Assembly (NCBI GenBank): GCA_027488815.1
Contig: JAIYAX010000012.1
Location: 595,379-659,378, forward strand
Origin: Cytophagaceae bacterium
Lineage (GTDB): Bacteria > Bacteroidota > Bacteroidia > Cytophagales > JAIYAX01
Direction of reading: 5' to 3'
Length of the DNA: 64,000 nucleotides
Shown: piece after piece, positions 1-64,000 of the stretch
How positions within the stretch are numbered: position 1 is the stretch's first letter
Layout of the letters: each line of letters begins with the position of its first letter
Made by a program: the position numbers and the translations under genes
Notes under the pieces: model-generated
Told to the model about the DNA's origin: nothing
What the model saw: the letters and a program-made list of their open reading frames with translations, nothing else
Databases searched by the model: none

Positions 1-56
1 TTGAATTGTAACTTTTTTATCAAAACGTGAGCTGTTCTGAAAGTGAGAATACCCGT

Positions 57-72
57 TTCCAATGAATTGGAA
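57..72. repeat. Perfect inverted repeat TTCCAAT-GA-ATTGGAA
   Basis: 7-bp arms, 2-nt spacer, read directly; intergenic. Confidence 0.4.
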
Positions 73-202
73 TAGCATGTATTGGTAATATGCAAAATAA
101 AATATATAAAATACAAACAAAATACTACCATAATGTGTCTTTTTATTCAAGGAACACTTGCCACACCTTTGTACCATCAGTTGTAACCTAAATTAAAGAC
201 CT

Positions 203-346
203 ATGCTTTGGCTCATTACCCTTCTCATTAACTTAAATGTAATTGCATCACCAGAACAATATGAACCTGCAAGAGAAGCCGAATACATTGAAACATATGC
301 ACCCGGATATACAGGACCCGGCGATATAGATCTTGACTCATTTTAA
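203..346 (+). CDS. Possible small secreted peptide (47 aa): MLWLITLLINLNVIASPEQYEPAREAEYIETYAPGYTGPGDIDLDSF
   Basis: ATG to TAA ORF below the track cutoff; hydrophobic N-terminus resembling a signal peptide; ends 9 nt before the next ORF. Confidence 0.35.
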   Translation: MLWLITLLINLNVIASPEQYEPAREAEYIETYAPGYTGPGDIDLDSF

Positions 347-355
347 TCAATATCC

Positions 356-700
356 ATGAAAGCACTCATCATCTACGAAGATCAGGTTCTTAAGTTGATG
401 ATAGGCTCTGTCCTAAACAAAGCAGGCATAGAGTACAATTTTGTGAAGAGAAACAAGGAAGCAATTCAGGCAAACATTGAGTACTGGTCTCCGGATGTAT
501 TGATCATGGATACTTGTACCAATCAAAAAGATCAGGTATTGTTATTGGCTGAAGAGATAGACCGTCAGTACCACCTTCCCAGGGTGTTCTTTACTAGTGA
601 ACTAACTTCTGATAGTAGGGTAATGCAACAAGTGGACACTTCAATAATTGATGTATTGTACATTTCCACTTTGCCTTCTGTTATTTATAAATACCACTGA
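356..700 (+). CDS. Stand-alone receiver-like (CheY-like) protein, degenerate
   Basis: N-terminal hydrophobic strand plus ED, LIMD putative phospho-acceptor, FFTSEL; no recognisable conserved KPF lysine. Confidence 0.55.
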   Translation: MKALIIYEDQVLKLMIGSVLNKAGIEYNFVKRNKEAIQANIEYWSPDVLIMDTCTNQKDQVLLLAEEIDRQYHLPRVFFTSELTSDSRVMQQVDTSIIDVLYISTLPSVIYKYH

Positions 701-747
701 ACACAAATAGGGTTAAGTTATTAGTAGTGTTGTAACCCTATATTTAA

Positions 748-775
748 GGCCTCGCTTTTTGAGCGGGGCTTTTCT
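748..775 (+). terminator. Rho-independent terminator-like hairpin
   Basis: GCCTCGCT-TTTT-GAGCGGGGC followed by TTTTCT; abuts the next ATG at 776. Confidence 0.6.
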
Positions 776-1414
776 ATGGACACAATTAAAATAGAGATTG
801 CCCGTACTTGTAGGGTATTTTCAAGTCCGGTTGTTGCTGGAGCTGATGAGATATGGCTAGCCTTACACGGATATGGCTCACTAGCCTCAGAGTTTTATCA
901 AACCATTTATCCTGCCTTTACTCCACATCACAAACTGTTGGTCCCGGAAGGGTTCAATCGGTTTTATGTAAAGGGTCTTGGGGGTAAAGTGGGTGCCAAT
1001 TGGATGACCTCTGAAGATCGGCTTGCTGATATTGAAAACATACACCACTATTTAAGCCAGGTAGTTGATCTTGAAGATGTGAAAGTGAACCCCGGTGGAC
1101 TAAACCTTTTGGGTTTCTCGCAGGGGGCCACTACGGCTATGCGTTGGTGGCTTTCAGGCCGGTCACCACTAGTAAAAAAGCTGATATGCTGGGCAGGAAG
1201 TCTCCCGTCAGAGTATCAATTAGATCAAATAGCAGCCTATTCCGTAGCAACAGACTTGTATATCGTTTACGGAAAGAGCGATCCATTGCTCAATGATCAC
1301 TATATTGAAATGGCTCAAGAGCTCGTTCATAATAGGAAGAATTCAAGGATTGTAGTTTTTAATGGTCAGCATGAAGTGCAGACCGAGGTTCTCAAGGAAC
1401 TTATCCTGACGTAG
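776..1414 (+). CDS. Phospholipase/carboxylesterase-type alpha/beta hydrolase
   Basis: GFSQGA nucleophile elbow, GKSDPLL Asp, NGQHEV His. Confidence 0.75.
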   Translation: MDTIKIEIARTCRVFSSPVVAGADEIWLALHGYGSLASEFYQTIYPAFTPHHKLLVPEGFNRFYVKGLGGKVGANWMTSEDRLADIENIHHYLSQVVDLEDVKVNPGGLNLLGFSQGATTAMRWWLSGRSPLVKKLICWAGSLPSEYQLDQIAAYSVATDLYIVYGKSDPLLNDHYIEMAQELVHNRKNSRIVVFNGQHEVQTEVLKELILT

Positions 1415-3314
1415 CCGCTTGCGATTGAAGTTTTTTAAGCTCCATTTTCAGTTTTTGATATCGTTGGTCCTGCGGATAATCCTGCTGTAGCTCATTAAGT
1501 TGTTTCAAGGCTTTATCATAAAGACCCTTTTGTAAATAGATATTGACGATGTTTTCTTTTGCAAGGACATGGTCGGGGTGGTAGCGAAGGGCTTTTCGGG
1601 TGTAATATTCAGCTTTCTCCAAATCTCCGTGAATTAAATAGTCAAAACCAAGATTTGAAAGGGCTTCACGATGTCCTGGTTTTTTCTCTAACAGGGTTTG
1701 AAGCAGGTTGCGGGCCTCACCAAAACGATTTTTCTTTTGTAAAGCCTCAGCATACAGAGATACAAAGTTTAAATCATCCGGGTCTAAAGCGTAAGCTTTT
1801 TCAAACCATGGGAAAGGATCCAGTGCATTGCGGTAATGTATATCGGCAATCTGATACAAGATGCGAGCATCGTTTATTTTTTCCTTTTTAAGCTCCTGAA
1901 GGAATGGCTGATCCGGTAGCTCCTTACTGAGGTAGAAATATCGCACCTTGGTGACCAGATCGAGTTTGTTCAACATTCGCTTGACGGTATCGAGCAGCAA
2001 AGCTGAACGAGATTGATGTTCAAAATGGCTCAAGTAGGCCTTTGCAAGCGTTTCTATGGGTGTAGACTTCCCGGTAAAGTTTCGCATTTGAGGGACAGAT
2101 GTACCATTAACTGCGGGTTTGCTTTCAGTTGATTTTTCAGGAATTCTGATAAAATGGTCAGAGGTCGAAACATGTGGGATATCAGTTGTACCGTTTTTGG
2201 GCATATGACAAGTTACGCAGGAAAGATTGGGGTTTTGGTGCACTTCATGATGGCTACAGGCTTTGGTGCTCTCATGGCAGTTGAGGCATTTTTGATTGTA
2301 AGCAGTTAATGGCGTTTGATCCAGTTTTTTATGAGGATCATGGCAGGAGACACAGGTTAACTTTTCATTTGAAGCAATGAAGCATTTGCTCTGCTGAAGC
2401 CGCTCCGCATGAGAGGCAAAACCATAGTCTTCGGTGGAGTTGTTGGTTGGTATCAGTATCGTGGTATAGAAGTCCAAAGGCTGGCCGGGTCGGAAATTCG
2501 CCAGATTCTTCCCGGGATGATCGATGTTTATTCCTTCGAGATGACATTGACGGCAAACATCAAACTGAAGAGCGATAGGAAGTTTTGATGGATTAATAAT
2601 TCCCGGATCAGTCTGCTGACCGGGGTCTTCCTTCATTTTCATCTGGTGAACAGAGCCTGGTCCATGGCATTTTTCACATCCTATTCCATCACCCAGTGAT
2701 GTAAACTTGTTGACAGTTTGCCCAACATGCTGAAAGTCGCTGTTGTGGCAACTCATGCAAAGCAAAGTGATCGGCCTGTCGAAGCGGGAATTGTTCCCAC
2801 CCTCATACCCAGGGCTCAAGTCCCATAGTTTTTTTTCTACATACCAGGTGACCGGTATTTCATAGACAAAGTTGTTTTCTTCATAGAGATAAGTTCTTGT
2901 TTTATTCCCTGAGCCAATCACATAGTCAGCTTTAAACACCAAAAGATGGGTTGTATCAACGCCCTTGACTCTATACTCAGTCACCAACAGCTCCCCCTTG
3001 AGGGTATCCATTCGGTACCAAAGTTTATTATGCTTATCGAATACTTTAGCATTTCTAAAGTCTTCCACAAACGTCGTGTTGGCAATAGCATGAAAGGCCT
3101 TCCCTTTGCCTGTTTCCAGATAGCTTTTGTAAATATCTTGATGGCAGCCACCACAAGCCTTAGCTCCTATGTATTCAGCCTTTAATTGATTTTCTGAAGA
3201 TTGCTTGTTTGTATTTTCCTTTTTTTCTTCATCACTGCATGAGACAACCATGATCACCATGGAAGCCCATCCGAGAAGTGAAGTCAACAGCAGAATTTTT
3301 ACACGGGCTTGCAA
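1401..3314 (-). CDS. Multiheme c-type cytochrome lipoprotein with C-terminal TPRs
   Basis: Seven CXXCH motifs (CGGCH, CMSCH, CEKCH, CRQCH, CVSCH, CLNCH, CVTCH), lipoprotein-like N-terminus, TPR-like repeats. Confidence 0.85.
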   Translation of the reverse strand: MQARVKILLLTSLLGWASMVIMVVSCSDEEKKENTNKQSSENQLKAEYIGAKACGGCHQDIYKSYLETGKGKAFHAIANTTFVEDFRNAKVFDKHNKLWYRMDTLKGELLVTEYRVKGVDTTHLLVFKADYVIGSGNKTRTYLYEENNFVYEIPVTWYVEKKLWDLSPGYEGGNNSRFDRPITLLCMSCHNSDFQHVGQTVNKFTSLGDGIGCEKCHGPGSVHQMKMKEDPGQQTDPGIINPSKLPIALQFDVCRQCHLEGINIDHPGKNLANFRPGQPLDFYTTILIPTNNSTEDYGFASHAERLQQSKCFIASNEKLTCVSCHDPHKKLDQTPLTAYNQKCLNCHESTKACSHHEVHQNPNLSCVTCHMPKNGTTDIPHVSTSDHFIRIPEKSTESKPAVNGTSVPQMRNFTGKSTPIETLAKAYLSHFEHQSRSALLLDTVKRMLNKLDLVTKVRYFYLSKELPDQPFLQELKKEKINDARILYQIADIHYRNALDPFPWFEKAYALDPDDLNFVSLYAEALQKKNRFGEARNLLQTLLEKKPGHREALSNLGFDYLIHGDLEKAEYYTRKALRYHPDHVLAKENIVNIYLQKGLYDKALKQLNELQQDYPQDQRYQKLKMELKKLQSQAATSG

Positions 3315-3317
3315 GGC

Positions 3318-4064
3318 TTAGCTTTGTTTATTGACCAAAGTGGCAGAAGCCTGATCACTTGGAAGGATTAACAGGTCAGCAATTTGAACATGTTTGGGCC
3401 TGCTGAGCATGAAGGATATGCAATCGGCAATGTCTTCAGGGTGGAGCGGGGTGTACCCTTTGTAAACCTGGGCCGCTCGCTCTTCGTCACCTTGGAACCT
3501 CACCAAAGAAAATTCGGTCTCCACCAGCCCCGGGTGAATGGCACCAACCCTAATTCCTTTTTTGAAGAGATCCATACGCATTCCTTGCGTAAGTGCATCA
3601 ACTGCGGCTTTGCTTGCGCAGTATACATTTCCATTCGGATAAGACTCCTTGCCTGCAATGGAGCCAATGTTGATCACCATTCCGCTCCCTCGTTCGATCA
3701 TTCCCGGAAGCACAAGTTTGGAGACATGTAGGATGCCTTTCACATTGATATCCAGCATAGCATTCCAATCACTTAGTTCTCCTTCATGGATCGGTGCCAG
3801 CCCATAGGCATTCCCTGCATTGTTGATCAATACATCAATCTGAGACCAGGGAGCGGGGAGGGTAAGTTTTTTTTGAAGTTGTTCCCAATTACGAACGTCT
3901 GCAGCAATTGTCATGACCTCGGTGATGGCAGAGAGTTCATTTTTCAAAGCCTCAAGTCGCTCCGCCCGACGACCAAGTAAAATCAGTTTCTTTCCTTCTT
4001 GTGCGAGTTTGTATGCGGTCGCTTTACCAATGCCAGAGGTAGCCCCTGTAATCAATACAATCAT
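3318..4064 (-). CDS. SDR family oxidoreductase (YdfG-like)
   Basis: TGATSGIG, NNAG, YCASKAA motifs. Confidence 0.9.
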   Translation of the reverse strand: MIVLITGATSGIGKATAYKLAQEGKKLILLGRRAERLEALKNELSAITEVMTIAADVRNWEQLQKKLTLPAPWSQIDVLINNAGNAYGLAPIHEGELSDWNAMLDINVKGILHVSKLVLPGMIERGSGMVINIGSIAGKESYPNGNVYCASKAAVDALTQGMRMDLFKKGIRVGAIHPGLVETEFSLVRFQGDEERAAQVYKGYTPLHPEDIADCISFMLSRPKHVQIADLLILPSDQASATLVNKQS

Positions 4065-4795
4065 TACTCAAAGTTGAGGAATAGCGTTACTGAATTGGTA
4101 TACATTCTTGATATCGTGTTGGCATAGATGTTATTGTCAGGCTCTAACATGTTGTTTACTCCCAGCGAAAATCTTATTTCAGGAGCGAACTTGAACAAGG
4201 GGTAAAAAAGCTCCAGCCCGATCCCATACTCGATAGAAAGATCTCTGTTGTTGGTCCTGAGTTGACGGTCGGTTCGCTCCTTTCTCTTTGCACCCACTTC
4301 GAAGCCCGCTTTGATCCCACCGGTCATGTACATGCGCACGTTCTGTCTTCTTTCTGATTTGAATTTCAGCATAAAGGGCAGTTCGATAAACGTTGACTCA
4401 ATTACCTGCCGGTCCTCCGGTGCATCTTTGAAACGGTAAAAAATACCTCGTTCATAAAAGCTTACGCCAGGGAGAAATCTGAAATTCCAGTAGTCATTCA
4501 GCCTTAGACTTATTAAGAATCCGGTTGAAAACCCTGGAGAACCTTTGGGCCTTGCTGCAAAAACAGTATCCAGATTTCTTTGAAAAAAGCTGCTGTACTT
4601 GACTCTGAAAATGGAAAATTGGGGGGCCACATAAAACCCGAAGTGCAGGGTTTTATCATCATAATTGGGCAAATTTTTTGGCTTTTTATTTTGGGCTTCA
4701 GCGGTTGAAAGCGCTGCCAAAATGAAAAGAATCAGGGTAAAGACTACTTTTCTGCCAAGTAAATTGTGCTTATTCCAAAAGTAAGCGGAATGCAT
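4064..4795 (-). CDS. porT: PorT-like outer membrane beta-barrel protein (T9SS component)
   Basis: Signal peptide, beta-barrel pattern, adjacency to ubiE as commonly seen in Bacteroidota. Confidence 0.7.
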   Translation of the reverse strand: MHSAYFWNKHNLLGRKVVFTLILFILAALSTAEAQNKKPKNLPNYDDKTLHFGFYVAPQFSIFRVKYSSFFQRNLDTVFAARPKGSPGFSTGFLISLRLNDYWNFRFLPGVSFYERGIFYRFKDAPEDRQVIESTFIELPFMLKFKSERRQNVRMYMTGGIKAGFEVGAKRKERTDRQLRTNNRDLSIEYGIGLELFYPLFKFAPEIRFSLGVNNMLEPDNNIYANTISRMYTNSVTLFLNFE

Positions 4796-5463
4796 CGTAT
4801 GTTTTTGAAGCCCAAGTTATCTAAAATATTGGCAAATCGCTGCCCATAGGGAAATTCACGCACTGACTCTGGCAGATAAGTGTAGGCACTTTTATCCTTG
4901 CTCACCCAGCGACCGAGGTTTGGAAGTATCGAGTTAAAGTAAAACTGATAAAGTTGCTTAAAGGGCCAGCGCTCAGGCTGCGAAAACTCCAGGATCATGG
5001 TGACGCCTCCGCTTTTTAATACACGGTGCATTTCAGATAGTCCAAGTTCCAGATTCTCAAAGTTTCGGACTCCAAAAGAGGCCATCACACAATCAAATCG
5101 TTGGTTCTCAAATGGCAGTTGCTCAGAGTCAGCTTGCATCAAACTGATGTGATTTAAGTTGAGCTTTTTCAGTTTGACTTTGCCCAAATCCAGCATACCT
5201 GCCGAAATATCAATTCCGACAATTTCTTCTGGTTTTAAGCGACTCGCTTCTATCGCTAAGTCTGCAGTGCCTGTTGCAATATCAAGTATTGATTTTGGAT
5301 GATAGGGCTCTAGCAACCGTATTGCTTTACGGCGCCATAGTATGTCAATTCCCAGACTGAGGGCGTGATTTAGCAAATCATACTTAGGAGAAATCTGGTC
5401 AAACATGGCCGCCACCTGTTCTTTTTTGGTGGTGGGGCTGTCTTTATAGGGTACTATGCTCAT
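4744..5463 (-). CDS. ubiE: Demethylmenaquinone methyltransferase UbiE/MenG
   Basis: VAAMFDQISPKYDLLNHALSLGID..WRRKAIRLL and SAM motif LDIATGTADLAI; start at internal Met (MSIVPYKD). Confidence 0.92.
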   Translation of the reverse strand: MSIVPYKDSPTTKKEQVAAMFDQISPKYDLLNHALSLGIDILWRRKAIRLLEPYHPKSILDIATGTADLAIEASRLKPEEIVGIDISAGMLDLGKVKLKKLNLNHISLMQADSEQLPFENQRFDCVMASFGVRNFENLELGLSEMHRVLKSGGVTMILEFSQPERWPFKQLYQFYFNSILPNLGRWVSKDKSAYTYLPESVREFPYGQRFANILDNLGFKNIRCIPLTFGISTIYLAEK

Positions 5464-5521
5464 GATGAAACCGATGGGTTCGCTTTGCATAGTTAACAAT
5501 TATGCAGGCTTGGGGTTCCTC

Positions 5522-7639
5522 TTATTTTTCCAGGATGACAAACTCTGTCCTTCGGTTGATCTCTCTGCCATCGGACTCATCATCATTGGAGACCAGCGGC
5601 CGCTCCTTTCCATAGCCTACCGCAATGAGCCTACTTGCATCTATCCCTTTTGCAATCAAGGCTTGCACGACCGATTCGGCTCGTCTCAGACTCAGTTGTT
5701 TGTTGTAAGCCGCTGACCCTATTTTGTCTGTATGTCCAGAGATTTCGATTTTCATTCCATTGTTCTCCTTAAGCATCCGCTCCAGTTTACTTATCTCGTT
5801 TTGAGAACTTTCTTTTAAGGTGACCTGATCAAAGTCGAAGTAAATATTTCGTAAAGTGGCCGAATAACCTCTTTCCAGCTTCTTGAGCCTAAGTTTCACA
5901 ACTTCACCTGAGTTTAGATTCAAAGGCACAGTTTTATATAGGTAACCTTCAGACTCTGCCGAGAGGGTGTACTTTTTGTTTAGATCAGGCTGGAAACTGA
6001 TTTCATAATTTCCCTGTGAGTTTTTTGTTAACCGGAGCTGGTTTTGTCCCTGAGCGGTGGCAATGGTTAACTTCCCCTCAATCGGATTTCCTTGCTCATC
6101 TTCAAGGACGGCTTGAATAAGCGTAGGCTTTAGTTCAGGCTTTTTCTCAACTTTTTCAGGTGTTTTCGTTGCGGCACTTTGTAGGGCACTAGTGTCAACG
6201 CTGTTGGAGAGTTTGGCAGATGGCTCTTCTACCGGTTCAATAGGTAAAATGGGCTCAGGGGTTTGGGCTGTCTCATTTTTGGTAAGGCTGCTGTCTTTGT
6301 TTTCACGCTTAAGCTTTTCCATTTTTTTCTGCTCTGCAGCCTGAGGATCCATGATGATTTTGAAAATATCTTTTTCCCCAATCCCACTGTCTTTGATGGA
6401 CGAGTAATAGGCGTTTATGCCATCCGCCGCTAATACATAATAGATGTCATCATCTACCGTGTTGATCGGATAGCCTATGTTTTGAGGCTTACTCCATTTT
6501 TTTACTTTTTCATCATAAGTGGATTTGAAGATATCATAGCCGCCCATTCCTTCATGCCCTCGGGAGCTGAAAAACAAGGTCTTCCCGTCTGTCGAAATGA
6601 AGGGAGATTCCTCGTCAAACTCTGTATTGATAGCCTCACCGAGGTTTTTAGGACTTGTCCAATTGCCTTTTTTATCTTTTGTAGCTGTGTAAATATCAAA
6701 TCCGCCCCGACCTCCTTCCCGATTTGAGGAGAAGTACAAGGTATTGCCATCAACACTTATAGAGACTGAAGTTTCAGCATAACTGGAATTGATGTTGCCC
6801 CCCATAGGCAAGGGCTTACTCCAGCTGCTGTCAGCTTGCAAATCTGAAAAATAGATGTCTCCTGCCCGGGTGTCTTTGTAAATAAACAGTCGCTTTCCAT
6901 CCGGTGACAAACCAATAGTCGCATCATGGCCTGCTGTATTGATGACATCACCTACATTCTTTGCCTTGCTCCATACTCCATCATTAAAGTAAGAGATGTA
7001 GATGTCTTCAAAATACTCGTTGGTTACGTCTTTGTTGTTGGTGATTCCTCCATTTCGCTTTGATGTAAAAATTAATTTAGTTTCGTCAGCTGATATGGCC
7101 GGGCCATAGTCAGGGTAGTAGGTGTTTACACTTTTTCCTAAATTCTCAATTTCAACATTTTTAGGAATACGCATCAGTATCTTGGCATAGCCACATTGTG
7201 CAATTCTCAAGTCAATTTGTTTGGTGATTTTCGGGTCGGCTTTTTTAGTACCTCCTTTTGTTATTTTATTGGTGTATTGGTTGTAAAAATTGACTGCATC
7301 ATCAAACTGCACTCCATAGTGATAGGCCTGCGCTATCAAGTACAAAATATCCGGCCTACAATTGCTATCCAATTCATAGGCTTTTTTGAGGTATTTTAAA
7401 GATTGGTCTTTGTTTATCGTTTCCAGATAGACAACACCTGCCATCAGGTTGGCCCTTAAGTTATTGGGGTTAAGGTCTACCGCTAGTTTGTACTGATCCA
7501 GCGCATCAACCTTGTCACCAAAATTGTAGGTCTCATCTGCAATGATTACAAGATCCTGATCAGCTTGTGCAAAACTGATCACCGGCAAGCAAAGTACTGC
7601 GAGAAAAAGGCAAAAAGTGTGTCTAAAACTTACATTCAT
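5522..7639 (-). CDS. TPR - PD40 propeller - carboxypeptidase-regulatory-like - OmpA protein (PorE-like architecture)
   Basis: PD40 motifs (ISADETKLIFTSKR, GLSPDGKRLFI), C-terminal OmpA motif NIYFDFDQ..ISGHTDKIGSAAYNKQLSLRRAESV; start moved to MNVSFRH with signal peptide. Confidence 0.8.
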   Translation of the reverse strand: MNVSFRHTFCLFLAVLCLPVISFAQADQDLVIIADETYNFGDKVDALDQYKLAVDLNPNNLRANLMAGVVYLETINKDQSLKYLKKAYELDSNCRPDILYLIAQAYHYGVQFDDAVNFYNQYTNKITKGGTKKADPKITKQIDLRIAQCGYAKILMRIPKNVEIENLGKSVNTYYPDYGPAISADETKLIFTSKRNGGITNNKDVTNEYFEDIYISYFNDGVWSKAKNVGDVINTAGHDATIGLSPDGKRLFIYKDTRAGDIYFSDLQADSSWSKPLPMGGNINSSYAETSVSISVDGNTLYFSSNREGGRGGFDIYTATKDKKGNWTSPKNLGEAINTEFDEESPFISTDGKTLFFSSRGHEGMGGYDIFKSTYDEKVKKWSKPQNIGYPINTVDDDIYYVLAADGINAYYSSIKDSGIGEKDIFKIIMDPQAAEQKKMEKLKRENKDSSLTKNETAQTPEPILPIEPVEEPSAKLSNSVDTSALQSAATKTPEKVEKKPELKPTLIQAVLEDEQGNPIEGKLTIATAQGQNQLRLTKNSQGNYEISFQPDLNKKYTLSAESEGYLYKTVPLNLNSGEVVKLRLKKLERGYSATLRNIYFDFDQVTLKESSQNEISKLERMLKENNGMKIEISGHTDKIGSAAYNKQLSLRRAESVVQALIAKGIDASRLIAVGYGKERPLVSNDDESDGREINRRTEFVILEK

Positions 7640-7997
7640 GTACGCCCGTGGGGGACAATTATTTCGGAAGTTGACTATTTGAAATGAAATCTGCAAGATC
7701 AAATTGTCGTTTTTCAATACCTGATTTCAGTACCCAGTTTAACCTGACTGGAGGACTCTTCAATAAAGACAGGAATAAATGGCCAGAAACGATAAAAAGC
7801 CAACTTTTGGCAATAGCTGAAGTTGTTGCAGACTAAAAAAATGGTTGACCTCTCCTTATTAGTCTTTCAAGTTCATCTTCATTTTTTGCTTCTGAATGAT
7901 GAAATGAGAGAACAATCAATGGCAATCATAGCATTACTGAGTTATCTGAAAGCCTCTTTTCTCACGATGTATGATTTTGGACGAATAGTTAACAAAT

Positions 7998-8023
7998 GAA
8001 AAAGGCCACCTATTGGCAGCCTT
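7998..8023 (-). terminator. Rho-independent terminator for the 8047-10698 gene
   Basis: Minus strand AAGGCTGCC-AATA-GGTGGCCTT-TTTC, 9-bp stem with two G-U pairs. Confidence 0.6.
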
Positions 8024-8046
8024 GTTCTATTCTTTTGTTGGTTTAG

Positions 8047-10698
8047 TTATTTGAAAAAGGATTCAACCCTTCTGTTTTTTCTTCTGCCCTCCATAGTACT
8101 ATTACTATACCTTGGATTTTCAGTTCCCAACCCTTCAGTGATCATCCTATCCTTTTCAATTCCTTTTGATACAAGATAGTTTTTACAGGCTTTGGCTCGT
8201 AGCAGAGAGAGTTGTTTGTTGTACGTTGGATCTCCGATGTTGTCAGTAAAGCCTTCAAAATGCAGTTTGAGGTCTGGATTGCTTTTTAAAACCGAAGCAA
8301 GAGAGTCCAGAATAAGGGCGTTGGTTCGGGTGATATCGTACTTGTCAAATGCAAAGGCCAATACTGACCTTGGAGTTTCATCAGCCACCTCACCGGACTT
8401 TAATTTTTCAATAGCCTTCTTTTTGGAGGATTCCAAAGAAGCGATGGAGTCTGCAACTGCTTTCTCCCTTTCTTTTTTTACGAGGTTTTCAGTATCTTTT
8501 GCTGCTTTCTTTTCTGCGGCAGCTTTTGATTTTGCCTCTTCTTTTTCTTCTTCTTCCGCCTGATTGACAAGCTCTACCACACCATCCTGACCTCTTTTCT
8601 TGTATTGTAAGGCCCTTCCTTTAACTATTTTCATGGCTTGAACAGAGCCGATAAGCGTAAAGCTGGAGTCTTGTTCCTTCATCTCATTGTAATATCCTTT
8701 ATTTCGTCTTAACAGTTCTTCAGCTCTTCGGCTATCCAGAATGATGAGCTCAGTTCTTCTGTTCAGCTGTCTGGAAGACTCATCTATGTTCTCTACAAGT
8801 GGGAAGTCAAAGCCATACCCAAAAGGAAACATACGAGTTGAGTCAATTCCTTTATTTACAAGGTAAGCCACAACTGATTTTGCTCTGTCTTCAGATATTT
8901 TTTTATTAGACTCAGCAGAACCTATGTTATCGGTGTGGCCTCCAATCTCTACGATTAGCCTGGGATTGTCTTTTAGCAGTTGAAACACTTTGTCGAGCTC
9001 TGGCTCAGACTCCTTTCGTAAGATAGCCTTGTTAAAATCAAAGAATACATTCCTAAGGATTGACTGTTTCCCAACCAAAATGTGGCTTAGCCTGATATCC
9101 TTGATCACTTGTGTATAAATCAGGTCATTAGGGATATTGATGTTCTCTGAGTAGAACAAATAGTTCTCAGCATCAATGGATAATCCGTAGTTTTTGCCAA
9201 GTGGCAGCAATATTTTGTAACTACCATTAGTTACATCCGGGTTGTAAATACCTACAATCTCACTGGTTTCGTTGTCTCTTACCGTGATCACTGCAGGTAC
9301 TGGTTCTTCTGTTTCATCATCCAGAATTCGACCCTTCACAAGCATTACACTGGAGCTTTTCTCTGGCAGGTTCACAACGTAAATATCTAAATCACCGTAG
9401 CTGTCATCTCTTACTGAAGAGAAATACGCTCTTGTTCCGTCGGCACTCCAAACGAAGTAAATATCATCGTCGGCACTATTGATAGGGTAACCGATGTTTT
9501 CAGGTGAAGTCCACTCATTCGTCAATGGGCTGTAAGAGGTTCGAAACACATCATAGCCTCCCATGCTGTTATGACCTTTGGAGCTGAAATACAAAGTGTT
9601 GTTATTGGCATCAGGGTGGATGAAAGGTGCATCTTCATCAAAAGGTGTGTTGATCGAAGGGCCTAGGTTCTCAGGGAGAGCCCAGTCACCATTTGGCAGC
9701 CTTCGTACCCGGTAAATATCAAGACCTCCATATCCACCGGATCTGTTGCTGGTGAAATACAGCACTTTCTCATCTGAGCTGATGGAGGCGTGAGGCTCCC
9801 AGCTTTCAGAATTGATTCCGGTTTTCATCTTCACCGGCTCTTTCCATACCCCGCTTCTTTTTTCACTTTGATAAATGTCTCCGGCAAACAGCTCCCCAAA
9901 TTTTGAGGTCGAGTTACGATAAATGAACAGTTCGAGACCATCAGCTGAAAGCGCAACAGAGGCATCATGCCCAGCCTGATTAATGGTGGGTCCCATGTTT
10001 TGAGGAACACTCCATGGCTCGGTTGGATCATTGCGGGTTGAAACATACAGGTCCTCAAAATACTGACCATCTTCAGGGTCTTTACCTCCTCCGTTGGTAT
10101 CCGGTCTTTTGGACGTAAAGATGAGTTCGGTCTCATCGGCAGAGACTACCGGAACGAAATCAGGATAAGGGGAGTTAATTGGCTCTCCAAGATTTTCAAT
10201 ATAAAACTCAGGAATAGGGTTGGCCACCATGAGCTTTGCGTTTTCGCAATTCTTGATGTACCGGTCAAGTTCTGTCAAAGTACAAAACTTCTCCAGACTT
10301 TTATCACTTTCTAATGCTTGCCTAAACTTGACATATTGCGTTTGGGCAGAGGTGAATTCATGGCCAAGGTGCAAGGCTCTGCCGAGGTAGAAGAAGTATT
10401 CGTTCTTTGCAACTTCAGCGTCAGTTACTTTTTGAAGATAAGGCAAAGCTTTTTTGCGACTTTGAGTTTGAAGATAACAAATACCCAACCTCAAGTTATA
10501 AAAGGAATTGTTGGGTTGAAGGCTATCTAGTTTCTTATAAAGAGGTAGTGCAAGATAGAATTCATCGATATCAAAATGACCATTAGCTTCCTTCTCTATA
10601 CGTTTAAAATCCTTCGGATCTAACTGTCCATAGGCATCGGACATGTAGAATGTCGATGTAAGAAAGAAAGCACTTAGTAAAATAAACAGGCGCTGCAT
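8047..10698 (-). CDS. TPR - PD40 propeller - tandem OmpA-domain protein
   Basis: Two OmpA C-like domains (EIGGHTDNIGSAESNKKISEDRAKSV and HFEGFTDNIGDPTYNKQLSLLRAKAC) separated by an E/K/A-rich linker. Confidence 0.85.
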   Translation of the reverse strand: MQRLFILLSAFFLTSTFYMSDAYGQLDPKDFKRIEKEANGHFDIDEFYLALPLYKKLDSLQPNNSFYNLRLGICYLQTQSRKKALPYLQKVTDAEVAKNEYFFYLGRALHLGHEFTSAQTQYVKFRQALESDKSLEKFCTLTELDRYIKNCENAKLMVANPIPEFYIENLGEPINSPYPDFVPVVSADETELIFTSKRPDTNGGGKDPEDGQYFEDLYVSTRNDPTEPWSVPQNMGPTINQAGHDASVALSADGLELFIYRNSTSKFGELFAGDIYQSEKRSGVWKEPVKMKTGINSESWEPHASISSDEKVLYFTSNRSGGYGGLDIYRVRRLPNGDWALPENLGPSINTPFDEDAPFIHPDANNNTLYFSSKGHNSMGGYDVFRTSYSPLTNEWTSPENIGYPINSADDDIYFVWSADGTRAYFSSVRDDSYGDLDIYVVNLPEKSSSVMLVKGRILDDETEEPVPAVITVRDNETSEIVGIYNPDVTNGSYKILLPLGKNYGLSIDAENYLFYSENINIPNDLIYTQVIKDIRLSHILVGKQSILRNVFFDFNKAILRKESEPELDKVFQLLKDNPRLIVEIGGHTDNIGSAESNKKISEDRAKSVVAYLVNKGIDSTRMFPFGYGFDFPLVENIDESSRQLNRRTELIILDSRRAEELLRRNKGYYNEMKEQDSSFTLIGSVQAMKIVKGRALQYKKRGQDGVVELVNQAEEEEKEEAKSKAAAEKKAAKDTENLVKKEREKAVADSIASLESSKKKAIEKLKSGEVADETPRSVLAFAFDKYDITRTNALILDSLASVLKSNPDLKLHFEGFTDNIGDPTYNKQLSLLRAKACKNYLVSKGIEKDRMITEGLGTENPRYSNSTMEGRRKNRRVESFFK

Positions 10699-10844
10699 GA
10701 GGTTAGGTTTACTTTCAAGTAGCTTATGGAAACTACTATAGGTTCCACAAAACTACGTAAATTGTCTAAATCCTGAACAATTACATCTATTTTCATTTAG
10801 AAAGTTGCATATGACAGGTGAGGTATGTTTTATTCGTGCATTAA

Positions 10845-11450
10845 ATGTTCCAAGTTTCTTTTGTAAAAAGTGCTTCAAAGCTGGCAGAATGCCCTGAACC
10901 TGCCTATCCGGAGTTTGCTCTGATCGGTAGGTCAAATGTTGGCAAATCAACCCTCATCAACGCTTTTTTGGGGCAGAAGGGCTTAGCCAAGACTTCTTCA
11001 AGGCCTGGTAAAACCTTGCTTATCAATCATTTTATTGTCAACCAGAAATGGTTCATGGTGGATTTGCCCGGCTATGGATTTGCTAAAGTAAGCAAGGTTC
11101 AGCAGCAGAAGTTGAAAAGCATGAACATGGAATACCTGTTAAACAGACCCAATTTGGTTTGCCTAGGTGTTCTGATTGATAGCAGGTTAGAGCCTCAGCA
11201 AATCGATCTGGATTTTCTGGTATGGCTTGGGCAAAATGAAATTCCGTTTTTTCTGGTTTTTACCAAGGCAGATAAATTGGGCTACACCAAAGCCCAGTCA
11301 GCAGCAGCAGCCTACAAAAAAGTGCTTTTGAAGCAATGGTCTACATTGCCTCCTGTATTTGTTACTTCTGCTGAAAGAGGTCAGGGAATTGATGAAATGC
11401 GCCAGTACATCGCACAGTTGGTGGATAGCTATGAAGGCCAAAGTTTGTGA
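10845..11450 (+). CDS. engB: YihA/EngB-type ribosome biogenesis GTPase
   Basis: FALIGRSNVGKSTLINAFLGQKGLAKTSSRPGKT, DLPGYGFA, FTKADK. Confidence 0.93.
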   Translation: MFQVSFVKSASKLAECPEPAYPEFALIGRSNVGKSTLINAFLGQKGLAKTSSRPGKTLLINHFIVNQKWFMVDLPGYGFAKVSKVQQQKLKSMNMEYLLNRPNLVCLGVLIDSRLEPQQIDLDFLVWLGQNEIPFFLVFTKADKLGYTKAQSAAAAYKKVLLKQWSTLPPVFVTSAERGQGIDEMRQYIAQLVDSYEGQSL

Positions 11451-11466
11451 GGGGCTTTAATTCTAT

Positions 11467-11474
11467 TATTTTTG
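11467..11474 (+). promoter_or_regulatory. Bacteroidota -7 box TATTTTTG (TAnnTTTG)
   Basis: Exact match to TAnnTTTG 26 bp upstream of the ATG at 11500. Confidence 0.4.
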
Positions 11475-11499
11475 CATGATTCACCTCTTCGATATTCCT

Positions 11500-11868
11500 A
11501 TGAAAACGTTCATTCTAACCCTGTGTTTACTTTGCGGATCTGCCTTTTTAGCTCAGGCTCAAACGGGTTCAGGCAAGCAAATTACCATTCCCATAGCCCA
11601 GCATTATCAGGGTGGAGAGGACTCTTTGGTGGCATTTATCAATGAAAAACTAGTTTACCCGGTCATGGCCAAGCGTAATAGAATTCAGGGTGCATGCATT
11701 GTTAAGCTGAAATTGGATGAGTTTGGCAAAATGTCTGATCTGAACCTGGTAAAAAATATTGGTGGAGGATGCGGAGAGGAAGCACTTAGAGTAGTTCGTT
11801 TGCTTCAATTCAATGCGCCCGGATATAGTGCCATTTACAGTATCCCGGTCAACTTCGTTATCAAGTAA
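11500..11868 (+). CDS. TonB C-terminal-domain-like secreted protein
   Basis: Signal peptide MKTFILTLCLLCGSAFLAQAQ; YPVMAKRNRIQGACIVKLKLDEFGKMSDL; start at internal ATG. Confidence 0.7.
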   Translation: MKTFILTLCLLCGSAFLAQAQTGSGKQITIPIAQHYQGGEDSLVAFINEKLVYPVMAKRNRIQGACIVKLKLDEFGKMSDLNLVKNIGGGCGEEALRVVRLLQFNAPGYSAIYSIPVNFVIK

Positions 11869-11871
11869 GCA

Positions 11872-12369
11872 ATGACATACAAAGACATCGCCGCAGTTTC
11901 GGGTAAGCCGGGAATTTACAGGATAGTAAAGCCTACCCGAAACGGCGTCATCCTCGAAAGCCTCGACGAGCAAAAGAAGCGTTTTATTGCCGGAATGAAT
12001 TTGCGTATCTCCGTGCTTCAGGAGGTTTCAATATTTACCACCAGCGAAGAAGGGGTCATCAGCATTGAGGAAGTGTTCTACACCATGCATCAAAAGTATG
12101 GTAACCAATTGCCTGTTGATCAGCGCTCCGATGGCAACGATCTCACTTCATTTCTTGGAGAAATAGTTGACAATTTTGATCGGGAAAAAGTCTATACCTC
12201 TGATATTCGAAAGTTGATCTCCTGGTACATGATTATTTCTTCGCAGTTCCCGGAGTTGCTAACAAAAGCGGACGAAGCAGCACCTGCACCAGAGACCGAA
12301 CCGGCTGAACCTGTCAAAGTAAAGAAAGCCTCTGCCCCTAAAAAAGGGCCAAAATCAGCAAAAGCTTAA
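11872..12369 (+). CDS. DUF5606-type conserved Bacteroidota protein
   Basis: YKDIAAVSGKPGIYRIVKPTRNGVILESLDEQKKRFIA matches remembered family pattern. Confidence 0.75.
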   Translation: MTYKDIAAVSGKPGIYRIVKPTRNGVILESLDEQKKRFIAGMNLRISVLQEVSIFTTSEEGVISIEEVFYTMHQKYGNQLPVDQRSDGNDLTSFLGEIVDNFDREKVYTSDIRKLISWYMIISSQFPELLTKADEAAPAPETEPAEPVKVKKASAPKKGPKSAKA

Positions 12370-12959
12370 TACGATTTGGAAGGATAATACCTTAAGCAGA
12401 AGCTTAGGTAATTGTTAAAGAAAACGGGTCGTTCCACTACGGCAATGATCGAATAATTGAATCGCAGATTGAGCCCTAAGCGAGGGGTAAGAGGTACTTC
12501 CAATCCAGCAATAATCGTATGATCCGTCGGTTTGACAGGTGAAGCAAACTGACGTGTTACAAACCCATTGTCATCAAAATACTGCCCTACAAGAATACTG
12601 GTGCCAATGCCTGCCTGTGCTTTTACATGGCTTTTTTGGCTTACATAACTAATGACCAATGGCATGGCGATGTAATTGAGACGGTAAAGCATGAAAAAGG
12701 CATCATCACGGCTACTTCTTGCACCCTTTTGGCTGTAGGAAATGTCAAATTCAAGCTCCCAGTTCTTTTTTCCCGCATTATATATGACACCTGCTCCGGC
12801 ATTCATTCCGCCTTTGTCATAGCCCCAAATTTTATCGCCATCTATTTGGGATCCATTGATCCCGATGACAATCACAGGCTTGAATTCTTGTGCGATCATT
12901 TCCTGACACAGACACATAAAAATCAGGGTCAGCAGCAATCGTTTTTTCACAGGGGTCAT
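12366..12959 (-). CDS. Outer membrane beta-barrel (PorT-like fold) protein
   Basis: Signal peptide MTPVKKRLLLTLIFMCLCQEMIAQ and alternating beta-barrel pattern. Confidence 0.65.
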   Translation of the reverse strand: MTPVKKRLLLTLIFMCLCQEMIAQEFKPVIVIGINGSQIDGDKIWGYDKGGMNAGAGVIYNAGKKNWELEFDISYSQKGARSSRDDAFFMLYRLNYIAMPLVISYVSQKSHVKAQAGIGTSILVGQYFDDNGFVTRQFASPVKPTDHTIIAGLEVPLTPRLGLNLRFNYSIIAVVERPVFFNNYLSFCLRYYPSKSY

Positions 12960-12981
12960 GTTATCTGTATATATTTCAATC

Positions 12982-13302
12982 ATGGATCATCCCTTTCGTG
13001 ACAACTTTTCAGGGACAGGCGAATATATAGCAAATCAGCTTGACATCATTCCTACTCCTCATCAATCTTACTCTGAAGAGGAACTGATCGAGTGGCTTGC
13101 GGCTCAAATCCATAGGCTATTGAACCAAAACAGGGATTATTTTTTTGGTGTTTGTTACCGCCTTGATCTGGACGAACAAAAGCTAAAGTCAATTTTATCT
13201 GGCAAACATCTAGAAGACCCAGGAATCCTTCTGGCCAAAGAAATCATTCATAAAGTTAAACAAAGAAACCACTGGAAAGCCTATTACGGAAACCGAGGTT
13301 AA
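12982..13302 (+). CDS. Conserved hypothetical protein
   Basis: Start MDHPFRDNFSG; divergent with the gene starting at 12959. Confidence 0.65.
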   Translation: MDHPFRDNFSGTGEYIANQLDIIPTPHQSYSEEELIEWLAAQIHRLLNQNRDYFFGVCYRLDLDEQKLKSILSGKHLEDPGILLAKEIIHKVKQRNHWKAYYGNRG

Positions 13303-14291
13303 GACCGGTGCATTGACTCGATTTCGTCAACCATTTTTTTTGAACCTATGTAAAAGGGTACTCGTTGATGAAAGTCAAGAGGCTGAATATCAAGAATATT
13401 CTGTGTCCCATCAGAAGCTTTTCCTCCAGATTGCTCAGCTATCATAGCAAGGGCATTACACTCCAACATAAGCCTCAGTTTGCCTTTGGGGGCTTTTGCA
13501 GTAGCAGGATATAGATAAACCCCTCCAACCAATAGTGACCTGTGAAAATCTGCAACCAATGCTCCAAAATACCTGGAAGAATAACCTCGCTCTTTACACA
13601 AACTTAAGTACTCATTTACTTTTGCCGGGAAGGTATTGGAGACACCTTCATTGCATGAATATATTTTACCGTCTGCTGGCAATGATGCCATAGGATGAGA
13701 TAAAAAGAACTCGCCAAGGGACTGCTCATAGGTGAAACCATGAACGCCTTTGCCGGCGGTATAGACCAACATGGTGGAAGAACCGTAAAGAATATACCCG
13801 GCAATCACTTGTTTGCGGCCCGGCTGAAGCAAATCTTCTCTGGTAGGCTCAGAACCAGGGCTTGAAAGCCGACGGTAAACTGAAAAAATGGTTCCAATCG
13901 GTCCATCGATATCGATATTGCTTGAGCCATCAAGTGGGTCAATCGCAACCACATATTTTGCATGATGATTCCCGGTCAGGATCATGTTTTCCTCCTCCTC
14001 AGAAATCACAGCACATACTTCTCCTCCTTTTGCCAAGGCTCGGATAAAGCGAATGTTAGCGGCAACATCCAATTTCATTTGCTCTTCTCCCTGAATATTC
14101 TGAGCCCCAAAAGCTCCGGTAATTCCAGCCAACCCGGCACGATTTACTTCACGGTGAACCACTTTTGCAGCAAGGGCAAGATCACGCAGCAATTGACTCA
14201 ACTCTCCAGTAGCACCCGGGAATTCTTCTTGTCCCCTCATAATAAAGCGGTCAAGAGTGGTACCAATTGGTAGAGTAAGTGATGATTCCAT
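13299..14291 (-). CDS. fbp: Fructose-1,6-bisphosphatase class I
   Basis: AIDPLDGSSNID, GKLRLMLECNALAMIAEQSGGKASDG. Confidence 0.95.
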   Translation of the reverse strand: MESSLTLPIGTTLDRFIMRGQEEFPGATGELSQLLRDLALAAKVVHREVNRAGLAGITGAFGAQNIQGEEQMKLDVAANIRFIRALAKGGEVCAVISEEEENMILTGNHHAKYVVAIDPLDGSSNIDIDGPIGTIFSVYRRLSSPGSEPTREDLLQPGRKQVIAGYILYGSSTMLVYTAGKGVHGFTYEQSLGEFFLSHPMASLPADGKIYSCNEGVSNTFPAKVNEYLSLCKERGYSSRYFGALVADFHRSLLVGGVYLYPATAKAPKGKLRLMLECNALAMIAEQSGGKASDGTQNILDIQPLDFHQRVPFYIGSKKMVDEIESMHRS

Positions 14292-14417
14292 GTGTCAGAG
14301 ATTGAATAGGACTACAAACCTAAACAAAAAATTTTCGCCCTCAGCGTAACAATTGGGTAAGGCCATAGTACTTTAGGGCCTTCTAGATCATTGTTATTTA
14401 TTTATTTCAGCTTGTAA

Positions 14418-15683
14418 TTGAACGTATTTAAGTTTGGAGGGGCCTCGCTGAAAGACGCCGCCTCGATTAAAAACATGGCGCAGATCCTCAAGGATTACGG
14501 GGGAGAAAGCGGATGCATTGTGGTTGTTTCAGCTATGGGGAAAACGACCAATGCTTTAGAGCAATTATTGAATGCGGCTAAGTCGGCCAAGGAGGAGGAC
14601 GTTGCATTTTGTTTTCAGCAACTGGTTGACTTCCATCAAAAGCTGGTGGAGGACCTTTTTGAGCACGACAGCCCGCTGATTGCCAATCAAATTCAACTTT
14701 ATCTGGATCATTTAATGGTTTCACTAAGGGCCGGGCAGTCAGAAATGGAGGCAGATCAGTGGTACGATAAGGTAGTTTCATTTGGGGAAGTGATCTCCTC
14801 GAAAATCACTTATGAGTACCTCATCAGGCAATCAATACCCGTGAGATTAATAGAAGCCAAAAACTACATCCGAACAGACAGTACCTGGAGAGATGCTAAG
14901 GTTGATTTTGAGCTTACGGCTTCTCTGGTGAAAAATGACATTCCTTTTTGGCTTGAGAAAGGAATTGTTCTTACTCAGGGATTTTTGGGTGGAACAGTCG
15001 ATGGGCATACCACAACTCTTGGTAGGGAAGGCTCCGATTACTCAGCGGCAATCTTTGCCTCGGTCCTGGATGCCGAAGCGGTCACAGTTTGGAAAGATGT
15101 CCCCGGGGTGCTCAACGCCGACCCAAAGCGGTTTAATGAAGTGCGGTTGTTTGATGAACTAAGCTACGAAGAGGCTGCTGAGATGACGTTTTATGGAGCT
15201 ACAGTTATCCATCCAAAAACCATTAAGCCTTTAGCCAATAAATCCATACCTCTGATCGTAAGGTCATTTATTGACCCCTCCTCAGCCGGCACTCGCATCT
15301 CCACGTTAGGAAAAGTACCTGATATCCCTGCATTCATTATCAAGGATCAGCAAGTATTGGTGTCATTCAGCCGCAAAGACCTTTCTTTTGTAGGAGAAGG
15401 AGGGATAGGGCAGATTTTAACCACGCTGGATACTTTGCATTTCAAGATCAATCTGATGCAGCGTTCGGCCTTGAGTTTTTCCGTTGTCATTGATCACCGT
15501 GATGAAAAACTCAACCTGCTTGAACAGCACCTGGCCAAACAATTTAACATCAGCCATCGCTTGAATCTGCATCTACTTACCATCAAAAGAGTTCATTCTG
15601 CACTGCTTACTGAAATGAAAGCAGGCAAAAAGATCATTATTGAACAAATTCATGGATCCACCGCTCAACTGCTTTTTGAATAG
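14418..15683 (+). CDS. Aspartate kinase (TTG start)
   Basis: VFKFGGASLKDAASIKNM, TTLGREGSDYSAA, YGATVIHPKTIKPL. Confidence 0.9.
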   Translation: MNVFKFGGASLKDAASIKNMAQILKDYGGESGCIVVVSAMGKTTNALEQLLNAAKSAKEEDVAFCFQQLVDFHQKLVEDLFEHDSPLIANQIQLYLDHLMVSLRAGQSEMEADQWYDKVVSFGEVISSKITYEYLIRQSIPVRLIEAKNYIRTDSTWRDAKVDFELTASLVKNDIPFWLEKGIVLTQGFLGGTVDGHTTTLGREGSDYSAAIFASVLDAEAVTVWKDVPGVLNADPKRFNEVRLFDELSYEEAAEMTFYGATVIHPKTIKPLANKSIPLIVRSFIDPSSAGTRISTLGKVPDIPAFIIKDQQVLVSFSRKDLSFVGEGGIGQILTTLDTLHFKINLMQRSALSFSVVIDHRDEKLNLLEQHLAKQFNISHRLNLHLLTIKRVHSALLTEMKAGKKIIIEQIHGSTAQLLFE

Positions 15684-15726
15684 AGGCTGCCTATTTTGTT
15701 AACGATAATCCAACCATATTCGCCCC

Positions 15727-17076
15727 ATGAACTCGGAGAAAAAAGTATTGGTACTAGGCGCCGGGCGTTCAGCCGGGGCACTAATTCATCATCTGTTAAC
15801 CCATTCCACGAAGACAGGTTTTCGACTTGTAGTTGCTGATGCTGATCTGAACGCAGTTACCCGCCGTCTTCAAGGATTCTCAAATGCAGAAGCCCGACAA
15901 CTAGATGCAGGAAATACTGAGCAGCTAAGGCAATTGGTTGCAGAGGCATACCTTGTTATCTCACTTTTGCCTCCTGCTCTTCATCCCGGTGTGGCCAGAC
16001 TTTGCATTCAGGAGCGAAAGCACTTTGTAACAGCTTCCTACAACTCTGATGAAGTGGCCTCTTTGCATCAGGAGGCAGAGTCCCTTGGACTTTCGTTTAT
16101 CATGGAATGCGGCTTAGATCCGGGTATCGATCATATGTCAGCGATGGAAGTGATCCACAGGATTAAGCATAAAGGGGGGAAACTGACCTCATTCAAATCA
16201 TTCACCGGAGGGCTGGTGGCGCCGGAGTCGGATAACAATCCCTGGCACTATAAAATCACCTGGAACCCCAGAAACGTAGTTTTGGCCGGGCAGGGTGTTG
16301 CAAAGTTCAAAAGAAACAACCTGCTAAAGTATGTGCCTTATCATAAGTTGTTTACCAGACTTGAAAAAGTTGTGGTGCCAGGCTATGGTGATTTTGAAGG
16401 ATATTTTAACAGGGATTCATTGCAATACAGGGAAGTATATGGACTTACGGATATACCTACCATCATAAGAGGAACGCTCAGAAGACCAGGCTTTTGCAGC
16501 AGTTGGAATGCCCTCATTCAAATGGGTCTTACAGATGACAGTTTTGAAATGGAGGAGCTGGAACAACTGACCTACCGGGACTTCATCAATATGTTTCTGG
16601 TTTACAAGCCCAATGACACCGTAGAGAAGAAAGTGGCTGATTACCTGGGATTAGATGAAAATAGTCAGGTCATGGAGAATCTATCCTGGCTTGGGTTATT
16701 TGAAAGTGCAAAGATAGGTTTGAAAAGAGGCACACCTGCGATGGTCATTCAGCATCTTCTTGAACAAAAACTGGTAATGAGCCCTTCTGATAAAGACATG
16801 ATCGTCATGCAACATCAGTTTGAATATCAAATAGAAAACAAAGTTAAATTGTTGTTTTCCAGCATGGTGATGAAAGGAGACAAGAATGGTGAAACGGCCA
16901 TGTCAAAAACAGTAGGATTACCCCTCGCTCTGGCTACTTTGTTGATTTTGGAAGGAAAACTCCGGAAGGCAGGAGTGATGATTCCCACCTTACCAGAAAT
17001 TTATGAACCCCTGCTGAGTGATTTGAAACAACACGGTGTTCAGTTTTTGGAAGAGGAGCAGGAAGGCTACTTATAA
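15727..17076 (+). CDS. Saccharopine dehydrogenase family protein
   Basis: KVLVLGAGRSAGALIHHLL, MECGLDPGIDHMSAM, long C-terminal domain. Confidence 0.88.
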   Translation: MNSEKKVLVLGAGRSAGALIHHLLTHSTKTGFRLVVADADLNAVTRRLQGFSNAEARQLDAGNTEQLRQLVAEAYLVISLLPPALHPGVARLCIQERKHFVTASYNSDEVASLHQEAESLGLSFIMECGLDPGIDHMSAMEVIHRIKHKGGKLTSFKSFTGGLVAPESDNNPWHYKITWNPRNVVLAGQGVAKFKRNNLLKYVPYHKLFTRLEKVVVPGYGDFEGYFNRDSLQYREVYGLTDIPTIIRGTLRRPGFCSSWNALIQMGLTDDSFEMEELEQLTYRDFINMFLVYKPNDTVEKKVADYLGLDENSQVMENLSWLGLFESAKIGLKRGTPAMVIQHLLEQKLVMSPSDKDMIVMQHQFEYQIENKVKLLFSSMVMKGDKNGETAMSKTVGLPLALATLLILEGKLRKAGVMIPTLPEIYEPLLSDLKQHGVQFLEEEQEGYL

Positions 17077-17793
17077 GCTTGCATAGAATGGCTCCAGAAG
17101 AGAAATAGCTTCCGGGCTATATTCTTTCTCTTTGTTGTAAATGATCAATTGGCAATCTTGCTCTTTATGCTGGTTAAAAGAAACAAGGTAGATGATCCGG
17201 AAGGCTTTTTCAAGTTCAAAATTGAGCATCAGTAAGCGCTGATTAATGGAAATCCCTGAGGTATTCAATACCTTTTCGAGAGACTCATGGCCGGAAGTAG
17301 AAGCCAACAACATCCCCTGACCATTGGGATGCATCAACCGGGCAATAGCTTGTGCCAACTCCAGTTTACTTAATGAAGTGCTGTGCTTGGCTTGATTTTT
17401 TTCCTCTTTTGAACTTTTTAGGTGTTCTTCAAAAAAGGGTGGATTACAAACCACGAGGTCGTATTGCTCGGCTGGTGTAAACTCCTGAACAGGCGTCTCA
17501 ATTAATCTGAGACGATCAGCAAATCTTGACTCAAGGAAGTTCCTTCTTGCATCTTCACAGGCTCCTGATGCTACTTCCAGCGCATCAATATGAGCATTGG
17601 GGAAGAGCTGAGCAGCCATGAGGCTCAAAATCCCGGTACCTGTACCAATATCAAGAATTCGTTGAGGTTCTCTGGCCCATCTGCTGAATAGGGCTCCAAA
17701 AAGGCAAGTGTCGGTACAAACTTTCATAGCAGAGTGTTCCTGCCGGATGAGAAATTGCTTAAAACTAAAATATGGATTCCTGGGTCTTGCCAT
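17071..17793 (-). CDS. tRNA1(Val) A37 N6-methyltransferase family (YfiC/TrmN6-like)
   Basis: ILDIGTGTGILSLMAAQ, VVCNPPFF; start at internal Met MARPRNPYFSFKQF. Confidence 0.85.
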   Translation of the reverse strand: MARPRNPYFSFKQFLIRQEHSAMKVCTDTCLFGALFSRWAREPQRILDIGTGTGILSLMAAQLFPNAHIDALEVASGACEDARRNFLESRFADRLRLIETPVQEFTPAEQYDLVVCNPPFFEEHLKSSKEEKNQAKHSTSLSKLELAQAIARLMHPNGQGMLLASTSGHESLEKVLNTSGISINQRLLMLNFELEKAFRIIYLVSFNQHKEQDCQLIIYNKEKEYSPEAISLLEPFYASL

Positions 17794-18253
17794 TGTTTTG
17801 CTCCAATTCAAACTCTTGGTCAATCAACAAGATAGGTTGCTGTGAAGCCGCAACGGCCAGCCGGTCACACTTTTCGTTTTCCGGGTGACCGGCATGGCCC
17901 CTGATCCAGTGAAAAGCAATGCGGTGTTTAGCGGCAACTCTAAGGTACCTTATCCAAAGGTCTTTGTTTTTTTTGCCCTTAAAATCTTTCATTTTCCAGC
18001 CATCAAGCCAGTTTTTATTGATGGCATCAACTACATAGCTGGAGTCTGAATACACTTCGACGACTTTCCCTGCATCCTTGATGGCTTCGAGGCCCACAAT
18101 AACAGCCATTAATTCCATTCGGTTATTTGTAGTCAGCCGGAAGCCTCCCGACAGGCACTTTTCATGTTGGAGATACCTAAGCAAAACACCATATCCACCG
18201 GGACCAGGGTTTCCGCTACAAGCACCATCCGTAAACAAATAAATGGCGCTCAA
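17765..18253 (-). CDS. rnhA: Ribonuclease HI
   Basis: LFTDGACSGNPGPGGYG, NNRMELMAVIVGLEA, YSDSSYVV, HWIRGHAGHPENEKCDRLA. Confidence 0.95.
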   Translation of the reverse strand: MSAIYLFTDGACSGNPGPGGYGVLLRYLQHEKCLSGGFRLTTNNRMELMAVIVGLEAIKDAGKVVEVYSDSSYVVDAINKNWLDGWKMKDFKGKKNKDLWIRYLRVAAKHRIAFHWIRGHAGHPENEKCDRLAVAASQQPILLIDQEFELEQNNGKTQESIF

Positions 18254-19311
18254 CGGTCAATATCATGAAGAAGTTGCATCAATTCATCCAACTCCTCTGT
18301 GGTATGCGCAGGAAAGTTGGCAATACGGAAAGTGTCTTCTGCCCATCGCCCGTACCCTTTTCCTAATAGATAACCGGCTTTCTCGGCTTGCTTTCGAGCC
18401 GAAGAAACCTTATCGGCCGATGATTTGATTGCAATCACGGTATCAGAGCGTACCTCTGCATTTTGAATCAAAGGTTTGTAAAGGCTGGAATTCTCAAGAA
18501 ATGAATAAAACGTTGCAGCCCTTTTTTTGATCAAATCACTGTTGTCTTGTTGTGTACCCATTTGGCTTGTGACTTTGCCTAAAAGAAATATATTCAAGAC
18601 GTTAGGCGTATAAGGGGTTTGGTTTTGAATGGAAAAATCAAGCATTGGACTCAAACTGTTGTATCTATCCCTCTCATTGATCTCACGAGCCCTTTCAATA
18701 GCTTTAGGTGACAGGATCATGATGCCCAAGCCAGATGGCATTCCAAAACACTTTTGCACAGAGGCCAGCCATACATCCGCATCCGCATAGGGCAGGTTGA
18801 TCCCTGCCATTGATGAGGTCGCATCAACGGCGATAAGCGTACCCGGGGACTGTTGACGCAGATAAGTAAAAATGGAAGGGGCTACCTGTGTACCGTTTGA
18901 TGTTTCATTTTGTGTGATACAAACCACCTCAGTCATGAGTGGTAGGAGCAATTCGTCCACAGGCAGAGGTTCTTGAAGCTTGAAGATATATTCCTCACTG
19001 CCCCGCTTGATTTTATGGGCAAATTGAAACCACTTTTCACCAAAGGAGCCATTGAAAATATGCATGGAAAGACCCTTAACCAGCGACTTGGAAACGATCT
19101 CCCAGCACTCTGTTGCTGACGAAGTAAAAACGATTTCATAGCCTTTAGGCAATTTCAAGTATGTGGATACATTTTTCTTGGTTTCGGCCATCATTTGCAT
19201 AAATGTATCCGAACGATGATTCACTGAAAGGAGCCCTGTGTCTACAGCTTCAGCCATAAACGATTTGATATGGCTGTTGAGTTTTGAAGGGCCTGGGTAG
19301 AAAGATATCAT
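18250..19311 (-). CDS. Class V aminotransferase (phosphoserine/alanine-glyoxylate aminotransferase-like)
   Basis: FYPGPSKL, VDATSSMAGI, ASVQKCFGMPSGLGI (PLP Lys). Confidence 0.88.
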   Translation of the reverse strand: MISFYPGPSKLNSHIKSFMAEAVDTGLLSVNHRSDTFMQMMAETKKNVSTYLKLPKGYEIVFTSSATECWEIVSKSLVKGLSMHIFNGSFGEKWFQFAHKIKRGSEEYIFKLQEPLPVDELLLPLMTEVVCITQNETSNGTQVAPSIFTYLRQQSPGTLIAVDATSSMAGINLPYADADVWLASVQKCFGMPSGLGIMILSPKAIERAREINERDRYNSLSPMLDFSIQNQTPYTPNVLNIFLLGKVTSQMGTQQDNSDLIKKRAATFYSFLENSSLYKPLIQNAEVRSDTVIAIKSSADKVSSARKQAEKAGYLLGKGYGRWAEDTFRIANFPAHTTEELDELMQLLHDIDR

Positions 19312-19318
19312 AGCTAGT

Positions 19319-19786
19319 TTAGTGTGTTGGTTTGAGGTGGTTTAAAAAGTGAACAGCAGCCAACTCATAACCTGCTGCGCCAAATCCCGAAATGATCCCT
19401 AGGGCATATGGACTTATAAAACTATGTTGTCTGAATATTTCCCGACCAAGAATATTGGAAAGATGTACTTCGATGACCGGAGTATCAACGGCAGAAACAG
19501 CATCACCCAGTGCGATGGAGGTATGGGTATATCCGCCAGCATTCAGTATGATTCCATCACATTGATTGTTAAGACGATGCAGCTCATTGATCAGCTCACC
19601 CTCTACATTGCTTTGATAAAATGACCAGTCGATATCTGGGAAACGATTCGTCAATTGCTCTTCAATCTGATGCAAAGAGGTGGCCCCATAAATCTCCTTT
19701 TGCCTGACACCGGTCAGGTTAAGGTTAGGTCCATTTAGAACTGCAATTTTCAATCTCGATTTATTTGCCTTACAAATTAATATCAT
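19319..19786 (-). CDS. aroQ: Type II 3-dehydroquinate dehydratase; start may be TTG at 19753
   Basis: KIAVLNGPNLNLTGVRQKEIYG, SNVEGELINELH, ILNAGGYTHTSIAL, EVHLSNILGRE. Confidence 0.94.
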   Translation of the reverse strand: MILICKANKSRLKIAVLNGPNLNLTGVRQKEIYGATSLHQIEEQLTNRFPDIDWSFYQSNVEGELINELHRLNNQCDGIILNAGGYTHTSIALGDAVSAVDTPVIEVHLSNILGREIFRQHSFISPYALGIISGFGAAGYELAAVHFLNHLKPTH

Positions 19787-19831
19787 TGCGCAAACATTAT
19801 ACTAGTCCTTAGAAAATTAGGTAGTTGGGGT

Positions 19832-20740
19832 ATGTCCTGGGAGAGTTACCAAAAGCAGTTCGATGCATACCTTAAGCTAGAGAGATCACTCTCGATGAAC
19901 AGCAGACTGGCCTACCTACAGGATGTTTCAAAACTGCAGTCATTTGCTGTAAATACCCTCCAAAAGCCTAGCCCATTACAAATAGATCGTGAAGATATCG
20001 GTGCTTTTTTAGGCCTTTTGTTTGAACTCGGGCTTTCTGAAGCAAGCCAATCCAGAATACTAAGTGGCCTCCGTTTGTTTTATAGTTGGATATGTCTTGA
20101 AGGGTATGCCCAGCAAAATCCGACCGAAGCTATTGAAGGCCCTAAGTTGAAGCGTAAAATGCCGGAAGTACTAAGCCTAGAAGAAATAGAAGCCATGCTT
20201 GGAACATTTGACTTGTCAAGCCCTGATGGCTATCGGAATCGGTGCATGTGCGAAATATTGTATAGCTCAGGTCTACGGGCTTCAGAGCTTACAAATTTGA
20301 AGAAATCCTCTTATTATAAAGACATTGGCTTTCTTAGAATAATTGGAAAAGGTAGTAAAGAACGTTTGGTGCCAATTGGAACGCAAGCCAGACATTATCT
20401 GGATATTTATTTAGGCGAGATATGGCCTTCACTCCAGAAGAATAAAGGATTTGAAGATCATTTATTTCTCAACAAAAGAGGAGCAGCCCTAAGCAGGGTC
20501 ATGCTGTTTATCATCATCAGAAGTGCTGCATCCCAAGCAGGAGTTAACAAAGTCATTAGTCCTCATACTTTTCGTCATAGTTTTGCAACACATTTGGTGG
20601 AGGGCGGGGCTGATTTGAGGGCTGTACAGGAAATGTTGGGGCATTCCTCTATTTTGACAACAGAAATCTATACCCACCTTTCAAAAGAGTACCTTAGTAG
20701 CGTCATTATGGAGTTTCACCCCAGAAGCAAAATTAAATAA
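19832..20740 (+). CDS. xerD: Tyrosine recombinase XerD-like
   Basis: YSSGLRASELTNL, GKGSKERLVPIG, SPHTFRHSFATHLVEGGADLRAVQEMLGHSSILTTEIYTHLS. Confidence 0.93.
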   Translation: MSWESYQKQFDAYLKLERSLSMNSRLAYLQDVSKLQSFAVNTLQKPSPLQIDREDIGAFLGLLFELGLSEASQSRILSGLRLFYSWICLEGYAQQNPTEAIEGPKLKRKMPEVLSLEEIEAMLGTFDLSSPDGYRNRCMCEILYSSGLRASELTNLKKSSYYKDIGFLRIIGKGSKERLVPIGTQARHYLDIYLGEIWPSLQKNKGFEDHLFLNKRGAALSRVMLFIIIRSAASQAGVNKVISPHTFRHSFATHLVEGGADLRAVQEMLGHSSILTTEIYTHLSKEYLSSVIMEFHPRSKIK

Positions 20741-20767
20741 TTGAAAGATTTAAACTTTTTGGCACGA

Positions 20768-20784
20768 TGATAGTAATACTATCA
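20768..20784. promoter_or_regulatory. Predicted TetR-family operator: TGATAGT-AAT-ACTATCA
   Basis: Perfect 7-bp arms with 3-nt spacer, 19 bp upstream of the TetR-family start at 20804. Confidence 0.6.
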
Positions 20785-20803
20785 AGACCTTAAACGATAG
20801 AAT

Positions 20804-21496
20804 TTGAGTCATCGCTTTGTCAAAGACCCATCTAGGTCCCAATTGGGATTGAAAATCGTCAACCATTCAGTGGATATGATGTTGATGATGGGATTGGAAC
20901 AGTTTACATTTAAAAAACTGGCAGTTGAGATTGACTCAGCAGAAGCGTCCATCTACCGCTATTTTGAAAACAAACATCAGTTACTTTTATACCTGGTGTC
21001 TGCTTATTGGGAAGGATTGCACCATGAGCTTGATGAAAAATTGAAATCTACAAAAGATCGTATGCAAGGGCTGGATTATGCACTGCAACTTATCTCAGGA
21101 GTATCAGGCAGGCCGGTGTTTATGGCCTCTTTGCACCCGGACAAGTTAAGGAGAATAGTGGTAGCAGAGTCATCCAAAGCTTATCATACTGTTCAGGTAG
21201 ACGAAAATAACCGGAAGGGTTTATTTCTGCCCTACAAGCGCTTTTGCTACGAATTGACAGAGTTGGTAAGGTCAGTCAATGCTGATTACAACTACCCAAG
21301 TGCCTTGGTAAGTACTTTAATTGAAACAGCATTAAATGAACGGTACTTTTCAGATCACTTACCATCACTTACAGAGCTTAAAAGCGGTTCAAATGTTGAC
21401 CAGGAGCTATATCTGTTCTTAAGGGATCTGTGTGCCCGAGTACTTCAAACCAAACTGGACAGTCGGAGGCACAGCAGCCAACAAATTTTACTATAG
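20804..21496 (+). CDS. TetR/AcrR family regulator (TTG start)
   Basis: N-terminal HTH pattern MGLEQFTFKKLAVEIDSAEASIYRYFENKHQLLLYLVSAYW. Confidence 0.85.
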   Translation: MSHRFVKDPSRSQLGLKIVNHSVDMMLMMGLEQFTFKKLAVEIDSAEASIYRYFENKHQLLLYLVSAYWEGLHHELDEKLKSTKDRMQGLDYALQLISGVSGRPVFMASLHPDKLRRIVVAESSKAYHTVQVDENNRKGLFLPYKRFCYELTELVRSVNADYNYPSALVSTLIETALNERYFSDHLPSLTELKSGSNVDQELYLFLRDLCARVLQTKLDSRRHSSQQILL

Positions 21497-21503
21497 GCCA
21501 TTA

Positions 21504-23729
21504 ATGAAAACGCAACAAATACCCAGAATTCATCAGCTTTTTCTTGAACAGTTGAAACTGGAGCATAATAAGAAAGAGATTTTAAATGAATTTAAAGAGT
21601 ATCATAATCCGGCTGAAGTAAGCATTTCAGAGTTTATTCAACTGCTCACAGAGACAGGGCAGTCCATAAGCCTGAACTATATTCTAAACAGGATACCCAA
21701 ATCTGATTTTGCCCGATTTTTAAATAAGGCAGAGTTTCCGTTCTTATTCTTTTTGAACAAAGGGGAAGAGCAGGTAACCATGTTTCATTACTTCAATGAA
21801 GCAAAAAAGGAAACAGGTGCATTTGAGTTAACTGATCTTGAAGATATCAAGGGTAAGTATTGGTCCAAAGATGATCTTCAGCTAAATGTTTCAAAGCTCT
21901 TTTCTCCTGAAAGCAATATTGGTCATGAAGAGGAACAGGTGTTGATTATAACCACCTATTTTGCTCAAACTACACTTGAGGAAGAATTCAAGTTAAGGCC
22001 ACACGTAGGAATCAAAGAGAAGATAACAGCATTAAGACGGCTTTTTGATATGCTGGCTCTGGAGCGGACGGAGATTGGACACCTTTATATATATGCCATC
22101 ATTACCGGGCTGATCAGTTTATCACTGCCTTTGGGTATTCAGTCAATCATGGGCTTTGTGACAAGTGGCCAGGTGACCACATCGGTTATCATCCTCATCA
22201 TTTTTATATTGATAGGTACTCTCATTGCAGGTGGGTTAAATGTGATCCAACTCAGCCTGGTGGAACAGATGCAGCGCCGCATTATGGCACGAACAGCTTT
22301 TACCTTTGCTTTTCGCATACCAAAGCTGGACCTTAAGTACCTAGATGGAAAGTACTACCCTCCGGAACTGATCAATCGATTTTTTGATGTCCCAACAGTA
22401 CAAAAAGGAATTGCCAAGTTATTGCTGGATTTTACGGCAGCCTTACTCCAAATTTTCTTTGGGCTTTTACTTCTGTCTTTTTACCATCCTTATTTCATCT
22501 TTCTCGGAGTAGTGCTCATTGCCATTTTGGTCTTGATCTTTGCTCTTACTGGGCCTCAAGGGCTTAAGAGTAGCCTTAGGGAGTCGGACTATAAATTCAA
22601 AATCGTTGCATGGTTTGAAGAGCTGGCCAGAAGCCTAAGCACATTCAAGGCTTCGGGGTATTCACGTTTAACAACAGACCGGACAGATGACTATTTGAGT
22701 GGGTATCTGTTTGCTAGAGAGCAGCATTTCAGGGTACTGATTACGCAGTATTTTTCTTTTGTCGCATTTAAAACCATCGTCACAGGAGGCTTACTTATTC
22801 TTGGAGCTGTTCTAGTGATCAATCAACAGATCAATATCGGGCAGTTTGTAGCCTCAGAAATCATTATCATCTTGATTATCTCCTCAGTTGAGAAAATCAT
22901 GGGCAATCTGGAAGTTGTTTATGATGTTCTTACAGGCATCACTAAAATAGCTAAGGTTACCGAACTACCCATTAAGATCGAAAAAGGGATCAATTTTAGT
23001 GATCGTTTTGAGCAAACAGGCATCAAAATAGAAGTCAAACAGTTGCAATTCAAACATTCAGGAAATCCTGATTTCGCACTTAAAGGCATCGATCTGAACA
23101 TTGAACATGGTGAAAGCCTGTGTATTACAGGAAATAACTCATCAGGCAAAAGCACACTTGCCAAGATCATTCTGGGTTATACCGACAATTTTGACGGAGT
23201 GATTTCATACGACTACATATCCCTAAGAGAGTACAACAAAAACGCACTTTTCAAGCGTACCGGTGACAACCTGATCAGGGAGAACATCTTTGAAGGATCT
23301 TTGCTGGAGAATATTACCATGGGTGACGAGTTTATCCCGGTTCAACAAGTCTTTGATGCTGTTTCTGCTGTTGGTCTGAAAGATTATATAGACCAATTGA
23401 AAGAAGGAATAAACACAAAAATCATTGGAGGAAGGCTTTGGCTAAGTGATACCATTTGCGATAAATTAATTCTAGCAAGAGCCATTGTTAAACAGCCTGA
23501 ACTACTTGTAATTGATGACAGTAAGCTCTCATTTAATATGAATGAACGCATTCATATCATCAGGAAACTTAGCGAGCAGAAGGACAAATGGACATTTATC
23601 TTGCTTTCAAAAGAGACAAGAGTAATAAATCTTTTTAACAGAGTGGTGTTACTAGACTCTGGTCAAATCAGCTACGATGGACATCCCAGGAACATGAATT
23701 TTCAGGACGAAGCCTTCAATCACTTTTAA
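21504..23729 (+). CDS. T1SS-like ABC transporter (membrane plus NBD) with degenerate ATPase motifs
   Basis: TM domain and Walker A GNNSSGKST; degenerate signature and Walker B; start at internal ATG 7 nt after the TetR stop. Confidence 0.82.
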   Translation: MKTQQIPRIHQLFLEQLKLEHNKKEILNEFKEYHNPAEVSISEFIQLLTETGQSISLNYILNRIPKSDFARFLNKAEFPFLFFLNKGEEQVTMFHYFNEAKKETGAFELTDLEDIKGKYWSKDDLQLNVSKLFSPESNIGHEEEQVLIITTYFAQTTLEEEFKLRPHVGIKEKITALRRLFDMLALERTEIGHLYIYAIITGLISLSLPLGIQSIMGFVTSGQVTTSVIILIIFILIGTLIAGGLNVIQLSLVEQMQRRIMARTAFTFAFRIPKLDLKYLDGKYYPPELINRFFDVPTVQKGIAKLLLDFTAALLQIFFGLLLLSFYHPYFIFLGVVLIAILVLIFALTGPQGLKSSLRESDYKFKIVAWFEELARSLSTFKASGYSRLTTDRTDDYLSGYLFAREQHFRVLITQYFSFVAFKTIVTGGLLILGAVLVINQQINIGQFVASEIIIILIISSVEKIMGNLEVVYDVLTGITKIAKVTELPIKIEKGINFSDRFEQTGIKIEVKQLQFKHSGNPDFALKGIDLNIEHGESLCITGNNSSGKSTLAKIILGYTDNFDGVISYDYISLREYNKNALFKRTGDNLIRENIFEGSLLENITMGDEFIPVQQVFDAVSAVGLKDYIDQLKEGINTKIIGGRLWLSDTICDKLILARAIVKQPELLVIDDSKLSFNMNERIHIIRKLSEQKDKWTFILLSKETRVINLFNRVVLLDSGQISYDGHPRNMNFQDEAFNHF

Positions 23730-23732
23730 GCT

Positions 23733-25118
23733 ATGGCAGATTACGAAAAGGAAGAGGAGTTAAAGGCGACTGATCGATATTATGCAACTAGTCTGGTCAA
23801 GACGGTAGGGCTTTACCGGCGAATGGCCTACACAATGGCAGTTGTTTTGGCGATTTTGTTGCTGACTACCTTTCTTCCGTGGACACAGAATATCCGATCA
23901 CGTGGCGTTGTTACCACATTTAGCCCACAGGATCGACCACAAACCATCAATGCTACCATACCCGGCAGGATTGAAAAATGGCATGTCATTGAAGGTCAAA
24001 AGGTAAAGAAGGGTGACACGATCGTGAGTCTCTCGGAAGTAAAAGACAAATTTTTTGACCCTCAGCTTTTACTCCGAATTCAAGAACAGATCAATGCAAA
24101 AAAAGGATCACTTGATGCGACCAATCAGAAAGCCAAAGCTCTTCAGGCCCAGATTAATGCGCTTTATGATGGTAGAGAGTTTAAAATCCGGCAGGCTAGA
24201 AACAAAGTGCTTCAGGCTCAGCTTAAAAACCAAAGTGACAGCATCGACTTTGTAACGGAGCAGGTCAATTACCAGATCGCAATTCGCCAATTTGATGCAC
24301 AAAAGAGATTATATGATCAGGGGCTGAAGTCGTTGACGGAGTTGGAAGACCGTAAGCAAAAACTACAACTTTCTCAAACCAAACTGGTGTCTGCTGAAAA
24401 CAAGTACCTTACGTCAGCAAATGAGTTGGTCAATGCCAGAATTGAGCTAAACTCCATCAATGCAGAATACCTCGATAAAATTTCAAAAGCTGAGTCCGAT
24501 TTGAATTCAGCCCTTGGCTATGTGTTTGAAACAGAAGGGGAAATCGCCAAAATGATTAATGAATATGCGAATCTGGAAATCAGAAGCTCATTCTACCAAA
24601 TACTTGCCCCTCAGGATGGATTTTTAGTAAAGGTGTTGAAAGCCGGGATCGGGGAGACGGTCAAAGAACAAGAGGCCATCGCCACGATTATTCCTTTAAA
24701 ACCTGAGTTAGCTATAGAATTGTATGTCAAGCCGATGGATGTTCCCCTTCTGGCAAAGGGCAGAAAAGTACGTTTGCAATTTGACGGATGGCCTGCTCTG
24801 GTCTTTTCAGGTTGGCCAAACGTGTCGTTCGGAACTTTTGGAGGGCTGGTCGCTGTGATTGACAACATCGATAGCCAGGGTAAGTACAGGATATTGGTAA
24901 AACCTGATCCGGATGATCCACATCCTTGGCCCGATTTAATCAGGGTCGGCTCTGGTGCGTTTGGCTGGGCTTTACTTCAGGATGTACCCATCTGGTATGA
25001 GCTATGGCGACAACTTAACGGCTTCCCAGCTGACTTTGTGAATGATCTGCCCTTGGATCATGACAATCCAAGCATGAAAAAAGAAAGCAAAGAAGAAACT
25101 GCACCAAAGGAAGAATGA
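23733..25118 (+). CDS. HlyD-family membrane fusion protein
   Basis: One TM, biotinyl-lipoyl-like IPGRIEKWHVIEGQKVKKGDTIVSLSE, long coiled coil. Confidence 0.88.
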   Translation: MADYEKEEELKATDRYYATSLVKTVGLYRRMAYTMAVVLAILLLTTFLPWTQNIRSRGVVTTFSPQDRPQTINATIPGRIEKWHVIEGQKVKKGDTIVSLSEVKDKFFDPQLLLRIQEQINAKKGSLDATNQKAKALQAQINALYDGREFKIRQARNKVLQAQLKNQSDSIDFVTEQVNYQIAIRQFDAQKRLYDQGLKSLTELEDRKQKLQLSQTKLVSAENKYLTSANELVNARIELNSINAEYLDKISKAESDLNSALGYVFETEGEIAKMINEYANLEIRSSFYQILAPQDGFLVKVLKAGIGETVKEQEAIATIIPLKPELAIELYVKPMDVPLLAKGRKVRLQFDGWPALVFSGWPNVSFGTFGGLVAVIDNIDSQGKYRILVKPDPDDPHPWPDLIRVGSGAFGWALLQDVPIWYELWRQLNGFPADFVNDLPLDHDNPSMKKESKEETAPKEE

Positions 25119-26530
25119 ACCGGAGCTTTTTATTCTTTTCTTTTTTCTTTATAGGGCTTACAATCAAAGCACAAGCTGTAGATACGCTATACCTTACTCA
25201 GAAAGAATTTCTTAAGGCCGTATACGATAATCATCCCTTAGCTTCTCAGGCCAGGCTGTTAAGCGACTTTGCTAAACAACAGCTTAGGTTCACTCGTGGT
25301 GGGCTGGATCCAAGCATTAAGGGCAACTATGAAGCAAAAAATTATAAAGACAGCAGGTACTATGAATACTTCGGCACTTCATTGGAGTTACCTTTTTGGT
25401 TGGGTGATTTAAAGGCGGGATTTGATCAAAACAGCGGTTCTCGCATAAGCAATGACCGGTTCACAGTGGATGGCGGGGTGTCTTATTTAGGGCTAAGCAT
25501 ACCTGTGCTACAGGGGCTTGTTATTGATGAACGTAGAAATGCCATCCTTCAAGCCAAAGCATTCCAGTCCATTGCCGAAGCAGAACGAATAAAACTAATC
25601 AATAAACTACTGCTCTCTGCAGCCAAAGATTATTGGGACTGGGCTTTTGCCTATGAGCGACTTAATCTGCTTTCAGAGGCGTATGGCCTTGCTTTTTTTA
25701 GATTCAGTGCCATCAGAGAAAGAGCGATTCAAGGTGATGCAGCCTATGTAGATACGCTTGAGGCCTATTTACAAGTGCAGAATTTTGATGTTCAGCTTCA
25801 GCAAGCCTCGGTTGACTTTAGTAACATGGGCTTGATGCTTTCCACCTATTTATGGGATAGCACTGGTGCTCCCGGGCAATTGCTCGATGGAGTATTACCT
25901 ACCTGGGATAATTCCGTAGCAGAACTGCCGGATACAGTTGATTTAAATGAGCTCATGCAATTTGCCAGCTTGAATCACCCTGAGTTGATTAAAATAGAAG
26001 GGAAACTTGAGCAATTACAGTTTGAACGAAAACTGGCCATTGAAAAGTTCAAGCCAAGACTAGACCTGAATTACAACTTACTTTTCGCAGGAAACAGCCT
26101 TCCCACCCAGAAGGAAGTAAGGGGATTTCAGTGGGATCGCAGCGCAAAATTTGGTTTGGATTATAAGATTCCAATCATCTTTAGAGCTGAAAGGGCTAAG
26201 TATCAATTGGCCAAAATTAAAATTCAGGAAACAGAGTTTGAGAGGTCACAAACCAATCGGCAAGTGCTTAACAATGTAGAGACGACCTTTAACGAACTTG
26301 TTAATTTATTCAGGATTAGTGCTATTCAAACTCAGATAGTCGCAAACAATCTGGCATTAAGAGAGGCCGAGCAACGTAGGTTTGACAACGGTGAGAGTTC
26401 TTTGTTCATTATTAATGTCAGAGACGTAACTTTAGTGAATAGCCGTATCAAGCTTTTCGAGCTCAGGGCGAAGTATGCCAAGAACCTCATTGCTCTTCAG
26501 TGGGCAGCAGGACGTGTACAATTAGATTAG
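25115..26530 (+). CDS. TolC-family outer membrane protein
   Basis: Signal peptide, TolC-like repeats, end of the TetR-ABC-HlyD operon. Confidence 0.85.
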   Translation: MNRSFLFFSFFFIGLTIKAQAVDTLYLTQKEFLKAVYDNHPLASQARLLSDFAKQQLRFTRGGLDPSIKGNYEAKNYKDSRYYEYFGTSLELPFWLGDLKAGFDQNSGSRISNDRFTVDGGVSYLGLSIPVLQGLVIDERRNAILQAKAFQSIAEAERIKLINKLLLSAAKDYWDWAFAYERLNLLSEAYGLAFFRFSAIRERAIQGDAAYVDTLEAYLQVQNFDVQLQQASVDFSNMGLMLSTYLWDSTGAPGQLLDGVLPTWDNSVAELPDTVDLNELMQFASLNHPELIKIEGKLEQLQFERKLAIEKFKPRLDLNYNLLFAGNSLPTQKEVRGFQWDRSAKFGLDYKIPIIFRAERAKYQLAKIKIQETEFERSQTNRQVLNNVETTFNELVNLFRISAIQTQIVANNLALREAEQRRFDNGESSLFIINVRDVTLVNSRIKLFELRAKYAKNLIALQWAAGRVQLD

Positions 26531-26633
26531 CTGAAGTAAGATATTTAAGATAATGTTACAGTTTATCTGCCTGTGACCTCACGGTTATGAAAACTTAATG
26601 CAAAGTATGAAATGAGGCAGATGTAATATTTGT

Positions 26634-26641
26634 TACTTTTG
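26634..26641 (+). promoter_or_regulatory. Bacteroidota -7 box TACTTTTG
   Basis: Exact TAnnTTTG match 47 bp upstream of the ATG at 26689. Confidence 0.45.
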
Positions 26642-26688
26642 TAACCACATAACCAATCATTCGTTAAAAGCAGGAGTATATCATAACC

Positions 26689-29600
26689 ATGAGGTTGAAA
26701 CCAACAACACTAACCACTGCGACTGTCTTTGTATTGCTATTTTCTTTGTTGCAGCCAGCTTATGCTCAACGTTTTTGGGTAGGGGGGTCTGGCAATTGGA
26801 GTGACACTACGAGATGGGCAACCAGTAGCGGTGGGGCTGGTGGTGCATCAGTACCGACAGAATCAGACAATGTGTTCTTTGATGCAAATTCAAACGGTGT
26901 CGGTACTGCGGCCTTTACTGTCACTTTGGATGTCCCTTCAGTAGTCAATCAACTGAATTTTACTGGCACTGATGGGATTGCCACTTTTGCCGGAGTAAAT
27001 TCATTAACGGTTCATAGCACAGTTACTACTGTTGCCAATTGGAACCCCACGTTTACAGGAGTTTTTGTTTTAGCAGGTAATCTGCCATTTACCACTAGCA
27101 ATATCAACTTTACAGGCCAAAACTTTGCCGGAGGAATCAGAGTTAGTGCCAATGTTGATGGGGCAGGATGGCAATGCATTTCTGGAACTTTAAGTACTGT
27201 AGGAGCAATCCAGTTGGTTCGAGGCATCTTGAATTTGAATAATAGACCTGTAACGGCACAGTCGATTTCCGCCAATGACCCTGGCAATTTCGATCGCTCA
27301 TTACTAATGGGTGCCAGCTTAGTTACTTTGAACGGTAGCGGTAACATCATTGATTTTACCGACAACTTAGGCGCATTTACGTTCGACCCGGGTACCGCTA
27401 CGGTTAACATGGCCACAACAGGTGGTATTACTGTCATCTGTGGCAACAGCAGCAAAACCATGCCCATTCTGAATGCCACTTCACCGGGAAGTTCAATGGT
27501 TATTCAACCGACAAATACAATTGGAAATACAACTACTTTCAGAGCAATTTCTTCAGTAAAAACAACACTCAACTTTACAGGAGGCGGAAATTCGCTGTTT
27601 TCAAGCACCATTACTGTACCTAATTCATCATCAGCTTCATTTGGAGGACGGAACTTGCAGTTTGATGCCAGTCTTTTAGTTACAACGGGTTCAGTTTTCT
27701 CTTTCACAAATGTTGGTACGACAATATTCAATGCAAGTTTAACAACCAATGCCACCTCCAGCCTCACCTTTACAAACAGCATGACGACGGGCACTTTTAA
27801 TGGCCCGATTACGTTTGGTGGGACCACCGTCGCTTTTAACAATTCAGGTTCCAATACATTTGCAAACACCGCACCCATCACTCAGAATGTCGGTACTGTC
27901 TCGTTTTCAAACAATGGAAACAATTACAACGGGAACATCACACTTGGCCAAAATGTAATCTGGAGATTTTCCAATGTCGGTGTGTCAAATATCGCCGCTA
28001 CAAGTGAACTCAGATCAATTGCTCTGTGTGGGACAGTGGGTACTTACCCAACAGTAAATGCAGTGACTGGCACTGCATTTATAAATATTGCCACCCCCAG
28101 AACCTGGTACAACCTTAGAATAGGTAGTTTGAATGTGACCGGCTCATTGATCGCAAGTTTTGGTAGTGTAAATCTGGGAGGCAACACCAATGTCACCTTC
28201 GGTACAGCATCTGATACCAGGGTAGTTTATTGGGTGGGGGGGAGCGGCAACTGGAATGATCAGAACCGCTGGTCTACTTTTTCAGGTGGTCCCGGAGGAG
28301 AGTGCGTTCCGGGTACTGTGGATAGCGTGGTTTTTGATGCGAATAGTTTTAGTTCGGCCGGGACGGTGAATTTGAATGCGACGGCAACTATTAGGGATAT
28401 CAACGCAGGTGCAATAACTCAAAATGTTAATATATCGGGTGCTTCACTTATGAATATCAACAGGAGTGCAATTTTTTCTGGTTTATTATCTGTGAATATC
28501 CCTTCACTAAATTTTGTTTCTGTTGCATCAGGAGTATTTAATCCAAATCTGTCAACTATTAATTCACCAACTGTAATTAATAAAACAACTGGATCTTTAA
28601 TATTGGGCTCTACACTAAATGTGACCAACTCATTCACAATAACATCTGGTTCATTTAATTCCAGTTCAAATATACTTAACGTTCAAACCTTGAGGGCCGA
28701 CGCACCTGGAGGGTCAGTTGTAGATTTCCAAAATTCAACAATAAATGTTTCAGGTGGAGTTTCTGGATTTGATTTGTCATTTGCAACAACAAATCTGACG
28801 GCAGGCTTGTTATTAAATGGGTCAAATATTGTGATCCTCGGCGTTGTTGAAACTGATTTTCGAAACGGAAACAAAACCCTTTTCGATGTCACAATTACCT
28901 CTGTTGGAAATATGTCGATAACAGCAGATAATTCTCCAACAATTTATACTTACAATAACATCGTTATTCAATCAGATGGGTTTTTTTCGGATTTATCTAC
29001 TTCAAGAAAAATCATCAACAATGTTACAACAGGTCTTAACTCAAATTTTACTTTGTTTGGAACAAATAATTTAATAAATGGGACCGTTTCTATTGGCTCA
29101 ATTACAAATGCACTTCGGAATGTTGCTTTCAATAACTCAAATACTTTTAATGGATCTGTAACTGTTGCTGGTCCAAGTAATGCTTCTGACCGGGTGCAGT
29201 TTTTTAACTCCCGCTTCAATTCCACAGTCACCCTTAATTCTAATGGTGGGCGTGCACAGTTTAGAAACAACTGCTATTTTGTAGGGGCTGTTGATATTCA
29301 AAATGACCTTACCGCCAGTGATCCGGCGGCTATTTTCTTTGGAACAGATACCTTTGAAACTAATTTTAATCTTGGCAACGGCTCTATTGCCCGATTTACT
29401 AATTTAAACACAGTTGGAACTAGCACTGTATTTCTGGGTCCGGTTACAGTTGGGAATGACATTGCAGTTGGAAATTGTGACTCTCAGAGAGACATTGAAT
29501 TCTATAGCCCGGTAACAGTTGGAAACAACACAACCTTCCAGTTTTGCAATTCTGCCGGCAGATCTACTTTTTTCTCAAACCTTACCATAGGCACTAATTC

Positions 29601-32600
29601 TCAGGTGAGGTTGCGTCGATTTGTTTATGTGTTTGGTCGCTACTTTCAAGGAAATGCGGGTAATGCAATATTCTCAGAATTAAGTGATACAGCTTATTTC
29701 AGGGGAAGAGTAGAATTTTTAGGCAACAAAACCTTTGTTTATTTTCAACGACAAGTCAGATTTGACAGTGCTCTTGTTTTTGGAGATAATAATCCTGATG
29801 TTAGGTTTAATGAAACTGCAAATGCACCAAATATCAGCTATTTTTACGGGCCTGTTATCATTGGTAATGGTGGTCAGTACATATTCCGCCGTGGTAGCCA
29901 AATGTTTGATAACTTCACAGCTGGCAACAATTTAACATTACGTTTCACTGAGACAGACCCGGGAACAGGTTTTGGAGGTAGGTCAACAGTTATTAGGGGT
30001 AATGTAGTGATTGGAACAGGTGGTTCAGCGTATTTTCGACATTTGAGTAGATTCTTAGGCAGGTTCACCAAAGGTTCAGGAGGTGACATCAGATTTTGCA
30101 CCAACAACGACTCTACTTATTTCGCAGGGCAGGTAAGTTTTGCAGGAGGTACATCCCAGATTCAATTCAATCGAACGGTATTTTTTGATAGCTCACTTAC
30201 CATTGGGAATACCAATGGAAGTATTATTATAAATGATCAATCAACCAACACACCTGGGTCACTTTTCTCAAGATTTAGGGGTAATGTGACCATAGGATCA
30301 GGAAGCAACATCATCAGCAACCGGCGGGTACAATTTTCAGGTACTCTTATTATTGGGGACAACTCAGTATTTAGTACCAATTCCATTGATGGGGGATCAG
30401 CTATCACAAACACCTCTACTTTCCTTGATACAGTTAGGTTAGGAAATACTTGCACAGCCAACTTTTCCCGAATTAGTCAATTTGCCTCCAATTTGATCTT
30501 CGGGGATAATTGTACTGTAAATCTAAATGCGAGTGGAGGGGCAGTTGAGTTTAATAGTGCCCCAACTACTGCCCTCTGGCGATTAGGTGTAAACTGCGTG
30601 GTTACCTTTAACCCAGGCTCTGCAAATACAATACGCAACTTTAATTTGGGGCCCTTTACCCGTGTGATCTTTAACAACAACGGTATAAACAACACCTTCC
30701 GCACGATCAATTTCACTAGATTCGTTACGGTTTTCTTTAATTCCCTTGGTGGAGTAAATTCAATTACCAATGGAATAACAGGAAATAACACCTGTGGGTC
30801 ATGGAACTACATCAGGACCAATGTGCCTAATCAACAAACTGTTATTAATTTAGGTACTGCAAGTACTGTTGATGAGTTTGTAGCCCAAGACATTAATAGT
30901 ACAGGCTCTTTATTGACCATCAACTCAGGGGTCAATTTGGTCAATAATACAGGAGCCATCACCTTTACTTCCGCACGTACTCCAAGAACTTATTTTTGGG
31001 TAAGAGGCACAAACAATACCCAGCTTTGGAGTGACTCAACCAACTGGTCTCTCACCAGTGGTGTCACCACCAGCCCAACTGCAGGACTTTGTATCCCCTC
31101 ACCTGTGGACAGCGTGGTGTTTGATAACAATTCATTTAATGGAACTAGAAGAACTGTAGTGATCGATTTGCTCAATGTATTCAGCAAAGGCATGAATTGG
31201 ACCAATGGAATCACAAATGCACCTGAATTGCAAGGAATTGCTCAAAACACTCTAAACATCAATGGTGAGCTTACCATGCCAGGCGGTTTGATGACCAATA
31301 CTTTTGCTGGCTTAACGCAATTTGGCTCAGCAGAAGTAGGCACAAAACGTATTAATACAAATGGAGTTACCTTCAATGGTCCGATATTATTTAACAGTCA
31401 ATTTGGTAACTGGCTGATGACCAGTAATTTCTTCGTTGGGAATGGATTTAATGGGAACATCACCTTAAGAAGGGGGAATGTGAATGCCAACACCACAGGT
31501 GTTCGTATCGCATTGCAAGGTTCTTGGACTGTAGAACCAGCAAATGCCCCAGCGCCAGCCCCTTCCTTTACAGCAGGTATAAGTACTGTAGAGTTTTTTG
31601 GAGCAACCTCAGGAGTCGATATCATTACAAGAGGGAATGATTTCTATAATTTGACGGTCAACAAGACCAATGTAGGAGAGATCGTCGAAATAAGAAACAA
31701 TGCTATTGTAGTTAGAAATGACCTTCGATTGGTGAGAGGACAGCTTACTGATGCGGGCAATGGATTTGATGAAGGTGCTTTCCAGATATCAGGTAATACT
31801 ACAGGCACAGGCCTTCTTCTGGTCACAAATAATGCAACTTTACATATAGGGCGTTCAGGTGCTTGGGCAGGGGGAACCGATGATGGAACAGTTGGCAATG
31901 CAGGTTCCCCAGGCGTTGGAGCTACTAACAATACCACCTTTCCAACCGGATGGAATACCGCTCAATGTAGCCTTGAAGTAAATAGTCGGGTAATCTACCG
32001 AAGACATGGTTTCCAGCCTGTGTCAGGTGTTCCTAATTATGGAATATTAGAGTGCCTTAACCCTAATCCTTGTGGTGCAACTTGCCCAAGAATGAGGTAT
32101 GCAACCGGACCTTTGACCATTTTTGGGCAGCTGATCCTACTAAACGGTATCTATTTGGCTGACAGTGGCTTCCAGATAACATTCTCCGCTTCAACAGCCC
32201 TTACTATGGAGGCTTTTTCTGAGTTACAATTGGGTAGGGCTGCTTCACGCACTATTTTCCCATTGAACTTTGTAACTGCTAATATGAATCTTGACGCCAC
32301 CAGCACCGTGGTGTACAACAGCGGTGTTCCCGGAGGTCCAAACATTCAGGATGTGGCATCATTAGCAGGAGCTGGAAACAACAGCTACGGAAACGTTATC
32401 ATCCGCAAATCGCTTGCTTATCGTGGATTTGCAGTTGGAGCCACACCTACTGTTTTTGCAGAAACAACAGGAAGTTATGCGGATAAACGACTTATAGGGA
32501 ATATCATCGTAAGAGGTAATCTGACCATTGAGAATCGAAATTCTTTTGATGTAACTACCGGTAACTTTTTAATTGACTTAAGAGGCAATTGGGTAGGGCA

Positions 32601-33906
32601 AACGGATTCCCGATTCGAGTCCAGAGGAGGAACTGTTCTCATGTCAGGTGGAAACGCTCAAACCATAGCTGCAGGAACCAGCCAACATGATTTCAACATC
32701 ATTCAAGTTAATAAGACTGGGAATAATGTTACCTTAAATACTCCGGTAATTTCACGTACCCGGGTTGATTTTACCAATAGGTACATCGTAGCAACATCGG
32801 TTAACCATTTGTTTTTCCAGGATAATGCCACAGTAGGTACCGGAGGAAATGCACCAAGAAATGCTTCTCACGTCATTGGTTGGGCAAGAAAACAAGGAGA
32901 TGATGCCTTTACTTTCCCAGTGGGTAATGGTCAGTTTTACAGGGCAATTGGTATTTCAGCCCCTCCGAGTGCGACAACCGTGTTTGCAGCAAATTATGTT
33001 CGTGCATTCCCCCAAGGCTCTGTAGGTGCCCCACTAGATGCATCTTTAAGAAACATTAGCGTTTTAGAATATTGGAACCTTGACCGAATCGTAAATGCTG
33101 GTGGAGGCAACTCTGCCGCACAGGTTACGCTCTCTTGGGTTGATATTGTGTCTGGGGGTGTTGGTACTTTTGACTCAGTAGTCGTAACTCGCTGGAACGG
33201 TACTTTTTGGGCCAATAGTGGACCTGCTCCTGGGGGTCCCAATCGAACGGGAAATAATCTTAATGGCACGGTAACTACCTCTGCTGCCCTGGATGTGTTT
33301 AGCCCTTTCACTTTAGGCTCGGTAGCAAGATTTATATTTAATCCCCTTCCGGTCAATCTGATCAGCTTTAATGTAACCCAAAGTGCCTCAACAGCAATTA
33401 GCGTCTGGAAAGTAGCCGAGGAGCAGGAAGTAAGAGAATACCAGATTGAGCGCAGTATCGATGGAAAAAGTTTTAGCCCTATAACTAGTATAGCAAGCCT
33501 TAAGTCATCTTCAGCAGAATATAGGTTTGTCGATCAATCTCCTGCTTCGGGTTGGAATTACTACCGATTAAGAACCATTGAAGACAATGGAGATGTAAGG
33601 CTATCCTCTGTAGTTTCCTTGTATTTTGAAACAGGTAAAGGCTTTAACCTTTCATTATTCCCTAACCCAGTTACTGGTGGAAACCTTACGATTAAGTCCT
33701 TTGAAGGGAAAGCGAACATCAGGCTTAACTCAATTGTAGATCCTATGGGTCGTAGGATTGACCTTGGTAAATCAGAGACGGGGCTCTTTGAGACAGAACT
33801 TCAAATACAGTTAAGCCCTTCTCTGGCTTCTGGAATCTACTACGCATTGGTTGAAGTTGAAGGTGGAAACGGAGAGCTTGAGCGTATCAAATTCATTGTT
33901 CAGTAA
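26689..33906 (+). CDS. Giant secreted repeat/beta-helix-like protein, T9SS cargo
   Basis: Signal peptide; three W(V)xGxxNW modules; C-terminal type-A-like sorting domain FNLSLFPNPVTGGNLTIKS...ASGIYYALVEVEGG. Confidence 0.9.
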   Translation: MRLKPTTLTTATVFVLLFSLLQPAYAQRFWVGGSGNWSDTTRWATSSGGAGGASVPTESDNVFFDANSNGVGTAAFTVTLDVPSVVNQLNFTGTDGIATFAGVNSLTVHSTVTTVANWNPTFTGVFVLAGNLPFTTSNINFTGQNFAGGIRVSANVDGAGWQCISGTLSTVGAIQLVRGILNLNNRPVTAQSISANDPGNFDRSLLMGASLVTLNGSGNIIDFTDNLGAFTFDPGTATVNMATTGGITVICGNSSKTMPILNATSPGSSMVIQPTNTIGNTTTFRAISSVKTTLNFTGGGNSLFSSTITVPNSSSASFGGRNLQFDASLLVTTGSVFSFTNVGTTIFNASLTTNATSSLTFTNSMTTGTFNGPITFGGTTVAFNNSGSNTFANTAPITQNVGTVSFSNNGNNYNGNITLGQNVIWRFSNVGVSNIAATSELRSIALCGTVGTYPTVNAVTGTAFINIATPRTWYNLRIGSLNVTGSLIASFGSVNLGGNTNVTFGTASDTRVVYWVGGSGNWNDQNRWSTFSGGPGGECVPGTVDSVVFDANSFSSAGTVNLNATATIRDINAGAITQNVNISGASLMNINRSAIFSGLLSVNIPSLNFVSVASGVFNPNLSTINSPTVINKTTGSLILGSTLNVTNSFTITSGSFNSSSNILNVQTLRADAPGGSVVDFQNSTINVSGGVSGFDLSFATTNLTAGLLLNGSNIVILGVVETDFRNGNKTLFDVTITSVGNMSITADNSPTIYTYNNIVIQSDGFFSDLSTSRKIINNVTTGLNSNFTLFGTNNLINGTVSIGSITNALRNVAFNNSNTFNGSVTVAGPSNASDRVQFFNSRFNSTVTLNSNGGRAQFRNNCYFVGAVDIQNDLTASDPAAIFFGTDTFETNFNLGNGSIARFTNLNTVGTSTVFLGPVTVGNDIAVGNCDSQRDIEFYSPVTVGNNTTFQFCNSAGRSTFFSNLTIGTNSQVRLRRFVYVFGRYFQGNAGNAIFSELSDTAYFRGRVEFLGNKTFVYFQRQVRFDSALVFGDNNPDVRFNETANAPNISYFYGPVIIGNGGQYIFRRGSQMFDNFTAGNNLTLRFTETDPGTGFGGRSTVIRGNVVIGTGGSAYFRHLSRFLGRFTKGSGGDIRFCTNNDSTYFAGQVSFAGGTSQIQFNRTVFFDSSLTIGNTNGSIIINDQSTNTPGSLFSRFRGNVTIGSGSNIISNRRVQFSGTLIIGDNSVFSTNSIDGGSAITNTSTFLDTVRLGNTCTANFSRISQFASNLIFGDNCTVNLNASGGAVEFNSAPTTALWRLGVNCVVTFNPGSANTIRNFNLGPFTRVIFNNNGINNTFRTINFTRFVTVFFNSLGGVNSITNGITGNNTCGSWNYIRTNVPNQQTVINLGTASTVDEFVAQDINSTGSLLTINSGVNLVNNTGAITFTSARTPRTYFWVRGTNNTQLWSDSTNWSLTSGVTTSPTAGLCIPSPVDSVVFDNNSFNGTRRTVVIDLLNVFSKGMNWTNGITNAPELQGIAQNTLNINGELTMPGGLMTNTFAGLTQFGSAEVGTKRINTNGVTFNGPILFNSQFGNWLMTSNFFVGNGFNGNITLRRGNVNANTTGVRIALQGSWTVEPANAPAPAPSFTAGISTVEFFGATSGVDIITRGNDFYNLTVNKTNVGEIVEIRNNAIVVRNDLRLVRGQLTDAGNGFDEGAFQISGNTTGTGLLLVTNNATLHIGRSGAWAGGTDDGTVGNAGSPGVGATNNTTFPTGWNTAQCSLEVNSRVIYRRHGFQPVSGVPNYGILECLNPNPCGATCPRMRYATGPLTIFGQLILLNGIYLADSGFQITFSASTALTMEAFSELQLGRAASRTIFPLNFVTANMNLDATSTVVYNSGVPGGPNIQDVASLAGAGNNSYGNVIIRKSLAYRGFAVGATPTVFAETTGSYADKRLIGNIIVRGNLTIENRNSFDVTTGNFLIDLRGNWVGQTDSRFESRGGTVLMSGGNAQTIAAGTSQHDFNIIQVNKTGNNVTLNTPVISRTRVDFTNRYIVATSVNHLFFQDNATVGTGGNAPRNASHVIGWARKQGDDAFTFPVGNGQFYRAIGISAPPSATTVFAANYVRAFPQGSVGAPLDASLRNISVLEYWNLDRIVNAGGGNSAAQVTLSWVDIVSGGVGTFDSVVVTRWNGTFWANSGPAPGGPNRTGNNLNGTVTTSAALDVFSPFTLGSVARFIFNPLPVNLISFNVTQSASTAISVWKVAEEQEVREYQIERSIDGKSFSPITSIASLKSSSAEYRFVDQSPASGWNYYRLRTIEDNGDVRLSSVVSLYFETGKGFNLSLFPNPVTGGNLTIKSFEGKANIRLNSIVDPMGRRIDLGKSETGLFETELQIQLSPSLASGIYYALVEVEGGNGELERIKFIVQ

Positions 33907-33926
33907 TCACATTAACATTTCTTTTG

Positions 33927-33952
33927 AAAGGCGGTCTTTTCCGCCTTTTTTT
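33927..33952 (+). terminator. Rho-independent terminator
   Basis: AAAGGCGG-TCTTTT-CCGCCTTTTTTT. Confidence 0.8.
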
Positions 33953-33957
33953 GTTTT

Positions 33958-34995
33958 ATGATTTATCTGAGCATACTCAAGCCCTTACTATTTCTACTTG
34001 ACGCCGAGACCGCCCATCGCATCACTTTTTCTTTATTGGGCTGGTTGGTAAAGCTCAGGATTCCTATCAAGTGGTTTGTTAAGACTGAATCGCTTAGCCC
34101 AGCCGAGGAAACAGAGTTGTTTGGGCTGAAATTTCCTAACCGATTAGGACTTGCAGCCGGCTTTGATAAAAACGCTAAACTAATGGAGGTCTGGAAGCAA
34201 CTGGGCTTCGGGTTTATCGAGATCGGTACAGTTACTCCAAAGCCTCAGAAAGGGAACGATGCTCCCAGATTGTTCAGGCTTGTCAACGATGAAGCATTGA
34301 TCAACAGAATGGGATTTAACAATGACGGCTGCGATGCCATCGTGGAAAGACTAAAGAAGCGCCCCAGAGGGCTGATCGTTGGCGGCAATATTGGCAAAAA
34401 CAAATACACTCCTCAGGAGCAGGCAATAGAAGATTATCGCTACTGTATGCAATCCATGCATTCAGTAGTTGATTTCTTCACCATCAACATTAGCTCTCCA
34501 AACACCCCGGGTCTTCGAAACCTTCAGGACAAGGAACCTCTGAAGGATCTGCTGTCCTCCTTGGCTACTTTGAACTCAACTTTTCCACATCCACGTCCAT
34601 TGTTGCTAAAAATTGCACCTGATTTGAGCGAAAACCAATTGGATGATGTGATCGAAGTCGTTAAGGAGACCAAAATTGATGGTTTGATTGCGACCAACAC
34701 GACCATTTCAAGAGAAGGCTTAAGCTATCCGGTTACTTATTTGGATCAGTTAGGCTCAGGAGGATTAAGTGGAAAGCCTTTGTTACAACGATCTAATGAA
34801 GTACTCGGGTTGATTATCAGAAAAACGGAAGGCAAGCTGCCTGTTGTTGCAGTCGGGGGAGTTATGAATGGAGAGGATGCTGTAACCAAATTGAACTTAG
34901 GCGCAGAATTGGTTCAGGTGTACTCAGGTTTTGTGTATAGAGGACCTGAGCTGATCGTGGATATCCGAAAGGCCATTCAGCGGTTTTTATCGTAA
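33958..34995 (+). CDS. pyrD: Dihydroorotate dehydrogenase (quinone)
   Basis: GLAAGFDKNA, NRMGFNNDG, INISSPNTPGLR, LIATNTT. Confidence 0.95.
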   Translation: MIYLSILKPLLFLLDAETAHRITFSLLGWLVKLRIPIKWFVKTESLSPAEETELFGLKFPNRLGLAAGFDKNAKLMEVWKQLGFGFIEIGTVTPKPQKGNDAPRLFRLVNDEALINRMGFNNDGCDAIVERLKKRPRGLIVGGNIGKNKYTPQEQAIEDYRYCMQSMHSVVDFFTINISSPNTPGLRNLQDKEPLKDLLSSLATLNSTFPHPRPLLLKIAPDLSENQLDDVIEVVKETKIDGLIATNTTISREGLSYPVTYLDQLGSGGLSGKPLLQRSNEVLGLIIRKTEGKLPVVAVGGVMNGEDAVTKLNLGAELVQVYSGFVYRGPELIVDIRKAIQRFLS

Positions 34996-35023
34996 TTTCG
35001 GGTTTTGAGGCTCAGGCTCAACC

Positions 35024-37486
35024 ATGGCGCAAAACACCTACAAGCAGAATACACCAAGAAGACCCTCACAAAAAGAGGCCCCTGTTGCAGAGCAGACCTC
35101 TTCAAAGTTTGAATTTCTCAAAGATCCTAGATTGTTTTTGGCACTGGGTTTTCTTTTCATGGCTTTGTCCATTTTTCTATTTGGAGCTATGTTATCCTAC
35201 TTATTTACCGGGCCTGAAGACCAAAGTCTACTGATTACCAATGACTCACTTCCGATTGCTGAATCAGGGAAAGAAGTCCAGAACTGGCTAGGAATGTTAG
35301 GGGCAAGGGCTGCCCACTTTTTGATGTATTTTCTGTTTGGGGTAAGTTCGATTTTGTTTACTCCTATCATGTTTGGAATAGGTTTCAGGCTGGTGTTTAA
35401 ACGAGATTTATTCCCTATTGGAAGACTTAGTCTTTTTTTAGCTTTTGCAGCTATCTGGCTTTCAACAACCTTAGGGCTAATGGTTTACAATACTTCTACA
35501 GAGGCAGTCAACAGCTACCTCTCAGGAGCCATTGGTTACGAGCTTGCTATTCTGGCTCATGGGTTTCTTGGCTGGGGAGCCTATTTGCTACTTGTTGTCT
35601 TACTCATCGTTTTTGCCATTTTTTTCTTCAACATTACCAGACTTTCCTTTTTGGAAACTGCTCCAGCCTCTACAATTCCTGTTAATGAAGAGGTTCCTCC
35701 CTTGGTAGGTAACGATGAAACTGACGCTGAGGAGCTCTTAGAGGAAGAACCTTTAGAGGAAGATACAGATACCTGGGTGATCAAAGACCTTCATCAGGAA
35801 GAGAAAGTTGTTGAAAATGCTCCTACCCAAAGTCCACCCTCATCCATCCCTGATTTTACCGTTAATGGAAGGGAACTGCAAACCGAAGCTCCTGACCAAA
35901 AATCTATTGATCCTCCCCTTGAGGAAGAGAATTTTGTAGTCAACCTACCTGCCGAAGAAAGCAAGGGAACCCAATCGGTTAACTATGACCCTACGCTCGA
36001 TCTGCCAAGCTATCAATACCCTCCGCTTGACCTTCTCAACGAGTATGACAGCAAGGTCCAAGTGACCAAAGGAGAGCTTGAAGCGAATATGGAGAATATC
36101 GTAAAGACACTAAGTCATTACAATATTGAGATTGCCAAGATAGAAGCCACTATTGGTCCAACGGTAACCCTATACGAAATCATACCTGCTGCAGGAGTTC
36201 GAATCTCGAAAATAAAAGGCTTGGTAGATGATATTGCATTGAACCTAGCGGCTCTTGGCATCAGGATCATTGCACCCATGCCGGGCAAAGGAACCATCGG
36301 GATCGAAGTGCCTAATAAAAGCCGGGAGATGGTGTCCATCAGGTCCATGTTGTCTTCAGAGAAGTTTCTCAAGTCCGATAAGGACTTACCCGTTGCGCTT
36401 GGCAAAACCATTTCCAATGAAGTGTTTGTTGCTGACCTTGCTAAGATGCCTCATTTGTTAATGGCAGGTGCAACAGGCCAAGGAAAGTCAGTTGGATTAA
36501 ATGTTATTCTGACTTCTTTGATTTACAAGAAGCATCCCTCTCAACTCAAGTTTGTTCTGGTCGACCCCAAAAAGGTTGAGCTGACCTTGTTTAACCATAT
36601 TGAAAGGCATTTTTTGGCACAGTTGCCGGGTTCTCCTGAAGCCATTATCACAGATACTCGTAAAGTGGTCAACACCCTCAACAGCCTCTGCATCGAGATG
36701 GATGAACGATATGACCTGCTTAAGGATGCCCAATGTCGAAGCCTGAAAGAGTATAATACCAAGTTTGTGGAAAGGAGGCTCAATCCTCAGAAAGGCCACC
36801 GCTTTTTGCCTTTTATTGTGTTGGTCATTGACGAGCTTGCAGACCTGATGATGACAGCGGGTAAAGAAGTTGAAACACCTATCGCCAGGCTAGCCCAGCT
36901 TGCCAGAGCAATTGGAATACATTTGGTGGTAGCTACTCAAAGACCATCAGTTAATGTGATCACGGGTATCATAAAGGCCAATTTTCCAGTGCGGCTTTCA
37001 TTTAAAGTATCTTCAAAGATTGACTCGAGAACCATACTTGACACCGGAGGGGCCGAGCAATTGATCGGACAAGGCGATATGCTACTCAGCATGGGCTCTG
37101 ATTTGGTGAGAATTCAATGTGCTTTTGTTGATACCCCTGAGGTAGAGCGTGTTTGCGATTTCATTGGTCAGCAAAGAGGCTATGATACGGCATACCAATT
37201 ACCCGAGTATGTCTCAGATGACGAAGAAGGTGTATCTGATTTTGATTTTTCAGAACGTGACCCTATGTTTGAGGAAGCTGCCCGGTTGATTGTAACCCAC
37301 CAGCAAGGCAGCACCTCCCTCATTCAGCGTAAACTTAAATTGGGATATAACAGAGCAGGAAGACTCATTGATCAGCTCGAGTCAGCAGGTATTGTCGGCC
37401 CATTTGAAGGTAGTAAGGCCAGAGAAGTGTTGATCCTTGACGAATATAGTTTGGAACAGAAATTGAATAGCCTCAAAAACGAATAA
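35024..37486 (+). CDS. ftsK: FtsK/SpoIIIE DNA translocase
   Basis: N-terminal TMs, GATGQGKSVGLNVIL Walker A, VIDELADLMM Walker B, gamma-domain-like C-terminus. Confidence 0.95.
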   Translation: MAQNTYKQNTPRRPSQKEAPVAEQTSSKFEFLKDPRLFLALGFLFMALSIFLFGAMLSYLFTGPEDQSLLITNDSLPIAESGKEVQNWLGMLGARAAHFLMYFLFGVSSILFTPIMFGIGFRLVFKRDLFPIGRLSLFLAFAAIWLSTTLGLMVYNTSTEAVNSYLSGAIGYELAILAHGFLGWGAYLLLVVLLIVFAIFFFNITRLSFLETAPASTIPVNEEVPPLVGNDETDAEELLEEEPLEEDTDTWVIKDLHQEEKVVENAPTQSPPSSIPDFTVNGRELQTEAPDQKSIDPPLEEENFVVNLPAEESKGTQSVNYDPTLDLPSYQYPPLDLLNEYDSKVQVTKGELEANMENIVKTLSHYNIEIAKIEATIGPTVTLYEIIPAAGVRISKIKGLVDDIALNLAALGIRIIAPMPGKGTIGIEVPNKSREMVSIRSMLSSEKFLKSDKDLPVALGKTISNEVFVADLAKMPHLLMAGATGQGKSVGLNVILTSLIYKKHPSQLKFVLVDPKKVELTLFNHIERHFLAQLPGSPEAIITDTRKVVNTLNSLCIEMDERYDLLKDAQCRSLKEYNTKFVERRLNPQKGHRFLPFIVLVIDELADLMMTAGKEVETPIARLAQLARAIGIHLVVATQRPSVNVITGIIKANFPVRLSFKVSSKIDSRTILDTGGAEQLIGQGDMLLSMGSDLVRIQCAFVDTPEVERVCDFIGQQRGYDTAYQLPEYVSDDEEGVSDFDFSERDPMFEEAARLIVTHQQGSTSLIQRKLKLGYNRAGRLIDQLESAGIVGPFEGSKAREVLILDEYSLEQKLNSLKNE

Positions 37487-37498
37487 TTTTACCCCTTA

Positions 37499-38143
37499 AT
37501 GTTTAGATACCTTTTATCCTCTTTGTTGGTTTTTGCTGTATCCAGCTTAGTTTTCGCTCAGTATGACCCTAAGGCACTTCAGATTTTGGATGCGATGAGT
37601 TCAAAATATAAAGCAATGGGATCTTTTAAAGCGGATTTCAGCTACAATCTCGAAAGCCCGGCGAGTGGCATTAACGAGACGTACAAAGGGAGCATTGTGG
37701 TTAAAAATGAAAAATTTCATTTGAATCTGGGAACGCAGGAGGTCATCAATGACGGTAATACGGTGTACACGTATCTGAAAGAAACCAATGAAGTCAACAT
37801 TGCCAACTACGAGCCTGATGAAGGTGAAATCACTCCAACCGAAATCTATACCATGTACAAAAAGGGCTTTAAGTACCTCTATGCTGAAGAAGTAACAGAA
37901 GGAGGTCAGGCCTATGATGTCATAGATCTGGTACCTGAAGATAAAAACAAACAGTTTTTTAAAATCAAGATTACAATTCATAAGAAAGACAAGACAGTAA
38001 AGCGTTGGAAAATTTTCGAGAAGAACGGTAACCGGTATACGTATGACATTAAATCATTTGTCCCCAACCATGCCGTAACTGAGCAGTTTTTCAAATGGGA
38101 TAAATCGAAACATCCCGGTGTTCAGGTAGTTGACTTAAGGTAA
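37499..38143 (+). CDS. lolA: LolA-like outer membrane lipoprotein carrier
   Basis: Signal peptide, KAMGSFKADFSYNLESP, LVPEDKNKQFFKIKI; downstream of ftsK. Confidence 0.8.
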   Translation: MFRYLLSSLLVFAVSSLVFAQYDPKALQILDAMSSKYKAMGSFKADFSYNLESPASGINETYKGSIVVKNEKFHLNLGTQEVINDGNTVYTYLKETNEVNIANYEPDEGEITPTEIYTMYKKGFKYLYAEEVTEGGQAYDVIDLVPEDKNKQFFKIKITIHKKDKTVKRWKIFEKNGNRYTYDIKSFVPNHAVTEQFFKWDKSKHPGVQVVDLR

Positions 38144-38144
38144 T

Positions 38145-38957
38145 TTGAATCGTTCACAGCTTGTTCAACAGATCCGGGAAAAAGGCAGTTATCTCTGCGT
38201 AGGGCTCGATCCTGACCCAACTAAGTTGCCGGATCATTTAAAGACAGACCCAAATCCTGTTTTTAGATTTTGCAAAGAAATCATTGAGCATACCGCCCCT
38301 TTTTGTGTAGCATTTAAGCCCAACTTGGCCTTTTTTGAAGCGATGGGGCCTGAAGGCTTGCATTTCTTCCAGCAGGTTGTTTCAGCTATTCCATCCACGC
38401 ATCTGGTCATAGCAGATGCCAAGAGAGGCGACATAGGAAATACGGCAGAGCAATATGCCAAGGCCTTTTTTGAGCAATATAAAGTAGATGCCATTACGTT
38501 GTCGCCTTACATGGGGCTTGACTCGATAAAGCCATTTGTACAAGAACCGGGCAAATGGGCGATCGTTTTAGCCCTTACTTCCAATCCGGGCAGTGCTGAT
38601 TTTCAAAAATTGGAGCTCCAAAATGGTAAGAAGCTATTCGAGGAAGTGACAAGTCGACTGGCAGCTGCCTTTCAGGATGATCAACTGATGTTTGTAGCAG
38701 GGGCGACACATAAAGATGAGCTTAAAAAATTAAGGGCCATCGCTCCTTCTCATTTTTTCCTGGTACCCGGCGTGGGAGCACAAGGGGGAAGTCTTGAAGA
38801 AGTGAGCCATGCGCTGATGAACAAGGATGTTGGCATACTTGTGAATGCCTCCAGATCCATCATTTATGCATCTTCAGGGCTTGATTTTGCTGAAGCGGCT
38901 GCAAAGGAGGCGCAGAAGATGCAAGTAGAAATGAGGGCTATGCTCGCAAAGGCTTAA
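38145..38957 (+). CDS. pyrF: Orotidine 5'-phosphate decarboxylase (TTG start)
   Basis: LCVGLDPDPTKLP, KPNLAFFEA, DAKRGDIGNTAEQYA. Confidence 0.94.
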   Translation: MNRSQLVQQIREKGSYLCVGLDPDPTKLPDHLKTDPNPVFRFCKEIIEHTAPFCVAFKPNLAFFEAMGPEGLHFFQQVVSAIPSTHLVIADAKRGDIGNTAEQYAKAFFEQYKVDAITLSPYMGLDSIKPFVQEPGKWAIVLALTSNPGSADFQKLELQNGKKLFEEVTSRLAAAFQDDQLMFVAGATHKDELKKLRAIAPSHFFLVPGVGAQGGSLEEVSHALMNKDVGILVNASRSIIYASSGLDFAEAAAKEAQKMQVEMRAMLAKA

Positions 38958-38979
38958 AACGAACCATTAAATTGCTGCA

Positions 38980-40254
38980 ATGAATGAAGAGTTTCTTCAG
39001 TTTATCTGGCAGCACCAGCTTTTTGATTTCCGACATCTGAAAACGGTTGATGGTTTGGAGGTGCAAGTCATCCATCCGGGCCATCTAAATAGCCACTCAG
39101 GTCCTGACTTTGAACTGGCAAGAGTTAGGATTGGCACCATGGAATGGGCAGGGAGGGTTGAAATTCATGTGCAGGATAAGGATTGGGACAGCCACGGACA
39201 TCAGCGTGATCCATCATATGAAAACGTCGTCCTGCATGTGGTGTATCAATACAATGGATTGGGTCCTGCTCACATCCCCGTTCTGGAGCTGAAAAGCAGG
39301 ATTGATGATCAGCTCTGGGAAAGATACAGTTCCCTGAAAGAAGCCCTAAGTCCAATACCCTGCGCAGCATATTTACCATCAGTGTCAGGCCTTACCTTAC
39401 TTTCCATGAAAGAAAGGGCATTGGTTGACCGTCTACAGATGAAGGCTGAGAGGGTTAATGAGCTTTTTCAGTTTCACAAGTGTGATTGGGAACAAACCGT
39501 ATTTAGATTGATTTCGGGAGCTTTTGGTTTTCAACTTAACAGACAGCCATTTGAGCAGATGGCTACCGCACTTCCGTTTCATTTGATATTGAAGTACCGT
39601 GATCAGCCCCGACAGGTCGAAGCCTTGTTGTTTGGCATTTCGGGATTACTTCAGGCATTTCCAGATGGGCAGCAATACATCCGGGACTTGAAAGCTGAGT
39701 ATCTGTTTTTAAAAAAGAAACACAACCTTACAGAGGTGTCTCTTATTCAATCCTGGAAATTTGGGAGAATGAGACCTCCCAATTTTCCTACCTTAAAGAT
39801 GGCACAACTTAGTCAACTGCTCATCAGGGAGGGTAGTCTTTTTCAGCATGTCAGGGAGGTTGAGAAAACAACTGAATGGGATGAAATCCTTAAAATCGGG
39901 GCTAGCGACTTCTGGTCAAAAAACTACTTGCCTTCCGGTAAGGTAAAGAAACCCGCTGCGTTAATTGGAAAAGCCACCCGACATTTATTGATCATTAACA
40001 CCATTTGCCCTATTCTGGCGGCCTACAGCCATTATACAGCAGATCAGAGGTACATGGACCGGGCCATCCGCTTTTTAGAAGAGCTGCCGACAGAGGATAA
40101 CACTATCATCCGGAATTGGCAAAAACTAACTCTTTATTCTTCCAATGCCTTTGATAGCCAGGCCTATATCCAACTATTCAAATACTATTGCCAACCCAGA
40201 AAGTGCCTAAACTGCCAGATAGGTACTTCCATTTTATACCCCAGAGTGAAATGA
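38980..40254 (+). CDS. DUF2851 family protein
   Basis: MNEEFLQFIWQHQLFDF...HPGHLNSHSGPDFELARVRIG...WAGRVEIHVQDKDW. Confidence 0.85.
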   Translation: MNEEFLQFIWQHQLFDFRHLKTVDGLEVQVIHPGHLNSHSGPDFELARVRIGTMEWAGRVEIHVQDKDWDSHGHQRDPSYENVVLHVVYQYNGLGPAHIPVLELKSRIDDQLWERYSSLKEALSPIPCAAYLPSVSGLTLLSMKERALVDRLQMKAERVNELFQFHKCDWEQTVFRLISGAFGFQLNRQPFEQMATALPFHLILKYRDQPRQVEALLFGISGLLQAFPDGQQYIRDLKAEYLFLKKKHNLTEVSLIQSWKFGRMRPPNFPTLKMAQLSQLLIREGSLFQHVREVEKTTEWDEILKIGASDFWSKNYLPSGKVKKPAALIGKATRHLLIINTICPILAAYSHYTADQRYMDRAIRFLEELPTEDNTIIRNWQKLTLYSSNAFDSQAYIQLFKYYCQPRKCLNCQIGTSILYPRVK

Positions 40255-41603
40255 TCGTCGCAGCTATAGTGGTTGTGATTGCTCTTTGGATAAGTTTTGG
40301 GCAGCTAAAGCAGTTATTGAGTGATCGTGGAAGCCATTTGACCTGGTTCCTGTCTATTTGGATACTCAGCCTACTTTATTCTTTGGCCGGGGCATTGATA
40401 TTTACCAGGTATTATCCGATGTCTGACTTTCAGGGGCTTTACCATGATGCTTTGATCTTGGCTCAGATGGCAACCAGCAGGCCTGCGCTTCTTCTTGAAT
40501 TATTTGATAGTCGCTTTGAGCATCTGTTTTCTATAGGGCTGTACTATGCACAGTCACCCAGAGCGGTATATGCTGCTGCGCTTTTTAGCCCGATCGCCGG
40601 TATATGCCAATCGGTGACGGGGAGCTTTTTAGTGATCGCATCGATTAATGTCTTAACATCAATTGCTTTCTGTGCAGAGCTAGTGAGAAAGTATCGATTA
40701 GAGCCCGGATTGCTACTTTTTGTATTTATTCTAATTCCTTCGGTTAGTTTTTGGCATGTGGGTTTTTACAAAGAGGCGCTTACTTTCTGGCTTTTTGTTC
40801 TTTGGCTGCTCATCAGCCTTAAATGGGTCAAAGCAGCTTATTTACATCGTATCTTTTGGACCTCGTGTTGGCTTGCAGTGGCTTATGTGCTGTATAAACT
40901 GAAGTACTACATTGCTTTTTCAGGACTCTTCATCATTGCTGCCACTCTTATCGATTTGCAAAGTAGAAATGGCAAATGGCGGCTGGCTTTTGTCGCCCTG
41001 GGCTCAATGGCCATTCTATATTTTGTACTACAGCCCTGGCTGCATCATAATCTTCAGGCAAGCCGGATTTTTGAGATGGTGCGTGAAAACCATAAAGTAA
41101 TGCTCAGCAGAGAGGCTCAGGGCAGTAGCCTGGTTTTTAACTCACTTGATGGAAATCTAAGCGGGTTTTATCTGTCAAACTTCCCATTGGCGGCTTATCT
41201 GGCCTGGTTTGGACCTTTGCCTTTTGGCGCAAGCTCTCTTTTTCTTTTGCTGGCAGGAATGGAGCGCCTGGCATTCCTTGCTCTCCTGATGTTCTTAGTG
41301 TATTTGGCTTTTCGCAAAAAAATCAACCTGAGACCTTCATTTATTTCGATTTGTTGGCTGAGTTGGGCGATGGCGCTGGGACTTATATTGGCATATGCCA
41401 CACCCAATCAGGGAGCATTGTTTCGTTATCAAAGTCTTTATTTCCCGGTATTCTGGCTTTTGCTTTTACTGCCATTGCAGAGGGAGGGGTATTTGCCCTT
41501 TTTTAAGCAGAGCCCCGAGCCTACTCCAATCGATAAAAAACATATACATGAGCCACCAGGGATGAGCCCAGCCCCCAATGCCGGTGAACCCATAGTTCCC
41601 TAA
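40251..41603 (+). CDS. Polytopic membrane protein of unknown function
   Basis: Many TM helices; ATGA overlap with the upstream stop supports start at 40251. Confidence 0.7.
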   Translation: MIVAAIVVVIALWISFGQLKQLLSDRGSHLTWFLSIWILSLLYSLAGALIFTRYYPMSDFQGLYHDALILAQMATSRPALLLELFDSRFEHLFSIGLYYAQSPRAVYAAALFSPIAGICQSVTGSFLVIASINVLTSIAFCAELVRKYRLEPGLLLFVFILIPSVSFWHVGFYKEALTFWLFVLWLLISLKWVKAAYLHRIFWTSCWLAVAYVLYKLKYYIAFSGLFIIAATLIDLQSRNGKWRLAFVALGSMAILYFVLQPWLHHNLQASRIFEMVRENHKVMLSREAQGSSLVFNSLDGNLSGFYLSNFPLAAYLAWFGPLPFGASSLFLLLAGMERLAFLALLMFLVYLAFRKKINLRPSFISICWLSWAMALGLILAYATPNQGALFRYQSLYFPVFWLLLLLPLQREGYLPFFKQSPEPTPIDKKHIHEPPGMSPAPNAGEPIVP

Positions 41604-42572
41604 ATGAAAAATTAAGCCCCCTGCAAGGAAAACCCATCGCCATTTTCCACCTAAAAGGGCCAAAGGAAAAAAGAACTCCAAACTCAGAAGTGAGTATCCG
41701 ATCAGTTGGCATAACCGGTCATTCACAAACACCCCGGGAGCCAGGTCAGCCAAATGCCTGCAAAGGCTTACGGAAGGCCAATCGAAACCGCTTAAACTTA
41801 GTTTTTCCAAAGCTGCCAGAAAGTAAACTCCTACAATGGTCAATTGAATTAGTTTTAAAGGCCAATCGGGTAAATGATCTTTGCCCCGGTCAAGGAAATG
41901 CATAAAGGGCATCAGCATCAGGGCATACGTTACCGTTGTCAGGTGGTGGTCGGTTTTCTCAAAGCTGAAAACAAAAGCCTGAAGGACAATGAATATGCTT
42001 AGGATGTACAGGTTGAAAAAGCCACGCTTTATCCCCACTGCTGCCAAAAGGCAAAAAACGATTAAACTGTAAGTGTACAGTCGGATGAAAAATGGATTGG
42101 GCAATGGAATTTCAAACAGCCATAAAAAGGAGACAGGCTTGTACAACGGGCTTAATCGCTCAAGAGCCAGTAAGTCAGTGTGAAAATCCCAGGCGATGTA
42201 GGCCACCATCAGGAAGAATATAAAATTGAGTCCTCTGTACTGATCCCTACTCACCTTGCCGTTCCAGTATCCTACCCAAAGTCTTTTCCATCGATATTTC
42301 TTAAGCAGTTTGATGAATACAAACAAGAGCAAGGCAATCATAAATCCTCGACCCACGATTTGGTCGGCTAATGCAATAAATTGATCCGCAGGGTATCGAT
42401 GAGACTCGATTAAGAAACGAGGGTAAATGCTCCCGATCAGGTAATCAAAAACTGCTGAAGGTTCACCGCTTAGGTAGTTTGAAAGGCTTGGACGAATAAA
42501 AAAGCCATACACAAACAATAGCAGAACTGCTGCCAGAAGTAAAATCTCAAGCCATCCAACCTTCAACTTCAT
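41466..42572 (-). CDS. HTTM-like multi-TM protein
   Basis: Multiple TM helices with FHLGNYGFTGIGGWAHPWWLMYMFFIDW. Confidence 0.6.
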   Translation of the reverse strand: MKLKVGWLEILLLAAVLLLFVYGFFIRPSLSNYLSGEPSAVFDYLIGSIYPRFLIESHRYPADQFIALADQIVGRGFMIALLLFVFIKLLKKYRWKRLWVGYWNGKVSRDQYRGLNFIFFLMVAYIAWDFHTDLLALERLSPLYKPVSFLWLFEIPLPNPFFIRLYTYSLIVFCLLAAVGIKRGFFNLYILSIFIVLQAFVFSFEKTDHHLTTVTYALMLMPFMHFLDRGKDHLPDWPLKLIQLTIVGVYFLAALEKLSLSGFDWPSVSLCRHLADLAPGVFVNDRLCQLIGYSLLSLEFFFPLALLGGKWRWVFLAGGLIFHLGNYGFTGIGGWAHPWWLMYMFFIDWSRLGALLKKGQIPLPLQWQ

Positions 42573-42952
42573 TTGAAAGGCCTGTTTAAAGTTAGCAGCA
42601 CCTGATCTGCTGTATCCGTCGACCGGTGAAATCTGATCAATTGAACACTGTCTGCCAAAAGCGGAGCGATCGATTGCATGAGCCTTAGTTGCTCATTTCG
42701 GTAGTGGTGGTTTCTCATCAGGTAATGCCAATGCGCCTTGTTCAACTGTAGTTCTTCTTCACTGAGTTCCCAAATAGAGTCAGGATTGTGGCGGCTACCG
42801 AAAGTAACCTTAAACGCCTCTTTGTTAGCCTCATTACGGTAGGGCATGGCAAACATTCCCATTCGCATAAAAGGGAAAATGTCCCGCAGGAAAATAAATG
42901 GCAACAGCAGAAGCAGCAGGTAGGCCAGGACCAATGGATACTTGAATTTCAC
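42569..42952 (-). CDS. Hypothetical single-TM protein
   Basis: N-terminal TM; 4-nt overlap with the downstream HTTM-like gene. Confidence 0.65.
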   Translation of the reverse strand: MKFKYPLVLAYLLLLLLPFIFLRDIFPFMRMGMFAMPYRNEANKEAFKVTFGSRHNPDSIWELSEEELQLNKAHWHYLMRNHHYRNEQLRLMQSIAPLLADSVQLIRFHRSTDTADQVLLTLNRPFK

Positions 42953-43111
42953 AAAAGCAGGGACGAGATCAAAGGTAAAATTAAAGCCCTATGAATCAAC
43001 CAATCATCCCGCCGAATGCATAGTTATGGCTTAGCTATTTCTTTCTCACGCACTAGTCATTAATTTGCAGGCAGTAAGTATTCACGACCATTTAAAAACT
43101 CACGAGAATCC

Positions 43112-44047
43112 ATGAAAGTAACCGTAGTAGGAGCAGGAAATGTAGGTGCTACCTGTGCTGATGTTCTGGCGTATAAAGAAATAGCCAACGAAGTAGTACT
43201 ACTTGACATCAAAGAAGGTTTTGCCGAGGGCAAAGCACTTGACATCTGGCAAAAGTCACCTATTGATTTGTATGATACCCGCACGGTGGGTGTAACGAAC
43301 GATTACGCCCGTACGGCCAATTCTGATGTGGTGGTGATCACTTCAGGTCTGCCAAGGAAGCCGGGTATGAGTCGTGACGATTTGATTTCAACCAATGCCG
43401 GCATTGTGAAATCTGTGACGGAGCAAGTGATCAAATATTCTCCCAATTGCATCTTGATCGTGGTATCCAACCCCTTGGATGTTATGACCTATTGCGCACA
43501 TGCAGTCAGCAAATTCCCAAGAGAGCGTGTGATCGGGATGGCAGGAATACTGGATACTGCACGCTACAGAGCCTTTCTTGCCGAGGCCCTCAATTGCTCT
43601 CCAAAAGACATACAGGCTATGCTGATGGGCGGACATGGCGATACCATGGTACCATTGCCGAGGTATACCACTGTATCCGGAATCCCCGTAACAGAATTGA
43701 TTTCTGAAGAAAAACTCAATGCCATCATCGAGCGCACCAAGGTGGGAGGGGGAGAATTGGTAAAACTTATGGGTACCTCTGCCTGGTATGCCCCCGGATC
43801 TGCTGCTGCCCAAATGGTTGAGTCCATCGTACGTGACCAAAAGCGTATTTTCCCGGCATGTATTCAGCTCGATGGAGAGTATGGGATCAAGAATTGCTAC
43901 CTCGGAGCCCCGGTAGTTTTAGGAAAAGCCGGAGTTGAAAAAATTCTCGAACTGAAATTGAATGAAAAAGAGAAATCAGATCTGGAAGTTTCAAGAGGAC
44001 ATGTCAAAGAGGTGATGGATGCCCTTGACAAAATGAACCTGATGTAG
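43112..44047 (+). CDS. mdh: Malate dehydrogenase
   Basis: MKVTVVGAGNVGATCADVL, VITSGLPRKPGMSRDDL, VVSNPLDVMTY, GGHGDTMVPL. Confidence 0.96.
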   Translation: MKVTVVGAGNVGATCADVLAYKEIANEVVLLDIKEGFAEGKALDIWQKSPIDLYDTRTVGVTNDYARTANSDVVVITSGLPRKPGMSRDDLISTNAGIVKSVTEQVIKYSPNCILIVVSNPLDVMTYCAHAVSKFPRERVIGMAGILDTARYRAFLAEALNCSPKDIQAMLMGGHGDTMVPLPRYTTVSGIPVTELISEEKLNAIIERTKVGGGELVKLMGTSAWYAPGSAAAQMVESIVRDQKRIFPACIQLDGEYGIKNCYLGAPVVLGKAGVEKILELKLNEKEKSDLEVSRGHVKEVMDALDKMNLM

Positions 44048-44070
44048 TCTAAAGTACATCTTTAAAATCG

Positions 44071-44103
44071 ATTGGTCGGGGTGAAATATTTACTCCGGCC
44101 AAT
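44071..44103 (+). terminator. 12-bp hairpin, terminator-like without strong U tract
   Basis: ATTGGTCGGGGT - loop - ACTCCGGCCAAT with G-U pairs. Confidence 0.4.
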
Positions 44104-44167
44104 TCGTTTGTGTCATATAGTACCGAATCAAATCAACTTTTTTCTTAATTTAGCAGAACATTTGTCT

Positions 44168-45268
44168 ATGAAAAAGGTAATTTGTCTTCTCTTCTTCGCC
44201 TTGTGGCTGTTTTCATGCAATAGGCCCGATGAACAGATTCCTAATCAGTCTCAGGAGGAATACATCCCTAAACCCTACGTTTTAGAGTATCCTTCCTATT
44301 TTCCTGCACCCTTTGATACCTTGGCAGTTAAGCAAATGACGGTTGAAGGAGTACAATTGGGCAGGATGCTGTTTTACGATGTCCGGCTGTCAAAGAACAA
44401 CACCATCTCTTGTGCAAGTTGCCATCGTATGGACAAAGCCTTCAGCGATCCTGCACCTAAATCATTGGGGATCAATGGACAACAAGGCCTTCGAAACAGT
44501 ATGACACTCACCAACATGGCCTGGGTAGATCGTTTCTTTTGGGATGGCAGAGCTGATAATCTTGAAAACCAGGTGCTTATCCCAATTCAGGATCCGATTG
44601 AGATGCACTCTCAACTGCCTGATTTGGTTCAAAAACTAAATGGAATACCGGAGTATGGTCCCATGTTTAAAAAAGCTTTCGGCACTTCAGGAATAGACAC
44701 AAGCCGGATTGCCAAGGCCTTGAGTCAGTTTTTAAGATCAATGGTTTCATCAAACTCCCGCTACGATAAATACCTGAGAGGAGAAATCAACCTAAGTCCA
44801 CAGGAATTGCTGGGACGTAATTTGTTTTATACCCACCCTGTTTTTACCACCAATCTGAGAGGGGGCAATTGCGGAGATTGTCATTCAGGTGTTTTACAAA
44901 CAGATCATACCTTTAAAAATAATGGACTTGACCTTGTTTACCAGGACAATGGACTATACAATGTGACCGGAAATCCAGCTCATATTGCAAAATTTAGAGT
45001 CCCTAGTTTGAGAAATATTGCCCTTACAGCTCCTTACATGCATGATGGCAGGTTCAATACCTTGCAGGAAGTCTTGTTGCATTACAATGAGCATGTACAG
45101 CGACATCCCAACGTTGACCCAATAATGTCAGGTACAAACAATCCAGACCCTAATTCACTGGAGTTGTTGCTTACCTCAAGTGAGCGAGCCGCCATCATTG
45201 CTTTTTTACATACTTTGACTGATAGTACCTTTATCAGCAACCCCGCATTTTCCAATCCCAATCCATAA
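44168..45268 (+). CDS. Diheme cytochrome c peroxidase (MauG/MbnH-like) lipoprotein
   Basis: CASCH and CGDCH, lipobox-like LWLFSC; start at internal ATG. Confidence 0.88.
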   Translation: MKKVICLLFFALWLFSCNRPDEQIPNQSQEEYIPKPYVLEYPSYFPAPFDTLAVKQMTVEGVQLGRMLFYDVRLSKNNTISCASCHRMDKAFSDPAPKSLGINGQQGLRNSMTLTNMAWVDRFFWDGRADNLENQVLIPIQDPIEMHSQLPDLVQKLNGIPEYGPMFKKAFGTSGIDTSRIAKALSQFLRSMVSSNSRYDKYLRGEINLSPQELLGRNLFYTHPVFTTNLRGGNCGDCHSGVLQTDHTFKNNGLDLVYQDNGLYNVTGNPAHIAKFRVPSLRNIALTAPYMHDGRFNTLQEVLLHYNEHVQRHPNVDPIMSGTNNPDPNSLELLLTSSERAAIIAFLHTLTDSTFISNPAFSNPNP

Positions 45269-45278
45269 CACTCTGTCT

Positions 45279-46037
45279 ATGAACTTCTATCGATCTATTT
45301 TACCCGGCTTTATCGCCTTTACCCTGCTTGGCTGTGGCCAGGAGGATGAGCAGCAAGCTACTATTGAAAGCGCAGGAACCGTGTCTCTCCAGTTTAAGCA
45401 CATGGTTGGAAACACCCCATTTACCAATGAAAGCAATATGGTGACCTCCCAAGGAGACACCTTGCTCATCAATGATTTGGCCTATTACATCAGCAATGTC
45501 GCATTTGTTCAGCCCAATGGCTCAGAATATAAAGTGCCAAATAGCTATCATCTCATTCGTCAAACGGATAAGTTTGGACAGAACACCCGATTGGTAGTTG
45601 ACCTGCAAGGTGTCCCACAGGGAACCTATTCCAAGCTCAGATTTAGTGTTGGAGTAGACTCTTCACGCAATTTCAATATAGCAAAAGTTGGAGATCTTGA
45701 TCCAAACGGGTTGATGACCTGGCCATGGAGCATTGGATACAAGTATTTTGTGATTGAAGGCAGGCAAATTGATGCCAGTGATACAGCTGTAAAAAGTCTA
45801 GTGTTTCATATCGGCCGCTTGCCAAACTATAAAGTGCTTGAGCATTCGTTGAACTATCAGGTAGGGGCAGGCAGCAAAACCCGTCTGAATGTGACCATGG
45901 ATCTGAACAAGGTGTTTTATAACCCAACCGTTATCAATCTGAAAACCACCAGTAATGTGATGGAGGCTCCTAAAGATCAGATTGTTGCCAATAACTATGC
46001 TACTGCCTTTACGGTAAGTTTGGCACAGAACCCTTAA
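45279..46037 (+). CDS. MbnP-like lipoprotein
   Basis: LLGC lipobox; TLLINDLAYYISNVAF and GLMTWPWSIGYKYFVIEG pattern; between two diheme peroxidases. Confidence 0.75.
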   Translation: MNFYRSILPGFIAFTLLGCGQEDEQQATIESAGTVSLQFKHMVGNTPFTNESNMVTSQGDTLLINDLAYYISNVAFVQPNGSEYKVPNSYHLIRQTDKFGQNTRLVVDLQGVPQGTYSKLRFSVGVDSSRNFNIAKVGDLDPNGLMTWPWSIGYKYFVIEGRQIDASDTAVKSLVFHIGRLPNYKVLEHSLNYQVGAGSKTRLNVTMDLNKVFYNPTVINLKTTSNVMEAPKDQIVANNYATAFTVSLAQNP

Positions 46038-46047
46038 GGTCATTAGA

Positions 46048-47055
46048 ATGAAACTGCAGGCTGGGATTGCCTTTGCAGGCCTATGCTTGGCATTCATGTC
46101 TTGCGGAACAGATCCCCTAAGTCGGGTCCCCGGGCATTTTCCCAAATCCGAAATGGATGGAGAGGAAAATCTTTGGTCAGAGCAAGGAGCAAAACTAGGG
46201 GAAAGACTTTTCAATGAGCCTTTACTGTCCAAAAGCAATACAGTTTCATGTGCCACATGCCATCAGCCTGCTCATTCCTTTGCAGACCCGGGAAAAGTGT
46301 TAAGCAGCTTGCCAGGGCAGGAAGCACCTCTGCGACATACGCCAGCCTTGATCAATCTGGCATGGCAGACAGCTTTTTTCTGGGATGGTGGAGCTCTAAA
46401 TCTTGAGTCTGTTTCTCTTTCGCCACTCATTGGCCATCGTGAAATGGCACAAGACCTTAAAGAAATGGTTCAGGAACTGGGCCAAAAGGAGAATTATAAA
46501 AAACAGTTTAAGCAGGTATTTGGCTCAGATAGTATTGTAACGGCCTATGTCCTTAAAGCACTTGCGCAATACATGAGAACCATTCAACAAACCCAAACAC
46601 CTTACGATGCCTACAAGGAAGGAAAAATCCAGATCAGTGAAACTCGGAAGAAAGGGGAGCAGATTTTTAATCAATATTGTGCAGGCTGTCATGTTCCTCC
46701 GCTTTTCACTGATTTTAAGTACCACAATACTGGATTTGATACTCTTTTGGAAGGAGGAGAGTTTAATTTTCGATCAGGAAGGATGAGAATTAGCGGAGAG
46801 GAAAGTGATCGTGGAAAATACAAGACCCCAAGTTTAAGAAACTGGAGGTACACCTACCCTTACGGGCATAACGGGCAGTTTGCCGGATTGGAGCCTTTGC
46901 TTAAGCATTACACCCAAGATTTGGCCAGCCATAACATGGCCCCCGATCCTTTGCTCTACACAGAAGGTAAGCCGGGGTTGCTAATGAATGAAGGGGATTT
47001 AGCAGCTCTCACTGAATTTTTAGATTTGTTAAACGAACGTGAAAATGAAGAATAG
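46048..47055 (+). CDS. Second diheme cytochrome c peroxidase (MauG/MbnH-like) lipoprotein
   Basis: CATCH and CAGCH, LGERLFNEPLLSKSNTVSCATCH, PSLRNWRYTYPYGHNGQF. Confidence 0.88.
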   Translation: MKLQAGIAFAGLCLAFMSCGTDPLSRVPGHFPKSEMDGEENLWSEQGAKLGERLFNEPLLSKSNTVSCATCHQPAHSFADPGKVLSSLPGQEAPLRHTPALINLAWQTAFFWDGGALNLESVSLSPLIGHREMAQDLKEMVQELGQKENYKKQFKQVFGSDSIVTAYVLKALAQYMRTIQQTQTPYDAYKEGKIQISETRKKGEQIFNQYCAGCHVPPLFTDFKYHNTGFDTLLEGGEFNFRSGRMRISGEESDRGKYKTPSLRNWRYTYPYGHNGQFAGLEPLLKHYTQDLASHNMAPDPLLYTEGKPGLLMNEGDLAALTEFLDLLNERENEE

Positions 47056-47491
47056 AACTCTAGGGTATTGTATGTTGGTGCTATTAGTGATCAACTTTTC
47101 TGGTTGTAAGGAAGAGGATCCAGCGAACCCAAGCTCGCCACCAGTAGATAAGAGACTGAAAATCAGTAGAAGCCAAATCAACAGCCGCAGAAGTGTCACT
47201 CGGTTTGAAGTGAACGGAGTAAACAAAGCAGTTAGCTATCAGGGTAAAGCATTTGATTTTGTGTCTACCGGCAAAATCGAAGTGTTGGACAGCTCATTGG
47301 TCTTGAACAGGACCGGTAACTTCACCATTTCCTCGGATAGCCTTGTTTTCACCATTACTTTTTCCGGCACTCCCGATGTATATTCAGAGTTGAATGGAAG
47401 CTACAACCTCTATCTGAACAATGGCACAACATGGGATTTTACAGCTACAACAGCCCCTTTCAGGAGATTAGTCTTAACCTTTAGAAAGTAG
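47045..47491 (+). CDS. Small lipoprotein of unknown function
   Basis: MKNRTLGYCMLVLLVINFSGCKEED; overlaps the end of the peroxidase gene. Confidence 0.65.
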   Translation: MKNRTLGYCMLVLLVINFSGCKEEDPANPSSPPVDKRLKISRSQINSRRSVTRFEVNGVNKAVSYQGKAFDFVSTGKIEVLDSSLVLNRTGNFTISSDSLVFTITFSGTPDVYSELNGSYNLYLNNGTTWDFTATTAPFRRLVLTFRK

Positions 47492-47902
47492 TTACCTGCA
47501 CTGGGCGATTGCAGGCTTTGCACGATCGATAGAGACCATTCCGGTCTTTTTACCCCAGCTATTGTCTGTATACGTCAATAATGCTGCAAGTTCCAAAGGG
47601 CTTATTTTAGCCATTGCGGGCATTCGAACAAGGGCTTTACTTTCAGGATCAGAGCCATTCAAAATCATGCAGGTGCTTCGTTTGATGTTTTTTGAAAGGT
47701 AAATTCCACGAAGTGAGGGATAAATGCCTTTCAATCCACTGCCATCTTTTTGGTGACAGTTGGCACACGATGTTTCATACACCTGTTTCCCATGCAGCAT
47801 GTATTTGGTGAACTTGATTTCAAGTTCCCTTTCCTCATTGCTGCAACCTGAATTAAGAGCCAACATGAAAAATGTGCAAACAATCACAAGCCTAGTTCTC
47901 AT
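47492..47902 (-). CDS. Monoheme cytochrome c lipoprotein
   Basis: VYETSCANCHQKDGSGLKGIYPSLRG, lipobox-like NSGC. Confidence 0.85.
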   Translation of the reverse strand: MRTRLVIVCTFFMLALNSGCSNEERELEIKFTKYMLHGKQVYETSCANCHQKDGSGLKGIYPSLRGIYLSKNIKRSTCMILNGSDPESKALVRMPAMAKISPLELAALLTYTDNSWGKKTGMVSIDRAKPAIAQCR

Positions 47903-48563
47903 TTTTTAGCAATTCAATTGCTTTCATGAGTTCGTTGACTGATTTTTCCTGGGTGCCATCGTAATAGCCTCTGATCCGTCGCTGTCCATCAATCAAAATG
48001 AATGCACCGCTATGAACCCTTCCATCAGGTTCTTTTTCATCTTCATAAGCTGTCACCATGTAATGCTTTTGGCCAAGGGCATAGATGCTGTCTTTGCTGC
48101 CGGTGAGCATATGCCAGGAAGGGGTTGATACCTCTAGCTGCGCAGCATAAGCCCTCAGCAAGGCCACGCTATCATGCTCAGGATCGATGCTGAAAGAAAC
48201 CAAACGTACCTTTGGATCAGCGTTGAATTTTTCATAAACCCTCAGCATCTGGGTTTTCATGATCGGGCAAATCGTGCGACAACTGGTAAAGAAAAAGTCA
48301 GTTACCACAATTTTCCCTGAAAAATCAGCCATTTGTACCCATTGGCTATCCTGATTAAGGTACGACCAGTCTGGAATTCGATGATAGATCGTGTCTGTAA
48401 TCTTTTGACCATTCAACTCCCGCACTTCCCAGGTTCGGGGGCCTAGAATAGGCAGTTTTTCTTCTTCCGGAAACAGTCGACTGCATGCTGTGAGCAGCAG
48501 TCCAAATGCAAGGCTATTGAGCAGAATATTTCGCAAGTGCTTCCTCTGCTTTTGTGATTCCAT
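47892..48563 (-). CDS. SCO1/SenC family lipoprotein
   Basis: FFTSCRTICPIMKTQM, FSIDPEHDSVALLRAYA; lipobox LTAC. Confidence 0.9.
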   Translation of the reverse strand: MESQKQRKHLRNILLNSLAFGLLLTACSRLFPEEEKLPILGPRTWEVRELNGQKITDTIYHRIPDWSYLNQDSQWVQMADFSGKIVVTDFFFTSCRTICPIMKTQMLRVYEKFNADPKVRLVSFSIDPEHDSVALLRAYAAQLEVSTPSWHMLTGSKDSIYALGQKHYMVTAYEDEKEPDGRVHSGAFILIDGQRRIRGYYDGTQEKSVNELMKAIELLKNEN

Positions 48564-48963
48564 CAATCATTTTTTGTTTCATTTCCTTTACCGAGCGCAG
48601 TTCTGTATTCAGATAGCCCACCAGACTGTCGAGTTGAGTGAAGTCTTCCACATGGTAATTTCTCATCCAAACCATCATAGCTTCGTCGGCTTGATTAAGT
48701 CCCATCAAAGCCTCATTGAGTATTTGGGCACGCATGGCACTATCAGCACTGTTAAGACCAGAGTCTGCCTTGGCGATGGTTTCTCTAAGTTGGGATTTTA
48801 GTTTCATCAGATCGTCCATACGGGGCATCATCTCGTCGTGGACGGCCATCACCTCTTGCTTCATTTTGGCAATTTCGAGCACTCTTGAATCATTACATGC
48901 CCAGAAAATGGATAAAGCAAACAAGAGGGTAGCAGGTATCAGGTATTTTTTATGAAGGGTCAT
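48514..48963 (-). CDS. Coiled-coil lipoprotein of unknown function
   Basis: MTLHKKYLIPATLLFALSIFWACND then helical sequence; overlaps the SCO start. Confidence 0.65.
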   Translation of the reverse strand: MTLHKKYLIPATLLFALSIFWACNDSRVLEIAKMKQEVMAVHDEMMPRMDDLMKLKSQLRETIAKADSGLNSADSAMRAQILNEALMGLNQADEAMMVWMRNYHVEDFTQLDSLVGYLNTELRSVKEMKQKMIDGITKAEEALAKYSAQ

Positions 48964-49084
48964 AAAGTCTAGAAGTTTTAAGCCAGAATTAAATTTCATT
49001 ATTCATGCCAAATATACCTCCTGTAGCCTCATCTGTTTAAAATTTCAGCCATATTTAAACGCAAAAAATCAGTCGTTCTAAAAC

Positions 49085-50224
49085 ATGTTCAGTTATTGGG
49101 AGCAAAGTACCGTTTGGGATGCTGATGTATTGATCATCGGGGCAGGCTTAGTCGGGCTATCAGCAGCTGCGGAGATTTTGGAAGAGTTTCCGGGTATAAA
49201 ACTGACTGTCCTGGATCGCTCTTCTTTGCCCTATGGTGCCAGCTGGAAGAATGCTGGATTTGCTTGCTTTGGCAGTGTAAGTGAACTTAAGGAGGATCTG
49301 ATGGTATTGGGCGCAGATAAAATGCTGGAACTGGTCACCATGAGAGTCGAAGGGCTAAAACGTACCCGAAAGCGGCTTGGTGATCAGGCCATACAATATC
49401 GTCCTGTAGGAGGATACGAGTTGCTGGGTGTTGAGGATGATGGACTTTTAGACAGCATGCTTGAGTTCAACGATCTGCTTCATGACTATTTTGCGATCGA
49501 TGTGTTTCGTCAGGCAGATGAATTCATTGAGAAATTCGGTTTTAATCAACAGGCGGTCAAGCATTTGATCCTCAATCCCTTGGAAGGCCATTTGCATACC
49601 GGATTGCTAATGAAGAAGTTAAGCTCCTATGTCAGTAGTCTGGGCGGGATGATCATTTCCGGCGTTGAAGTCTTGGAGATGAATAAAACTCCGGTACCTG
49701 AGATTTCCTTCAACTGGGCTCATCAACGGATCAGGCTGAGCCCCAAAGCCATGGCCATTTGTACCAATGCATTTACCAGCCAGTTGATCGATCAGGATGA
49801 AATCAAACCGGGCAGGGGACTGGTGCTGCTATCAAAACCAATGGATAATCTCCCATTCAAAGGGACTTTTCATGTTGACAAAGGCTATTTTTACTTCAGA
49901 GACCTTGAAGGCAGGCTGCTGATCGGCGGCGGACGTAACCTTGATTTTGAAAATGAAGCTACCTTGCAACCCGGGATCAACCCATTGATAAAAGAAAGGC
50001 TTATAGAACTTGTCGAAAACACCCTTTTGCCGGGAAGTACATTTGATCTGGAAATGGAATGGTCCGGTGTGATGGCTTTTGGTGAAGACAAAATGCCCAT
50101 TATCCGACTCCAAAGCCCACAGGTAGCTCTTGCAGTCCGAATGGGCGGAATGGGAGTAGCCATTGCAGGCAAAGCCGGTGAGCTGGTGAAAAAATGCCTT
50201 GAACCAATCCTTCGAACAATTTAA
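49085..50224 (+). CDS. FAD-dependent (DAO-type) oxidoreductase
   Basis: DVLIIGAGLVGLSAAAEIL and C-terminal GGMGVAIAGKAGELV. Confidence 0.88.
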   Translation: MFSYWEQSTVWDADVLIIGAGLVGLSAAAEILEEFPGIKLTVLDRSSLPYGASWKNAGFACFGSVSELKEDLMVLGADKMLELVTMRVEGLKRTRKRLGDQAIQYRPVGGYELLGVEDDGLLDSMLEFNDLLHDYFAIDVFRQADEFIEKFGFNQQAVKHLILNPLEGHLHTGLLMKKLSSYVSSLGGMIISGVEVLEMNKTPVPEISFNWAHQRIRLSPKAMAICTNAFTSQLIDQDEIKPGRGLVLLSKPMDNLPFKGTFHVDKGYFYFRDLEGRLLIGGGRNLDFENEATLQPGINPLIKERLIELVENTLLPGSTFDLEMEWSGVMAFGEDKMPIIRLQSPQVALAVRMGGMGVAIAGKAGELVKKCLEPILRTI

Positions 50225-50226
50225 TT

Positions 50227-52278
50227 ATGAGAAATATACCTTTTTTTCTTGCCTTTGTTATCAGTCTGACGTTCGGCAGCGGACTGTCAGCACAGGAGTC
50301 TGGTGACGGCCAAAGTTTCACAGTGGAGATCGAACAGGATCAACAACTAAAAACCGTTGAATTAATCTATGACAAGGTTCGCCTGGGAAATGGCCCGGTA
50401 GATGTCGAATTCAGAGCCATTTCAATGGCCGGAAGGTTTTCTGAGAAAATCGAAGGTGTAGCCAAAGTGGTCATTCAAGGGAAGGAGCGTTCCCTCATTT
50501 TTGAGAAAGGCGTTTCAAAGACCAAAATTGAACTTGGTTCCTCAGGCAAAGAAGACATTCTTATCCCGGGTATTGACTCTTTCCGGGTCGAGGTTAAAGT
50601 TATTCCGGCCTGGTTGAGCATCCTTCCGCCCCTAATCGCCATTGTGCTGGCTCTGGTGATCAAAGAAGTGGTCGCCTCGTTGCTGCTAGGGATATTTGCC
50701 GGGGCATTTATTTTAACAGGCCTCAGCTTTGAAGGGATTGGAATTGCGTTCCTGAGGGTGATTGATACCTACATCATTGGCAGTTTGCTTGACCGGGGCC
50801 ACTTGGCCGTAGTGCTGTTCTCTACCATGATAGGTGGAATGGTAGCTCTTGTCTCCCGAAATGGTGGAATGGCCGGAATTGTCCATAAGTTTTCAGCCTA
50901 TGCCAAAAGCGGCAGATCAAGCCAGCTCATCACCTGGGCACTTGGCATTGCGATCTTCTTTGATGACTATGCCAATACACTGATCGTGGGAAACACCATG
51001 AGGCCAGTGACCGACCGGTTTAAAGTCTCCAGAGAAAAGCTATCCTATCTGGTCGATAGTACAGCTGCACCTGTAGCGGCTGTTGCATTTGTTACAACCT
51101 GGATCGGCGCAGAATTAGGGTATATCAAAGATGCTGTCAGCAATTTAAACATTAGCGAAAGTGCTTACTCCATATTTCTGAACTCGCTTCAGTACGCCTA
51201 CTACCCTTTCTTTACCATCTTTTTTATGTTTCTGCTGATCTGGATGAGAAGAGATTATGGTCCAATGTGGACAGCGGAGGACAGAGCCTACAAAACCGGA
51301 GTGCTTAACCTCCCTTCTGCTCATGCCTTTGATGACGGCCAAAGTGGTCAGAACAGCGATTATGAAACCATCCCCGGTGTGAAAATCAACTGGTGGAATG
51401 CTTTTTTACCAGTCTTACTGGTAGTAGTAGCAACCATAGTAGGCCTGATTTATACGGGACTGGAGGTGAGTCAGGAGCAAATCAAAGTGATGGCTGGCTA
51501 TAATGAGTCACAAAGTACCTGGGCACAACTGGGTCTCTTAAGTCAGGAAGGGCCAGCCGGGTGGTTCAGGAAGTTGGGCATTGTAATTGGAAATGCTGAT
51601 GCCTACAATTCGCTGCTTTGGGCTTCTTTTTCAGGGCTATTGCTGGCCTTGTTGCTGAGTGTTTTGAGAGGAATAATGAAGCTTCATCAGGCCGTTGAGG
51701 TGATGCTGACGGGGTTCAGAACCATGCTCATGGCCATGCTTATCCTTACCCTTGCCTGGTCTATTTCTAAAGTTACAGAAGACCTGCATACGGCTGACTA
51801 CATCACCTCACTGGTAAGCGGTAATGTGCCGGTTTGGCTGCTTCCTGCCATTACTTTTGTGCTGGCAGGTCTGATTGCTTTTGCAACAGGCACGAGTTGG
51901 GGCACAATGGCGATTTTATATCCGCTGAGCCTGCCGGCAGCATGGCAGTTGGCACAGGTCTCCGGCCTAGACTCTGCCAGTCAGATGGAGTTGATGTACC
52001 ACATGGCTTCGGTAGTTCTGGCGGGCTCGGTTCTTGGAGACCATTGCAGCCCAATCTCCGATACCACGATCATGAGCTCATTGGCGTCTGACTGTAACCA
52101 TTTGCAGCATGTAAAAACCCAAATGCCCTATGCCATGACAGTTGGTGGTGTGGCTATCCTGTGCAGCTTATTGGCTTCTGCGCTGGCTTTACCTTTCTGG
52201 ATGATCTTTCTCATAGGTGGGTCCTTACTTTGGGCGATTGTTCGGTTTTTTGGCAGAAAATACGACTGGTCATCCTAG
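50227..52278 (+). CDS. NhaC-type Na+/H+ antiporter family protein with N-terminal extracytoplasmic extension
   Basis: Multi-TM, FFDDYANTLIVGNTMRPVTD, FATGTSWGTMAIL, GSVLGDHCSPISDTTIMSS. Confidence 0.88.
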   Translation: MRNIPFFLAFVISLTFGSGLSAQESGDGQSFTVEIEQDQQLKTVELIYDKVRLGNGPVDVEFRAISMAGRFSEKIEGVAKVVIQGKERSLIFEKGVSKTKIELGSSGKEDILIPGIDSFRVEVKVIPAWLSILPPLIAIVLALVIKEVVASLLLGIFAGAFILTGLSFEGIGIAFLRVIDTYIIGSLLDRGHLAVVLFSTMIGGMVALVSRNGGMAGIVHKFSAYAKSGRSSQLITWALGIAIFFDDYANTLIVGNTMRPVTDRFKVSREKLSYLVDSTAAPVAAVAFVTTWIGAELGYIKDAVSNLNISESAYSIFLNSLQYAYYPFFTIFFMFLLIWMRRDYGPMWTAEDRAYKTGVLNLPSAHAFDDGQSGQNSDYETIPGVKINWWNAFLPVLLVVVATIVGLIYTGLEVSQEQIKVMAGYNESQSTWAQLGLLSQEGPAGWFRKLGIVIGNADAYNSLLWASFSGLLLALLLSVLRGIMKLHQAVEVMLTGFRTMLMAMLILTLAWSISKVTEDLHTADYITSLVSGNVPVWLLPAITFVLAGLIAFATGTSWGTMAILYPLSLPAAWQLAQVSGLDSASQMELMYHMASVVLAGSVLGDHCSPISDTTIMSSLASDCNHLQHVKTQMPYAMTVGGVAILCSLLASALALPFWMIFLIGGSLLWAIVRFFGRKYDWSS

Positions 52279-52454
52279 TTTTTCTTTCAAAGTTTTAAGC
52301 TAAAGTCGAGGTGTTGTCAGGAGGAAATTATTGCCTTGACCTCATTAATTTTTGATCAAGTTTTGTCCCTGAAGCATCATGATTTCTTCATCATGGCTTT
52401 ACTTCGGGGTGATGCTGCTGGCATAGATTGAAGCTCACTTAAACATTTTATTTT

Positions 52455-52703
52455 ATGGCTTACATCAGCATCGAAGGCGTTGAGTACGAAAAAGAACTTA
52501 TCGACCTGGCAACCGAACACACCACCGGAAAAGGTGAAGAGAAACTTTCAAAAGATGAAGTGATGGAATTGTTAAAATCGGCGTTGGATGGCAAAGGAGT
52601 TACGGAGACTGAACGTCGTACTTTGGCTTACATCCGTCAGCAATTCAGCTTTACAGAAGCTGGAGCTGAACTTTTTGATATGGAGTTTTCCAAACTCAAC
52701 TAA
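52455..52703 (+). CDS. Conserved small protein (82 aa), unknown function
   Basis: ATG ORF followed by a strong terminator; acidic helical protein. Confidence 0.65.
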   Translation: MAYISIEGVEYEKELIDLATEHTTGKGEEKLSKDEVMELLKSALDGKGVTETERRTLAYIRQQFSFTEAGAELFDMEFSKLN

Positions 52704-52707
52704 AAGC

Positions 52708-52737
52708 AAAGGCCGGGACTTTTCCGGCCTTTTTTTT
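52708..52737. terminator. Rho-independent terminator, likely bidirectional
   Basis: AAAGGCCGG-GACTTTT-CCGGCCTTTTTTTT. Confidence 0.85.
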
Positions 52738-53638
52738 ATCCCAATAGTAACCTGAACCATTCTTTGTAAGACAGTAGAAGAATAGCTGCGAACGACAGAA
52801 ACAAGGCCCACCGACGGTACCTGCCCAATTGCTCACCAAATGCAAATACAGAAACGGTTCCGGCAATCAATATGGTCAGAATGTTTAAAGCCGGGAAAAC
52901 GAAAACAGCATCATTGTTAAAATCATCAAGAGCTTTTAACAGCAAAATAAGGCTAAAGTAATTGACTGTTCCCAATGAAATACCTCCGGCAATGGCTTTC
53001 CAGCTCCAGGGAAGTTTTCCGATCAGAGCAGCAATCAACCCTGCCGTACCAGCGAAAAAGAAGACGGAGATGATGAAACCATTTTTATCACCCTCCTTGA
53101 GGTACAGGTAGTTTCCCAAATTAATTCCGGTATCTACCAAACCGCTCATGATAAAAACGGCCACCGGAAGTAGGGCCATCTTCCAGGAAGAAACCAATGG
53201 ATCCTGACTGTTTCCCTGTGGGTTTATGGAGCTAAAAACAATGCTTAACAATGACAATAGGAGGCCCAGCCACTGAAAAAGATCCAAGGCTCCGGTTGGG
53301 ATATCGGCGATCCAAACGGCGGCAATCATCGGGATCACCATCGACATCTTATTGGCCACAGAGCTCAGCGTGACACTCACATATCGTGCAGTGTACCCAA
53401 CCAAATAAAAAGTGGAAACAAACAAGAGGCCCAAACCCATAGTGAAATACAGGTAAGGAGTATGGAAGAAATCATTTACGTTATGAAAGCCTCCACCAGA
53501 TACCATAAGCCCGATGAGAACACAAGTGAAATAGTTGACGATGATGGCTTGAAACACCGGTACATGAAAGCGGCCAAAAAGTCGAAAGCAGATAAACAGC
53601 CCGGCAGTGAAACCTGCTGCCAGCAAAAGGTTGAGCAT
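52736..53638 (-). CDS. EamA/DMT-type transporter
   Basis: Roughly ten TM helices in paired pattern. Confidence 0.8.
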   Translation of the reverse strand: MLNLLLAAGFTAGLFICFRLFGRFHVPVFQAIIVNYFTCVLIGLMVSGGGFHNVNDFFHTPYLYFTMGLGLLFVSTFYLVGYTARYVSVTLSSVANKMSMVIPMIAAVWIADIPTGALDLFQWLGLLLSLLSIVFSSINPQGNSQDPLVSSWKMALLPVAVFIMSGLVDTGINLGNYLYLKEGDKNGFIISVFFFAGTAGLIAALIGKLPWSWKAIAGGISLGTVNYFSLILLLKALDDFNNDAVFVFPALNILTILIAGTVSVFAFGEQLGRYRRWALFLSFAAILLLSYKEWFRLLLG

Positions 53639-53695
53639 ATTACATTAGATTGCACAAAGCTAAGCATTCCCTTTCCTTACCCTTCAGAATTATCC

Positions 53696-54607
53696 TTGTT
53701 TCAGGTTTTAAGTCTTAACGAATTTGACCGATTGCATGGGCAGATAAGTCGTCCCTGGTACTTTACCAGTGATTACATCCACACTTTTGTAAAGCCTGAT
53801 GAAGCGATATGGCTGTGTTACTTCCTGCAACAAAAAGCCATCGGAGCTATTTTGGTTTGCCGAATGGGGGATGAATGGAGTTCAATTCCAAGAGCTCCCT
53901 TCGGAGGATTTTGGTTCTGGGATAAAGACTTTAGGCCTTCTCCTCAACAGCTTTCAAAAGATCTTGGTCAGATATTAAAGGTGTTGGCTATCAAACAACT
54001 ATGGGTCAGGTCCTCAGCTGCTTTTTATGACTTGGCTGATCCTTCTGTTTATCTGGCGGAAGGCTGGAGCAACCAGACAACATCGTATACCTATGCCTTG
54101 CCGCTCATGCAGGGAATCCCACAAATGGGAGAGACAGCATCCAGGAAGCTAAGAAAAATGAGGCGTGAAGGGTTTGAGCTTCGCTCCTGGCAACCTGCGG
54201 CAAATGCTCTTCATGATTTTATTGCAGATGCCAGAAGAAGAGAGGGCCATCAGCAATTGTTCAGCCCATCAATGGCAGAGGAAGTTGTTAAAAGACTTGG
54301 AAAGCCTTATGAGATCGAAGGGGTTTGGAAAGATGGCCAGCTTGCTGCCATTGGCTTAGCCTTGCTTGCAACGGAGGGGGTGATGTACCATTACCAACCG
54401 GCTGATGCTGCCGATTTTAGAAGCTGGAGCCCATTGGTTCTTTGTAATTGGGGATTACTGCAGAAGGCTATCGACATGAAGCTGCTTTGGCTTGATCTGG
54501 GTACTGCTGCACATGATGGGAAGGAGCTACTAGGTTTGGTACATTTCAAGCTATCTCTGGGAGCGAAGCGAATAGCGCAACTTAGCTATGTTTTCAAGCC
54601 CGCCTGA
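53696..54607 (+). CDS. GNAT/FemAB-like acyltransferase (start uncertain)
   Basis: MRREGFELRSWQ, FIADARRREGHQQLFSP, WLDLGTAAHDGKELLGLVHFKLSLGAK; no ATG near the expected start, first plausible TTG is 53696. Confidence 0.65.
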   Translation: MFQVLSLNEFDRLHGQISRPWYFTSDYIHTFVKPDEAIWLCYFLQQKAIGAILVCRMGDEWSSIPRAPFGGFWFWDKDFRPSPQQLSKDLGQILKVLAIKQLWVRSSAAFYDLADPSVYLAEGWSNQTTSYTYALPLMQGIPQMGETASRKLRKMRREGFELRSWQPAANALHDFIADARRREGHQQLFSPSMAEEVVKRLGKPYEIEGVWKDGQLAAIGLALLATEGVMYHYQPADAADFRSWSPLVLCNWGLLQKAIDMKLLWLDLGTAAHDGKELLGLVHFKLSLGAKRIAQLSYVFKPA

Positions 54608-55869
54608 TCAAATCCCTTTTTAGCGGCAACCTCCCGGATGGCAATCAGTAAGATTAACTCAAGTGCTGCATTGCTCCACCCATAGACAAATAAGAAAGTT
54701 TCATGACCCAACTGCTCAGCTAAGGAAATGAACAAAATAAATCGGGTGATCAATGAGAACGTCTGAAAGACCAATAAAAGTTGGAGTTTCCTTTTGACAT
54801 AAAAAATGTAAGCCAATGGGCTGGATGCAAACCAAACGACCATCCAGGGGATAAAGTAGTTGGCCATTTGGGCTGATGGCACCCAGGCCTTACCAAAAGC
54901 GAAACTAAACATCGCCTCGCCCCAGAAAATCACCGGAAGCAGGGTGAGCAGACCTGCAAGCAACAAAAACAGCATCAACTGATCTGTCAGCCCTCTGAGC
55001 CGATTTCCCTGGCTATGGCTCAGCTCAGTTGCTTTTTGAACATACACCTCTCCAATGGTGAGGCTGAGGATGATTTTTGGCAATTGCAACACCCTCAGGG
55101 CCAGGTTGTAATAGCCAAGAATACGTTCTCCGTAAAACAAGGCAATCAGGTAATTTGGCAATTCACGAGCTGCCGCCCCAACCCCTTCCGAAAACAGAGC
55201 AAAGGCAGGGAAATCAAGGTATTTTCGGCTGATCGCCACAAAGACCTTTCTATGGATGGGTAATTGCCTGATGGCTTTGCGGTTGATGTAAAGCAGGTAG
55301 CTAAATCCAGCCAATTGCCCTGCAAGTGCCCCCCAGATCAGTCCATTGAGCAGCGAGGTCTGAACATAACCCAGCCCCAGGCTGACCAAAGCGGTGGTTA
55401 TGGCCTGAACAATCTTGGCTTTAGAGATTTCCAGAAACTGCTTTTTTCGGGTGAGCCAGGAGCTAAAGATGAGGATGCCTGCTGTAAGAAAAGTGCCAGG
55501 CGCAACCCAATAGAGCAAGCCTAGCCAGGAGTTGCCGGGAAAGAATTGAAGTAGTCCGTTGCCTGTCAGCCACAACAACAAAGCCCCTGCTATGGTAAGT
55601 AAGAAGCTTAGGATCAATAACTGCCAGGCATGCCTGTCACGTCGGGGCAGCAAAATGGCCGTTTCATATTTACCGGTGGTCAGCGTGGCACTCAACGTAA
55701 GAGTGGCCATGAAAAGGGCAAAAACCCCAAAAGCTTCCGGGGCATACAGTCGGGTAAGCCATGGGGAAATCAGAATATTGATGGCCTGTGCGGCACTGTT
55801 GCCGGCGAGCAGTCGGAATACATTGCGGACAAACTCTGAGGATTTGATCTTCTGCAGCATTCTGGCCAT
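54586..55869 (-). CDS. Polysaccharide flippase (Wzx-like)
   Basis: About 12 TMs; LLAGNSAAQAINILISPWLTRLYAPEAFGVFALF. Confidence 0.85.
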   Translation of the reverse strand: MARMLQKIKSSEFVRNVFRLLAGNSAAQAINILISPWLTRLYAPEAFGVFALFMATLTLSATLTTGKYETAILLPRRDRHAWQLLILSFLLTIAGALLLWLTGNGLLQFFPGNSWLGLLYWVAPGTFLTAGILIFSSWLTRKKQFLEISKAKIVQAITTALVSLGLGYVQTSLLNGLIWGALAGQLAGFSYLLYINRKAIRQLPIHRKVFVAISRKYLDFPAFALFSEGVGAAARELPNYLIALFYGERILGYYNLALRVLQLPKIILSLTIGEVYVQKATELSHSQGNRLRGLTDQLMLFLLLAGLLTLLPVIFWGEAMFSFAFGKAWVPSAQMANYFIPWMVVWFASSPLAYIFYVKRKLQLLLVFQTFSLITRFILFISLAEQLGHETFLFVYGWSNAALELILLIAIREVAAKKGFDQAGLKT

Positions 55870-55931
55870 TTTCAAAGGTAAGTATTGCCCGGCATCCGGC
55901 AATTTGGTAGGCTTTTGGGTATGTTTGCGAT

Positions 55932-56687
55932 ATGCTTAAGCAGTGGTTGAAGAATTGGATTTCCGAGCGTCATAGAGTGGCACTTAGGCTGTGGTTTTAC
56001 CGATCTACTTCATGGTGGTATATAGGCAACAAACGAACCTGCAACCTGTGCATCCGACGGTTCAGCAAGTTTTTACCCTATGGGATTGAAGAGCTTAGAA
56101 CCGAAGCCTGCTGTCCACATTGCAGATCATTGGAGCGATCCCGTTTGCTTGCATTTTATTTACGCCGAGAGGTCTTTCCTGTCCTCAAGTCAGGCCGGGT
56201 CTTGCATTTTGCCCCTGAATCTTCCATAAGCAGGCTTTTTCGGGAAGAAAGCAGCCTGAATTATCTATCCGTGGACATCAATCCGGAATTGGCCATGCAG
56301 TTTGCCGACATTCACCAGCTCCCATTTGCCGACAATCAATTCGAACTGATCCTTAATAGCCACGTTTTATCAGTGGTGCCGGATGACCGCAAAGCCCTTT
56401 CCGAGATGTATCGGGTACTTAAGCCGGGGGGATTGCTCCTCTTGCAGGAGTTTGTACATGATCATCAGGCTACCAGGGAACTGCCTTCAAACGCAAGCCT
56501 TGAACAAAGGCAGCAGTTTTTTTCACGAGATGACCTTTTCAGAGATTATGGACAAGATTTTATGAGCAGGGTAGAGGAGGCAGGTTTTAGGGCAATACGG
56601 TTGAATTATGCAGCTAGCCTTAGCCCGGAAACCAGAGAGAAGTATCGTCCCGATGACGGACATGGGATTTTTATTTGCAGGAAATGA
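55932..56687 (+). CDS. SAM-dependent methyltransferase with N-terminal CxxC..CxxC zinc-ribbon-like segment
   Basis: CNLC..CPHC, LHFAPE, MYRVLKPGGLLLLQEF. Confidence 0.85.
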   Translation: MLKQWLKNWISERHRVALRLWFYRSTSWWYIGNKRTCNLCIRRFSKFLPYGIEELRTEACCPHCRSLERSRLLAFYLRREVFPVLKSGRVLHFAPESSISRLFREESSLNYLSVDINPELAMQFADIHQLPFADNQFELILNSHVLSVVPDDRKALSEMYRVLKPGGLLLLQEFVHDHQATRELPSNASLEQRQQFFSRDDLFRDYGQDFMSRVEEAGFRAIRLNYAASLSPETREKYRPDDGHGIFICRK

Positions 56688-58045
56688 TGAAGCAGTTACT
56701 TGAACTTTTTCTGTTTCTGCCTGGAATGATTTGGCGCACCAGGCTTCGCTTCAAACGACTGATGGATCCGGTCCATATCCCCCAGATGGACCAGCATATT
56801 CTTGAGGGTTATGTTGACAAACTGGCTTATCAGCAGGGAGAAAACATTAAACTTTACCTCAAAGCACCGGAAGGAAAGGTTTTATTGCAATTTCAACAGG
56901 TATTGGGAAGTCAGAGGTTTGTCGATACGCATCAGTTAAGCATTGAGGGCAAGAACCAAAAGGACAGCCAAACCGCTGCCACCACAGGTTGTGGATGGTT
57001 ACCCGTTCTGGAGATACCCACTGCTACAATCGCTGATGCTCCCGGACATTACAGACTGAAGTGTTCTTCTGCTCTTCAGGAGCACTATATTACGTTTCTG
57101 GTCAGCAAAAGGAGCAAAGCAAAGATCGCCGTTATCTCACCTACCAGTACCTGGACAGCCTACAACCCCTATGGAGGTCAGTCCTTGTATAAAAATTTTA
57201 TAGATGATCGTCAGGTAAACGAGGTATCCACCCAACGACCCAATACAGCCTGTGAATATAAAGACCGCTTCAGCATTCATGACATGCACATTGAGGCGGG
57301 AATTTACCATTGGTTTGAACAGGAGTATGGCGCTGATCTTTTCCCTGATGACGCTCTGGAGAAAGGCTATGAGGCTTTTTCAGACTATAAACTGATTGTG
57401 TTTGCTTACCACATGGAGTATGTCTCGTCTGCGATGTACAAAACTGTACTTGATTTGATGAAAAAGGGTCATTCCCTGTTGTTTATGGGAGCGAATCAGT
57501 TTTACTGGAAAGTGCAATGGGACATGGATCATCAGCTTCTGGAGTGTCATAAAGATAGCAAGATCTTTAGCAGGGCCGGAGGTATCGGTGGACTTTGGAA
57601 ACATCAATTGAAAAGAGAAGAAGCTCTGATGGGGGCAGCATTCGACGAAAGAGGCATGGGCACCTATGCTCCCTATCAGGTGGCAGACCACAGCCATTGG
57701 ATCTATGAGGGCACCCAAGTGAAGGACGGTGATCTGTTTGGTAAATCAGGTTATAATGGCTTACCGATTTGCGGGGACGAAACCGATAAGATGAGCTTTT
57801 GGACCCCATCCGGATTTAAGCTGCTGGCCAAAGGACTTAATCCAGCCCAAGGAACAAATGAACCGCTGATATGGCCTGAAGTAGGGGTTAACTGGAACTC
57901 TGAGGGAGGCGGAGAAATAGTGCTTTTAGAAAAGTCCAGGCAGGGTATATTGAATACAGGTTCTATTCAAAGCGGGGCCGGGCTAATGCATGATCAGGTG
58001 TTCACCCGCTTGATCCAGAATTTCTGCAAGCGCTATGCCCGCTGA
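56684..58045 (+). CDS. N,N-dimethylformamidase large-subunit-like protein
   Basis: AVISPTSTWTAYNPYGGQSLYKNF and GANQFYWKV patterns. Confidence 0.75.
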   Translation: MMKQLLELFLFLPGMIWRTRLRFKRLMDPVHIPQMDQHILEGYVDKLAYQQGENIKLYLKAPEGKVLLQFQQVLGSQRFVDTHQLSIEGKNQKDSQTAATTGCGWLPVLEIPTATIADAPGHYRLKCSSALQEHYITFLVSKRSKAKIAVISPTSTWTAYNPYGGQSLYKNFIDDRQVNEVSTQRPNTACEYKDRFSIHDMHIEAGIYHWFEQEYGADLFPDDALEKGYEAFSDYKLIVFAYHMEYVSSAMYKTVLDLMKKGHSLLFMGANQFYWKVQWDMDHQLLECHKDSKIFSRAGGIGGLWKHQLKREEALMGAAFDERGMGTYAPYQVADHSHWIYEGTQVKDGDLFGKSGYNGLPICGDETDKMSFWTPSGFKLLAKGLNPAQGTNEPLIWPEVGVNWNSEGGGEIVLLEKSRQGILNTGSIQSGAGLMHDQVFTRLIQNFCKRYAR

Positions 58046-58880
58046 ACAGAGACCATTGGTCAGCGTCATTTGCATTTGCTTCAACCATGAACGATTTGTA
58101 GCAGAGGCTATTGACTCTGTATTGAAGCAGGACTACCTCTATGTGGAGCTTATCGTGGTAGATAATGGCTCAAATGACAGCAGCCCCCAAATTATTGATC
58201 AAAAAGCCCTTCAGATTGGATTTAAAACCATGCTTCATGACCAAAATCTTGGACACAACAAAGCATTTAACCTGGCCTTTGCCCAGTGTAAAGGAACTTA
58301 TGTCATTGATTTGTCTGCCGACGACCTTCTACACCCGAAGCGAATCTCAAAGCAGGTCAGTTTTTTTCAAAAACAAAGCTCTCAAGTAGGGGTGATTTAC
58401 CACAGGGCTCTATGTATCGATGAAGAAGGCAAGGCTCTTCAGGAATGGCTAAAAGGCAAACCTTTTTATGGGCAAAGTGGGGATTTATTTGGCCCCTTAC
58501 TTATGCGCACCTTCATTCCAACACCTACCATGATGATGAAAAGAGAGGTTCTTGAAGTGCTAGGAGGCTATGACGAAAACCTTTCCTTTGAGGACTTTGA
58601 TTTTTGGGTGAGGTCATCCAGAAGTTTTCACTACGCCTTTCAGGACGAATGCCTAAGCTCATGGAGACAGGTTGCCAGCAGCCATAGCCGGGTGCAGCTT
58701 ACTCATGGTCGAAGACGCATGTTGCAAGATGTGCTCAAGGTGTTGACCTGGGCAAAGAGTCAAATCCAGAAACCTTATGAGAAACGATGCTTTGTAAAAG
58801 GATGCCGGTATTATTTTACACAATGCCTGAAAAATGGGGACTGGGACTTAGCTTTTCGTTTTCTAACATATTTAGTTTAG
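58035..58880 (+). CDS. Glycosyltransferase family 2
   Basis: PLVSVICICFNHERFVAEAIDSVLKQDYLYVELIVVDNGSNDSS, DLSADD. Confidence 0.92.
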   Translation: MPAEQRPLVSVICICFNHERFVAEAIDSVLKQDYLYVELIVVDNGSNDSSPQIIDQKALQIGFKTMLHDQNLGHNKAFNLAFAQCKGTYVIDLSADDLLHPKRISKQVSFFQKQSSQVGVIYHRALCIDEEGKALQEWLKGKPFYGQSGDLFGPLLMRTFIPTPTMMMKREVLEVLGGYDENLSFEDFDFWVRSSRSFHYAFQDECLSSWRQVASSHSRVQLTHGRRRMLQDVLKVLTWAKSQIQKPYEKRCFVKGCRYYFTQCLKNGDWDLAFRFLTYLV

Positions 58881-58910
58881 CTAGACCTCTTTTTCATCAA
58901 GGCAATCCTA

Positions 58911-60056
58911 TCACTCTTCTTCTGAGTTTTTCAGCTTAGCCAATAGATAATAGGCTCCCTTTACCACAATCCGTTCTGATTGTAATTCCTGAGGCAAATG
59001 GCTTACTTGGCGAAATCCATCTGCAACAGGGTCGGCCTTTACAGCAATGGCCTCGTATCTGGATTGATCTTTCTCTTCGGCAGGTCTTTCCACAAAGAGG
59101 TACGTAATGCCTTTGTACTCGGTAAATGCTTCTTCCGGCAGGCAAGGAACTGAGTCTGCACCGGTCTCGATCTCTGCTTCTACAAACTGACCAGGTAGCC
59201 AGGCCGGGTTTTCTTTTTTAAGATGCCCATGCACCCTTATGGTACGACTCTCCGAAATCTTCCTGCCAATCAGGAAAATTTCGGCTTCATGTAGCTCAGG
59301 AGCATTTCCCAACTTAAAATGAATTTTTTGACCCGCTTTCAGTCGGTTAAGGTGTTGTTCAAACACAAAAAGCTCTACATGCAAATGGTCAGTGTCGACC
59401 AGTTCAAAAACGATATCCGTTGGCGACACAAATTGCCCAAGGCTGCTGAATATCTCAGCCACGTATCCATCGATAGGAGACCTCAGCTCGTATCGGCCAC
59501 TGATTTGTTCCGGTTTCAGGTTTTCAGGATCATTCATCAGGGCTTTTAATCGGGCTTGAAGGGCTCTTCTTTTGATGCGTGCCTGTTGTAAACCGGCCAT
59601 CGCCTGCTGCCTTGTTTTTTCAGCATTTACCTGATCCAGGGCCAGAGTTTCCTGACGATTTGACTCCAGTTGGGCCAGCTCCTCCTGATTTTTAGCCTCC
59701 AGAAATTCCTGCTGCAGCTTGATGTACTCCGGATTTTCGAATTCCGCCAGCAGCTCTCCCTTTTTTACCCTGCTGCCCTGCAACACCTTGATCGATTTGA
59801 CAAAACCACCCAGTGGTACGGAAAGGCTCACCATTTGCTGAGGGGGAACATCCAGTTTGCCATTGACCTTAATCTTCTGCTTCAAAAGCCGATAGCTGAA
59901 CATGGACGTCTGAAGCGAGATACCTGCTTTTTGTGTCTCATTCAGGCTGATCATAGCCTTGCTTTCAAGTTCGACTTTTGTCTCTTTTGCTTCTTTGCTG
60001 CAAGCTGTGAACAAAAGACCCGTAAGGAGGATCCAGACCTTGGGTATAGATTTCAT
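58911..60056 (-). CDS. RND periplasmic adaptor lipoprotein (CzcB/CusB-like)
   Basis: Lipobox FTACS; VKSIKVLQGSRVKKGELLAEFENPEYIKLQQEF. Confidence 0.9.
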   Translation of the reverse strand: MKSIPKVWILLTGLLFTACSKEAKETKVELESKAMISLNETQKAGISLQTSMFSYRLLKQKIKVNGKLDVPPQQMVSLSVPLGGFVKSIKVLQGSRVKKGELLAEFENPEYIKLQQEFLEAKNQEELAQLESNRQETLALDQVNAEKTRQQAMAGLQQARIKRRALQARLKALMNDPENLKPEQISGRYELRSPIDGYVAEIFSSLGQFVSPTDIVFELVDTDHLHVELFVFEQHLNRLKAGQKIHFKLGNAPELHEAEIFLIGRKISESRTIRVHGHLKKENPAWLPGQFVEAEIETGADSVPCLPEEAFTEYKGITYLFVERPAEEKDQSRYEAIAVKADPVADGFRQVSHLPQELQSERIVVKGAYYLLAKLKNSEEE

Positions 60057-61306
60057 GGTTCGTTGGTTATGTTCATTCCACTTAAGAATTCCAATTTGAT
60101 GAGGGACTGATGATAGTACCAGATGCTGAGCAGGTATTGTTCCTCAGTTTGAATGGCTTGCCGGAAGGCCATGCTCGCACCCAGAAAGTCAAGCTCTCCC
60201 TTTCGATAGGATAACTCAGCCTTGCTCCTGATTTGGAGTGCAAGCGGCAGTGCACTTTTTTCATAGAATTCAAGCAGTTTTTGCTGTTTTAAAAACTCGG
60301 TTTTCGCTACAGCCCAGTCCGCTTGCCATTGGCGTTTTGCCTGTAGACGGTCCATTTCTTTACCTTGCTTTTGCAGTTTTGCCATTTGTAGCTTCACGGT
60401 AGTAGGCCTAAACCATAGCGGGATAGACACTCCTGCTTGCCATCCCTGAAATCTTTGGCCCCTGCTAGCCAGTTCTCCGTTCCCGATAGGGGCACCGATT
60501 AGGGTCTGGTTGAAATAGCCAATTTGCAGGTCAGGCAGAAATTTGCTGCGCTCCACTTTGATTTCTTCCTGAGCCATTGCCACTTGCAACATGCCTTTTT
60601 TGAGATGCGGGTTCTCCAACGCCAGCATGCTTGCTGTATCCACTTTCAAAGCAAGGCGGTTCCATGAGCTATCTGCAACTGCAAGTTGCTCTTCAAAACC
60701 CAATAAGGCACCCAAATGCCATTGCAGCATCTGCTGATCTTGCCGGGCTCTCTCTATCTGCTGTTTCAGATCCATTTGCTGAAGGGCAGCCTGTTGTTGT
60801 TCAAGCTGAGTACCTTCTCCCGCCCTGTAGCGTATATCCGCTGCCCTGCTCAGGCTGTCAAAAAGACCCGAGAGCTTCTTGAGCAAATCCAGCCTCTCCC
60901 GCTGGACCATCTGCTCCTGAAGGTTGAGCTTGACTGATGTGATCACCTCCAAACGGATCAACTGTTCCTCATTGGCACTGTTGCGACGTATTTGCTCATA
61001 CCATTTTGAGATAGAGACAAAGGCCGTTGGGAAGGTCATTCCTTGACTTATGCTAATGTTTTGGTCTTCACGTGCGCCGCTATTGTATTGTCCCTGCATC
61101 ACTGTAACCTGGGTTTTGTTTAATTCAAAGGCTGTTTTACGTCGTAGACCACTTCTCTCCGTCTCCAGTCGGGCGGAGATCAGTCTGGCATTTTGTGTTT
61201 CTGCCAGTTGCAAAGCCTCATCATAGCGGACAGACCTCTGCGCTGTGGCCAGGGTTGCGGCCAACAAAAAGACTATGAGCAAGAGATGACGAAAATTAAG
61301 ATCCAT
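60053..61306 (-). CDS. TolC family outer membrane protein (CzcC-like)
   Basis: Signal peptide, TolC-like repeats, operon context. Confidence 0.86.
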   Translation of the reverse strand: MDLNFRHLLLIVFLLAATLATAQRSVRYDEALQLAETQNARLISARLETERSGLRRKTAFELNKTQVTVMQGQYNSGAREDQNISISQGMTFPTAFVSISKWYEQIRRNSANEEQLIRLEVITSVKLNLQEQMVQRERLDLLKKLSGLFDSLSRAADIRYRAGEGTQLEQQQAALQQMDLKQQIERARQDQQMLQWHLGALLGFEEQLAVADSSWNRLALKVDTASMLALENPHLKKGMLQVAMAQEEIKVERSKFLPDLQIGYFNQTLIGAPIGNGELASRGQRFQGWQAGVSIPLWFRPTTVKLQMAKLQKQGKEMDRLQAKRQWQADWAVAKTEFLKQQKLLEFYEKSALPLALQIRSKAELSYRKGELDFLGASMAFRQAIQTEEQYLLSIWYYHQSLIKLEFLSGMNITNEP

Positions 61307-64000
61307 GGCTTTCTTTGGTTTTTTTAGGTTGGATCATAGCATAAAGACAAGGCAATACGATAAGGGTAAGAAAGGTAGAGCTAAGCAACCCACCGATGAC
61401 CACCGTAGCCAATGGTCGCTGCACCTCTGCTCCGGCGCTGACTGCCAGGGCCATTGGCAAAAAACCCAAAGAAGCTACAGCTGCTGTCATCAGCACCGGC
61501 CTCAATCGATTTTTGGTGCCCTCCAGAAGCAGGGGAATCAGTTCTTTCAAGGGATCCTCTTTTTTAATCCGGTTAAATTCAGCCACCAGCACAATGCCAT
61601 TCAACACTGCCACTCCAAACAAGGCGATGAAACCTACCCCGGCAGAAATACTAAAAGGCATACCCCTGAGAAGAAGTGCTGCCACTCCGCCTATGCTTGC
61701 CAGGGGTATGGCAGTAAAGATGAGTAAGGCCTGCCTGAAGGACTGAAACGTAAAGTAGAGCATGATAAAAATGAGACTTAAGGCAATAGGCACAGCCACC
61801 ATCAAACGCTCCTTGGCCTTTTTTAAATTCTCAAATTGCCCACCGTAGGTGATGTAATAACCCGCAGGTAGTACCAACTTTTTATTTAAGATGCTTTTGA
61901 TCTCTTCCACTACCGACTCCACATCTCGCCCACGGGTGTTAAAGCCAACAATAGCTCTGCGCTTGGCATCCTCCCTTTGTATCTGTGTGGGTCCGGGGAT
62001 CAAGGAAACCTCTGCCACCTCCGAAAGCGGGATAAGATTGCCGCTTGAGCTTCGAAGGGGTAAACGGTTCAGGTCTTCAAGGCTTTGACGGTAACGGGCA
62101 TCCAGCCTCAAGACCAGTTCATACCGCTTTTCACCCTCGTACACCAGCCCGGCCACCTGACCTGCAAAAGCGGAATGAATGGCCTGATTTACTTCCGTCA
62201 CATTCAAGCCATATCTCGCCATCTTATTTCTTTCAAGCTTCGCTACGATCTGGCTCATCCCGGTAACCTCTTCAACGTACATGTCTTTTACTCCTTCAAC
62301 GCTGGCTACAAGATCAGCCACCTGAGGGGCTAAACTGCTCAGGGTGTCCAGGTCCTCTCCAAAAATCTTTAGGGCAACGTCTTGCTTTACCCCGGTCATG
62401 AGCTCATTGAAACGCATTTGTATGGGTTGAAGGAATCCAAAATTGACACCCGGTATCACTTCCAGCGACTCGCTCATTTTTTCAGCCAGTTCTTCCCTGC
62501 TTTCCGCCTTCTTCCATCGCTCAGGAGGATGCAGCAGGACCATCAGGTCGCAGGCTTCCATTGGCATGGGGTCAGTCGGTATTTCAGCCGCACCGATTTT
62601 ACCAACTACTTCCCGAACCTCATCCGGATATTCTTTGAGCAAAATGGACGAAGCACGGAGGGTGACATCTACGGTATGTTGCAGGCTGCTGCCGGGCAAA
62701 AGCCTTGTTTCCACAGCAAAATCACCCTCTTCCAAGGTTGGGATAAACTCACCTCCCATTCGCAGGAAGGCAATCAGGCTCAGTGTGAAAGCCACAAGGC
62801 TGAGGGCCAGCACCCAGAATTTTTTTCTCAGTGCCAGCTCCAGAGAGGGGCGGTAAAGCTTTTGCAGCCAGGCCATCATTCGGTCAGAAAAATTTTCCTG
62901 ATGCCCCGGCTTTCGGCTCAGCCACAGGGCGCACATCATGGGCACATAGGTGATCGAAAGGAGGAAAGCGCCCAGAATGGCAAAACCCACCGTCTGCGCC
63001 ATCGGTCGGAACATTTTGCCCTCGACCCCTACCAGGGCCAGCAATGGCAGGTAAACGATCAGGATGATGATCTCCCCGAACGCTGCTGAATTCCGTATGC
63101 CTGAGGCAGATTTGTAGACTTCCTGATTCATGCTTTCACGGCTTAGCATTCCTCCTGCCTTGCGTAAGCCCAGGTGATGGAGGGTAGCCTCGACCACGAT
63201 CACGGCCCCGTCCACCACCAATCCAAAATCAATGGCACCTAGGCTCATGAGGTTGCCCGATACACCAAACAATTGCATCAGTGAAACGGCAAAGAGCAAG
63301 GCCAGCGGGATGACCGAAGCCACGATCAACCCGGCTCTCAGGTTGCCCAGAAAAAGCACCAGCACAAAAATGACGATCAGCGCTCCTTCCAGCAGGTTGG
63401 TCTGCACGGTAGAGATAGCCCTGCCCACCAGTTCGCTTCGGTCCAGAAAAGGCTCGATGGTAACTCCTTCAGGCAGGGAGGTTTTGATTTGCTCGATCCT
63501 TTTTTTGACCTGCTCTACGACAGCATCTGAGTTTTCACCCTTGAGCATCAGCACCAATGCACCTACTACCTCACCCTGATCGTTGTAGGTCATGGCCCCG
63601 TAGCGGTTAGCCTGCCCAAAGCGCACTTCAGCCACCTGCCCCACGAGCAAAGGAACGCCTTCAGGACTTAACCGTAAAACAACGTTTCGGATATCGTCCA
63701 AATCTTTCACCAGACCTTCGGAGCGGATGAAATAGGCACGGGGGTTTTTGTCGATATAGGCACCTCCTGTATTTTGGTTGTTGGCTTCCAACGCCGAGTA
63801 GACATCTGAAAGGCTGAGGTTAAAGCTGCGAAGCCTGTTTGGATCTATGGTCACCTCATATTGTTTTACAAAGCCTCCGAATGAGCTCACATCTGCAACC
63901 CCCGGGGTGCCCAGCAATTGCCTTCGAACGATCCAGTCCTGAATACTGCGCAGGGCGACGGCATCGTACTGATCTTCATAGCCGGGTTTGGCTCTTAGGA
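61296..64000 (-). CDS. Heavy-metal efflux RND pump (CzcA-like), 5' end beyond window
   Basis: SLGAIDFGLVVDGAVIVVEA, MFRPMAQTVGFAILGA; frame stays open from 63917 to the window edge (LRAKPGYEDQYDAVALRSIQDWIVRRQ). Confidence 0.93.
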   Translation of the reverse strand, partial: LRAKPGYEDQYDAVALRSIQDWIVRRQLLGTPGVADVSSFGGFVKQYEVTIDPNRLRSFNLSLSDVYSALEANNQNTGGAYIDKNPRAYFIRSEGLVKDLDDIRNVVLRLSPEGVPLLVGQVAEVRFGQANRYGAMTYNDQGEVVGALVLMLKGENSDAVVEQVKKRIEQIKTSLPEGVTIEPFLDRSELVGRAISTVQTNLLEGALIVIFVLVLFLGNLRAGLIVASVIPLALLFAVSLMQLFGVSGNLMSLGAIDFGLVVDGAVIVVEATLHHLGLRKAGGMLSRESMNQEVYKSASGIRNSAAFGEIIILIVYLPLLALVGVEGKMFRPMAQTVGFAILGAFLLSITYVPMMCALWLSRKPGHQENFSDRMMAWLQKLYRPSLELALRKKFWVLALSLVAFTLSLIAFLRMGGEFIPTLEEGDFAVETRLLPGSSLQHTVDVTLRASSILLKEYPDEVREVVGKIGAAEIPTDPMPMEACDLMVLLHPPERWKKAESREELAEKMSESLEVIPGVNFGFLQPIQMRFNELMTGVKQDVALKIFGEDLDTLSSLAPQVADLVASVEGVKDMYVEEVTGMSQIVAKLERNKMARYGLNVTEVNQAIHSAFAGQVAGLVYEGEKRYELVLRLDARYRQSLEDLNRLPLRSSSGNLIPLSEVAEVSLIPGPTQIQREDAKRRAIVGFNTRGRDVESVVEEIKSILNKKLVLPAGYYITYGGQFENLKKAKERLMVAVPIALSLIFIMLYFTFQSFRQALLIFTAIPLASIGGVAALLLRGMPFSISAGVGFIALFGVAVLNGIVLVAEFNRIKKEDPLKELIPLLLEGTKNRLRPVLMTAAVASLGFLPMALAVSAGAEVQRPLATVVIGGLLSSTFLTLIVLPCLYAMIQPKKTKESHGS

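Follow-up and report, generated by a model that had tools for sequence, protein, structure and literature searches.

A few proteins of methanotrophs have copper sites that are assisted by a kynurenine, and the copper site of MbnP is made up of histidine, methionine and solvent near a kynurenine. Residue roles are known for the diheme enzyme MauG, including those of the axial tyrosine and of the distal pocket, while in classical CcpA a methionine takes the place of this tyrosine as the axial ligand of the high-potential heme. MbnP and MbnH are a known conserved pair, and the sequence of MbnP is not markedly similar to those of CorA and MopE (PMC3621798). In CorA and MopE a kynurenine lies beside Cu(I), and a diheme protein is the partner (PMC3912023). 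The literature searched contained no paper naming MbnH together with Bacteroidota and none on the biochemistry of MbnH/MbnP, so that novelty in print could be checked only in part. The locus described here lies in a stretch of 64,000 nucleotides (the window) and contains one MbnP-family gene placed between the genes of two different MbnH/MauG-type enzymes, termed H1 and H2.

Organization of the gene cluster

The first-pass annotation of the window had proposed an island of seven consecutive lipoprotein genes. An ORF check located all seven at the claimed positions and on the claimed strands, four on the plus and three on the minus strand (Table 1). Neighbouring genes of the plus-strand run (44168-47491) are separated by 10-base gaps or overlap, the genes of the minus-strand run (47492-48963) have overlapping ends, and the two runs are convergent, meeting tail to tail with zero gap (47491/47492). 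The lipobox-like N-termini were confirmed by a strict pattern for six of the seven genes; only the cytochrome c, which has NSGC, did not match. Elsewhere in the window the pattern was matched by 2 of the 46 other ORFs of at least 100 aa, and the clustering is therefore not attributable to chance (p = 8e-6 for at least 6 of 7 genes, given 8 of 53 ORFs). The hairpin upstream of H1 is probably the terminator of mdh, and the presence of such a strong hairpin between mdh and H1 suggests that the MbnH operon starts anew.

Table 1. Features of the MbnP locus and the convergent SCO operon, with positions counted along the window.
Feature	Coordinates	Strand	Characteristics
Hairpin	44051..44110	+	between mdh and H1; RNA fold -25 kcal/mol, z -6.0 vs shuffles
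H1, MbnH/MauG-type diheme lipoprotein, clade II	44168..45268	+	366 aa from ATG 44168; lipobox LFSC, Cys17
MbnP-family lipoprotein	45279..46037	+	252 aa; lipobox LLGC then GQEDEQ; W148-P-W150, M146, H177, M228
H2, the other diheme lipoprotein of MbnH/MauG type, clade III and fast evolving	46048..47055	+	335 aa; lipobox FMSC
LP4, small orphan lipoprotein	47045..47491	+	148 aa, FSGC-KEEDP; overlaps H2 end
Monoheme cytochrome c (cytC), third operon gene	47492..47902	-	Cytochrom_C / CBB3 1e-7
SCO1/SenC lipoprotein	47892..48566	-	CxxxC (SCRTICP); PF02630 9e-24, 84 bits vs cut-off 22.8
CC, first operon gene; coiled-coil lipoprotein, family unnamed	48514..48963	-	motifs VHDEVMP, AMMxWMRxY

The family assignments were checked using HMM searches, which matched genes 1 and 3 to CCP_MauG, gene 2 to MbnP and gene 6 to SCO1/SenC, as had been anticipated, while genes 4 (LP4) and 7 (CC) gave no Pfam or NCBIfam family above cut-off. 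The two diheme enzymes are non-identical as claimed, sharing 33% identity. LP4 had no match in Pfam, NCBIfam or PHROG and no convincing relative among 195 genomes of the order, and its single-sequence structure model was unusable (pLDDT 36).

Sequence and predicted structure of MbnP

The gene at 45279-46037 is the single MbnP gene of the source genome, and its earlier description as MbnP-like is backed alike by its Pfam match, its WxW motif and its predicted fold, which mark it as a true MbnP-type protein. The Pfam search matched PF20243 at 1e-42 and 146 bits against a gathering score of 27, and the MbnP model TIGR04052, its best or sole match in NCBIfam, gave 50.9 bits, below the curated cut-off of 140. 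The AlphaFold (AF2) model, calculated with 24 relatives in the input, had a mean pLDDT of 88. When this model was compared with the PDB using Foldseek the sole match at E <= 0.001 was 7L6G, the MbnP of Methylosinus trichosporium, six chains of which were retrieved at E about 1e-8 with a probability of 1.00 and a TM-score of 0.55-0.63 by query length. A phmmer search of the PDB with the single MbnP sequence gave chance matches only; it was the MbnP profile and the fold search that led to 7L6G. A single-sequence MbnP search of the genome contigs gave no match, and one with the H1 alignment as query succeeded. Named relatives obtained from the search with the H1 alignment were Echinicola, Algoriphagus and Hymenobacter (Cytophagales).

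Conservation among MbnP relatives was high at W148 (70/71), W150 (66/71) and H177 (66/71), the last being the histidine of an HxG that follows WxW. M146 and M228 are two candidate methionine ligands, and the position of M228 is occupied by histidine in several relatives, an exchange that might fit a metal ligand. From its lipid cysteine onward the protein reads CGQEDEQ, which resembles the signal for lipoprotein export in Bacteroidetes (K-(D/E)2, SDDDD; PMC5080379). At least two acidic residues at positions +2 to +7 after the lipid cysteine were present in 37 of 52 MbnPs compared to 17 of 44 enzymes (p 0.002). From these N-terminal sequences, MbnP is perhaps exposed on the cell surface.

The two diheme enzymes

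The genes of H1 and H2 each lie 10 bases from the MbnP gene. The Pfam domain CCP_MauG was matched by H1 at 6e-61 and by H2 at 5e-44, and the best NCBIfam match of each was the MbnH model TIGR04039, at 263 and 153 bits respectively, below the cut-off of 363. Both enzymes retain the marks of the MbnH/MauG superfamily, two CxxCH hemes and the axial tyrosine, and also keep the distal-pocket glutamate and proline. With positions counted along the alignments, Y306 of H1 and Y288 of H2 align with Tyr294 of MauG, so that both are considered to be MbnH/MauG-like and not CcpA. The axial tyrosine, the glutamate and both hemes are invariant in 66/66 relatives drawn from three clades, in keeping with the first-pass annotation, which had favoured MbnH-like enzymes over ordinary CcpA. 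The residue equivalent to Gln103 of MauG is glutamine in clade II, mostly leucine or valine in clade III, and valine in H2.

If both diheme proteins were ordinary cytochrome c peroxidases that remove H2O2, with MbnP as a passive neighbour, the CCP_MauG domain in both would be expected, and the best full-length PDB matches of H2 are indeed bacterial CCPs. This reading is very improbable given that the MauG-type tyrosine is invariant, that the C-terminal part of H2 gives its best alignment with MauG, that the best PDB match of H1 is MbnH (6E1C, 2e-52) and that the linkage to MbnP recurs.

Enzyme trees resolved three clades. In clade I the usual order is MbnP followed by the enzyme, in clade II, which contains H1, the enzyme precedes MbnP when the two are paired, and H2 belongs to clade III on a branch of length 2.3-2.6, among the longest in the trees. 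H2 was also considered as a pseudo-enzyme; this finds no support in its residues, the heme, Glu and Tyr positions all being kept.

Distribution of the cluster in related genomes

PF20243 was present in 44 of the 59 relatives sampled from the order, and nearly all of the MbnP-family genes in these relatives encode WxW, with many adjoining MauG-type partners. The common cassette in the order, recognised with profiles built here, runs X, MbnP, MbnH, B, where X is a protein of about 125 aa with three invariant Cys and B an outer-membrane barrel-like protein with CxxC. The X and B profiles found nothing in the source genome, which has no positive control for them and thus provides weak evidence of their absence.

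The first-pass annotation did not recognise the layout as one already described, which the literature searched does not contradict. It is not one of a kind, however: the enzyme-MbnP-enzyme arrangement recurs in 11 other genomes. One MbnP between a clade II and a clade III enzyme is found in G015, G064 (where X precedes MbnP), G067, G071, G103 and Echinicola pacifica, and two MbnPs around X are found between these clades in G008, G042, G043, G179 and G192; the gene order of G026 is a variant. Since the clusters of G008 and G043 (loci L032 and L044) have the order mdh-H1-P-X-P-H2 and occupy the same place after mdh as that of the window, the window cluster is best understood as a reduction of theirs. 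Judged by its gene content it looks like a version without the second MbnP, the small cysteine protein X and the outer-membrane barrel. An MbnP gene followed by two tandem enzyme genes is repeated in other Bacteroidota and in one Phycisphaerales bin, so that there is more than one arrangement in which a single MbnP is combined with two enzymes. Of the outcomes that the first-pass annotation had named as refuting its reading, none was seen among those covered: there is a match to MbnP, the enzyme-MbnP-enzyme neighbourhood recurs, and the axial tyrosine sets the enzymes apart from CcpA.

The reduced form may have left H2 as a remnant. An ancestral H1-MbnP1-X-MbnP2-H2 cluster would have lost MbnP2, X and the barrel, H1 alone would serve MbnP, and H2 would be decaying or recruited to another substrate. 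The clusters that follow mdh in G008 and G043, the failure to find X and the barrel in the source genome and the long branch of H2 are consistent with such a loss, as are the closest enzymes by identity, which include some with no adjacent MbnP (L190, 46%; L191, 44%). Against this, the six genomes with a single MbnP between clades II and III suggest a stable state, and H2 has retained its heme, Glu and Tyr positions, so that the loss scenario is put forward as a real but tentative possibility.

The association of clade II with MbnP was also evident in the 59-genome sample. Clade II enzymes occurred only in genomes bearing MbnP (29/29), and were present in 22 of the 23 genomes with a non-canonical MbnP compared to 7 of the 36 others, with the sets assigned by hand from the tree and scores and shared ancestry ignored. 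The pairing is not strict, since in 28 of 40 further clade II regions, some on short contigs, no other part of the cluster lay beside the enzyme. No general conserved neighbour of these solo clade II enzymes was found.

The CC-SCO-cytC operon

The proposal that the seven genes form one system is not supported by comparison: the locus comprises two transcription units, and CC-SCO-cytC is an operon conserved on its own. Members of the CC family share conserved HDEVMP and AMMxWM motifs, and a CC profile built here located the intact trio in 11 relatives from the order, none of them with MbnP nearby. The SCO orthologues of relatives are 45-55% identical and none is beside MbnP. CC or SCO was found within about 2 kb of MbnP at 4 of 153 other MbnP loci (L049, L127, L213 and L265), compared to a chance expectation of <0.5 that we estimated roughly from the number of genes and the size of the genome, and CC itself was near MbnP in two of the genomes searched with the CC profile. 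This excess makes a shared copper role plausible for units that are separate.

A single functional system, in which SCO and the cytochrome c supply the MbnP unit with copper and electrons, would be in line with the convergent, abutting genes, with the lipoprotein character of all seven and with the four loci above. It is nevertheless unlikely, because the trio is intact in relatives without MbnP nearby and the best SCO orthologues are distant from MbnP or on other contigs. CC-SCO-cytC is probably a separate unit that also functions in copper handling or oxidase assembly. The copper theme of the first-pass annotation is supported.

Proposed maturation of MbnP

The interpretation that we favour, and hold to be probable, is that 44168-47491 is one operon encoding an envelope-anchored MbnP-type copper protein together with its maturation via oxidation of tryptophan to kynurenine. 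By analogy with the known pairs, a high-valent diheme state of H1, and possibly of H2 too, would oxidise the first tryptophan of the WxW motif (W148) to kynurenine, and this oxidation would give rise to a Cu(I) site with H177 and a methionine. The mature MbnP would bind or buffer copper on the outer membrane, perhaps at the cell surface. H2 may share the single MbnP with H1, may act on another protein, or may be in the process of being lost; in several relatives the H2 clade adjoins a second MbnP that is absent here.

It is also conceivable, though quite unlikely, that maturation of the one MbnP requires two MbnH-type enzymes, each dedicated and not interchangeable with the other, for example with one enzyme for each tryptophan of WxW or with two successive oxidation steps. 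If true, the copper site would be prepared by a tryptophan-oxidation pathway of two enzymes, and such a pathway would be general to the Bacteroidota clusters of the clade II-MbnP-clade III type. The frequency of MbnP and the recurrence of the two-clade layout raise the question of the purpose of the second MbnH, and X, the barrel-like B and CC, none of which has a name, are candidates for a part in handling copper in the Bacteroidota envelope.

Comparison with known systems

The methanobactin-type MbnH/MbnP pair (GenProp0940; TIGR04039/TIGR04052; 6E1C, 7L6G) has in common with the window the MbnP family and fold, the WxW motif and an adjacent diheme partner of MauG type, whereas the window has two different enzymes flanking one MbnP, all of them lipoproteins and all below the curated cut-offs. 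CorA/CorB of Methylomicrobium album and MopE/SACCP of Methylococcus capsulatus have one enzyme per copper protein compared to two in the window. CorA is a surface-located copper protein (PMC3912023), and the surface exposure suggested for MbnP would parallel this. Equivalents of Tyr294, Glu113, Pro107 and Trp93 of MauG, which acts in tryptophan tryptophylquinone maturation, are kept in both H1 and H2, while the substrate and the product differ and the Gln103 equivalent is replaced by valine in H2. The X-MbnP-MbnH-barrel cassette of Bacteroidota is built from the same families, but the window is without X and the barrel and uses enzymes of clades II and III instead of clade I. The minus-strand unit resembles SCO1/SenC chaperone operons in its combination of SCO with a cytochrome c, to which the window adds an unnamed coiled-coil lipoprotein containing methionine and histidine.

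Genomic surroundings of the island

Approximately 10 kb from the island the window carries a heavy-metal efflux system, in which the RND permease (TIGR00914, 993 bits) is accompanied by a CzcB/CusB-like adaptor and extends past the window edge. A 637-aa ORF has a lipobox-like N-terminus and contains TPR as well as multiheme cytochrome-like regions, and a 2405-aa ORF gave no Pfam match. Elsewhere in the same genome a frame-split CCP_MauG gene is probably a pseudogene.

Unnamed families and other MbnP arrangements

The coiled-coil lipoprotein CC and 11 relatives form an unnamed family encoded upstream of SCO, with the motifs VHDEVMP and AMMxWMRxY, and are candidate metal binders. Small unnamed proteins of family X adjoin MbnP at loci L072, L032, L044, L054, L070 and many more; these share the motif LCxNKxxPxxxCxGxCxLxK ... 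PP, with Cys invariant at three positions, and matched nothing in Pfam or NCBIfam. MbnH is followed by a further unnamed family, whose members resemble outer-membrane barrels and carry an N-terminal CxxC.

At one locus three tandem MbnP genes adjoin a single clade-III MbnH/MauG-type enzyme, and two of the three products retain the WxW tryptophan motif and lack the conserved His and Met. A 665-aa ORF containing a clade-III-like enzyme, possibly a fusion, lies upstream of the genes for a clade-II enzyme and MbnP. Two MbnH-like enzymes in tandem come after MbnP in Flavobacteriales, other Bacteroidota bins and one Phycisphaerales bin (L081, L082, L084, L088, L092, L096, L114, L116, L120, L128, L135).

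Locations of the features described, in window positions unless a locus (L) or the window's own genome (G000) is named.
Feature	Location	Strand
637-aa ORF	1401-3314	-
2405-aa ORF	26689-33906	+
CC	48514-48963	
CusA/CzcA-type RND efflux system	58911-63998	-
Frame-split CCP_MauG gene	G000:C24:80790-81238	
Barrel-like gene	L072:9837-10931	
Barrel-like gene	L070:9062-10141	
Barrel-like gene	L151:9963-10886	
Tandem MbnP genes	L063:8731-11435 (genome G017)	
665-aa ORF	L042:10026-12023
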